The position numbers and the translations under genes were made by a program. The notes beneath the pieces are model-generated. The model did no database searches. It was not told the DNA's origin and was given only the letters and a program-made list of their open reading frames with translations. From Lachnospiraceae bacterium (GTDB lineage Bacteria; Bacillota; Clostridia; Lachnospirales; Lachnospiraceae): DNA of 39,009 nt. The stretch spans positions 1 through 39,009 of the forward strand of contig JAFZOW010000052.1 in the NCBI GenBank assembly GCA_017552715.1, in the 5' to 3' direction. Below, one piece after another: positions 1 through 39,009 of this stretch; position 1 is the first letter of the stretch; each line of letters begins with the position of its first letter.

Positions 1-20
1 CAACGGAAAAGAGGGCGAAT

Positions 21-1469
21 TTAGGGCACAAGCCCTTTCATGATCTGCGAAAAGAGGACTTCGTTTTCCCGAACGATCACGGCCAGCTCTTTCCGGGCGC
101 GGCTCAGGCCGCTGAAGACATTGCGGACACGGCCCTGCTCCGAAGAACGGAGAAAACCTTTTTCATCATAAGTGAAGGTCCCATCCAGGAGCATCATCAG
201 CTTTTCATATTCCTTGCAGGCCGCCTCGGCGGCTTCGATCCCGCCGCATTCCCCGGCTCCGCTCTGCACATAGGTAAAGCCCTGCATGCGCAGATATGTC
301 ATCAGCCTCTCCTGATCCCCGGCATCCGCGGCATAGAAAAGCTGCACCGAAGGAAAATCCTTCCTCCTTCCGCACTCCCTGAGGCAGAGCAGGCCCCGGA
401 TAAAGGAGGAAAGCTCACTGTTTAAGCGGATGCGGTTCGTAAGCCTGAAGCCCACATAACCCGGCAGCGCTTCCAGGATCTCGGCCCCCTCCGCCTCCCT
501 TTCCTGAAGAGCCACCACATCCTCACAGTCGTAGGAAAAGATCACGGGGGCTTTCCACTCCTTCGCATAGGACAGCACGGCATCAAGGGCGCTGCGGTCC
601 AGCCTGTGCCCTTCGTCCACCAGTATGGCCTTATAGGCCTTGGGTATGGAGGGGACCGTCCCTTTTTCGCAATAGATGAAATCCACCCTCTTCAGGCGCT
701 CATCCAGCACTTCCAGTTCCCTGGCGTGGGTCCCGAAGTGCAGCACGCATACCGCTTCGTTCTGGGAGAGTTCCATGGCCAGATCATAGAGCAGCAGGGT
801 CTTCCCCGTCCCCGGCGCTCCCGAAAAGCCCTGCATGGGCGGCTCGTCCCTGTTCTGCTCAATATTCTTAAGGATCTGCTTGCGTATATCCCGCTGCTGA
901 AAGGTAAGGAAATAATCCCTGCGCAGAAAGCGGGCCGTATCGCTCAAAGGGGAGATCAGATAGCTGTCTTCCCGGAACAGCTCTTCGATGGGGCCCTTCA
1001 TGCAGTCCCGCTGCCCGGCCAGCAAATCCGAAAGTTCCTGCCAGTCTGCCTCCAGCAGATGCCCGGCGTTGGAAAGCCGCAGCAGCCGGTCCTCCCGGTC
1101 CACATAGGTATAAAAATACATGGAGCGTCCCAGGGTGGTGAGATAATAGCGGTTCTGCTGAAGCTGCCTGCGTATGACCTCGTCCGACACATCACCGCTC
1201 TTTAATTCGATATTGATGACGCATTCTTCATTGATGCGCAGCAGGTCGAACTCCTTCCCCAGCTTCGGCATGGTAAAGGAATAATAGAATTCCAGCCCGG
1301 CGGCATCCTCCCGCAGGGCGCAGAGCTTATCCGAAAAAGCCCGCAGTCCCTTAAGCTCCCATTCCCGTATCCGGAGCATGCGGCTGCGCCGGGACAGCTG
1401 TTTTTCCATGCGTCCCAGTGTCTGGGGATCGTTCATCCTTGTAAGCGCGTAAATGTTAAGAGGTCTCAT
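21..1469 (-). CDS. PD-(D/E)xK-like nuclease domain fused to P-loop (helicase-like) ATPase
   Basis: This 482-residue protein has two parts. The N-terminal third carries an Asp75 ... Glu88-Leu-Lys90 pattern in a predicted beta-strand context, as expected for a PD-(D/E)xK nuclease core of the NERD or restriction type. The C-terminal part has a Walker A motif GAPGTGKT (217-224) and a Walker B-like VDEGHR (283-288), as in SF1/DUF2075-type ATPases. A late motif with Leu-Ser-Arg-Ala-Arg near residue 455 resembles helicase motif VI. The likely role is nucleic-acid processing in the cytoplasm; the substrate is unknown. An AGAG-type ribosome-binding site precedes the ATG. The gene lies 30 bases downstream of the coiled-coil gene on the same strand. 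Domain architecture is seen; function (repair, defence or RNA processing) is inference. Confidence 0.7.
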   Translation of the reverse strand: MRPLNIYALTRMNDPQTLGRMEKQLSRRSRMLRIREWELKGLRAFSDKLCALREDAAGLEFYYSFTMPKLGKEFDLLRINEECVINIELKSGDVSDEVIRRQLQQNRYYLTTLGRSMYFYTYVDREDRLLRLSNAGHLLEADWQELSDLLAGQRDCMKGPIEELFREDSYLISPLSDTARFLRRDYFLTFQQRDIRKQILKNIEQNRDEPPMQGFSGAPGTGKTLLLYDLAMELSQNEAVCVLHFGTHARELEVLDERLKRVDFIYCEKGTVPSIPKAYKAILVDEGHRLDRSALDAVLSYAKEWKAPVIFSYDCEDVVALQEREAEGAEILEALPGYVGFRLTNRIRLNSELSSFIRGLLCLRECGRRKDFPSVQLFYAADAGDQERLMTYLRMQGFTYVQSGAGECGGIEAAEAACKEYEKLMMLLDGTFTYDEKGFLRSSEQGRVRNVFSGLSRARKELAVIVRENEVLFSQIMKGLVP

Positions 1470-1499
1470 AAACGACTCATTCTCTCCGTATCAGAAGCT

Positions 1500-2606
1500 T
1501 CATGCCTGTATATCCACCGCAGCCCCTTCAAAGGCTGTCACGCCTGCACCCGTGCATTCCGGTGCCGAAGCGTAGGCTGCCGCCGCAAAGCCTGCGGACG
1601 GATTTATCCCGCCGGCATTTCCTGCCGTCCCTGTTCCCGGCAAGGTTCCTTTCCCGGCCTGCAGCTGTTTGATCATTCCCTTCAGATAGTCCATATCCGC
1701 TTTCAGCAGCGCCTTGTTCTCGGAAGCCCGGTGCTTCTGTTTTACCTTATCCAGCTCTTCCTCGCTCATATGGGGATCCAGGAATTCCATCTCCTCCATA
1801 AGTTCCAGTGCTTCTTCCAGCTCTTTCAGCTCCTCTTCCCCAAGCTCCGAGAGCATCTCGTTCAATTCCCCCAGCAGCTCTTCCTGCATATCGCTGCCGC
1901 TTTCCCTTATCTCTTCGGAATATTCATCATAGAGCTCTTCCCTCTCCTTAAAGACAGCATCCTCCGCAGAGGTAAGCCTCTCTTCCCCTTTCATAAGCAC
2001 CGCATTCCCGGCAGCGGAGCGCAGGTCTTCTACTTTTTCCATACGTTCGTCACGCTCCTGCGTGATCTTCGCCAGCTCCTCCTGCTCCAGATGGTGCTTT
2101 TTCTTCCGGGCCACAAGCTCCATTCGCCTTGCATGGCTCAGGGCCAGCTGCAGTTCATCGGGATCCCCTTCCTTCGCGCTGATCTTCCCCTTAAGCTGCA
2201 TCACGCTGCGCTTCGCGGAAAGCACGGCATTGCCGGCGCTGATGGAATTCTTCGCCCGGGCGATCTTCATGGAAAGCTCCATATAATTATAACGGACCGG
2301 CTTTTGGGCTTTTTCCTTTTCGCTCTCCGTCTTCTGCGACGTAAGCTCCCAGAGGGGCCTGTTTGCGGATTCCGCCGTCCATGTGCCGTCTTTGTTCCGG
2401 CTGCTCTTATTCACATTCCGCAAAAGCTCCCGCCGCTTTTCGGCCAGCTGCTTCTGCTCCTGCTCGATCCTTTCCGCAAGCCGTGCCGTTGCATCGGAAG
2501 CAGCCGCAGCCCCTGCCCCCGCGGAATAAAAAGCAGGGTATGCCGCCGCAGCGGAGCCCCTGCTCTTATAAGCATATGTATTCTGTGAATAGCCCGATAT
2601 GTTCAT
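1500..2606 (-). CDS. Coiled-coil protein of unknown function
   Basis: I do not recognise a characterised family for this 368-residue protein. It begins with an Ala/Gly/Ser/Tyr-rich stretch (about 15-40). Long charged helices (about 40-75 and 95-310) follow, with heptad-like patterns, a KKKHH cluster and a very acidic Glu/Leu segment (about 230-285). It ends in a Gly/Ala-rich low-complexity tail. No signal peptide or membrane segment is visible. The Lys/Arg-rich part around the sequence MELSMKIARAKNS is the most conserved-looking section and is reminiscent of hypothetical proteins I associate with Lachnospiraceae, but no function is assigned there. The ribosome-binding site is poor: a G-run sits about 13 bases from the ATG. 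It may be co-transcribed with the nuclease-ATPase gene 30 bases downstream. Confidence 0.7.
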   Translation of the reverse strand: MNISGYSQNTYAYKSRGSAAAAYPAFYSAGAGAAAASDATARLAERIEQEQKQLAEKRRELLRNVNKSSRNKDGTWTAESANRPLWELTSQKTESEKEKAQKPVRYNYMELSMKIARAKNSISAGNAVLSAKRSVMQLKGKISAKEGDPDELQLALSHARRMELVARKKKHHLEQEELAKITQERDERMEKVEDLRSAAGNAVLMKGEERLTSAEDAVFKEREELYDEYSEEIRESGSDMQEELLGELNEMLSELGEEELKELEEALELMEEMEFLDPHMSEEELDKVKQKHRASENKALLKADMDYLKGMIKQLQAGKGTLPGTGTAGNAGGINPSAGFAAAAYASAPECTGAGVTAFEGAAVDIQA

Positions 2607-2683
2607 GAGGATATCCGTTCCCCCTTAAGCGCTCATCCCTGAGCGTATGTTTTATATGTATATCGGCAGCTTTTCCGAAAACT

Positions 2684-3217
2684 TTAGAGTATATGGATCT
2701 GGCAGCTCTTCATGGCGTTCAGCGCATTGTCGTGACTCTCCGGCGTCACTCCGGCGCTGCAGGACGCATTCACGTATACCGGAATATCCGGGCAGAAGGC
2801 CTTGACCAGCAGGGCATTGCTGATCACGCAGATATCGGTGCAGAGGCCGAAAAGTTCGATGCAGTCGATCTTTCCTTCCGCCAGCAGACCCGCAGCCAGC
2901 TCGCCCAGACCGCGGCTTCCGAAGGTTTCCTTATCCAGTATGCGTGCATCTTCGCAGATCCCGGAAAGCAGGGGCGAGATCTCCCAGCCTTCGCTGCCTT
3001 TGATGCAGTGGGGTACGGGAAGGTTCTTCCCTTCCTCGGTCTGCATGTAATCTTCCCCGTGGGTATCCCGGGTGAAGACCACGATATCCCCCTCGGCCTT
3101 GGCCTTCTTAAGGCGCTCCGCACAGGGCTCCACGATCTTCACCGCCTCTGCGGAACCCAGGGCTCCGTCGATAAAATCCTTCTGCATATCCACTGCTACG
3201 ATAAGTCTTTTAGCCAT
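2684..3217 (-). CDS. Nicotinamidase-like cysteine hydrolase (isochorismatase superfamily)
   Basis: This 177-residue soluble enzyme has the full catalytic set of the isochorismatase/nicotinamidase family: Asp10 in a VDMQKDF motif, Lys96, and nucleophile Cys130 in the GLCTDICV motif. Asp51, His53 and His70 sit where PncA-type enzymes bind metal. The family converts nicotinamide to nicotinate plus ammonia or hydrolyses related amides, and presence of the metal ligands favours nicotinamidase. The length matches the family. An AAGGAGG ribosome-binding site precedes the ATG. It is the last gene of a tight unit after the 5'-nucleotidase (16-base gap), which suggests a shared role in NAD or nucleotide salvage (inference). 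Confidence 0.85.
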   Translation of the reverse strand: MAKRLIVAVDMQKDFIDGALGSAEAVKIVEPCAERLKKAKAEGDIVVFTRDTHGEDYMQTEEGKNLPVPHCIKGSEGWEISPLLSGICEDARILDKETFGSRGLGELAAGLLAEGKIDCIELFGLCTDICVISNALLVKAFCPDIPVYVNASCSAGVTPESHDNALNAMKSCQIHIL

Positions 3218-3233
3218 GAGCGTTCTTTCCTCC

Positions 3234-5183
3234 TTACTCGATGAACACGATACGGCCCTGTCCGCAGGGATCGGAATACTCCTCTCCTATGCTGCCGCCC
3301 AGGGTATCCTGAATATAGTTGATGAGCAGCTGGTTATCCAGCATCACACAATCCTGCAGGAGCGTGGCCCCGTCGAAGGAAGTGTAGCCGTCACCGTGGG
3401 ACAGCAGGGTATAATCATAGCCCGCCACGGTATATGTCCGGAAAGGATCCAGAGGCTCATCCCCCACCATCACGTTCCGTATGCGACGCAGTCCGTATGC
3501 CCCGATGAACATATGGTTCTCATCCGTCACGCAGGAAGAGGGGATAGTCATATCGACCTCGTAGCTCATCCCCGATACCTGCAGAAAGCCGCCGAACTCA
3601 TCCGGCACGGAAGATACGCTCCACTCCAGGGCATCCAGCAGCTGCTGGCCGCTCATCTCCACCACACATAACTTGTTCCCGAAGGGATGCACATTGTAGA
3701 TATCCCCATAGGTGATATCCCCGGCTTTGATGCTCTTGCGCACACCGCCGCCGTTCATGATGCCAACGTCCGCACCGCTCTGCACACGGATGGCATCGGC
3801 GCAGAGGTCACCCAGGTTTGTTTCCGCCCGGCGCACCATACGTATGGGCTGCCCGTTGGTATCCTTCGCCTCGGGATCATAGATCGTCAGTTCCACTTCG
3901 CTGTGGGCCACCACCTGTCCCAGCTGTTCGTTCAGCTCCCGCTGCTTGCCCTTTACGATCTGCCCCATCACATTATCCAGCTTAAGGAGCTCTACAACGC
4001 CATCTTCATTGGGCCAGTTGTAGATGCCGTTATCCGTAACTTTGCCTTCGGCGTCGATATGGCTGTAGCCCACACAGGAAAGCTTTGTTCCCACGGCCAG
4101 ACGCACCACGTCCTCTCCCAGGGCATTCTTCATCACCACTTTCTCGGTATCGTGGCTGTGGCCGTCCAGCAGTACATCGATGCCGCTGGTATGAGAGATC
4201 ACATCCGCATAGGTCCAGGGGCTGCAGTTCGCTTCGTTCCCAAGATGGGCCATCACATACACCAGTCCGGCACCTTCCGCCCGGGCATCATCCACGGCCT
4301 TCTGAACCGCGGCATACACGGCCTCTCCCGTAAGATCCTGCATAAAGCCGTAGATGAATTCCCCCTGTTCGTTCTGGAAATAAGCAGGCGTGGAGGAGGT
4401 CAGGGTCTTGGGTGTGGTCACGCCCACAAAGGCGATCTTCTGTCCCTGCACTTCCTTAATGACATAAGGCGCAAAGACCGGCTCCCCTTCTTTATTGAAG
4501 TTGCAGCTGATATAAGGGAACTCCGCCTTCTCCGTAAGGGCCAGGAACTGCTCCATGCCGTAATCAAATTCATGATTCCCGGGAATGGCCACATCATAAT
4601 CCAGTTCGTTCATCAGCTCGATGATGGCTTCACCCCGGCTCAGGGTACCGATGGCTTCCCCCTGGATCGAATCGCCGTCGTCCACCAGCAGGGTGGTATA
4701 GCCCTCGTTCTCCAGGGATTCACGGATCTGCCACAGGCCCGCATAGCCGAAGCCCTGGTCAATACCGCAGTGCACATCGGAGGTGGCCAGGATGATGATC
4801 TCGCCGTTCTTCTCCTGCGGTTCTTCCGGCTCCGCCGTTTCGTCCTCCGGCACATCCGTCCCGTCCGCGGGTACGTCCTCCGGCTCCGGGCTTGTCTCCG
4901 CTGCTGCCGTCGGTGTTGCCGCAGCTGCCTGCTGCGTGGGTGTTTCGCCCCCCGTCTTCTGGGGTTCCGCTTTGTCCTGCAGGGCATACATAAGGCCGAA
5001 GAGCAGAAGCAGCGCCGCCAGCAGAGCGGTGGTCCCCATCCACAGCTTTACATTTCCCGTGATACCGGCCTCCTGTGAGCCGGCCTCCTTCGTTACGTAA
5101 CTTTCCGTATTCTTTTCCGTAATGTTCTGCACGGGCCTTGCAGCCCGTGCAGCATTTGATCTTTTCTTTTTCTTTTTAGCCAT
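3234..5183 (-). CDS. Membrane-anchored 5'-nucleotidase / cyclic-nucleotide phosphodiesterase (UshA/YfkN family)
   Basis: The 649-residue protein starts with a Lys/Arg-rich cytoplasmic tail. One transmembrane helix (about 45-67) and an acidic Pro/Glu/Thr-rich spacer (about 70-125) follow, so the enzyme should sit outside the membrane. The metallophosphoesterase domain shows SDVH with Asp136 and His138, a DDGDS motif near 175-180, GNHEFDYG near 202 and GHSHD near 342. The C-terminal 5'-nucleotidase domain (about 430-620) has the NGGGVR substrate motif. The family dephosphorylates nucleotides or 2',3'-cyclic nucleotides for salvage; the exact substrate cannot be read from sequence. No LPXTG sorting signal is present, so anchoring is by the N-terminal helix. 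An AAGGATTAAGAG leader follows the GH43 stop codon, 10 bases away, indicating co-transcription. Confidence 0.88.
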   Translation of the reverse strand: MAKKKKKRSNAARAARPVQNITEKNTESYVTKEAGSQEAGITGNVKLWMGTTALLAALLLLFGLMYALQDKAEPQKTGGETPTQQAAAATPTAAAETSPEPEDVPADGTDVPEDETAEPEEPQEKNGEIIILATSDVHCGIDQGFGYAGLWQIRESLENEGYTTLLVDDGDSIQGEAIGTLSRGEAIIELMNELDYDVAIPGNHEFDYGMEQFLALTEKAEFPYISCNFNKEGEPVFAPYVIKEVQGQKIAFVGVTTPKTLTSSTPAYFQNEQGEFIYGFMQDLTGEAVYAAVQKAVDDARAEGAGLVYVMAHLGNEANCSPWTYADVISHTSGIDVLLDGHSHDTEKVVMKNALGEDVVRLAVGTKLSCVGYSHIDAEGKVTDNGIYNWPNEDGVVELLKLDNVMGQIVKGKQRELNEQLGQVVAHSEVELTIYDPEAKDTNGQPIRMVRRAETNLGDLCADAIRVQSGADVGIMNGGGVRKSIKAGDITYGDIYNVHPFGNKLCVVEMSGQQLLDALEWSVSSVPDEFGGFLQVSGMSYEVDMTIPSSCVTDENHMFIGAYGLRRIRNVMVGDEPLDPFRTYTVAGYDYTLLSHGDGYTSFDGATLLQDCVMLDNQLLINYIQDTLGGSIGEEYSDPCGQGRIVFIE

Positions 5184-5193
5184 CTCTTAATCC

Positions 5194-6159
5194 TTACGGC
5201 TGCATCGTGATGATGCTTCCGTCCTCGTTATACTTCAGTTCCATGAACTTCACGTTACGGCGGTGATTGATGCCGCCGGAAAGCTCACAGTCATGATAGA
5301 ACAGATACCACTTTCCATGGTATTCCACGATGGAATGATGGGTGGTCCAGCCCAGTACCGGCTCCAGGATACGTCCGCCGTAGGTGAAGGGCCCCATGGG
5401 GCTGTCGCCTACCGCGTATACGAGATAATGGGTGGTGCCGGTGGAATAGGAGAAGTAATACTTCCCGTTATACTTATGCATCCAGGGACCTTCGAAGTAT
5501 CTGCGGTCCTCGTCGCCGGCACGCAGCTCCTGACCGTTCTCGTCCAGGATCTTTATGTGCTGCATCTCGCCCTTCAGCTCCTTCATATTGTCGGCCAGTT
5601 CGCATACCAGAGGGCCCACCTCGGGTTCGTCGGGAGCATTCTCCCCGCCGTTGGGATCGAACTTTCCGGTCTTCCACTTCTCCAGCTGTCCGCCCCAGAG
5701 ACCGCCGTTGTAAAGGTATACACGCCCGTCATCATCCTTAAAGACCGCGGGATCGATACTGTAGCTGCCCCGGATATAATCCGGCTCTGCCTTAAAAGGC
5801 CCTGCGGGATCGTCACCTACGGCCACACCGATACGGAAGATCCCGTCCTTGTCCCTTGCCGGAAAATAGAGATAATACTTTCCGTCCTTTTCCGCTGCAT
5901 CCGGTGCCCACATCTGCTTGCTCACCCAGGGCACGTCCTTCATGTGAAGGGCCTCACCGTTGTCCACGCACTCCGCATCCGGGGAATCCATGGAAAGGAT
6001 GTGATAATCCTCCATCAGATATTCATCGCCTTCGTCGTTATCCTCGCCGTCATGAGGGATGTCGTGGGAAGGATAGATGTAGATCTTGTCGTTAAAAACG
6101 TGAGCCGAGGGGTCCGCCGTAAAGATGTGTGATACCAGGGGTTTCTTCTGTTCTGCCAT
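5194..6159 (-). CDS. Intracellular glycoside hydrolase family 43 (beta-xylosidase / alpha-L-arabinofuranosidase type)
   Basis: A 321-residue five-bladed beta-propeller enzyme of GH43. The three expected acidic residues are visible: Asp16 in TADPSAH (base), Asp136 in SIDPAVF (pKa modulator) and Glu223 in FEGPW (acid). There is no signal peptide, so it should cleave imported xylo- or arabino-oligosaccharides in the cytoplasm. I chose the ATG at 6159 because AAAGGAG lies just upstream; a longer frame would start inside the terminator hairpin of hpf. It heads the GH43 - nucleotidase - nicotinamidase unit. There is little room for a promoter between the terminator and the start, so expression may depend on read-through from hpf or a promoter hidden in the terminator region. 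Substrate preference is not certain. Confidence 0.9.
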   Translation of the reverse strand: MAEQKKPLVSHIFTADPSAHVFNDKIYIYPSHDIPHDGEDNDEGDEYLMEDYHILSMDSPDAECVDNGEALHMKDVPWVSKQMWAPDAAEKDGKYYLYFPARDKDGIFRIGVAVGDDPAGPFKAEPDYIRGSYSIDPAVFKDDDGRVYLYNGGLWGGQLEKWKTGKFDPNGGENAPDEPEVGPLVCELADNMKELKGEMQHIKILDENGQELRAGDEDRRYFEGPWMHKYNGKYYFSYSTGTTHYLVYAVGDSPMGPFTYGGRILEPVLGWTTHHSIVEYHGKWYLFYHDCELSGGINHRRNVKFMELKYNEDGSIITMQP

Positions 6160-6190
6160 GATAAAGATCTCCTTTATGTTTTGATAATTA

Positions 6191-6222
6191 AAAAGGCGAC
6201 AGCACAAAGCCTGTCGCCTTAA
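6191..6222 (-). terminator. Rho-independent terminator after hpf
   Basis: A perfect 10-bp inverted repeat, AAGGCGACAG (6193-6202) with CTGTCGCCTT (6211-6220) and an 8-base loop, is followed on the minus strand by TTTTTAATTAT. It lies between the hpf stop and the GH43 start. Confidence 0.88.
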
Positions 6223-6238
6223 AAGAACACTTACACGC

Positions 6239-6766
6239 TCATACCTCGGGCTCGATGAGGCCGTAGGTATTCCCCTTGCGCTTGTAGACCACGTTCACCT
6301 GATCCGTTTCCGCATTGCAGAAAACGAAAAAGCTGTGGCCCAGAAGCTCCATCTGCACGCAGGCATCCTCGGGATACATGGGCTTGATATCGAACTTCTT
6401 GGTACGGATGATCTTAACTTCCTCTTCATCCATGAAATCCTTGTCGAGATATTCCTGCTTGAAGGAACCGGCGCCCTGTTCCTTATCGGTCAGGCGGGTC
6501 TTGTACTTCTTCAGCTGGCGCTCGATGATCTCCTCCACCAGGTCAATGGAGACATACATGTCGTTGCTCACCTGTTCGGAACGGATGATGGAACCCTTCA
6601 CGGGGATCGTCACCTCGATCTTCTGCCGCTCCTTTTCCACCGAAAGCGTTACATGCACCTCGGTGTCCTCGGCAAAATACTTCTCCAGTTTGCCGATCTT
6701 GTCTTCCACAGCACTTCTGAGACCTTCCGTTACTTCAATATTCTTTCCCGCAATGATAAACTTCAT
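6239..6766 (-). CDS. hpf: Long-form ribosome hibernation promoting factor HPF
   Basis: This 175-residue protein matches long HPF in length and layout. An N-terminal S30AE/YfiA-type domain (about 1-100) binds the 30S decoding region. A charged linker follows, and the C-terminal dimerisation domain (about 118-175) contains the typical MYPEDACVQMELLGHSFFVF-type core. Long HPF joins two 70S ribosomes into inactive 100S dimers in stationary phase or stress. It is monocistronic in appearance: its own sigma-A promoter and AGGAGG site lie upstream and a strong terminator lies downstream. Confidence 0.97.
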   Translation of the reverse strand: MKFIIAGKNIEVTEGLRSAVEDKIGKLEKYFAEDTEVHVTLSVEKERQKIEVTIPVKGSIIRSEQVSNDMYVSIDLVEEIIERQLKKYKTRLTDKEQGAGSFKQEYLDKDFMDEEEVKIIRTKKFDIKPMYPEDACVQMELLGHSFFVFCNAETDQVNVVYKRKGNTYGLIEPEV

Positions 6767-6784
6767 GAAATGTCCTCCTGAAAG

Positions 6785-6801
6785 CTCCGCTGTGCGCGGA
6801 G
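6785..6801 (-). promoter_or_regulatory. Hairpin in the hpf 5' leader
   Basis: CTCCGC (6785-6790) pairs with GCGGAG (6796-6801) around a 5-base loop, in the untranslated leader between promoter and ribosome-binding site. On the plus strand the same stem is followed by TTTTTT, so it could also stop antisense transcripts. A regulatory role is inference. Confidence 0.4.
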
Positions 6802-6825
6802 ATTTTTTCCTTGATCACAGCTGAA

Positions 6826-6854
6826 AGTATAGCACATTTCCTTTATTTTCGCAA
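6826..6854 (-). promoter_or_regulatory. Sigma-A promoter of hpf
   Basis: On the minus strand, TTGCGA (-35, 6849-6854) and TATACT (-10, 6826-6831) are separated by exactly 17 bases. The predicted leader is about 50-60 bases and contains the hairpin and AGGAGG site of hpf. Confidence 0.85.
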
Positions 6855-6941
6855 GTTATTGATAAAAGTGCGGAGGTCTGATAAAATGACTATGATTTTT
6901 AGAACACCGCGAGGGTGAGCTTGCGAATCCCGAGTTTTACG

Positions 6942-7023
6942 GCGTTTCGCCCATCGGCGAAGCCGATTCCAATTGGCGAAACGCGTATCTATTCAGAATC
7001 GCAAGGCGGTTCTGAATAGATAC
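6942..7023. repeat. Compound inverted-repeat element, candidate structured RNA or miniature element
   Basis: Two adjoining foldback structures fill this non-coding stretch. First, GCGTTTCGCC (6942-6951) pairs perfectly with GGCGAAACGC (6975-6984), and inside it ATCGGC (6953-6958) pairs with GCCGAT (6962-6967) over a GAA loop. Second, the 14-base arms 6985-6998 and 7010-7023 are perfectly complementary. Including a G-U pair and CGC/GCG, the stem reaches 18 bp with a 3-base AAG loop (7003-7005). No T-run follows on either strand, so it is not a normal terminator. It lies 37 bases upstream of the deacetylase start. It could be a dispersed repeat, an RNA leader of the deacetylase gene or a protein-binding site. 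Confidence 0.7.
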
Positions 7024-7060
7024 AAATGGCTTAGGTTTGAAGCAACTGACCGGAGGAAAC

Positions 7061-7975
7061 ATGTTTACCATTGACTTTCACGCGGACGATTACGCCGCTT
7101 CCCGAGAAAATTCCCTGCGTCTCATCGAGCTGGTACAGACCGGCCGCATCGACAGCATGAGCGTGCTCTGCAACATAGGCTGCTTCCATGAATGCATGGA
7201 GCTATTAAAGGAGCATTGGGACGGCTTTCCTAAAAAGCCCCTGCTCTCGGTGCACTTAAACCTCATCGACGGTTACTGGCTCTCTTCCCGGGGTGGGAAA
7301 AAGATCATCCACAATTCCTGGGAGCGCATCTTCCTTCATGCCGCATTCGGCGGCCCCGGAAAAAAGCAGATGGAAAAGAGCTTCACCGACGAGATCGCCG
7401 CGCAGATCGCCGCCTTCCTTAAAGAGACCGCGGGCCTTAAGGACGACGCCGGGGAACCACTGAAGCTGCGCATCGACAGTCATGTGCATACCCACATGAT
7501 CCCCATGGTATTCGACTGCCTGCTGGATGCCATCGAGCAGCACGGCCTTACGGAGAGGGTACAGTTCATACGCTGCTCCACCGAGCCTTTGTTCATGTTC
7601 CTTACCACTCCGGGCATAGCGGGGACCATAGCTCCTGTGAACCTTTTAAAGAATGTGATGCTCCATGTCTTAAGCCACCCGCTGCGGAAGCGTCTGGGCC
7701 GTATGAACATCCATACCAACCGGCTCTTCGGTATCGCCATGACCGGGAATATGGACGAAAAGCGTGTATCCCTGCTGATGGATAAGATGGTGAACTATGC
7801 AAAGAAAAAAGACTGCCGCCTGGAGATCTTAAGCCATCCCGGCCGGGTCATTGAAGAGCCCCGTCCGGAGTACGGTCCTGCGGATCTTCATGCTTTTTAC
7901 GCCCCGGAACGGGACGTCGAATATGCCATGCTCTTATCGGACGTACCCGGGTCGGTCACGGAGAGGCTTCCCTGA
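7061..7975 (+). CDS. YdjC/ChbG-like carbohydrate deacetylase
   Basis: A 304-residue protein of the YdjC/ChbG/HpnK family, metal-dependent enzymes that remove acetyl groups from N-acetylated sugars. Visible markers are the HADDYA motif with Asp9/Asp10, a conserved His in SVHLNL (about 66), the DSHVHTHMIP metal/catalytic motif (about 148-157) and a late SHPG motif. The hydrophobic segment around residues 180-215 is more marked than usual and may be a membrane-facing insertion. I chose the ATG at 7061 because GGAGG precedes it closely; an upstream TTG in frame lacks a site. Convergent with the STAS gene (27-base gap). The true substrate (chito-oligosaccharide, lipid-linked sugar or other) cannot be told. 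Confidence 0.82.
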   Translation: MFTIDFHADDYAASRENSLRLIELVQTGRIDSMSVLCNIGCFHECMELLKEHWDGFPKKPLLSVHLNLIDGYWLSSRGGKKIIHNSWERIFLHAAFGGPGKKQMEKSFTDEIAAQIAAFLKETAGLKDDAGEPLKLRIDSHVHTHMIPMVFDCLLDAIEQHGLTERVQFIRCSTEPLFMFLTTPGIAGTIAPVNLLKNVMLHVLSHPLRKRLGRMNIHTNRLFGIAMTGNMDEKRVSLLMDKMVNYAKKKDCRLEILSHPGRVIEEPRPEYGPADLHAFYAPERDVEYAMLLSDVPGSVTERLP

Positions 7976-8002
7976 CCGCCCGCTCTCAGAACTGTTTATG
8001 CC

Positions 8003-8302
8003 TCACTCGATATTCAAAAGCCCGCTAAGCCCGGTCATTTCAAACACTTCCATAACATTCTCCCCTACGTTCTTCACGCTAAGCTTGCCGCTCTTGCGGT
8101 AGAGGATCATGTAGAGGTTACGGATCGCACGGATACCCGCGCTGGAAACATAAGACACATCTGCCATATTAAGACTTACGGAATCGTATTTGTTCCCGGC
8201 CTCCGAAAAGACCGCCTCCGCTTCTTTGGATGTTTTGGTATCCAGACGTCCGTTGATCACGATCTCCGCCCCGTCACCGTTTTCGATCACTTTTGTTTCC
8301 AT
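8003..8302 (-). CDS. STAS-domain anti-anti-sigma factor (SpoIIAA/RsbV-like)
   Basis: A 99-residue single STAS domain. The DVSYVSSAGIR segment holds Ser53 and Ser54, where SpoIIAA/RsbV proteins are phosphorylated. In the known scheme the unphosphorylated form captures the RsbW-type kinase and so frees that kinase's target. AAGGAGG precedes the ATG, and the gene follows the kinase gene by 13 bases as last member of the long operon. No clear terminator is visible in the 27 bases before the convergent deacetylase gene. The final output of this switch is unknown because no sigma factor lies nearby. Confidence 0.9.
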   Translation of the reverse strand: METKVIENGDGAEIVINGRLDTKTSKEAEAVFSEAGNKYDSVSLNMADVSYVSSAGIRAIRNLYMILYRKSGKLSVKNVGENVMEVFEMTGLSGLLNIE

Positions 8303-8315
8303 ATTTCCTTCCTCC

Positions 8316-8759
8316 TTATAAGTTTTTCTTTATCGTCAGGATGTTGGTCCCATCCCGGTACACATAGCTCACATCGTCCATGGTCTCCTTCACCATAAGG
8401 ATACCGAAACCGCCTACCCTTTCCATGAACATCTTTCCGGAGGTATCCGCTTCCTCCGCAGCCAGTGGATCAAAGAAGCTTCCCTGATCCATAAAGGAAA
8501 GGGTAAGTACCGCCGGATCCTCCGTCAGCTCTAAAGCGACCCGTATCTTTCCCCAGAAAGGATCTTCTCCGCTATCCTCCGGCGCCTCCCCTCCCTCATA
8601 GGCATAGGAAACGATATTGACTACGATCTCTTCTACTGCCAGTTCGAGTTGAAAGCGTTTCTTTGCATCGCATTCCACCTCTTCCAGATGCTCACTGATA
8701 AAATCATTGATCTCATCCAGCGCATCATCATCAGCCACAACGATCAATTCATCTGTCAT
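8316..8759 (-). CDS. RsbW/SpoIIAB-like serine kinase (HATPase_c_2 anti-sigma type)
   Basis: A 147-residue GHKL ATPase of the anti-sigma-factor kinase type. The N-box is the ELAVEEIVVNIVSYAY segment, the G1-like box is DQGSFFDP and the G2 box is GGFGILMVKE. Such proteins phosphorylate their STAS partner and sequester a sigma factor or another target. The ATG overlaps the stop of the upstream phosphatase gene as ATGA, implying coupled translation, and the STAS gene follows directly. Kinase and antagonist are thus a standard pair; the third partner is missing from the window. Confidence 0.9.
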   Translation of the reverse strand: MTDELIVVADDDALDEINDFISEHLEEVECDAKKRFQLELAVEEIVVNIVSYAYEGGEAPEDSGEDPFWGKIRVALELTEDPAVLTLSFMDQGSFFDPLAAEEADTSGKMFMERVGGFGILMVKETMDDVSYVYRDGTNILTIKKNL

Positions 8760-10288
8760 TTTTTCTTTCCCCTGTAGATCAGCGACATCATCGTCATATC
8801 ATCAAACTGCGGATCGTTCCCGACAAACGCATTCGCAGTATCACGCACCTTCCTGCACAGTTCCCGGCTGCCCAGATCCGGATCATGGTTCAGCACCTCC
8901 AGAAGCCTTTCCGTTCCGAACTCCTCGCCGTTCTTTCCCTGTGCCTCATTCACACCATCGGTATAAAGAAAGATGCGGTCCCCGGGCTCCATGTCAAATT
9001 CGATCTCCGGAAAGATCATCCCGGGGATAAAGCCTACCGGCGGACCGTGCTTTGTTTTTTCGATCACATATTCTCCACCCTTCTCCTTTAAGCAAAGCGC
9101 AGGATAATCATGCCCGCCGTTGCAGGCCACCACATGTCCTGTACGGAGGTCCAGATAGCCCAGCCACATGGTAACAAACATCCCGGCATCGTTATTCTTT
9201 CCGATCTTCCCATCCACATGGGCCAGCACCTCCGAAGGACGCCCGCCCAGCTGGGCACGCATCTTCACCATGGCTTTGGAAACCGCCATCAGGAGAGCCG
9301 CTCCCACGCCCTTGTCGGAAACATCCGCCACCAGGAAGGCCAGATGATCCTCATCGAGCATAAAGAAATCGTAGAAATCGCCGCCCACCTCCCGAGCCGG
9401 CGTCATCGACGCATAGAGGTCATATTCGAGCACCCGGGACAGATCCGGGAATTCCTTCGGCAGCATGGAGGCCTGCATCCTGTTGGCAACGGACAGCTCC
9501 GCCTCCACCGCACTCCTCGCCCGGCTCTTTTCCAGGTTCAGCACACAGAAAAGCAACAGCAGGATCGTCATCATCGTACCCAGCTCCGGCGTAAGCCCAT
9601 AGAGCAGAGGTGCGTAGACCACGGCCGTAAACTGTGCCAGGGTGAAAGTGAACAGTATGATCAGTTGGTAGATCATAAGCTGTTTCCGGTAAAGCAGGAT
9701 AAGCCCGAAGATGATCACGGCTCCGGCAAAGGAATAGCCGTTCGACAGCAGATGAAGGCTTCCCCTTTGATATGCTCCTTCTTTATCAATATAAAAGTAA
9801 ATCGGCCTCAGCAGGTTCAACAGGCGCAACGCCACGGAAAGGATACAGCCGATCCCCATTAACGCCGTTACACCCTTCACCCGCTTTTCTCCGGCGATAT
9901 CCATATACTCCAGCACATAACGGTAGAAGATAAAAATGATCAAAGGGGAGACCAGGAAAAGGAGGGTATTGGCCGCATAGTTTAAAAGCCGTACCTCCGC
10001 ATGCCCGTCGATCACCCAGGACAGCGCATCCGTAAAAAGCCCGGTAAAGACCACCAGTACCAGCCGCAGATACCATTTTTTGAGTCCGTTCAGCTCATCC
10101 CCGTCAAAAGCGCAGGCCACGAAAAGGATCACACCCATGGCCATGGAACAGACATCCATGGAGACCTGCAGCACGGACAGACCGTCCAGCCCGGCCAGCG
10201 TATAATGGAAAAGCTCTATGAGCAGGATCGTATGCAGCAGCAGCATGCAGGCCAGGAGCAGGACAGCTCTTTTTCTTCCTTTTTTCAT
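8756..10288 (-). CDS. Membrane PP2C (SpoIIE/RsbU-type) phosphatase, copy A
   Basis: This 510-residue protein has an N-terminal membrane sensor of seven to eight helices (about 9-29, 41-61, 74-90, 103-127, 141-161, 184-201, 209-225, 235-252). A short helical linker leads to a PP2C phosphatase domain (about 285-505). The metal-binding motifs are complete: GGDFYDF, VADVSDKG, NGGHDYP, LYTDG and FDDMT. The expected reaction is removal of phosphate from the phospho-STAS protein in response to a membrane or extracellular signal. Its ATG overlaps the stop of the paralogous phosphatase gene upstream (10285-10288, ATGA), and its stop overlaps the kinase start. Confidence 0.9.
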   Translation of the reverse strand: MKKGRKRAVLLLACMLLLHTILLIELFHYTLAGLDGLSVLQVSMDVCSMAMGVILFVACAFDGDELNGLKKWYLRLVLVVFTGLFTDALSWVIDGHAEVRLLNYAANTLLFLVSPLIIFIFYRYVLEYMDIAGEKRVKGVTALMGIGCILSVALRLLNLLRPIYFYIDKEGAYQRGSLHLLSNGYSFAGAVIIFGLILLYRKQLMIYQLIILFTFTLAQFTAVVYAPLLYGLTPELGTMMTILLLLFCVLNLEKSRARSAVEAELSVANRMQASMLPKEFPDLSRVLEYDLYASMTPAREVGGDFYDFFMLDEDHLAFLVADVSDKGVGAALLMAVSKAMVKMRAQLGGRPSEVLAHVDGKIGKNNDAGMFVTMWLGYLDLRTGHVVACNGGHDYPALCLKEKGGEYVIEKTKHGPPVGFIPGMIFPEIEFDMEPGDRIFLYTDGVNEAQGKNGEEFGTERLLEVLNHDPDLGSRELCRKVRDTANAFVGNDPQFDDMTMMSLIYRGKKK

Positions 10289-11856
10289 TCCCCGCCCCCT
10301 TCCCTGCGATATTGGGTAAAGCTGAAGCCCAGCATCGTGATATCATCGGCCTGCTGCGCTTCTCCCTGCCCGCTCAGAACACTCTGCCAGATCCCCTCGC
10401 AGAGTTCTTCGTTCGTATGGTCGCTATAACGGTTCAGGGTCTCCAGCAGTCCTTCATTACCGCTTCTCCCCTTCTCCGAAAGAGCATCCACCAGCCCGTC
10501 CGTGTACAGGAAGATACGCTCTCCCGGCATAAAGACCATCTCACGGTCCGCATAAACACTGTCCGCCGCCTTACCCAGCGGGGTCGTTTCCGCCTCATCG
10601 TATAAGAAGAATTTCGGCCCGAGATCCTTTTTCAGGAAAGCCGGTCTGTTCTTCCCCGCACTGCAGCATACCAGCTCACCGGAACGTGTATCCAGGATGC
10701 CCAGCCACACATCCATGGTAAGGTTCAGTCCCTTCTGTTCGACCAGCCGGCGGTTCACATCCCCCAGCACCTCGGCAGGGGCTGCGCCCATCTCTGCATA
10801 CATGCTGATCATGGCTCTGGCAACGGACATAAAGAGTGCGGCGCTGACACCTTTCCCTGCCACATCTCCCACCAGGAAGGCAAAATGATCCTCATCCGTA
10901 CGGAAGAAATCATAGAAATCCCCGCCCACTTCTCCGCAGGGCTTCATCAGGGCATAGATATCGAATTCCGCCGCCTCGGCAATATCCGCATCGAGCCTGG
11001 CCAGCGAGCCTTCCTGTATGCGCTTTGCTGTATCCAGCTCCTTCCGGGTCAGCTCTCCCTTACGGTTCCGGTTCACGTTCAGAAGGATGTACATGATGAA
11101 AAGGATCAGGAAGGAAACGGCATAGCCGATAAAGATCGGCAGCACTCCTCCGAAAATGATGCCCAGGGATGCAAAGGACAGCGCATAAAACAGAGCCGCG
11201 ATGATCTGATTTTTCCGCAGTCGTTTCCGGAAGCGGATCACAAAGAAGAAAACGGAGAGCGAAACAAAAAGAGGATAGATATTGTCCAGCGCATACAGCT
11301 CCGTCTCCCTGTAAACCCCCTCTTCATCCACCCAAAAGAACAGGGGATAAAAAAGATTGGACAGGCCTGCCAGAATGCCGGCGATCATCAGGATACGGGA
11401 CAGTTTGCGCAGGAACTCCACCGCCCTCTCGCCCTTTACCTGCAGGGTACAGACCATATATTCCATTGAACGCCCGTAGATCAGATAATTGCCGGCCGAC
11501 TGGATCGCCACGATCCCTGTCTGGAAAAGCCGTGTCTGCGGCAGCCCGTCCAGGAAATAAGAGATGGTATCCATCGTCATGCAGGCGAAATTAAAGAAGA
11601 TCACCTGCATGAAAAGCCGTCTTTCCTCATCCTTCTGCATCCCGTCCAGCGTACAACACAGGAAGAGGACTACGGAAGCGAGCATGGCGATCATACTGTA
11701 GCCGATGCTGAAGAGCATGTGATGCTCTACATGATCCATGCCGTATCTTGCGATCACAACAAACACGCAGGCAAAGAGCGCAAGCATCAGGATAAAGGCC
11801 ATGATCCGGTGCCGTGCGCTTTTTATATCCGCTTTCAATCCCTGACTTTCAGTCAT
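10285..11856 (-). CDS. Membrane PP2C (SpoIIE/RsbU-type) phosphatase, copy B
   Basis: A 523-residue paralogue of the next phosphatase gene, with the same plan: about seven or eight membrane helices in residues 18-255, a linker, then PP2C (about 290-520). GGDFYDF, VGDVAGKG, LYTDG and ADDIT motifs are present, but the usual Ala-Gly-His is Ala-Gly-Lys here, so one motif diverges. The two membrane halves are clearly related (matching charge and helix patterns, a WVDEEGVY / YIDKEGAY loop in both) yet quite different in sequence, as expected for paralogues sensing different signals. The ribosome-binding site is weak, and 74 bases separate it from the gene upstream, the widest gap inside the operon. 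Confidence 0.88.
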   Translation of the reverse strand: MTESQGLKADIKSARHRIMAFILMLALFACVFVVIARYGMDHVEHHMLFSIGYSMIAMLASVVLFLCCTLDGMQKDEERRLFMQVIFFNFACMTMDTISYFLDGLPQTRLFQTGIVAIQSAGNYLIYGRSMEYMVCTLQVKGERAVEFLRKLSRILMIAGILAGLSNLFYPLFFWVDEEGVYRETELYALDNIYPLFVSLSVFFFVIRFRKRLRKNQIIAALFYALSFASLGIIFGGVLPIFIGYAVSFLILFIMYILLNVNRNRKGELTRKELDTAKRIQEGSLARLDADIAEAAEFDIYALMKPCGEVGGDFYDFFRTDEDHFAFLVGDVAGKGVSAALFMSVARAMISMYAEMGAAPAEVLGDVNRRLVEQKGLNLTMDVWLGILDTRSGELVCCSAGKNRPAFLKKDLGPKFFLYDEAETTPLGKAADSVYADREMVFMPGERIFLYTDGLVDALSEKGRSGNEGLLETLNRYSDHTNEELCEGIWQSVLSGQGEAQQADDITMLGFSFTQYRREGGGE

Positions 11857-11930
11857 TTAAACTCTGCACTTTCCTCTCTCATCCGCCCACCGGAAATACT
11901 TTTCATGGTAAGCGTCACGTACATCCGCGT

Positions 11931-13139
11931 TTAGCTGTTCCCATATGCATCCCGTGCGCGGCTCAGTTCCTGATCCAGGTCCGGATTGCTGTTGGGGACA
12001 AAGCCGGAATCGGCCTTGTTCTCCTTCATGTACTCCGCAAATTCCGCAGACTTTTGGCTGCGCTCCGTAAGCTCCTTTTCCAGGCGCTCGATCTCGTCCG
12101 CATCGGGATCATCCTTCCCATATGCGCTCACCAGATCGCGTTTCACGCTGATCAGAGCCAGATCATTGTCATACCCCTCATCGATATAGGCTTCCTCATC
12201 GAAGCCGTCAAAGCCATCCTCCTCCAGGCGCTCCGCATCCTGCTTCAGCATAGCCCTTTCCGCGGCAAATGTCGCACTTTCGTCTTTTTTCTTCTGTGAG
12301 GTTTTGGTATCGTAGATCCGCTTTTTTTCCACCCCCACGACATTGCCCTTTTCGTCCAGCTTATCCACGTAGGAGATCCTGCCGAAGGTACGATCAAGGA
12401 AGCTCAGCGTCCCCCGGAAATATACATTCGGTTTCCATCCCACGTGTTTCCTCCAGAGCGGCTGGAAGGTGGCAAGCTTTATGAGATTTCCGACCGTAAG
12501 GCCGACTATAGTGGCAAGTCCCGCAACAACGAGTTTTCCTGCACCGGAGGTTTGGAAGATCTTCTTCTGTTCAGCCTGATTTGCTTCATTCGCATCGTTG
12601 TAGATCATCTCCGACATATCGGTTCCGTCCTCACGCTGCCGCCCGCTGATATAAGCATCCCTTTCCTGTGTGACCTTTTCGCGCAGGGCCATCACCTCTT
12701 CCAGGCGCTGTTTTCCCTTTCCCCATTTAAAGATACGGAAGCGTCCCGAACAGTATTTGTTGCAGGCTGCGATCAGATCATCCAGCGCCTTTCCCCTGCT
12801 TATATTCATCTCCTCATGGTTATGATAGACATTCAGGGCATCCCGGACGGCCTGCATCTTTTCGCTGTCGTCCTTCTGCCTGGCGATAAACTTTTTATCC
12901 AGTCCGATATATGCAGGCTCCCCGGGCACAGGTCCGCCAAGCGGAGCCACTCCATCCTTCACCGTAACTTCTTTAAAGCCCTGCAGGATGAGCTTTTCCG
13001 TCTTTTCCTCCCGGATCTCGCCCTCGTTAAGCTGTTCCTGCTGCATAAGGCTGCTGCTGAAAAGGGATTCCTCCTTATGCTCCTGAAGCTGTTTCTGTTC
13101 CTGTAACTTTTTTAACTTTTCCAGACTCTGCGTACCCAT
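11931..13139 (-). CDS. Single-TM charged protein with Cys-x3-Cys 'YC' segment, unknown function
   Basis: Unrecognised 402-residue protein. It opens with a Gln/Lys/Glu-rich coiled coil (about 5-50). A segment follows with Cys126, Tyr129, Cys130 and a downstream Gly142-x2-Arg145-x3-Val149 pattern. One hydrophobic Gly/Val/Leu helix (about 198-220) may be a membrane anchor, and the acidic/charged C-terminal tail (about 270-400) is predicted helical. The Cys-Tyr-Cys segment closely parallels residues 94-159 of the giant ABC1 kinase-like protein of the same operon (Cys138, Tyr141, Cys142, Gly152, Arg155, Val159), which suggests a shared interaction domain. GAGGAGAGG precedes the ATG; the previous gene ends 20 bases upstream. 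Function unknown; a scaffold or substrate of the system is a guess. Confidence 0.75.
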   Translation of the reverse strand: MGTQSLEKLKKLQEQKQLQEHKEESLFSSSLMQQEQLNEGEIREEKTEKLILQGFKEVTVKDGVAPLGGPVPGEPAYIGLDKKFIARQKDDSEKMQAVRDALNVYHNHEEMNISRGKALDDLIAACNKYCSGRFRIFKWGKGKQRLEEVMALREKVTQERDAYISGRQREDGTDMSEMIYNDANEANQAEQKKIFQTSGAGKLVVAGLATIVGLTVGNLIKLATFQPLWRKHVGWKPNVYFRGTLSFLDRTFGRISYVDKLDEKGNVVGVEKKRIYDTKTSQKKKDESATFAAERAMLKQDAERLEEDGFDGFDEEAYIDEGYDNDLALISVKRDLVSAYGKDDPDADEIERLEKELTERSQKSAEFAEYMKENKADSGFVPNSNPDLDQELSRARDAYGNS

Positions 13140-13159
13140 ATGATCCTCTCCTCTATCCC

Positions 13160-14440
13160 TTATTCGGTAGCTTCCAACAGCTTCTCGATATCGTCCTCAT
13201 CAAAGTCCATTTCCCTTAGCGGAGGATTCAGCGTACCGCTTAACAGGTATTGCCCCAGCTGCAGCCTGCAGAATTTATCCAGGATCTCCCCCAGCTCTTC
13301 CGCTTCCACCGGTATCATAAGCTCCGTGTTCTCATCGCCCGAGCGGATAGCGCTGTCAATAAAGGCCCAGATCAGACAGGGCAGGAATTTCTCCCTCTCC
13401 GGGGCGGAAGCCAGATATTCGACTCTCAGCATTCCGGAAGCCGTTCTGTGAGCCAGGAGCAGCGCCCGTATATCCGTCCGGCTCCCCGCATAGAAGGAGA
13501 GCTCCTTATCGATATATTCCCCCGGAACCTCCTTAAGATAGCCGTCATAATCCAGACGGCCGAGCGCATGCCGGATAAACCTCACTTTCTCCGTTTCAAG
13601 AAAGTTCGCAAGAGGCTCGGATCCACGGCTCAGGGCCGAGATCCTTTTCCGTTCCGTGATATCGCCGACCCTTATGACCGCTTCGGGACTCAGTCCCGAT
13701 CCCAGTTCGAACTGCCAGGTGCCGAAGAAATAGGCAAGGATCTCCTTTCCCTCTGCGTTTCCCGGGAATTCTGCGGAGATGTTCTCCACACCGCTCTGTA
13801 TCAGCTGTGCCAGCAGCTCCCCCATCAGGAAATCCGCAACGCTTCTCTCCCGGAACTCTTCGTTCACAAAGAGCCAGTCGATCCGAAGTATCGGCTTGTT
13901 CAGAAAGGGGTCCATATCGATATACCAGGCGATGGCCCCGACACCGTAAACATTTCCGTTCCGCGTACGGAGAGCCCCCAGAGCGGAACGTCTTCCGGAA
14001 AGGATGTCTTCATACAGATCCACGGACAGGACCGTTTTAAAAAGATCGACATTATTCTTCGTGACGGGGCTGATCATGGGCCCGATGATCTTTTCAAACT
14101 CCCGCCGGCAGTCAGCCGCGGCAGCAAGCTGCTTTTTCCCGTATCTTGAAAACGGATGAAAACGCTTTGCCATATTGTCAAGAATGCTTATCTTCAGCGC
14201 ATAAATCTTCTCTACCCGCTCCCGATCCTTATTCTTCCTGTAATAGTGGACATACTCTCTTATATGGGAATCCGTAGAGACCAGCATCTCGACCGCGGCT
14301 CTCTGCTCCTCCACCATATCTTCCATGCCAAAGAGCCCGCTAAGCTCTTTCTCCGCTTCCCTGCTCTTTTCCCGGTCGATCCCAAGGGTCTCCTCTACTG
14401 AAAGAACTCCGGCTTCCCTGTATTCATACTGATTATCCAT
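13160..14440 (-). CDS. Tandem GNAT-like protein, probably catalytically degenerate
   Basis: A 426-residue soluble protein. Residues about 155-255 look like a GNAT fold: an aromatic-rich strand (AIAWYIDMDPF), then RIDWLFVNEEFRERSVADFLMGEL in the position of acetyl-CoA motif A, and a FGTWQFEL end strand. The Arg/Gln-x-x-Gly-x-Gly/Ala pyrophosphate loop is replaced by a Glu-Arg-Ser-Val-Ala-Asp sequence. A second, weaker GNAT-like half follows (about 285-410). The N-terminal 130 residues are helical and charged and contain no known domain. Its ATG directly abuts the stop of the upstream gene (TAAATG), with GGAGGGG just before it. It may act as a binding or sensory module instead of an acetyltransferase (inference). 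Confidence 0.65.
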   Translation of the reverse strand: MDNQYEYREAGVLSVEETLGIDREKSREAEKELSGLFGMEDMVEEQRAAVEMLVSTDSHIREYVHYYRKNKDRERVEKIYALKISILDNMAKRFHPFSRYGKKQLAAAADCRREFEKIIGPMISPVTKNNVDLFKTVLSVDLYEDILSGRRSALGALRTRNGNVYGVGAIAWYIDMDPFLNKPILRIDWLFVNEEFRERSVADFLMGELLAQLIQSGVENISAEFPGNAEGKEILAYFFGTWQFELGSGLSPEAVIRVGDITERKRISALSRGSEPLANFLETEKVRFIRHALGRLDYDGYLKEVPGEYIDKELSFYAGSRTDIRALLLAHRTASGMLRVEYLASAPEREKFLPCLIWAFIDSAIRSGDENTELMIPVEAEELGEILDKFCRLQLGQYLLSGTLNPPLREMDFDEDDIEKLLEATE

Positions 14441-15304
14441 TTACCCCTCCCTCATTCTTTCCCAGGCATATTTTTCGTTGATATTCTCGCGATAGGCAGC
14501 GAGAGGTGCTTCATCTCCGGCCTCTCCGTCCTCGATGGTCTCACCGTTGTCCTTCGCCGCCTTCGTGGCATGAACGATCACGGTCTTATCCGTCATTTCA
14601 TATTCCTTGTTCAGCAGGCGTCTAAGCAGGGGGATCACAGCGGAATTCATCGTCAGCATGCTGATCGCAGGATACTCTTCCGCCAGATCCTCCTCCGTCA
14701 GTCCTTCCACGAATCTCTGACAGGTCGAAAGGATATACTGCGGAAATTTGGAAGAGAAGCCGAGAAGCAGCTCCACAAGGATCTCCCCTTCCTGTCGGGA
14801 GGCGAGCAGTATCGAAACCAGCTTATATTCCTTGTCGTAGCAGACGGCACTCAGGTTCTCATCCATCTGCGCAAAGCGCTCTTCGCTGATGGGGAAATGC
14901 AGCTGCTCCAGAAATTCCTTTACTTCATCAAGCTGAAAGCTCATCAGCTCGTAGAAGCTGTAGGTCTCGATATCCGGGAACTTCATGCGCAGGGATTTCT
15001 GCACACCGGCAGAGTTTAACAGATCCACTGTGTTGATCGAGATGATCTTATCCCTCTCTTTCAGTTGAAAGCCCGACTCCTCATATACGGCGCTCTGCTC
15101 CCCGGGGATGTCACAGAAGAGCTCACTTAAGCCCCGGCGCGCGGCTTCGCTTTCCGCCGCGGAAAGGAGGGCCTTATCGTCTTCCGGGAAAAGTGTCAGC
15201 AGGCGTGCCGCCCCTTCCCCTTCCTCACGGAGAGTCGCCGAGCCTCCCTCCCCGTTATACAGGCAGATATCACCGTTATCCTGCAGTTTTCTTATATAAC
15301 TCAC
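14441..15304 (-). CDS. Degenerate GNAT-like protein
   Basis: A 287-residue protein, read from the GTG at 15304: GAGGAGG lies about 7 bases before this GTG, and the GTGA sequence overlaps the stop of the phosphatase gene by four bases. An in-frame ATG further upstream would overlap the phosphatase gene by 28 bases and lacks the site. Residues 30-90 resemble the second half of a GNAT fold (a YEESGFQLKERDKI-type end strand). Residues about 115-260 resemble a second GNAT-like fold, with VSILLASRQ and VELLLGFSSK strands. No acetyl-CoA loop is visible in either. Its closest partner in style is the tandem GNAT-like protein encoded next. Function unknown. Confidence 0.6.
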   Translation of the reverse strand: MSYIRKLQDNGDICLYNGEGGSATLREEGEGAARLLTLFPEDDKALLSAAESEAARRGLSELFCDIPGEQSAVYEESGFQLKERDKIISINTVDLLNSAGVQKSLRMKFPDIETYSFYELMSFQLDEVKEFLEQLHFPISEERFAQMDENLSAVCYDKEYKLVSILLASRQEGEILVELLLGFSSKFPQYILSTCQRFVEGLTEEDLAEEYPAISMLTMNSAVIPLLRRLLNKEYEMTDKTVIVHATKAAKDNGETIEDGEAGDEAPLAAYRENINEKYAWERMREG

Positions 15305-16062
15305 GATTCCCCTCCTCTCTTTACGCATAAGAAGGTGGCATCATCCTTCAGTTTTGCATCCCCGACGAATTCAAAGAAATCATCCTGCAGAGTTCCGACG
15401 ATCTCCTCCGCATTTTCTTCTTCACATCTTTTCAGCGTCTCCTGCATCATCTCCTCGGTAAAGCCGGCCTTGGTCACGCCGTCGGTATAGAGCAGCAGGC
15501 GGTCTCCGGGGTTCAGCCTTATCTCGTAGCTTTCATAAGAGATATTCTCCATGACCGCCAGCAGGTAGGAAGAGCTTTCGTTTTCGCAGCGGCCCGCTCC
15601 GCCGGCTCTTGCAAGGATCGGCGGCTCATGCCCCGCATTCACGGCAGTGATGATGCCTGTGGAAAGTTCATAGACGCCGTACCAGGCCGAAAGGCAGAGG
15701 TTATCCTCATTGGCCGCGGCCAGACGGTTGTTTACGACCCCGATCAGCTCCGCGGGCGTAAAGCCCATGGAAAGCTCACCGGAAAGATAGAGCTTGAAGG
15801 CGATCATGTACAGGGCCGCCGCATCTCCGCCGTCAAAGATATCGGCAACTACTATGCCGATATGATCGTTATCGATACGGAAGAAATCAAAGTAATCCCC
15901 GCCCACCTTGGCCAGGCTGATCTGATCCCCGTAGATATCGATCTGATCCAGATCGGGAAAGAAGGGATACTGATCCGGCATCAGATGAAATTTCAGCGAT
16001 ACCGTCATGGCCAGCTGACGCTGTAAATGCTCCAGTTCCTTCATCAATTCTTCTTTTTCCAT
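15301..16062 (-). CDS. Soluble PP2C (SpoIIE/RsbU-type) phosphatase
   Basis: A 253-residue protein: a short N-terminal coiled coil (about 1-25) and a complete PP2C domain. GGDYFDF, VVADIFDGG, NAGHEPP, LYTDG and KDDAT motifs are visible. The usual Gly-Lys-Gly after the second metal motif is Asp-Gly-Gly, a divergence from its two membrane paralogues. There is no sensory domain, so input may come from protein partners such as the neighbouring GNAT-like proteins. I placed the start at 16062, where GAGGAGGTGTCA precedes ATG; the longer frame would overlap the GNAT gene by 90 bases. It probably dephosphorylates the STAS protein or targets of the ABC1-type kinase (inference). Confidence 0.85.
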   Translation of the reverse strand: MEKEELMKELEHLQRQLAMTVSLKFHLMPDQYPFFPDLDQIDIYGDQISLAKVGGDYFDFFRIDNDHIGIVVADIFDGGDAAALYMIAFKLYLSGELSMGFTPAELIGVVNNRLAAANEDNLCLSAWYGVYELSTGIITAVNAGHEPPILARAGGAGRCENESSSYLLAVMENISYESYEIRLNPGDRLLLYTDGVTKAGFTEEMMQETLKRCEEENAEEIVGTLQDDFFEFVGDAKLKDDATFLCVKRGGES

Positions 16063-16073
16063 TGACACCTCCT

Positions 16074-16613
16074 CTATTCTTCTTCTGTGAACAGCCCCTC
16101 TTTTTCCAGCAGTCCTTCTTTTGTGAGCAGTTCCAGCTGCTTGCTGTACGGAAGTTCTTTCCACTTATTCTTTTCTTTCCGATAATTATCTGCGGATGTC
16201 GTCATGGCCCACGCCGACTTATTCTGCCGGTTCATCTGTTTGTCCGGCTCAAAGCCCATTTCACTCAGATACCTGTCCGCTCCCATGCAGACCCCGTTCC
16301 ATTCCGATCCTTTTGAGATCAACACGGTGATCAGATGACAGCCGGCCTCAGCGGCGATCCTTATCGCCTCGTTCAGCAATGCTTCTCCGGCACCCTTCTG
16401 TCGTTCCTCCGGAAGCACCAGCAGCCAGTGGATAAAAAGCCTCGCCTGTGTCAGCTCCGCAACCAGTAATCCGCAGGGGATATCCTCTTCCCCGGACTCT
16501 CTTGCCGACACAAGCGCAAACCATCCGGGCAGGGCTGTATTCTTCAAGCTGTCAAAGGGATCCATTCCCGCAAACAGTTCCCTTTGTGAATACTCAAGGC
16601 TCACTACTTTCAT
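16074..16613 (-). CDS. GNAT family N-acetyltransferase
   Basis: A 179-residue protein with a more orthodox GNAT core than its two neighbours: HWLLVLPEERQKGAGEALL (about 66-84) contains the Gln/Arg-x-x-Gly-x-Gly/Ala acetyl-CoA loop as RQKGAG, followed by the EAGCHLITVLIS strand and an end strand YLSEMGFEPDK. The C-terminal 40 residues are charged and helical, beyond the normal fold. The family moves an acetyl group from acetyl-CoA to an amine; the target is unknown. It lies 43 bases after the giant kinase gene and 11 bases before the soluble phosphatase. Confidence 0.8.
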   Translation of the reverse strand: MKVVSLEYSQRELFAGMDPFDSLKNTALPGWFALVSARESGEEDIPCGLLVAELTQARLFIHWLLVLPEERQKGAGEALLNEAIRIAAEAGCHLITVLISKGSEWNGVCMGADRYLSEMGFEPDKQMNRQNKSAWAMTTSADNYRKEKNKWKELPYSKQLELLTKEGLLEKEGLFTEEE

Positions 16614-16656
16614 ATCCGTTCATTCTCCTTTTCTTTCCCGTCCTTAAGGATCCCGA

Positions 16657-19600
16657 TCACATCATCTTCGGTACATATTTTAAGCCCGAGAAGCCCAGCT
16701 TCTTTATGGATGCCAACTTATTCCCGAGGATCACCTTTGCCATAACATCCGGGAAGTTCTCGTTTTCTTTATCATCGATGACCTGTTGGGCTCTTTTTTC
16801 GGAAAATTGCGCAAACTCCTTACTTTTATCACCGGATACTTTCAGACGATGGATCAGGGCCTCTTTATAGATCTCACAAAACTTATTCAGCTCCTTCTCC
16901 GTATCCTCCGGTGTTGCGCCGCTTTCTTTCTTCTTAACATATTGATCAAAGGCCGCCCTCATCTCTTCGCCCATGTTCTCTTTATCCGCGAACCAGCGAT
17001 CCAGCTGTTTATATACCGTTTCCGCGCCTCCGCCGATCCTTTCGACCGTAGCAAGACGTGCCTTGAACATACTGAAGAGCATATCGCCATCCACATCATC
17101 ACTTTCCTGAAGCTCCGTCAGCTTCTCTTGCACCGATTTGTAATAGCAGTGATCCGGTTCTTCCGTCTCATCCCGCATCGACGCATCTTCCTGTATCATA
17201 TACTCTACATCGAGACTGAAGTTTTTCTGTTCCATATCAACACCGACCTTATCCAGTTTTTTAAACGTTTTATTAACGTCCCGGATCAGTTTGTTGAGCT
17301 CCTCTATGGTATTCTGAAGCCGGAGCTGTCCGGCGGAGAAATTCGCCACCACCGGCGGAAGTTCAAAGCCAAGCTCCTGCGCCTTGATCAGCGCGGCTCC
17401 GATCCGCTGTCCCGAAGCCTGGGAGTTTCCGTAACTCATGATATCGTTGAATACAGCCCGCAGCTCCTCCTTTTTGGCCTGAAATACATCTTCCGGTGTA
17501 TTCTCCAGCAGCTTATGGAAGCCCTCCAGGAAACCGTCTCCGTCTCCGCTGGCCACGGCTGCCAGCATACGCATGATCTCCTTCTGCTGCTCATCAGCCA
17601 GCTTGGTAACGTTACCGAAATCGATCAGGGTAGCTCCTTCGTCGTTGATCATGATATTTCCGGCATGCAGATCCCCGTGATAAAAGCCGGCCTTGTATAT
17701 TCCTTCCGTAACCCAGAGCTCGGCCACATCCAGAAGATGGACACGGCGTTTGTACAGACGTTCCAGTTCCTCCTTCAGCCTTGCACGGATACCGTCCAGC
17801 TCTTTAATGTTCTCAGCGTTAAAGCCCAGCGTCGGCTCGTCGTCCACATTCATCTTTACGACCGGTTCTCCGTTCTCATCCTTCTTGATCTCCTTGGTTT
17901 CCGGATCCTTCTCGTAAACATAAAACTTCTTCAGGGAATCATCCAGATAAGAGCGCACATCCTTAAAGTATCGGTCAACGGAGGTACCCTCCGCCTTTTC
18001 CAGCACCAGTGCGTTCATGGTGGGCTCGATCATATTGTTCACCTTCATAGCTTTGATATTGGTGAACTTTCCGTCATAGACCGAGCCTGCCTCGCAGTTC
18101 TTCGCTTCCAGGGTCAGGTCCATTTCCTCCAGTATGGTATTTAACTGTCCTTCATAGGTATGGAACATACCCTCGCCGGCCTCCTTCGCGCAGCGGAGCA
18201 TGATCTCCTTCTCGCGCATCATACGGTTACGGACATCCGGCTTCAGGAGCTTGACCACGACCTCCTTGCCCTCCTTCGGCAGCGTCGGCCCGTACATCCT
18301 GCACAGCAGGGCCTGCCCCACGGAGGCGGAGCCTAAAGATTTTTCCATCTCGATCTTCGTGACCGTTCCCTTTGAACGCTCCACCATACCCAGCAGCTGG
18401 GCTTTGATGATCTCCTCCGGGATCGGTGCCAGATTGGAACGCATATCATCCACAGCCACTTCCAGCTCCTGCGGGAGGGAAGCGCCGGCCATGCCCTGGA
18501 GCATCTTCTGCAGAAGAGGGCCCGCCCCCTTTAAGAGGCCGCCGAGATACTGTCCCATCTCTTTATTCTTTTGCTTTTCCGTAGCGTTTTCCGTAAGGCT
18601 TGAGGGCTTCATGTTACGGATCGCAGACGCAAACATCGAGCGCTTATCCAGGGAGCTTACACTCTTAAAGTATTCATTGAAGACTTTCTTGATAAAAGCA
18701 CCCTGGCCTTTATCACTGTTGGCGGCCTCGGCGATCATCTTTTCCAGCGCCTTGGCATCCTTCTTTTCCTCTTTTTCTTCTTCCCCTTCTTTCTTTTTTT
18801 CTTCTTTCTTTCCGCTTACCACTTCCTCCGAAGATCTGGTAAAGGTTTTCTGTACGTTCTCCATAAAGGAATCCGACGCACTGTCCACCTGCTCCTCCAG
18901 TTTTTTCAGACCTTCAACCATATCCTCCGAATTCTCGGCAAGCAGCTCCGTGATCTTTCCCGCGACTGTCTGCGCGCTGCGCTTACCGATCGCCGCCGCC
19001 CCTCTTGCGGTTGCAAGCTTCATCGTCCGGACAAAGGCAAATTCATTGGGATTCTCGGGGATCTGCTCCTGTATCGTATCCTCGATCTTCTTATCGATAA
19101 AGTCCGTGATATCCTTCATGGACTTTTTCAGCTTTTCCTTAAGCTCTACGGCATCTTCCCCAAACTGCGAAAGGGGCAGCTTATCCAGCATTCCTTCCAG
19201 GATCGAGGGTTTGGAAGTATCAAGGCGGTAAAGGTCGGCTACCAGCTTACCAAGGATAGGCGCATGTTTTTTCAGCATCTTAGCCATACGCGCGCCGGGC
19301 TCCGCTTTTGTCTCGTCTGCCATCCAGGTCTCCGAGGAATAGATCATATCCGCCAGGAATTCTCTGATCGCCGCCTCATCCTCCGACCACTTCTTGTCAC
19401 CCGCATCTTCCTCTTTTTTCTGCTGCCTGATCGTAACCTTCTGATCGACCGTCTCCGCTTCCTTTGACTTCAGCAGCTCCATATTCTCCTGTATATTGAT
19501 CTGCTGCCCGTCGGCTTCGTAGGCCTGTATCACTTCCTTAAGTTCGTCAAGATAAAGACCCGATCCGCTCATGGCCTGCTTGGCCAGGCCAAGGATCACT

Positions 19601-20721
19601 TTGGTGGAGACATTACTCATATCCGCAGCGGTCAGCTGCCCTGCGGAAAGCTTCTCCAGGAAATGGACGCAGAGATTACGAACCCGCAGATTCTCGGCCA
19701 TATCTGCCGTATCGAAGGCCTTATCCAGAGACTCGATCATACTGACCACATTTTTCTGCCCGTATTCTTCGGCATTCTCCATGATGTGGCTCTCGATGCG
19801 GTCCGCGATCAGCTCCGCCGTCATCTCCAGAGGGAGCTGCTCCGTTCCCTGTATGATATAGAGCGTTCCGTCCGATTTCTGCAAAAGCCGCACATCCATA
19901 CCGTTAAAGTTGATGTTTTTGGCGCACACCTTGCCTTCGGGGAAAGAGCGCAGCTCATCCCGCAGCTTAAGATACGGGGTTTTCGGATCCTGTCCTTTTT
20001 TCTTCACGATATGCTTTTTCGGATCCTCGATCATATTAAGGATGTAGCGCATCTTTTTGGAAGTACTGTTCATCTTCACCGGCTTTTTTTCTTTGGCCTT
20101 TTCTTCCGTCTTTGCGCCACCGGCCACACGCACATTGGAGAGACCTGCGTACTGCGCCAGCGTCGTCCCTTCCGCGATCGCATCCCGCTCCAGACTCAGG
20201 GACAGCTCGTTCATCTCCATGCGGAGATTTTCCAGCATCCGGGATACCATTTCCTTACGGGCGATACCGGTCTTGGTGGAGGGATTCTTCACATTGCAGT
20301 AATGCTCACAGGCCGAGATCGCAAGATTATAGGAAACCTGCATTTCCTCGATCAGTTCGGGAGTCATGACCGCATCCCGGCGTTCGAGAAGGAACGCTTC
20401 CACATTGGCAACGGAAGTCTTTACCTCGCTCATCTCTTCACTGTCGCCGAAGGTTTTCTCCTTATTGATCAGGAGATGTGCGGTATTTCTGCTGCTGCGC
20501 GTCTTCAGGGCCACAAGCTGCTCCCGGGACAGCTGCAGCTCCGCGGAGGACTCCAGGGAAAGAAGGCTTTCGATCTGCGTCTGCTCCTGCTGCGTCTTTT
20601 CTATATCAAAAAAACTCCGTTCTTCGCCTTTCTTCGTCTTGTCAAGATTCGTAGCGAAACGAACGGATCGCTTCAAAAGCTCTTCTGTTTTTTCTTTTGT
20701 CATCATCGGATTATTATCCAT
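16657..20721 (-). CDS. Giant ABC1/UbiB-type kinase-like protein with ~680-residue N-terminal extension
   Basis: A 1354-residue protein, about two to three times the usual length of ABC1/ADCK/UbiB proteins. The kinase-like core spans about 725-1150. It has an Ala/Ser-rich loop LGSASVGQ (about 795-803), Lys824 in VVVKLLKP, a downstream EMDLTLEAKNCE helix, the catalytic-loop-like HGDLHAGN (His1015, Asp1017, Asn1022) and Asp1034 of DFG. The family KxGQ motif is replaced by a KMLQ sequence near residue 738. The N-terminal extension is mostly helical, includes Cys138/Tyr141/Cys142 shared with the 402-residue protein, and ends in a Lys/Glu-rich linker (about 634-657). No membrane helix is evident, unlike UbiB. 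AAGGAG lies 7 bases before the ATG. It leads the ten-gene operon. Substrate (protein, lipid or nucleotide) is unknown. Confidence 0.85.
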   Translation of the reverse strand: MDNNPMMTKEKTEELLKRSVRFATNLDKTKKGEERSFFDIEKTQQEQTQIESLLSLESSAELQLSREQLVALKTRSSRNTAHLLINKEKTFGDSEEMSEVKTSVANVEAFLLERRDAVMTPELIEEMQVSYNLAISACEHYCNVKNPSTKTGIARKEMVSRMLENLRMEMNELSLSLERDAIAEGTTLAQYAGLSNVRVAGGAKTEEKAKEKKPVKMNSTSKKMRYILNMIEDPKKHIVKKKGQDPKTPYLKLRDELRSFPEGKVCAKNINFNGMDVRLLQKSDGTLYIIQGTEQLPLEMTAELIADRIESHIMENAEEYGQKNVVSMIESLDKAFDTADMAENLRVRNLCVHFLEKLSAGQLTAADMSNVSTKVILGLAKQAMSGSGLYLDELKEVIQAYEADGQQINIQENMELLKSKEAETVDQKVTIRQQKKEEDAGDKKWSEDEAAIREFLADMIYSSETWMADETKAEPGARMAKMLKKHAPILGKLVADLYRLDTSKPSILEGMLDKLPLSQFGEDAVELKEKLKKSMKDITDFIDKKIEDTIQEQIPENPNEFAFVRTMKLATARGAAAIGKRSAQTVAGKITELLAENSEDMVEGLKKLEEQVDSASDSFMENVQKTFTRSSEEVVSGKKEEKKKEGEEEKEEKKDAKALEKMIAEAANSDKGQGAFIKKVFNEYFKSVSSLDKRSMFASAIRNMKPSSLTENATEKQKNKEMGQYLGGLLKGAGPLLQKMLQGMAGASLPQELEVAVDDMRSNLAPIPEEIIKAQLLGMVERSKGTVTKIEMEKSLGSASVGQALLCRMYGPTLPKEGKEVVVKLLKPDVRNRMMREKEIMLRCAKEAGEGMFHTYEGQLNTILEEMDLTLEAKNCEAGSVYDGKFTNIKAMKVNNMIEPTMNALVLEKAEGTSVDRYFKDVRSYLDDSLKKFYVYEKDPETKEIKKDENGEPVVKMNVDDEPTLGFNAENIKELDGIRARLKEELERLYKRRVHLLDVAELWVTEGIYKAGFYHGDLHAGNIMINDEGATLIDFGNVTKLADEQQKEIMRMLAAVASGDGDGFLEGFHKLLENTPEDVFQAKKEELRAVFNDIMSYGNSQASGQRIGAALIKAQELGFELPPVVANFSAGQLRLQNTIEELNKLIRDVNKTFKKLDKVGVDMEQKNFSLDVEYMIQEDASMRDETEEPDHCYYKSVQEKLTELQESDDVDGDMLFSMFKARLATVERIGGGAETVYKQLDRWFADKENMGEEMRAAFDQYVKKKESGATPEDTEKELNKFCEIYKEALIHRLKVSGDKSKEFAQFSEKRAQQVIDDKENENFPDVMAKVILGNKLASIKKLGFSGLKYVPKMM

Positions 20722-20808
20722 ATCCGCACTCCTTAAGCCCTTTCAGCCCGGTTTATCCCTCTTCATCTCAGAAACTCCAAAGAACCCGGCGTTATGCAAA
20801 CACACTGC

Positions 20809-23274
20809 TCATAAGCTCTTTTTGCGAGTATAAAAAAGCTTTTTTATTATACCACAGAAACCGCCCCATGTGAAGATGACTGCCAGTGCCAGAGCACTGA
20901 TCACGATCCCCGGAACAAGCCCCTCCGGCAGGTAACGCAGCTCGATCGCATCGGCAGCGGCCAGCTCCTCCTCCGGAATGTAAAGGAAGGCATCGCAGGC
21001 TTCTTCCGTCTTAAGTCTCCTCCCGTTCGCGAAAGCCCGCCAGGAGCTCTCGTAAGGGATCGTAGTGAAAAGCCCGCCCTGCAGCGCCGGATCCAGGCGG
21101 ATGCTGTAGTGCGAGGAAGACAGCTGCGTCACTACCGCATCCTTTTTTTTCGCCTTCTCCGCAAGCACGGCCAGAGCTTCCGTATCTTCCGTCACCATAA
21201 GCAGCTCGCCCGTCTTTTCACCCTCTTCTCCGGTAATACGCAGGGTTAAAGCCTCTCCCTTTTCATATCTTCCCAGGTTCAGTACTTTCAGGCAGCCCAG
21301 ATTTCCGTAACCGCTTAAGAATTCGCCGTCTTTCTCTATGCTTAAATTCTGTGTAAGCCCTTCGATCCCGGCGAGATACAGATAAACACAGCCCTCCGCT
21401 TCGATGCGGCATTCGTAAACATCCGCGGCTGCATCGCTGTGCTTTTCCGTATATGCCGGGATAAAGACCTTCACCGTCTCCCCCACCCGGGCGGAGAGCA
21501 GCTCCTCCTGCAGAGAGAAAGGATCACTTGCCGTAGCAGAAGGCTTAGTATCGACCAGCGCTGCCACAGAGAGCGCGTAAGGGTTCTTTGAGAGGCTGCA
21601 GGTTCCGTTATACAGTAAGGAGTACGTATCCCGATCCTTCGCCGCGATCAGGTAGCGTATCCCCAGCAATGCATCCGCCGTACAGGTATTATCCTGCCCG
21701 TAGGCCGTATACAGGCCGTCGTCGTTATAGCCCAGACGCTTAAGGAAATTCCGTGTGGAAAGCAGGCCCGCAGAGCTGTAGTGCGTCAGAGCATTATAGC
21801 CGAACATCATGCCGTCGTTCTGCTGCCTGGGCTGCATATGCTCCACACGATAAAAAGCCGTATCGTCGATGGCGTCCGCAGCTTTGGCTGTCGCTGCATA
21901 TGCCGCCCGGTAATCGCTGCGGGAAAGCATCCCGGAGGAGGTCTGGACGCGGAGGACCCAGACCGCATTGAACAGGATGGCAGCGAGCTGCAGGACGGTA
22001 CAAACAACTGGGATGATCCGCCGGCAGGCCATGGGGACAGTACGATTATCGGAATCCTGCCGGGGCAGATATGTTCGCACTCGGACACTGCTCGCGCCAC
22101 AGGATCTTCCCCCATGGCCTGCGTCCCAGGCTCTCGCAGCGCAGACGATCACCACCAGCACAAAGAGAAAGGCCTGACGGTAGGGATAGCCCGAAGGTTC
22201 CATTCCTGCATGCCATAAGAGATTGAACTTTTCGATCCCGAAGGATGCCGTGAGGATCATGAGCAACGCCCCCATCCCCAGCTTTTCCTTAAGGGAGATG
22301 CTGCGCCGGACAAAGAAAAGCAATGCCAGCAGTGAGATGAGCGCACCGCAGTACAAAAGCGGCGTACCCGACCAGGTCTGCTGTGCATCAAAGCTTAAGA
22401 AACGTGCGCCCCGGAATATCTTTAACAGGGAAAGGCTTTTACTGGCATGGGTCAGAGCACCGGCCGCCGCATCCTTGGGACTGCCGAAGAGTTCCAGAAA
22501 TGTCGGCAGCAGGGCAAAGGCCGTCAGGGCACCCCCAAGCAGCGAAGCTGACGCAAAACGTAAAAACTTACGCGGCGCCCCCTCAGGTTTTAGCAGCAAC
22601 AGCACTGCGGTCCAGAGCACAAGAAAGATACAGCCCATGAAAGCCATATAGTAATTGCACCAGAGCATGGCGGCCAGGCTGAGTATATAGCCCATGGGCT
22701 TTTTCTCCTCCAGCAGGCGCCGGAGCATCATAAGGCAGACAGGCAGGAGGGCCCAGACCTCCATCCACATGGGGTTAAGGGCATAAGCCACGGTATAGGA
22801 ACAGAAGGTATAAGCCAGGGAAAAGAGAAGGGTCCGGGGCTCATTCTCACCGCCGGTCCTTTCCCGCCGCAGATGGTCCTGCAGGAACAGGTCCGCACAG
22901 AAAGCGATGAGCATGAAACGCAGACCCGTGAGCACGGTAACAGCCTCCGGAAGATACTCCCGCTTAAAGAACGCCAGCAGAAGCCATAGGGGGCTTGAAA
23001 GATAGTAGGTAAAGAAACCCACGGCCCCGCTGCCCAGTGTCATGGACGGTGCATAGAGCAGATCCGCCTTTCCCTCCAGCACACTCTTGTAATAGGAGCA
23101 GAAATCCAGATACTGCATCTTCATATCAAAGACCGCCCAGGTCCGTTCCCCCGCCGGGGCTATCCCTAAGATCAGCACGATGAGGACAAAAAGAACGCCG
23201 GCAGCCAACGCAGCCGCCAGCGCATGGACTGTCGCCGAATCTTTCCTTTTCAATTCCATACCGGGATCAGACAC
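20809..23274 (-). CDS. YfhO-family polytopic membrane protein
   Basis: An 821-residue membrane protein matching the YfhO family: about 12-13 helices, an early Asp-x-Lys-x-Gln-Tyr motif after the first helix (DMKMQYLDF), a GSGAVGFFTYYLSSP loop and a large extracytoplasmic domain (about 430-770) before the last helix. The family resembles GT-C glycosyltransferases and is linked to sugar decoration of lipoteichoic acid or other envelope polymers; the Asp after helix 1 fits that model. The start is the GTG at 23274, with only a weak GGGA site; ATG at 23259 is an alternative. It lies 81 bases downstream of the NlpC/P60 gene and 87 bases upstream of the giant kinase gene. Confidence 0.82.
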   Translation of the reverse strand: MSDPGMELKRKDSATVHALAAALAAGVLFVLIVLILGIAPAGERTWAVFDMKMQYLDFCSYYKSVLEGKADLLYAPSMTLGSGAVGFFTYYLSSPLWLLLAFFKREYLPEAVTVLTGLRFMLIAFCADLFLQDHLRRERTGGENEPRTLLFSLAYTFCSYTVAYALNPMWMEVWALLPVCLMMLRRLLEEKKPMGYILSLAAMLWCNYYMAFMGCIFLVLWTAVLLLLKPEGAPRKFLRFASASLLGGALTAFALLPTFLELFGSPKDAAAGALTHASKSLSLLKIFRGARFLSFDAQQTWSGTPLLYCGALISLLALLFFVRRSISLKEKLGMGALLMILTASFGIEKFNLLWHAGMEPSGYPYRQAFLFVLVVIVCAARAWDAGHGGRSCGASSVRVRTYLPRQDSDNRTVPMACRRIIPVVCTVLQLAAILFNAVWVLRVQTSSGMLSRSDYRAAYAATAKAADAIDDTAFYRVEHMQPRQQNDGMMFGYNALTHYSSAGLLSTRNFLKRLGYNDDGLYTAYGQDNTCTADALLGIRYLIAAKDRDTYSLLYNGTCSLSKNPYALSVAALVDTKPSATASDPFSLQEELLSARVGETVKVFIPAYTEKHSDAAADVYECRIEAEGCVYLYLAGIEGLTQNLSIEKDGEFLSGYGNLGCLKVLNLGRYEKGEALTLRITGEEGEKTGELLMVTEDTEALAVLAEKAKKKDAVVTQLSSSHYSIRLDPALQGGLFTTIPYESSWRAFANGRRLKTEEACDAFLYIPEEELAAADAIELRYLPEGLVPGIVISALALAVIFTWGGFCGIIKKLFYTRKKSL

Positions 23275-23304
23275 GCTGTTACGTCATTCCCTTCATATAA
23301 ATTT

Positions 23305-23328
23305 CCCGGCATACAGCTCAAAGCCGGG
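23305..23328 (-). terminator. Weak hairpin between NlpC/P60 and YfhO genes
   Basis: CCCGGC (23305-23310) pairs with GCCGGG (23323-23328) around a 12-base loop, followed on the minus strand by AAATTTAT. This is a poor terminator at best, perhaps an attenuator or mRNA-processing site. Confidence 0.35.
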
Positions 23329-23355
23329 CTGTAGCTGCCGGTACAGCGGATATTC

Positions 23356-24228
23356 CTAAAAGATCCTCCGCACGACCAGCACGGTATCGTAATCCGCCGG
23401 AGTTGTCACCACTCCGACACGGGAATTGAAGGCATGAACGATCTGCCCGTCACCGATATAGATACCCACATGCCCGCTGTAGCATATGATGTCTCCCGGC
23501 TGGGCAGCAGCCAGTCCGCCTTCCACAGCGCGGCCTACGGAACGGTCTGCCGCAGAAGAATGGGGCAGGCTCACTCCGAAAGCTTCATATACTGCCATGA
23601 CAAAACCGGAGCAGTCGGTACCTTCTTCCAGATTTGTCCCTCCTGCTTTGTAAGGGAAGCCGATATAAGCCTGGGCAAAGCCCGCCACCTGCAGGGCAGC
23701 TTCGCTGGGTTCACCGGTATCAACGACCGGCTCTTCCGGCGCTTCGGTGGGCGTGGGCGTCGGGGGCGTAAGATCCTCCTCCGGCCAGGTAGACGGATCA
23801 TCTTTATCAACCGTCTCTTTTTCCTCCGGCTCCTCCTCTCCTACGGTGGGTACGGGTTCGAGCGCAGAAGTATCTTCCTCTTCGGATACCTCCTCTGCCG
23901 CCGGCTCCTCCTCTTCCTCATCGGGCAGAGGCTCGTCACTTTTCTCTTCATCCCAGCTGTTCAGGGCATACCAATCCCGCTGCCTTCCCGTCCCCAGGGG
24001 CCGTTCCCATTCCTGTATATCATTTCCGAGACAGAGGGCCGCACCGGCCAGAGGCAGGCTTTCCTCTTCCTCCGGGCCTATGTCCTCCAGTTCCTCCGCC
24101 GCGCCGGCACAAAGACGGTATTCCGCTTCCGAATCCGCCGCAAGGGAGCGCATGCCGAAGAAGACCGCTGAAAGAAACAGCAGCAGTGCAGGCAGTATAT
24201 AAAGGATATGCTTTCCTTTGGTAAACAT
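23356..24228 (-). CDS. Secreted NlpC/P60 peptidoglycan endopeptidase
   Basis: A 290-residue protein with a basic N-terminus and hydrophobic signal or anchor helix (about 6-30). A long Glu/Pro/Thr/Ser-rich linker (about 85-180) follows, then a C-terminal NlpC/P60 domain (about 180-290). The catalytic set is visible: Cys206 in TDCSGF, His253 in SGHVGIYIG and His265 in VHAF. The family cuts gamma-D-Glu-diamino-acid bonds in cell-wall stem peptides. No cell-wall-binding module is present, so the linker probably spans the wall from a membrane anchor. The ATG has no Shine-Dalgarno; the -10 box ends only 7 bases before it, pointing to a leaderless mRNA. Confidence 0.92.
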   Translation of the reverse strand: MFTKGKHILYILPALLLFLSAVFFGMRSLAADSEAEYRLCAGAAEELEDIGPEEEESLPLAGAALCLGNDIQEWERPLGTGRQRDWYALNSWDEEKSDEPLPDEEEEEPAAEEVSEEEDTSALEPVPTVGEEEPEEKETVDKDDPSTWPEEDLTPPTPTPTEAPEEPVVDTGEPSEAALQVAGFAQAYIGFPYKAGGTNLEEGTDCSGFVMAVYEAFGVSLPHSSAADRSVGRAVEGGLAAAQPGDIICYSGHVGIYIGDGQIVHAFNSRVGVVTTPADYDTVLVVRRIF

Positions 24229-24235
24229 AAAATGT

Positions 24236-24264
24236 ATTCTATCACATTAAGGGAAACTTGTAAA
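24236..24264 (-). promoter_or_regulatory. Promoter of NlpC/P60 gene, candidate leaderless
   Basis: On the minus strand, TTTACA (24259-24264), a 17-base spacer and TAGAAT (24236-24241) with an extended TG-A before it. Only 7 bases separate the -10 box from the ATG, so transcription should start at or next to the start codon. Confidence 0.8.
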
Positions 24265-24278
24265 ACGCCTTCCTGCCC

Positions 24279-24307
24279 TTGACGGCAGCGGGCGGAGTCA
24301 GTATGAT
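24279..24307 (+). promoter_or_regulatory. Sigma-A promoter of SDR gene
   Basis: TTGACG (24279-24284), a 17-base spacer and TATGAT (24302-24307) on the plus strand. It is back-to-back with the NlpC/P60 promoter; the two -35 boxes are 14 bases apart, so one bound regulator could affect both. The leader includes a GGAGGT ribosome-binding site (24315-24320). Confidence 0.85.
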
Positions 24308-24327
24308 GGAGCACGGAGGTGGAGGGT

Positions 24328-25047
24328 ATGGAAAAAACAGCGATCGTAACAGGAGCATCGAGAGGCATAGGCGCCGCCATCGCAAGGAAGCTTGCGTCGG
24401 AAGGTTTTCACCTCACCCTCTGCTGCCGGCAGCAGCAGGATAAACTGGAAGCCCTCGCCAAAGAACTTACGGAAAGCTCCGGCCTTACCCCCCGCTGCCT
24501 TACGGGGGATGTGGCGGATCCTTCCTTTGCGGAGGAGCTGCTTAAGGGTACGGAGCAGATCGGACTGCTGGTGAACAACGCCGGCATCTCCCACGTGGGC
24601 CTGCTGCAGGATATGACGAACGATGAATGGGCCCGTCTTATGAATGTGAACTTAAGCTCCGCCTTTTATCTTTCCCGGGCCGTGATCCCGAAGATGCTGG
24701 CCGCCCGCAGCGGACGCATCATCAATATCTCTTCCGTCTGGGGACGTGTAGGTGCCTCCATGGAGGTAGCCTATTCCGCTTCCAAAGGGGCATTGGATGC
24801 CATGACCCGGGCCCTGGCCAGAGAGCTGGCCCCTTCCGGCATCGCCGTCAATGCCCTGGCCTGCGGCTATATCGATACGGAGATGAACGCTCACTTGAGC
24901 CCGGAAGAAAAAAAGGCCCTCGGGGAAGAGATCCCCGCAGGCCGTGCCGGCACTCCCGAAGAAGTTGCCGAATGTGTTTCCTTACTTGCCAAAGCCCCTG
25001 TCTATCTGACCGGCCAGGTACTCACCCTGGACGGAGCCTGGACCTGA
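24328..25047 (+). CDS. Short-chain dehydrogenase/reductase (FabG-like)
   Basis: A 239-residue classical SDR. The TGASRGIG cofactor loop (8-15) indicates NADP(H), NNAG (about 88-91) stabilises the fold, and the catalytic Ser136, Tyr149 and Lys153 are in place. It ends with a GQVLTLDGAW motif as in FabG. The reaction is a keto/hydroxy reduction; candidates are 3-oxoacyl-ACP reduction or the YmfI-type reduction of 5-aminopentanonyl-modified elongation factor P. It is not among other fatty-acid genes, so the housekeeping FabG role is unproven. The start at 24328 has GGAGGT 7 bases upstream. Convergent with the EAL gene (10-base gap). Confidence 0.88.
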   Translation: MEKTAIVTGASRGIGAAIARKLASEGFHLTLCCRQQQDKLEALAKELTESSGLTPRCLTGDVADPSFAEELLKGTEQIGLLVNNAGISHVGLLQDMTNDEWARLMNVNLSSAFYLSRAVIPKMLAARSGRIINISSVWGRVGASMEVAYSASKGALDAMTRALARELAPSGIAVNALACGYIDTEMNAHLSPEEKKALGEEIPAGRAGTPEEVAECVSLLAKAPVYLTGQVLTLDGAWT

Positions 25048-25057
25048 TCTTCAGCTC

Positions 25058-28000
25058 CTAAAAATCCGAATCCTTTTCGTTGACGCTCATATGATGGGTA
25101 CCGGCTACTACCAGCAGCTGGTCCTTTGCCACGCCCAGCGCCATGGGTTCGCCCACACGCATCACGATCCCCACGGTGGTCTCGATGAGTCGCAGGGTAG
25201 CATCTTCCTTCATGCTCCCCATGGCTACGGCCCGGTTACCTTCCACCAGTATGTCCAGATTGGACTTGGATACGGAGATATCCGGCTTCCCGCCTTCGCA
25301 GCCCAGCATATAAAGGGTACGTCCGTTACCCTTCAGATGAATGCTGGCACAGTCGACCCTTATGCTGCCGCCGGTCTCTTCCGCATTGCCGATGGCGATG
25401 ACCGTGCTGCCGCTGCCCACGATCTCCATGGACACATCCCGGATCTCGATATTCTGACGGCCGTGAAAGGCTCCTACGGCCATACCGTGGGCACTACGCA
25501 CCTCGATATTCACATCCGCTTCCGTAATGGAAATGGGTACTTCTCCCTTATAGCTGCCGATACATACGCATTCGGTACCGGCCATGATCAGATCCAGGCG
25601 GCCGGAGGAGATACGTATACCGTCACCGGACTGGCAGCGTCCGCCGCCTATGCCCACACAGTGATTCCCTTCGGCATTCAGCGCCAGTATACCCGTCATG
25701 GCACATTCGATATGCCCGAAGGTGGCATCATAAGCCGCACCGAGGCAGTATGCATCGGAAAGCACCGGCGTGATGGACAGGTTCCCGTCCCCTTCCAGCC
25801 GCAGGGATGAATCCTCTGGCACATGGATGCCGTTGCCTTCCAGTTCGTTATTGCCTTCCAGGATCAGCGTAAGGCTGGCCCCGCGTCCGATATCGATGCA
25901 GGGGAAGTGATCGTTATCTCCCAGCCGCACATTGCTGATGCGCAGCGTACAGTTGCAGTTTTCCTTGATCTTGATGTTCAGGCCCGCCATAAAATCGGGA
26001 TTCCCGTGAAGGGTCAGCTCCGGCTGGGACAGGATGATGGAGGTATAACGCTCCATGGCCAGATGCATCAGGAAGAGCTCCTTCTCCCGGTTCACCAGAT
26101 AAACCTTCTTCCGCAGATCGTGGGCGCCTTCAAAGTTGGCCCGGACGATCTCGTCGCGGATGGTGGAAGAAATGGTCTGGCTCAGCGCAAAGCCGGGACG
26201 GGCAGTGTAATAACCCTGCACAAAATCTACGCCCATACGTACCACGGCCGAAAGTTCGCGGCTGGTCTCCACCCCTTCCGCCAGGGCCTGGAAGCCGTTA
26301 TCATGGGCAAATTCGATGATGGTCTTAACAAAATGCTGTTTCTTGGGATCTTCCTGCACGTTCTCGATGAGGGTGCGGTCGATCTTCACATAATTGGGAA
26401 GGAACTTCAGCAGATTGGACATATTGGAATAGCCCGTGCCGAAATCGTCCACGGCCACTTCAAAATGATCCGCCGTGCTGCGGGCCCGGAGTATATCCGC
26501 CGTGCAGCTTTCGAATTCCGTCTCCTCGGTGATCTCCACCACCAGATGGGAGAAGAGATGCCCGTAGCGCTGCTTCAGTTTCCCGTAATCCTCATCCGTA
26601 AGATAATGTCCGGGGATGGAATTGATGAAGATCTTCTTATCTTCCAGATCCTCTTTAAAATGATCCACCTGCCGCAGCACATTGCTGAAGGTGGACAGCT
26701 CGATCTCGTAGAGGCGCTCGTCCATGCCCGCATACTTCAATATGGTAAGGGGCGAAAGCTTGGGCTCCTGCTGGGTGCGCATCAGCGCCTCGTAAGCCAC
26801 CACCTCGCCGGTACGGGCGGATACGATGGGCTGGAAGGCATACAGGAAGGCGTTTTCGTCCATGATATCCCGGACCACGCCGTGTTCCTGCAAATCATCA
26901 TTATCGCTGGCAAGCAGGCCGCTTCCCCTGCGGGAGGAACGACTGTCCTTGAGCAGACGTTTCTTGGTAAAGGCCTCGTCCAGTATGTCCTCCACCCCGG
27001 TCTTGGCATTGGGGGTGATGGTAAGGCAGCTGATATTGGCCTCCAGGGTATATTCCTTGCCGGAGATGTGATTATAGGTCTGGACACGGTTCTTCACGTG
27101 GTCCGAGAATTCCTCGCTCACATCCTTCATATCGTCCGCCGGCATCAATACGATGAATTCGTCCGAACCCAGACGGGCCGCCAGCATTCCGGGACGCAGG
27201 CTGTCCAGAAGGATCTGGGCCAGCATCTGTATGGCGATATCCCCCTCCAGATGACCGTAGATCTCGTTGATGTTCCCCAGGCGGTCCAGATCCACGCAGA
27301 CCGTGCAGATGCGCTGTCCGGTGACAAGAGCATGGGAAAGGAGCTCCTTGGCCTCCCGCATGAAGCCCACGCTGTTGCGCAGCCCGGTGAGCACATCCGT
27401 CTCCTGCAGGCGCTGCACATTCTCGTTGGCATTCACCAGTTCGTTATTGGCAAAGGAAAGCTTCTTTTCCGTGATATAACGGCTGATCATCAGATCCAGT
27501 ACCACTGCCAGAAGCTCCAGGGCCCTGCACACCTCATCCAGCTCGTGAGAGGAATGGATCAGGTATCCGAAATAGGCCTGACGGCAATGGACGGGAATGA
27601 CTGTGGTAAACTCAAATTCGTCAAGGGTTTCCCTGGCATCGGGGAAGAACTCGCTTAAGGGATAGGTATCCCAGGTAGACGCAGGCTGGCGGGAATCCGC
27701 CAGTACGTAGAATTTTTCATAACTGTTGGGGGCCGGCCCCCGGTCCGCAAAGATATCCTGCAGGAAGCTGTCACGCATACAGATAAAGCTGTCCGTAAGA
27801 AGCAGTTCCCCCATGGCCTCGCTGATCTCTTCCACATGATCCGCAGCCAGGAATTTTTCCGAAACCCCGAAAAGCTTCCCCATAGTCACATCGATCAGGT
27901 GGGAGGAACGCAGCTTCCATTCCTTCGCTTCTTTCGTGATCTTTTCCTGTACAGGCAGATCATCCAGCACCCTAAGGGGGATATCCAGCTCTTTAAGCCT

Positions 28001-28249
28001 TCCCCGCAGGGCCGAAAGAAAGACCAGATCGATGGTATCGTCCGGTACCACCAGCACCTCATCCGCATACTGTTTTTCCAGGAAATAGAGAAAATCCGCC
28101 CGGTTCTCCGCACGGATAGCCCGTTTGGCGATGCCTACGGGCAATAGGATGATATGCGCATCCCCGGCGTATTCCTTGCGGATACGGTTCACGAGGCTGT
28201 AAGAAGCCTCCTCGATGATACTTCCCACGATCAAAGCGATAGTTTTCAT
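25058..28249 (-). CDS. c-di-GMP phosphodiesterase: degenerate GGDEF + EAL + beta-helix-like C-terminal domain
   Basis: A 1063-residue cytoplasmic protein. Residues 1-100 form an alternating beta/alpha region, perhaps related to periplasmic-binding-like sensors, and a GAF-like region follows (about 110-270). The GGDEF domain (about 285-440) has Gly361-Ser-Asp363-Glu-Phe: the second Gly is Ser, so cyclase activity is doubtful. The EAL domain (about 465-715) looks active: EALMR (Glu487-Arg491), DDFGTGYS, VKIDR, AEGVE and QGYY motifs. Residues about 760-1055 are repeated short beta-strands with Gly/Asn turns, like a right-handed beta-helix of the Cthe_2159 carbohydrate-binding kind. No signal peptide or TM helix is visible. 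The start has no Shine-Dalgarno. It lies 98 bases downstream of the HD-GYP gene. Confidence 0.88.
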   Translation of the reverse strand: MKTIALIVGSIIEEASYSLVNRIRKEYAGDAHIILLPVGIAKRAIRAENRADFLYFLEKQYADEVLVVPDDTIDLVFLSALRGRLKELDIPLRVLDDLPVQEKITKEAKEWKLRSSHLIDVTMGKLFGVSEKFLAADHVEEISEAMGELLLTDSFICMRDSFLQDIFADRGPAPNSYEKFYVLADSRQPASTWDTYPLSEFFPDARETLDEFEFTTVIPVHCRQAYFGYLIHSSHELDEVCRALELLAVVLDLMISRYITEKKLSFANNELVNANENVQRLQETDVLTGLRNSVGFMREAKELLSHALVTGQRICTVCVDLDRLGNINEIYGHLEGDIAIQMLAQILLDSLRPGMLAARLGSDEFIVLMPADDMKDVSEEFSDHVKNRVQTYNHISGKEYTLEANISCLTITPNAKTGVEDILDEAFTKKRLLKDSRSSRRGSGLLASDNDDLQEHGVVRDIMDENAFLYAFQPIVSARTGEVVAYEALMRTQQEPKLSPLTILKYAGMDERLYEIELSTFSNVLRQVDHFKEDLEDKKIFINSIPGHYLTDEDYGKLKQRYGHLFSHLVVEITEETEFESCTADILRARSTADHFEVAVDDFGTGYSNMSNLLKFLPNYVKIDRTLIENVQEDPKKQHFVKTIIEFAHDNGFQALAEGVETSRELSAVVRMGVDFVQGYYTARPGFALSQTISSTIRDEIVRANFEGAHDLRKKVYLVNREKELFLMHLAMERYTSIILSQPELTLHGNPDFMAGLNIKIKENCNCTLRISNVRLGDNDHFPCIDIGRGASLTLILEGNNELEGNGIHVPEDSSLRLEGDGNLSITPVLSDAYCLGAAYDATFGHIECAMTGILALNAEGNHCVGIGGGRCQSGDGIRISSGRLDLIMAGTECVCIGSYKGEVPISITEADVNIEVRSAHGMAVGAFHGRQNIEIRDVSMEIVGSGSTVIAIGNAEETGGSIRVDCASIHLKGNGRTLYMLGCEGGKPDISVSKSNLDILVEGNRAVAMGSMKEDATLRLIETTVGIVMRVGEPMALGVAKDQLLVVAGTHHMSVNEKDSDF

Positions 28250-28256
28250 AAAGGAC

Positions 28257-28286
28257 AGTATATCACAACAGCGGGAAATGTGACAG
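28257..28286 (-). promoter_or_regulatory. Extended -10 promoter of the EAL gene, candidate leaderless
   Basis: On the minus strand, TATACT (28257-28262) is preceded by TG-A, an extended -10. CTGTCA (28281-28286) lies 18 bases further up as a partial -35. Seven bases separate the -10 box from the ATG, with no ribosome-binding site. Confidence 0.7.
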
Positions 28287-28347
28287 TTTTTTTCTATTAA
28301 TTCATAACGTTTTTATGAGCGTTCGCGACAGCCCGTCCCCGCAGATG

Positions 28348-30579
28348 TCAGGGATACTTTACATGTATGTCCGTAATGGCGATCTGGTCGCCGGTGATGG
28401 AAGCATAGCGCGGCTTGTTTATGCCGTTGATGATCACGGTGCTGCGGACAGCAATGCCCGCATTCTCGGTGATGACCGTGATCTTATCCTCTTCCACCTT
28501 AAAGCTGACCGTTGCATCAAAGCCCTGCCGGTTGAATTCCTTCCAGGCATCCCAGCCTTCAAAGCTTTCTCTCGTGGTAACGCTCAGCTTCAGGTCGCAG
28601 TCCGGATCGCACTGCCAGCCTTCCCCGTCAAAACGAACAAAAGCCAGGTCACGGTAATTCTCACCGTTCACCTTCCCGTCATCGGAACTGAAAACATCCA
28701 CAAAAGGACAGTGCCATACCAGCCTTGCTGTGGGAAGGCTCATGGCATGGAAGCTTATGGCGAGCCCGTCCTTTATCTCCACCCCATCCGAGGCATCGGA
28801 ACGGTAGCCGTCGATCTGCACATTGGGCACATCCCCCACCGGGCCTTTGATATAGCTGATCTCCTCGGCGATCCGGGGGATATAATCCTGCGGGCATTCC
28901 TCCTCCGCCTTTTCGCTGCTCACATCGCTTATACGGCAATGCTCTCCCGTAAGGGCGATATAGGCGTATCTGGAGCAGTCCGGGAGGGCGATGATGACCT
29001 CTATGGTCTGCTTCTTCCCGACGATACGGAGCATGGCATGATCTTTGATCTTTACGGCTTCGATCCTGTATTCCCCGTCCTTTTCGATCTCGGAGGAAGG
29101 AGTCTTGGTCACCTCCGCCCGGATCTTTCTGGCGCCGCCGGTATGGGTCCGTCCGTCGAGCCAGATCTCTCCGTACTCATAATAGTTCAGATCCTTTATC
29201 TCCTTTTCCCCCTCATGCACATAGCCGTCCAGGGAATCAAAGATGATCAGGGAGGGAACGGATGCCGCACCAGCTGCTTTTCCGTAGGGACTTATCTTCA
29301 TCCGCACCGTCATCATGCAGGAGCCCATCAGTATGCCTTCCGAGATCTCACTCCTGTATTCATCGATGAGCAGCTCGTTCTTTCCGTCCAGATCCAGTGC
29401 CTCTCCCCGCTCACTCATCTCATACTCCGTATCCACATCAATGAGGTGAAGCATCAGCCGGGCGTACACGGGATCGAACTGTGTCCCCGTCCCCTTGACG
29501 ATCTCTTCCCGCACGATCTGCTGGGGGATGGGATCACGGTAGCTCCTCTTGGAGGACATGGCATCATAGGCATCCGCCACGGAGATGATGCGTGCCAGCT
29601 CGGGGATATCGCTCCCTTTCAGTCCGTAAGGATAGCCCTTTCCGTCATAGCGCTCATGATGCCCCTGGGCGCCTATGCTCAGATAGGGGAATTCCGTTAT
29701 GCTCTGCAGGATCTGGGCCCCGAAGGCCGGATGCTGTTTTATGGTGGCGTACTCCTCTTTGGTGAGCTTGCCGTTCTTGGTGATGATGCTCTCGGGTATG
29801 CCGATCTTTCCCACGTCATGGAGCAGGGCTGCATAATAGACCTCTTCGCATTCCCGCTGGCTCTTGGAATTTGCCTCCGCAAGCTTTCGGGAATACTCGG
29901 CAACCCTGGCGGAATGACCGCGGGTATACTCGTCTTTTGCATCGATGGCGTTTACCAGCGCCACCGCCGTCTGTTCGAACAGCCGCTTGGCATTCCGGAA
30001 TTCTTCCTCCTTGCGCAGAAGGTTGCTGCGGAAGGCAATCAGCACATATACGATAACACTGACGATCAGAAGCCCCGCGAAGGAATCAAAGAAGTTTCCT
30101 CCCCTTGTGTAACGGACGATGTATTCCGGATTGAAGTATCCGAAGATCCAGCAGATCAGGGAAACAAGAGCGTTCAATACCAGCATCACAACCCTGAACC
30201 TGCCCTCGAGTATCATGGAGATATAGAGCGTACCCAGCAGCAGCCATACCGGAGTCCCGCCCTCGGCGCCGCCATTGGTAAAGAACATCCCCGGGAGAAA
30301 CACGAATACCAGGATCAGCGAGATCACGATCCTGGCCCGGGCGATCCTTTTTCTACTTATAGAGAAAATGACATATATGGTAAAGAATACCGCCCCCAGC
30401 AGCGTTGAAAGTGTTGCTATGGGAGGCTCCTTCATGATCAGTCCGCAGGGAATGGCCACAAAGAGGGCGATCAGCACCGCCACGGAAAAAAGTATGAAAG
30501 AGCGGTCTTTTATATCAATGGCGGGATCATAAATGAGTTCGTGGATCCGTTTTCTGAATTTTCTGATCTTTTCCAGCAT
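28348..30579 (-). CDS. Membrane HD-GYP c-di-GMP phosphodiesterase with duplicated beta-rich C-terminus
   Basis: A 743-residue protein, started at 30579 where GGAAGGA precedes the ATG. About six membrane helices (20-175) form an N-terminal sensor. The HD-GYP domain (about 190-370) has His254-Asp255 in LLHDVGKIG, and Gly315-Tyr316-Pro317 in the HHERYDGKGYP motif, as in active c-di-GMP phosphodiesterases. The remaining 370 residues are beta-rich and contain two related repeats. Each ends in an Arg-Tyr-Ala ... Thr-Gly-Glu/Asp ... Ile-Ser/Thr-Asp motif (about 537-555 and 723-740). This tail is probably a ligand-binding or jelly-roll pair; it follows the HD domain, so it should be cytoplasmic. Second c-di-GMP gene in a row. 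Confidence 0.9.
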   Translation of the reverse strand: MLEKIRKFRKRIHELIYDPAIDIKDRSFILFSVAVLIALFVAIPCGLIMKEPPIATLSTLLGAVFFTIYVIFSISRKRIARARIVISLILVFVFLPGMFFTNGGAEGGTPVWLLLGTLYISMILEGRFRVVMLVLNALVSLICWIFGYFNPEYIVRYTRGGNFFDSFAGLLIVSVIVYVLIAFRSNLLRKEEEFRNAKRLFEQTAVALVNAIDAKDEYTRGHSARVAEYSRKLAEANSKSQRECEEVYYAALLHDVGKIGIPESIITKNGKLTKEEYATIKQHPAFGAQILQSITEFPYLSIGAQGHHERYDGKGYPYGLKGSDIPELARIISVADAYDAMSSKRSYRDPIPQQIVREEIVKGTGTQFDPVYARLMLHLIDVDTEYEMSERGEALDLDGKNELLIDEYRSEISEGILMGSCMMTVRMKISPYGKAAGAASVPSLIIFDSLDGYVHEGEKEIKDLNYYEYGEIWLDGRTHTGGARKIRAEVTKTPSSEIEKDGEYRIEAVKIKDHAMLRIVGKKQTIEVIIALPDCSRYAYIALTGEHCRISDVSSEKAEEECPQDYIPRIAEEISYIKGPVGDVPNVQIDGYRSDASDGVEIKDGLAISFHAMSLPTARLVWHCPFVDVFSSDDGKVNGENYRDLAFVRFDGEGWQCDPDCDLKLSVTTRESFEGWDAWKEFNRQGFDATVSFKVEEDKITVITENAGIAVRSTVIINGINKPRYASITGDQIAITDIHVKYP

Positions 30580-30623
30580 ATTTATCCTTCCGCATACGCT
30601 TGACAAAAACAATTTGAACGTTA

Positions 30624-30652
30624 ATCATATCACAACTTATGGATTTTTTCTA
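30624..30652 (-). promoter_or_regulatory. Probable promoter of HD-GYP gene
   Basis: On the minus strand, TAGAAA (30647-30652), a 17-base spacer and TATGAT (30624-30629). The -35 match is four of six. The leader would be about 38 bases with GGAAGGA before the ATG. Confidence 0.55.
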
Positions 30653-30661
30653 TTAAATATG

Positions 30662-30667
30662 TATAAT
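30662..30667 (+). promoter_or_regulatory. Consensus -10 box of the SLC13-like permease gene, candidate leaderless
   Basis: A perfect TATAAT on the plus strand ends 9 bases before the ATG at 30677. No ribosome-binding site lies between them, so the mRNA should have a leader of only a few bases. No good -35 hexamer is seen at 16-18 bases. Confidence 0.6.
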
Positions 30668-30676
30668 AGCTTTGTT

Positions 30677-31804
30677 ATGAAGAGTATATTGAAGTTTTTC
30701 CGAAATGAAACCGTTTTGTGCGTGGCCTTTGTGCTGGCGCTGCTGTCCTGTTTTTTTGTGCAGCCGGACCGGACCTATATCGATTATATCGATTACCGGA
30801 CCTTATGCATCCTCTTGTGCCTGATGATCACCATGGCCGGGCTTCAGAAGCTCCTGCTCTTCCGCCAGATCGGAGAATGCCTTGTGCGGCGGATGTCCTC
30901 CATCCGGGGTGTGGTTGTCATACTCATGTTCCTATGCTTCTTTTCCAGCATGTGGATCACGAACGACGTTGCGCTGATCACCTTTGTATCTTTTTCCATC
31001 ACCACCCTGACCCTGGCAAAGCGGAAGGATCTGTACATACCGGTCATCGTCCTGGATACGGTGGCGGCAAACCTGGGAAGCATGCTCACGCCTCTCGGGA
31101 ATCCGCAGAACCTGTATCTTTATTCCAAGGCGGGTTTAAGCTTCCTCTCCTTCATCGGGATGATGCTGCCCTATACCCTTCTGTCCCTCCTGCTCTTAGT
31201 CATCGCCACCCTGATCTTCGTAAAAAAAGAAGCTCTGGAGGCGCCTGCGAAAAATACCTACCGGCGCAGCCGAAGGGATAAGGCTCTGATGGTCCTGTAT
31301 CTTTTGTATTTCCTGCTTTCCCTTCTGGCCGTCGTGCGGCTCATGGACTACCGTATCGTTTTCTTCCTGATCCTGGGAAGCGTACTGCTCACAGACCGGA
31401 GAGTCCTGCGGAATCCGGATTATTCCTTACTCTTTACCTTCATATTCCTCTTTGTATTTATCGGGAACATGAAACGTATCCCCGCGCTGAACGATCTTTT
31501 GTATGAGCTGATCCGGCAGCGGGAGGTCATGGTATCCGTGATACTGAGCCAGTTCATAAGCAATGTGCCCACGGCGATCCTCTGCTCCGGCTTTACGGAG
31601 CGTATCCCGGAGCTGATCATCGGCACCAATCTCGGCGGCCTGGGTACACTGATCGCTTCCATGGCCAGCCTTATATCTTTCAAACAATACGGCTATGTGG
31701 AGGGTTCCGACAAAAAACGCTATCTGGCCCTCTTTACCGTAATGAATCTGGTATTTCTGGCAATACTCCTGTTGTTTCATTACCTTTTCGCGGTCCGGAT
31801 ATAA
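30677..31804 (+). CDS. SLC13/ArsB-type (ion transporter superfamily) anion permease
   Basis: A 375-residue protein of about ten to eleven membrane helices. The two inverted-repeat signature loops of the SLC13/ArsB/NhaD-like superfamily are visible: SSMWITNDVALITF with PLGNPQNLYL in the first half (about 90-155), and SQFISNVPTAIL with GTNLGGLGTLIAS in the second half (about 290-340). These Asn-containing loops bind anion and sodium in known members. Substrate could be a dicarboxylate, sulfate or arsenite; none of the neighbours decides it. I chose the ATG at 30677, since upstream in-frame starts would be read through the promoter. Divergent from the HD-GYP gene; ends in a strong terminator. 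Confidence 0.83.
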   Translation: MKSILKFFRNETVLCVAFVLALLSCFFVQPDRTYIDYIDYRTLCILLCLMITMAGLQKLLLFRQIGECLVRRMSSIRGVVVILMFLCFFSSMWITNDVALITFVSFSITTLTLAKRKDLYIPVIVLDTVAANLGSMLTPLGNPQNLYLYSKAGLSFLSFIGMMLPYTLLSLLLLVIATLIFVKKEALEAPAKNTYRRSRRDKALMVLYLLYFLLSLLAVVRLMDYRIVFFLILGSVLLTDRRVLRNPDYSLLFTFIFLFVFIGNMKRIPALNDLLYELIRQREVMVSVILSQFISNVPTAILCSGFTERIPELIIGTNLGGLGTLIASMASLISFKQYGYVEGSDKKRYLALFTVMNLVFLAILLLFHYLFAVRI

Positions 31805-31830
31805 AAGGCGCGGGAGAACCGCGCCTTTTT
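31803..31830. terminator. Bidirectional rho-independent terminator
   Basis: An 11-bp perfect stem (AAAAGGCGCGG, 31803-31813, with its complement 31819-31829), a GAGAA loop and a T-run. A-runs on the 5' side give a T-run on the other strand too. It serves both the permease gene and the convergent PfkB gene. Confidence 0.9.
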
Positions 31831-31890
31831 ATATGCAGGCTGCAAAAGTGCAGCATTTACTTTACCATGATCGTGATGGCAGCGGTATAC

Positions 31891-32805
31891 TCACCGTCCG
31901 CGCTTGCCGCTCAGCAGGCGGCTCAGTTCTTCCGGACGCGGGGGATTCAAAGGAAGCGGGAAGCGCGAGATCGCCACAGCCGAGCAGGCCGAGGCAAAGC
32001 GTACAAGCTCCGCATCCGGCATTCCCTTCAGCAGGGCATACACACAGCCCGCCTTAAAGGTATCTCCCGCACCCAGGGTGCTTCGAACTTCCACTTCAAA
32101 GGGCCGCATACGCCGGAATGTTTCGCCCCTTCTTCCGTAGAGCATATCCCCGGCTCCCTGTGTGATGATCGTCAGCCCGCCGGCCTCCTGCTGCATCAGC
32201 TCCATCACGGATTCTGCCGGCATTCCGGGGTAATCATTCGATGTACATTCCTTAGATACCACATTTATGGCGGCATGACGGTGAAGATAGGAATCATGCC
32301 TCGCATCGATGGTCACATAAGGTATCCCGTGACGAAGGCATATCCCGGCCGCCAGATCCGACTCTTCTCTGAAAAAGGGGTCGACCGCTGCCACCCTGCA
32401 GCCCTCCACATCATCATCCTTCGGAACGTTCCACCAGCGCTTCCCACTTGCAAACAGGGTCTGAAAACGCCCCATGGGTGAACGCACCAGTCCGGCAATG
32501 ACCACATAATCCATGACTCCCGGATCGTCCTCCATAAAACGCATCAGGGACAGGTCCACCTTTTTATCGGCGTAAAACGAACGGAGCATGGGCGCGACCT
32601 CCGTGCCGATCCAGGTGCCGTCCAGACGGACGCTCACCCCCAGCGAATCCAGTACCGTGGCCGCCGTTCCGCTCTCACCGCCGGGAAGGAAATACTGCTC
32701 ACCGATCTCGGAATACTCATCCGGCCTGAGAAAGCCATCCTTCAGCAAAAAGGAATGCGTTCCCAGCACCTGTCCGAAAAGATATACATCCGCCGTCTTA
32801 TTCAT
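31891..32805 (-). CDS. PfkB-family carbohydrate (ribokinase-type) kinase
   Basis: A 304-residue sugar kinase of the PfkB/ribokinase family. The substrate motif PGGESGTAATVLDSLG is near residue 38, and the GAGDTF anion-hole and catalytic-Asp motif is near residue 247 within STLGAGDTFKAG. It transfers phosphate from ATP to a sugar or nucleoside; the substrate cannot be fixed. An unusual inserted segment GKRWWNVPKDDD lies mid-protein. I chose ATG at 32805 with GGAG 6 bases upstream; an in-frame TTG four codons earlier is less likely. It lies about 100 bases downstream of the acyltransferase gene on the same strand. Confidence 0.88.
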   Translation of the reverse strand: MNKTADVYLFGQVLGTHSFLLKDGFLRPDEYSEIGEQYFLPGGESGTAATVLDSLGVSVRLDGTWIGTEVAPMLRSFYADKKVDLSLMRFMEDDPGVMDYVVIAGLVRSPMGRFQTLFASGKRWWNVPKDDDVEGCRVAAVDPFFREESDLAAGICLRHGIPYVTIDARHDSYLHRHAAINVVSKECTSNDYPGMPAESVMELMQQEAGGLTIITQGAGDMLYGRRGETFRRMRPFEVEVRSTLGAGDTFKAGCVYALLKGMPDAELVRFASACSAVAISRFPLPLNPPRPEELSRLLSGKRGR

Positions 32806-32905
32806 CTCAGTCTCCAATCTCAGCTGTCTGACAGATCTTCATGCAGATACGGGGCCTGCAGGACCCCATTTATCATTCAAAGCTTACCATTGCCTTTCCC
32901 CTGCG

Positions 32906-34075
32906 TCAACGCAAAGCTGTAGAACTCTTCTCTTCCTTCAGAGGACGGATGAGGACCTTCCACAGATAATGAAAGAGCATGGTGAGGGGGAAGGAACAGG
33001 CCAGCACCACAAGAATGTAGAGCGGCACGTTTCTGATATAATACAGGCTCGGAACTTCCTCAAGAAAATCATAGCCGAAGATCTCGACAAACATCCCGTG
33101 CATCAGATACAGCTCCAGCGTGATCCCGCCGAGGAAAGCAAGGATACGGTTCCCCAGCTTCAGCTTCATGAGCAGCAGGAAATGAAAAGCAACATAGAAA
33201 GCACACAAAAGCCACTGTACGGCGCAGCAGAGCAGACGGTGCGGAACCGTGAGGGGATCGTGACTGTATTCTCCGTAGTATCCCCACCACACATTCATGG
33301 CCAGCTGCGAGATCAGATACATGGCGAAAGTCCCGATCAGGGAAAGCGGCAGGAGAAGGGGATATGCCTTTTTACATACGGCAGTAAGGCGCTGCTCATA
33401 TCTGGCGAAGAGCAGTCCCAGCGGGAAAAGGATGATGCTGTTATACCACCACTCTCCACGCATCCACCAGTCATCCTGATGACCTACAAAAGCACCGAAC
33501 ACCGCATACAGCACGGAAGCGGCAAACACCCAGAAGATTGCGGTCCCATCCCTTTTGCAGAAACGAAAGGCCAGATAAAAGAAGAAGTAAAAGAAGATGA
33601 TGGCCACGATATACCAGCAGTTCATGTTCGCCATATGCAGACCGGAAAGATACCATATCACATCCTTCGCTCCCATCTCTTCCCCCATCAGGGCCCGGAC
33701 GATCAGGTAGATGAATTCCGAAAGATAGAAGGCGATGATCAGGGGCAGGATACGTTTCCGTACAAAGCCCTTCAGATAATCCTCTTTGCTCTTATAGCTC
33801 CTGTACAGCCCCAGGCCGCTGCAGAAAAGGAATACCGAGACCAGCAGATGGCCAACCGGGACAAAGATGTCCAGCCCGTGGACGATATAGCGTGGATCAT
33901 GCCAGGGAGCACAGGTCTTCTGCGCCATATGGTGAAGCGGGATCAGAAAGGCCTGAACCCCGAGAAGTATCCTGGTCTGTTTCAGGGAAGTATAATCCTC
34001 ATTCCATTCCCCTCGTTTGCAGAACTTCGCCCCCCAGAAGATCATCAGGATCAGCAAGATATAAAAAACGAGCAT
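32906..34075 (-). CDS. Membrane acyltransferase (Acyltransferase family 3, OafA/WecH type)
   Basis: A 389-residue protein of about ten helices. An early LGVQAFLIPLHHMAQ helix holds the His pair expected near the active site of family-3 acyltransferases. A FVRKRILPLIIAF motif follows (about 130-142), and a late LELYLMHGMFVEIF helix is typical of the C-terminal end. Such proteins O-acylate envelope sugars such as cell-wall or exopolysaccharide residues, using acyl-CoA from the cytoplasm. AAAGGGGGAG precedes the ATG. Divergent from the XRE-regulator gene, with which it shares a 220-base control region. Confidence 0.82.
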   Translation of the reverse strand: MLVFYILLILMIFWGAKFCKRGEWNEDYTSLKQTRILLGVQAFLIPLHHMAQKTCAPWHDPRYIVHGLDIFVPVGHLLVSVFLFCSGLGLYRSYKSKEDYLKGFVRKRILPLIIAFYLSEFIYLIVRALMGEEMGAKDVIWYLSGLHMANMNCWYIVAIIFFYFFFYLAFRFCKRDGTAIFWVFAASVLYAVFGAFVGHQDDWWMRGEWWYNSIILFPLGLLFARYEQRLTAVCKKAYPLLLPLSLIGTFAMYLISQLAMNVWWGYYGEYSHDPLTVPHRLLCCAVQWLLCAFYVAFHFLLLMKLKLGNRILAFLGGITLELYLMHGMFVEIFGYDFLEEVPSLYYIRNVPLYILVVLACSFPLTMLFHYLWKVLIRPLKEEKSSTALR

Positions 34076-34154
34076 GACTCCCCCTTTAGCTTTCCCGTAA
34101 TTACCGCTGCTTTGATCGTATACAAAAGATCAGATATGCATGTCCCTGAAGACA

Positions 34155-34183
34155 ATACTATCACATTTCAGAGAAAGAGGCAA
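34155..34183 (-). promoter_or_regulatory. Promoter of membrane acyltransferase gene
   Basis: On the minus strand, TTGCCT (34178-34183), a 17-base spacer and TAGTAT (34155-34160). The leader would be about 75 bases and contains a TGATC/GATCA inverted repeat. Confidence 0.6.
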
Positions 34184-34188
34184 AACCC

Positions 34189-34220
34189 ATACCAGTGGTA
34201 TATAAAATAATAATATTTTA
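34189..34220. promoter_or_regulatory. Operator-like inverted repeats
   Basis: ATACC-AGT-GGTAT (34189-34201) is a perfect 5-bp palindrome with 3-base spacer, and TAAAATA-ATAA-TATTTTA (34203-34220) is a second one beside it. They sit between the two divergent promoters, immediately upstream of the acyltransferase -35. They are candidate sites for the adjacent XRE regulator. Two GGTAT half-sites occur here (34197-34201 and 34229-34233). Confidence 0.5.
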
Positions 34221-34234
34221 GTATTGGCGGTATC

Positions 34235-34263
34235 TTCCGTTTGTTATAGCCAAGGCGTATAAT
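34235..34263 (+). promoter_or_regulatory. Probable promoter of XRE-TPR regulator gene
   Basis: A perfect TATAAT (34258-34263) on the plus strand, with a poor -35 (TTCCGT, 34235-34240) 17 bases upstream, which suggests dependence on an activator or weak basal use. AAAGGAGG lies in the leader. Confidence 0.55.
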
Positions 34264-34295
34264 AACAGCAGAAACAGGCAAAGGAGGATCCGTAC

Positions 34296-35369
34296 ATGAA
34301 ACTATCGCTTTCTGAAAACATCCGTTTATTTCGGAAACAACGGAAGATGACGCAGGAAAAATTAGCCGAAGCCCTGGGCGTGACTGTAGGAGCAGTCTAT
34401 AAATGGGAATCCGGGCAGTCGCAGCCCGAGCTGAACCTGCTGGTGGAAATGGCCGACTTCTTTGATACGTCTGTCGATGTGCTGCTGGGCTACAGGATCC
34501 GGGACAACCGCCTGGATTCCGCCCTGGAACGGATCAGATCTTACTGCCAGAGGCTGGATCCGGCAGCGGTAAGTGAAGCGGAAAAGCTATCAGGCAGATA
34601 TCCCCATTCTTTTCGGGCCGTGTATGGATGTGCATCCGTTTACCTCGTTTACGGTGCCGGCAATCATGATACGCAGCAGCTCAAACGGGCATTGGAACTG
34701 TTCGAGCAGGCAAAGCTGCTGCTTCCGCAGAATGAAGATCCGCGCATCAGCGAAGCTACGATCTGCGGGAACCTGTCGGTCATCTGCTTCCTGCTGGGAG
34801 ACAGGGAAAAGAGCATCGAACTGTTAAAGAAAAACAATGCCGGTGGCATTTTCAGCAGCGATATCGGTGCACTCCTGTCAATCTTCGGTGATACTCCGGA
34901 AGAAGCTGCTCCTTTTTTGTCGGAAGCGCTTCTGTCAGCCATGTCCTGCCTGCTCACGACGATCGTTGGTTATGTGTTCCTGTTTCGATTCAGAAACGAC
35001 TGGGATTCGTCCATCGACATCCTTTCCTGGGGGACAGGTCTTCTGGCCGGGCTGAAGACGGAAAACAACGCGGATATCCTTGAAAAAATGCATGCGGAAA
35101 TGCTGGTTTTGCTGGCTTATGTTCAGGCGAAGACCGGTATGCGGGAAGAATCAGCCGGGTCCTTAAAGGAAGCCAGAACAATGGCTCAGCGTTTCGACGC
35201 CATGCCGGATTACAGCTTAAAAGCCATGCGTTTTGCCGATCACATGGATCAGACGGCAGCCTTCGACATTTTCGGTGCGAGTGCGTCGGATAGCATTGCC
35301 AGCCTGATCGCCCTTCTGAAGGATCAGAGTTTAGCCGAACAATGGGAGGAGACAGCAAATGAACAATAA
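34296..35369 (+). CDS. XRE-family regulator with TPR-like C-terminal domain
   Basis: A 357-residue regulator. Residues 1-65 are a Cro/C1-type helix-turn-helix (KMTQEKLAEALGV with AVYKWESG). Residues about 70-340 form repeated helix pairs of TPR type. This layout is typical of peptide- or metabolite-responsive XRE regulators in Firmicutes. AAAGGAGG lies 8 bases before the ATG. The MFS exporter gene overlaps its end by 11 bases, so the two are co-transcribed, and the regulator probably controls the exporter and itself through the palindromes upstream (inference). The C-terminus shows TPR-like helical spacing, not a strict consensus. Confidence 0.85.
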   Translation: MKLSLSENIRLFRKQRKMTQEKLAEALGVTVGAVYKWESGQSQPELNLLVEMADFFDTSVDVLLGYRIRDNRLDSALERIRSYCQRLDPAAVSEAEKLSGRYPHSFRAVYGCASVYLVYGAGNHDTQQLKRALELFEQAKLLLPQNEDPRISEATICGNLSVICFLLGDREKSIELLKKNNAGGIFSSDIGALLSIFGDTPEEAAPFLSEALLSAMSCLLTTIVGYVFLFRFRNDWDSSIDILSWGTGLLAGLKTENNADILEKMHAEMLVLLAYVQAKTGMREESAGSLKEARTMAQRFDAMPDYSLKAMRFADHMDQTAAFDIFGASASDSIASLIALLKDQSLAEQWEETANEQ

Positions 35370-36663
35370 CACGCAAAAGAAAGATAATGTTTTCCGGAAC
35401 CGGAATTTCCGGCTGGTATTCCTGGGAGCACTGGTATCCGAGCTGGGCGCGATCCTGTACAGTTTTTCCGTCAGTTTCTATATCCTTGAGATCAGCGAAA
35501 ACAATGCCTTTCTGCAGGGACTGTATCTGGCATTATGCGGTGTGGCTATGCTGCTCATCACACCGGTGGGTGGTGTGATAGGTGACCGAAAAAGCAAGGC
35601 AAAGATAATGTTTGTCTGCGACTATTTGAAAGGCGGCGTGATCCTGCTGGCAACGGTGCTGATGCTGCTGTTCCGGGAAGCGGAGGCACAGCTTGTGATC
35701 CTCTTTGTTCTGGGGATCCTGGGCAATTTTATCAGTGGGATATTCAATCCGGCAGCCGGAGCTATCTTTCCGCATATCGTACGGGAAGAGCAGCTGCAAC
35801 AGGCCAATTCGTACTATGCGATGAAGAGCTCCGTGGAAAGCATCCTGGGTATCGTTCTTGCCGGCATTCTGTACGCGCTTCTGCCGATCCACATACTGTT
35901 CTTCCTGATCGGCGCCTGCTATATCGCCTCCGGCATCTCCGAGATGATGATCCGTTACGATTTTCACCCCTCCGGGGAACGACTTACGCTGAAGCTGGCG
36001 CTGCACGATATGGCAGAGGGGATCGCTTACCTCAGGACCAAGAAAGCGATCCTGGCGCTGCTTGCGTCGGTCCTGTTCATCAACTTCTTCTTTGCACCGG
36101 TGACAGGGAATTTCCTCCCGTTTTTCGTAAAAACGGATCTGGCGTCCGCGCAGTCCTATCTGCTGGACAATGTCCTGACGCCCGAGCTCTGGTCCTCTGT
36201 GTTCAGCGTATGTTTCGGGATCAGCTCGCTGCTCGGTGCGGCGATCCTGAGCGGACGTGCACAGGCGGAAAAATGCGGCAGGAAGGCTGCCAGGACTCTT
36301 TGTGCAATGGCCGCCGTAATGGTCGCAGTCACGGTCTCCTTCTTTATCTTTGTGGATCGGGGTACACAGGTGAATGGCTTCCTGATCTCCCTCTGCCTCG
36401 GATGTTTATCGGTCGGCTTTCTGATCTCCTGTTTCAATATTCCCGTCACCACGGCGATCATGCGGATCGTGGACAAGGACAAGCTCAGCAAAGTGAACAG
36501 CCTCACCAGTATCGGAACCCAGGGCATGATCCCCATTGCATCGGTTCTGGCCGGTGTGATACTGGAGGCCTTCGGCGGCACTGCCCTGCTGGCTTTCTGT
36601 TCCGTGGGATTTACGATCACCGCCCTGACTCTGCTGTTCAGCCGGTCGTTCAGGGAGTTGTGA
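35359..36663 (+). CDS. MFS exporter (MFS_3/macrolide-efflux type)
   Basis: A 434-residue major-facilitator protein with 12 predicted helices. The loop after helix 2 has GGVIGDRKSKAKI, matching the MFS signature (G-x-x-x-D-R-x-x-R/K). The N-terminal FRNRNFRLVFLGALVSELG is typical of the MFS_3 group, which contains macrolide and siderophore exporters. The likely role is drug or metabolite efflux; the substrate is not readable. The ATG at 35359 has GGAGGAGA upstream and overlaps the regulator gene by 11 bases. It is the last gene before the compositional break. Confidence 0.87.
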   Translation: MNNNTQKKDNVFRNRNFRLVFLGALVSELGAILYSFSVSFYILEISENNAFLQGLYLALCGVAMLLITPVGGVIGDRKSKAKIMFVCDYLKGGVILLATVLMLLFREAEAQLVILFVLGILGNFISGIFNPAAGAIFPHIVREEQLQQANSYYAMKSSVESILGIVLAGILYALLPIHILFFLIGACYIASGISEMMIRYDFHPSGERLTLKLALHDMAEGIAYLRTKKAILALLASVLFINFFFAPVTGNFLPFFVKTDLASAQSYLLDNVLTPELWSSVFSVCFGISSLLGAAILSGRAQAEKCGRKAARTLCAMAAVMVAVTVSFFIFVDRGTQVNGFLISLCLGCLSVGFLISCFNIPVTTAIMRIVDKDKLSKVNSLTSIGTQGMIPIASVLAGVILEAFGGTALLAFCSVGFTITALTLLFSRSFREL

Positions 36664-37026
36664 GGGGGGGGATAAAAGGGGGGATCAGCTGCGATGAAAA
36701 AGGTGAGGCGGTGAAGGGAGGATTATCTGCGAAGACAAGAGCTGAGCCGTCAGAATGCAAAGCGTTGGGAGGACGGATTATCTGCGATAATCCTTATCTC
36801 TTTGAGAACTTTTTCACTGCCTTAAGTGCCTTGTTTTGGGCTTTTCTAGGGCAAGTTGCTGTTTACCTGCTGCGTACGGTAGAAAGCTCAGGGCTACTGT
36901 ATGCGGCTGGTGGCAATTGTGTTTATTATCTTCAGAACTTTAATAGCGTAGTCATTCAATAGCAAAAACACAAAGCAAATAATCCTTCCCACAATGAATA
37001 GAAAAGCCATTCTTTGAATTTTGCTA
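36664..37026. other. Gene-free transition region
   Basis: No gene with a plausible start and codon pattern is seen here. The first 120 bases are G-rich and hold three copies of a 13-base motif (listed separately). From about 36800 the composition turns markedly A+T-rich and stays so to the end. No tRNA, integrase or clear att-like repeat was found, so the island boundary is judged by composition only. Confidence 0.6.
36682..36787 (+). repeat. Three copies of a 13-base motif
   Basis: GGATTATCTGCGA occurs at 36720-36732 and 36775-36787 exactly, and as GGATCAGCTGCGA at 36682-36694 with two differences. Each is preceded by a G-rich run. The last copy extends to a perfect palindrome, GGATTATC-TGC-GATAATCC (36775-36793). 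It may be a regulator-binding array or a decayed repeat. Confidence 0.7.
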
Positions 37027-37554
37027 TCATTCCTTTACATCTTTATCCTCAAAATACTTTTTCAGTATCAATAGCAGATTACTCTTTTTCTTCCCCATCA
37101 CTTTAGCTTCAAAAGCCTTCAAGTTAAGATTTTCAACCCCGTGCCTGGCACTATAAGACTTAGCCTTTTCAGTTTTCTCGCTATTTGAAACAGATTTTCC
37201 AAGAAAAACTTCTTCTATGTCATGACAAAACCAAACAAACTCATACCCATTATCTGCGCAGTACTGCATTTCATCATGCAACGCTTTTTCATCTCCAGTA
37301 TCAGAATCATATTTATCCGTATCAAAGCAATATATTACGCATGATTCCCCAATGTAATTATAGGCCTTTACAAGTTTATTTATTTTATTAGAAACTTTCT
37401 CGTAATTCCCTTTTCCTCCCATAAAAACTGGTGATATCTTGATGTCATTTCGCAAGCGAATATTGTACACATGATTCAGTATGCTTTTTATATAAATATA
37501 ATCCGTTTGTGCTTTCTCATTGGCCTCGACAACTAATACTATCTGAAATCCCAT
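37027..37554 (-). CDS. TOPRIM-like (RloB-type) protein, partner of ATPase
   Basis: A 175-residue protein with the marks of a small TOPRIM-like nuclease fold. An N-terminal strand ends in Glu10 (IVLVVEAN), and a central strand ends in Asp78-Thr-Asp80 (VIYCFDTD). A later HDIEEVFLG motif (about 110-119) resembles the F-E-x-W region of RloB proteins. In known two-gene systems such proteins act with an AAA/ABC-type ATPase as the effector nuclease. The ATG overlaps the stop of the ATPase gene by one base (TAATG), with GGAGGA upstream. The base composition is much richer in A+T than the genes to the left. Family assignment is from motifs only. Confidence 0.65.
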   Translation of the reverse strand: MGFQIVLVVEANEKAQTDYIYIKSILNHVYNIRLRNDIKISPVFMGGKGNYEKVSNKINKLVKAYNYIGESCVIYCFDTDKYDSDTGDEKALHDEMQYCADNGYEFVWFCHDIEEVFLGKSVSNSEKTEKAKSYSARHGVENLNLKAFEAKVMGKKKSNLLLILKKYFEDKDVKE

Positions 37555-38861
37555 TATTTTTCCTCCCCAAAAGCACTAATAAAATCGGAGGCATCAATAT
37601 TAAACGGCATACTTTCTATCATGCCATTTCTATAGCAATTATCAGGCGAATAATGTCCATTTTTGACCCATGAAACAATCTTGTTATCATTAGTCAAAAA
37701 ATCGATAGATTTACTATTATCTTTAACGACAATCATTGGATCCGTATTATGAGCAGTAAAAATCAATTGTCCATCACTATATAGCTTGAAATACTCTATT
37801 ATCTTATTAAGAAGAATATCATTAATATTAGCGTCCATCTCATCAATAAAAACAACTGCCCCTAAGCTAGCTAGTTTCAGCGCATCGTACATATCGATTA
37901 AATGTTTAATACCAGTACTTTCAAATTCTTTATCTACCGTGTATGTACCATAATTCATAATCATCTTACAAACATAGAATTCTTTATCGTCGGTTTTATC
38001 AATATCAATTTTGTTTAACTTTGGCTTAAAAAGCCTAATAAACCTTTCAAGTCCTTCTATTTTCTTCAAATACTTTTCGTAATCCTCAACTCGTACTCTC
38101 TTTTCATTTGTCGGAATGCTTTGGCTGACTTCATCTATAATTGATTCTGAAGGTAACTGGTTCTGTTTTAATTCATTTAGTCTTTTTCTTTGGTAATAAG
38201 TAATGTGTCGATCTTCCTTATCAAAATATATATGTACCAAAAGGAAAAAAATCTCAGCATAAACAAAAACCATACCACCTTTTATTACTTTATTAGTCTG
38301 AGCTATCAGACTAAAAATCATATATAAGGCAGACTGTTTTTGTAATAAATTTTTAGTCTTATCAATTATTACCCCTTTTATTCCCTCCTCGATATTTAAT
38401 TCTGTAAACTCACCATTTTTACTTACAAACGCGACCGTCTGAGAATTTTTACTATTATTTTTACGATATTTCAAACTTTCATATGAAACATATACTTCCT
38501 CATTTTCATCCAGCGAAAGCACAACTTCATATTCATAAATATATATAAATTCTACAAGCGTTACAAATTCACACCTAAACACAAGTCTTCTTGTCTTTTT
38601 ATTTACTAGTTCAGCAAGCAAAGTCCTACTCTTGTTATCTCTTAAATAGTTTTCATCAATAACAAAATTCTTAACAATATCAACAGCGCTAATAATTGCA
38701 GTTTTACCAGATCCATTCTCGCCATAGATAGCTTTTATCCTATTTTTGTCAGGATCAAATTTCTTATCAACTTTTTTTCCATAAAAATCTATACTAATTT
38801 CTTTCTCTATATTCTTTATCCCCGATAAACTCATATTAAGCATATATACCAATCTGCCCAT
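37554..38861 (-). CDS. AAA/ABC-type ATPase (AAA_15/RloA-like)
   Basis: A 435-residue SMC/ABC-like ATPase. The Walker A is GENGSGKT (47-54) and the Walker B is VVFIDEMD with Asp340-Glu341. A D-loop-like ANIND follows, and a switch His371 sits in FTAHNTD. The coiled-coil/insertion between the two halves (about 190-300) is short. This is the architecture of AAA_15/RloA-like ATPases of anti-phage systems. It precedes the TOPRIM-like gene with one-base overlap, so the two form one unit. AAAGGAG lies 8 bases before the ATG. A+T-rich codon use points to horizontal transfer. A role as phage sensor is inference. Confidence 0.82.
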   Translation of the reverse strand: MGRLVYMLNMSLSGIKNIEKEISIDFYGKKVDKKFDPDKNRIKAIYGENGSGKTAIISAVDIVKNFVIDENYLRDNKSRTLLAELVNKKTRRLVFRCEFVTLVEFIYIYEYEVVLSLDENEEVYVSYESLKYRKNNSKNSQTVAFVSKNGEFTELNIEEGIKGVIIDKTKNLLQKQSALYMIFSLIAQTNKVIKGGMVFVYAEIFFLLVHIYFDKEDRHITYYQRKRLNELKQNQLPSESIIDEVSQSIPTNEKRVRVEDYEKYLKKIEGLERFIRLFKPKLNKIDIDKTDDKEFYVCKMIMNYGTYTVDKEFESTGIKHLIDMYDALKLASLGAVVFIDEMDANINDILLNKIIEYFKLYSDGQLIFTAHNTDPMIVVKDNSKSIDFLTNDNKIVSWVKNGHYSPDNCYRNGMIESMPFNIDASDFISAFGEEK

Positions 38862-39009
38862 ATTGTTTTCTCCTTTTGATTAAATATATTCATTATGTAT
38901 ATTTTTAACCTTTTTTGTGCAAATGTCAAGCATCCCATTCTATTTGACCTTTATTTTCTATTTTGTTCATTACCAACGTACATTTGTATTATCGACGTTT
39001 ACTCTTCAA
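38862..39009 (-). other. Upstream region of ATPase gene
   Basis: A strongly A+T-rich stretch holding the likely promoter. A perfect TTGACA -35 on the minus strand lies near 38927-38932, but no good -10 follows at 16-18 bases; A/T-rich candidates lie 15 or 22 bases on. No gene is seen. Confidence 0.4.

What the first reader, a model, noticed from the sequence alone, without database searches (positions are those of the whole stretch)
8003..20721. Ten-gene signalling operon combining a giant ABC1-type kinase, partner-switching proteins and GNAT-like proteins
Ten same-strand genes, several joined by ATGA, GTGA or TAAATG overlaps, encode one ABC1/UbiB-type kinase of 1354 residues, three PP2C phosphatases, an RsbW-like kinase, a STAS antagonist, three GNAT or GNAT-like proteins and a one-TM protein. 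Partner switching (RsbU/P-RsbV-RsbW) is known; its linkage with an ABC1-type kinase and degenerate GNATs is not something I know to be described. I infer one regulatory machine with several signal inputs and a second phosphorylation arm.
Basis: partly seen in the sequence, partly recalled or inferred. Interest (0 to 1): 0.88.

Follow-up and report, generated by a model that had tools for sequence, protein, structure and literature searches.

The report
Giant UbiB kinases linked to injection systems
In gut bacteria of the Lachnospiraceae, a ten-gene cluster built around a very large UbiB-type kinase looks like an accessory cargo-and-control cluster of a syringe-like contractile injection system, which would make this kinase family a new kind of injected effector.

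Summary
The ten-gene cluster is real and its gene set recurs in other Lachnospiraceae. It is best read as an accessory effector-and-control cluster of an extracellular contractile injection system (eCIS), not a free-standing signalling machine. (1) The kinase is a UbiB/COQ8-fold protein with conserved N- and C-terminal modules and many larger relatives. (2) The same genome carries an eCIS locus with nearly all core parts, plus GNAT-like, PP2C, RsbW and STAS genes beside toxin-like proteins. (3) All 7 genus genomes with the kinase core are among the 12 of 35 with a contractile sheath; in other genera Pvc16_N is in 7 of 9 kinase carriers and 2 of 18 non-carriers. (4) In four loci kinases sit inside or beside eCIS genes. 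(5) The kinase's N-terminal module also precedes a calpain domain in one protein and an ADP-ribosyltransferase domain in another. GNAT-like proteins are recurrent neighbours; adaptor or modifier is my guess. The 'one-TM protein' matches only the first third of a 1280-residue relative. Against: the window has no eCIS gene, only 4 of 82 loci show clear eCIS linkage, the full switch is in 4 of 82, and no loading or injection is shown.

The parts
16657..20721 (-). Giant UbiB/ABC1-family kinase, 1354 aa: N-terminal module (about residues 82-209), helical middle, UbiB kinase core (about 590-1180), conserved C-terminal module (about 1191-1354)
16074..16613 (-). GNAT-179, keeps the acyl-CoA motif (RQKGAG); 43 bp after the kinase
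   Evidence: Pfam Acetyltransf_1 E 3e-8; motif
15301..16164 (-). Soluble SpoIIE-type PP2C phosphatase, 287 aa as called; likely start about 16062
   Evidence: PF07228 E 9e-35; no hydrophobic segment
14441..15328 (-). GNL295, degenerate GNAT-like protein without motif A
   Evidence: no Pfam hit itself; 3 of 6 aligned relatives hit GNAT; profile matches PDB GNATs, best E 4e-4; motif lost
13160..14440 (-). GNL426, degenerate GNAT-like protein (RERSVA in place of RxxGxG)
   Evidence: Pfam GNAT E 0.013, below cut-off; 24 of 31 aligned family members hit PF00583; motif lost
11931..13139 (-). 402-aa protein with the N-terminal module and one hydrophobic segment; matches residues 1-401 of a 1280-aa relative at 71%
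   Evidence: module; BLAST 286/402 identical to the N-terminus of L162 ORF 10329-14171
10285..11856 (-). Membrane SpoIIE-type PP2C phosphatase, 523 aa
   Evidence: PF07228 E 3e-39; six hydrophobic segments
8756..10288 (-). Membrane SpoIIE-type PP2C phosphatase, 510 aa
   Evidence: PF07228 E 4e-44; seven hydrophobic segments
8316..8759 (-). RsbW-like HATPase switch kinase, 147 aa
   Evidence: PF13581 E 2e-19; 64% identical to L092, 34% to the RsbW of the own eCIS locus
8003..8302 (-). STAS antagonist (RsbV-like), 99 aa, with a serine in the column of the RsbV phosphosite (site recalled)
   Evidence: PF01740 E 5e-11; alignment to the anti-sigma-B antagonist 6m36; 69% identical to L092, 36% and 38% to STAS genes of two eCIS loci
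20846..20874 (-). Promoter-like site (TTCACA, 17 nt, TATAAT, TG before the second hexamer) upstream of the kinase
   Evidence: 0 in 40 simulations; consensus match only

Best explanation
The cluster is an accessory effector-and-control cluster of the eCIS that this bacterium encodes elsewhere. The giant UbiB-family kinase is the cargo: a soluble protein with a hydrophilic N-terminus and a shared N-terminal module, loaded into the injection particle and acting by phosphorylation or ATP hydrolysis in the target cell, most plausibly another gut microbe or a ciliate. The GNAT-like proteins are dedicated partners that keep the large proteins loadable or inactive, or modify them. The two membrane PP2Cs and the soluble PP2C act on the STAS protein, which the RsbW-like kinase phosphorylates; this switch controls when effectors are made, loaded or released, as a homologous set in the main eCIS locus would. 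Shown by sequence: the UbiB fold and kept catalytic residues, the shared module, recurrent GNAT-like neighbours, co-occurrence and, in some genomes, physical linkage with eCIS. Inferred: cargo status, loading, target, GNAT role, who phosphorylates whom, and what the switch controls.
For: Own genome: an eCIS locus at G000:C58 about 8.4-74.7 kb, on one strand apart from one called ORF, with sheath, T4_gp19 tube, two CIS_tube proteins, gp25, spike OB domain, Baseplate_J, Pvc16, two AAA+ ATPases and eCIS_core, plus RsbW, PP2C, STAS, four GNAT-like genes and Ntox11, calpain, ADP-ribosyltransferase and hydrolase proteins. Genus: sheath in 12 of 35 genomes, including all 7 with the kinase core (Fisher 1e-4). 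N-module: the 12 genomes with best E <= 1e-12 are the same 12 (cut-off chosen afterwards). Other genera: Pvc16_N in 7 of 9 kinase genomes against 2 of 18 without. Linkage: G015:C50 (= L122) and L059 have kinases just upstream of the eCIS operon on the same strand; L124 has kinase-GNAT between eCIS AAA+/ABC genes and STAS-PP2C; L102 has two kinases with GNATs, STAS and two eCIS_core-like genes. Module on other enzymes: calpain, ADP-ribosyltransferase, one protein each. N-termini: kinase-cluster ORFs KD35 median -1.05 (n=80) against -0.09 for other genes (n=433) and -0.26 for GNAT-like genes (n=113), in line with published eCIS cargo (PMC11297309, passages). Regulators: 12 of 22 PP2C genes in 8 genomes, all of them sheath carriers, lie within 10 kb of a GNAT-like gene, 0.96 expected. 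GNAT-like gene next downstream of the kinase in 43 of 65 evaluable loci.
Against: No eCIS gene was recognised in the 39-kb window, and the one eCIS_core match of the genome is on C58; the contig ends, so the distance is unknown. Of 82 kinase loci only 4 show clear eCIS linkage within the fetched flanks; 3 more (L060, L127, L129) have AAA+ matches, which may be unrelated. PP2C is in 16, STAS in 11, RsbW in 5 and all three in 4 of 82, so the switch is not a constant part. Two kinase genomes (G193, G361) gave no Pvc16_N match. Seven sheathless genomes have weaker N-module matches (best E 1e-8 to 2e-4), so the module may not be exclusive to eCIS genomes. In L160 and L161 the module lies at residues 475-747, not at the N-terminus. 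The published low-aromatic feature of cargo N-termini was not seen: 0.54 aromatic residues in positions 2-8 of the kinases against 0.62 in other genes. The low KD35 may reflect only charged, helical proteins. Whether GNAT-like genes are absent from sheathless genomes was not tested. No UbiB protein is known to me as an injected effector. Relatedness of genomes inflates the statistics.
Confidence: 0.62

Rival explanations
1. The giant UbiB kinases serve the eCIS inside the producing cell as assembly factor, ATP-driven chaperone or regulator, and are not cargo.
For: Co-occurrence and linkage with eCIS fit equally. Kinase plus PP2C plus STAS in one locus invites a phosphorylation role. UbiB proteins are otherwise housekeeping ATPases (recalled).
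Against: Copy number and length vary widely, with four kinase ORFs and one module-only ORF in a row in G015:C50. 5 of the 12 sheath genomes gave no kinase core match, so it is not needed for assembly. The N-module is shared with a calpain and an ADP-ribosyltransferase protein.
Confidence: 0.18
2. One reading: a free-standing intracellular signalling machine joining partner switching to a second phosphorylation arm.
For: The partner-switching genes match their families well and most of the set recurs in L092.
Against: Most kinase loci lack the full switch within the fetched flanks (4 of 82 have all three), while the kinase tracks eCIS and shares its module with toxin-like proteins.
Confidence: 0.1
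3. The effectors act in the producing cell or its kin, as in the developmental cell death linked to the Streptomyces eCIS, with the switch timing self-lysis.
For: The relatives are Lachnospiraceae by title, a Gram-positive-type lineage (recalled), where particle release would need lysis; Streptomyces precedent PMC10020575 (start of abstract, passages).
Against: Nothing here shows self-targeting; calpain and ADP-ribosyltransferase domains suggest eukaryotic targets (inference).
Confidence: 0.07
4. The window cluster is a decaying satellite: the 402-aa protein is a truncated relic and two GNAT-like proteins have lost their motif, so it does little today. This does not exclude the best explanation for its relatives.
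For: The 402-aa protein matches only residues 1-401 of a 1280-aa relative; motif A lost in two of three GNAT proteins; the kinase is on the short side of its family.
Against: All ten frames are open, the kinase keeps its catalytic residues and C-terminal module, RsbW and STAS are 64% and 69% identical to L092, and 14 of 31 aligned GNAT-like proteins, most of them from other genomes, lack the motif too.
Confidence: 0.08

Closest known systems
Extracellular contractile injection systems and their associated toxins (PMC8213781, PMC11297309; passages only)
   Same: The own genome has most core Pfams listed there (sheath, T4_gp19 tube, gp25, Baseplate_J, Pvc16/DUF4255 (equation recalled), AAA, DUF4157/eCIS_core; the GPD hub only below its cut-off; no PAAR match seen); toxin-like genes in the locus; large cargo candidates with hydrophilic N-termini and long linkers
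   Different: Cargo candidates include giant UbiB kinases, also in satellite clusters away from the main locus, with GNAT-like partners and partner-switching genes; the passages I saw name RfaH, GerE and BTAD regulators and histidine kinases, not STAS, RsbW or PP2C
UbiB / ABC1 / COQ8 atypical kinases
   Same: Fold (COQ8A best), HxDLHxGN and DxGN motifs, VVIK lysine, A-rich loop (motif names recalled)
   Different: Up to 2740 aa with added N- and C-terminal modules; KxGQ-like stretch reads KMLQ (K and Q invariant, G replaced); accessory and multi-copy, in eCIS-bearing genomes
RsbU/RsbV/RsbW (SigB, SpoIIA) partner switching
   Same: PP2C phosphatases, HATPase switch kinase, STAS with the serine kept
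   Different: No sigma factor among the ten genes; homologous genes lie in an eCIS locus
RtxC/HlyC toxin-activating acyltransferases (GNAT fold; PMC8339906, passages)
   Same: A GNAT-fold protein encoded beside a toxin and dedicated to it; the described ApxIC also lacks the usual CoA-binding elements
   Different: No sequence relation was tested; here GNAT-like proteins, some degenerate, accompany several unrelated effector types

Membership tests
UbiB/ABC1 kinase family | ABC1 profile and COQ8-like fold | tested here: met
UbiB/ABC1 kinase family | Catalytic HxDLHxGN, DxG, nucleotide-binding lysine | tested here: met
   H426, D428, L429, H430, G432, N433, D445, G447, K235 (core numbering) invariant over 17 copies and 23 copies
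UbiB/ABC1 kinase family | KxGQ motif (recalled) | tested here: inconclusive
   K150 and Q153 invariant, the G position hydrophobic; equation with UbiB KxGQ made by eye
eCIS-associated toxin/effector | Encoded in or beside an eCIS locus | tested here: inconclusive
   True for relatives in G015:C50 (= L122), L059, L124, L102; no eCIS gene recognised in the window, whose contig ends on both sides
eCIS-associated toxin/effector | Hydrophilic N-terminus without signal peptide | tested here: met
   Window kinase KD35 -1.47, no aromatic residue in positions 2-8, no hydrophobic segment; the family as a whole shows no drop in aromatic residues
eCIS-associated toxin/effector | DUF4157/eCIS_core in the protein or a neighbouring gene (common, not universal) | tested here: not met
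   The single PF13699 match of the genome is on C58, not in the window
eCIS-associated toxin/effector | Loaded into particles and toxic on delivery | not testable with these tools
   needs experiments
Partner-switching module (RsbU/V/W) | STAS with phospho-acceptor serine, HATPase switch kinase, SpoIIE-type PP2C | tested here: met
   phosphosite position recalled
Partner-switching module (RsbU/V/W) | A target sigma factor encoded with the module | tested here: not met
   none of the ten proteins matches a sigma factor family
GNAT acetyltransferases (GNL426, GNL295) | Acyl-CoA motif [QR]xxGx[GA] | tested here: not met
   lost in both; kept in GNAT-179; kept in 17 of 31 and 4 of 6 aligned proteins, the window's included
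eCIS in the own genome (C58) | Sheath, tube, baseplate (gp25, Baseplate_J), spike OB domain, Pvc16, AAA+ ATPase and eCIS_core in one locus | tested here: met
   all over their Pfam cut-offs
eCIS in the own genome (C58) | GPD hub and PAAR spike tip | tested here: inconclusive
   Phage_GPD E 8e-5, 22.5 bits, below its cut-off of 30.1; no PAAR match among 30 of 47 called ORFs scanned

The most novel reading that the evidence does not exclude
Gut and rumen Lachnospiraceae inject giant UbiB/COQ8-family kinases into other cells through an eCIS: a new class of injected kinase effector, with dedicated GNAT-fold partners that chaperone or acylate each effector and an RsbU/V/W-type switch that controls production or firing.
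Probability: 0.45. Interest if true: 0.9.

Novelty: new variant of a known kind. Interest (0 to 1): 0.78.

Why it matters
If right, the UbiB family, known from coenzyme Q biology, has been turned into cargo of an injection machine in gut bacteria of ruminants. It would also give eCIS research two testable ideas: partner switching as a control circuit, and GNAT-fold proteins as general effector partners. Other gut microbes and ciliates would be natural target candidates. The shared N-terminal module gives a sequence handle for finding further cargo among large proteins that have no annotation.

Tried and rejected

Considered and rejected: chance adjacency (the set recurs); anti-phage defence; a prophage in place of an eCIS (Pvc16, AAA+, eCIS_core and toxin-like proteins present; no capsid, portal or terminase match among 30 of the 47 ORFs that I called at C58:8440-74695; 17 were not scanned against Pfam).

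Limits: the PP2C-GNAT distance count used 73 of 102 GNAT-like matches, those of about 52 bits or more, in eight genomes picked because they have the kinase or a match to it. The 18 non-carriers are the first ones listed, not a random draw. Alignments A3 and A4 hold 31 hand-chosen proteins (BLAST cluster of 73) and 6 (of 9). The BLAST cluster of kinase ORFs has 97 members, 88 with the kinase core. RsbW in 5 loci includes a doubtful opposite-strand ORF in L069; MEM6 counts include PP2C proteins with a similar membrane part. Named loci L063, L072, L083, L087, L091, L120, L122 and L125 have the contig lengths of contigs in genus genomes, so the two sets overlap, and several named loci come from one genome. 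One search printed nothing and was not used. My gene calls are longest-ORF calls and can err at starts.
Full report
What is there. The window is a whole contig (G000:C78) of a 3.4-Mb draft genome in 134 contigs. Ten minus-strand genes at 8003-20721 encode, in transcription order, a 1354-aa ABC1/UbiB kinase, a GNAT protein (179 aa), a soluble PP2C (287), two degenerate GNAT-like proteins (295, 426), a 402-aa protein with one hydrophobic segment, two membrane PP2Cs (523, 510), an RsbW-like kinase (147) and a STAS protein (99). Direct Pfam support for the 426-aa protein is below the cut-off and absent for the 295- and 402-aa proteins. The only 11-of-12 promoter-like site lies just before the kinase. 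The gene upstream of the kinase (20809-23274) runs on the same strand, so the unit may extend further; that was not resolved.

The module leads out of the kinase. It is also in the 402-aa window protein and in three other proteins of the genome. One of these (C92) carries a calpain domain; a module protein in G015 carries an ADP-ribosyltransferase domain. The other module proteins scanned had no family over its cut-off. The 402-aa protein is 71% identical to the first 401 residues of a 1280-aa protein in G011 and ends there, so it is a short form or a truncated relic.

GNAT-like partners. In 82 loci (79 plus the window and two own-genome loci) a GNAT-like gene is next downstream of the kinase in 43 of 65 evaluable cases (at least 1.5 kb of flank), next upstream in 21 of 58, and somewhere in the locus in 65 of 82. 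The family is GNAT by homology, but 17 of 31 and 4 of 6 aligned members keep the acyl-CoA motif and the rest do not. GNAT-like genes also neighbour non-kinase large proteins. Whether they are absent from genomes without a sheath was not tested.

The switch. PP2C is in 16, STAS in 11, RsbW in 5 of 82 loci, all three in L070, L092, L126 and the window. L092 has nearly the window order: kinase, GNAT, GNL295, soluble PP2C, two PP2Cs, RsbW, STAS; GNL295 and the soluble PP2C are swapped, GNL426 and the 402-aa gene are missing. In eight sheath-carrying genomes 12 of 22 SpoIIE-type PP2C genes lie within 10 kb of a GNAT-like gene, 0.96 expected from genome coverage. In the own genome five of six are in such places: three here, one on C116, one on C58; the sixth is on C73.

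The injection system. C58 of the same genome holds, over about 66 kb and on one strand apart from one called ORF, sheath, tube, two CIS_tube proteins, gp25, spike OB domain, Baseplate_J, Pvc16, two AAA+ ATPases and eCIS_core, with RsbW, PP2C, STAS, four GNAT-like genes and proteins with Ntox11, calpain, ADP-ribosyltransferase and hydrolase domains (30 of 47 called ORFs scanned against Pfam). The hub match is below its cut-off and no PAAR match was seen. The sheath is in 12 of 35 genus genomes; all 7 kinase genomes are among them, and none of the 23 sheathless genomes gave a kinase match. The 12 sheath genomes are also exactly those with a best N-module E of 1e-12 or lower, a cut-off I chose afterwards; at 1e-3 the module is in 19 of 35, including seven sheathless genomes with weaker matches. 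Outside the genus, Pvc16_N is in 7 of 9 kinase genomes and 2 of 18 others; the same call also included G000 and G017 (present) and G030 (absent). In G015:C50 (= L122) four kinase ORFs and one module-only ORF lie directly upstream of the eCIS operon; L059 has kinase-GNAT upstream of it; L124 has kinase-GNAT between AAA+/ABC genes and STAS-PP2C; L102 has two kinases, STAS and two eCIS_core-like genes. In the other 78 loci no clear eCIS gene was seen within the fetched flanks, which are at most 10 kb for the named loci; 3 of them have AAA+ matches.

How it most likely works. The kinase is proposed as eCIS cargo. Cluster ORFs rarely have a hydrophobic segment (2 of 97) and have hydrophilic N-termini (median KD35 -1.05 against -0.09), as reported for eCIS cargo (PMC11297309, passages); the reported lack of aromatic residues was not seen (0.54 against 0.62). 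The passages of PMC8213781 describe linkers of occasionally more than 1000 aa between DUF4157 and toxin domains and list the eCIS core families; in them I saw RfaH, GerE and BTAD regulators and histidine kinases, not STAS or RsbW. The GNAT role is inferred; a precedent is the GNAT-fold RtxC/HlyC toxin acyltransferases, one of which lacks the usual CoA elements (PMC8339906, passages). What the switch controls is inferred from its homologues inside the eCIS locus.

Novelty. Among the papers listed by searches (capped lists from a held open-licence library that lacks most subscription papers) none was, by its title and the start of its abstract, about UbiB proteins as eCIS cargo, partner switching with eCIS, or eCIS in rumen Lachnospiraceae. 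The eCIS papers that I looked into by term had no occurrence of Lachnospira in PMC8213781, PMC11297309 and PMC12923769. Parts are known; the combination appears new.

Caveats. The window copy is not next to an eCIS as assembled. Genomes are related, so the Fisher values (1e-4 for kinase and sheath, 1e-9 for the module with a cut-off chosen afterwards and 6e-5 at 1e-3, 1e-3 for other genera) overstate independence. No experiment supports loading or injection.

Noticed in passing
G000:C58:8440-74695 (L173, L174, L190, L191): eCIS locus of the same genome with several toxin-like proteins and its own RsbW, PP2C and STAS.
   Followed up: yes
L191:4219-7511: The eCIS operon also encodes a protein matching the OEP (TolC-like) family (E 2e-8) and a MORN-repeat protein (E 2e-15), unexpected in this lineage; relatives in L122 and L059.
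   Followed up: partly
G015:C50:55812-74601 (L050, L051, L122): Tandem array of five ORFs of the giant-kinase cluster (1659, 930, 612, 1737 and 1234 aa, the last cut by the contig end), the 612-aa one with the module but no kinase core.
   Followed up: partly
L031:8079-9104 and others (MEM6 group): About 345-aa membrane proteins recur near the kinases (17 of 82 loci, PP2C proteins with a similar membrane part included); their C-terminal part looks by eye like a degenerate GGDEF domain.
   Followed up: no
G000:C116:75598-85686 (L166:598-10686): A 3362-aa protein without any Pfam match, directly after a kinase and two GNAT-like genes; a 3366-aa relative in G011:C76 and, by eye, one in G023:C27 cut by the fetched edge.
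   Followed up: partly
window 25058-28249: 1063-aa protein that looks by eye like a GGDEF-EAL protein with an unusual C-terminal repeat region; not scanned.
   Followed up: no
window 37027-38861: A small protein and an ATPase-like protein overlapping by one base, by eye resembling RloB/RloA-type pairs, in the low-GC end of the contig (0.43 at 36001-38000); not scanned.
   Followed up: no
G193, G361: Kinase-positive genomes without a Pvc16_N match; exceptions to the eCIS link or assembly gaps.
   Followed up: no
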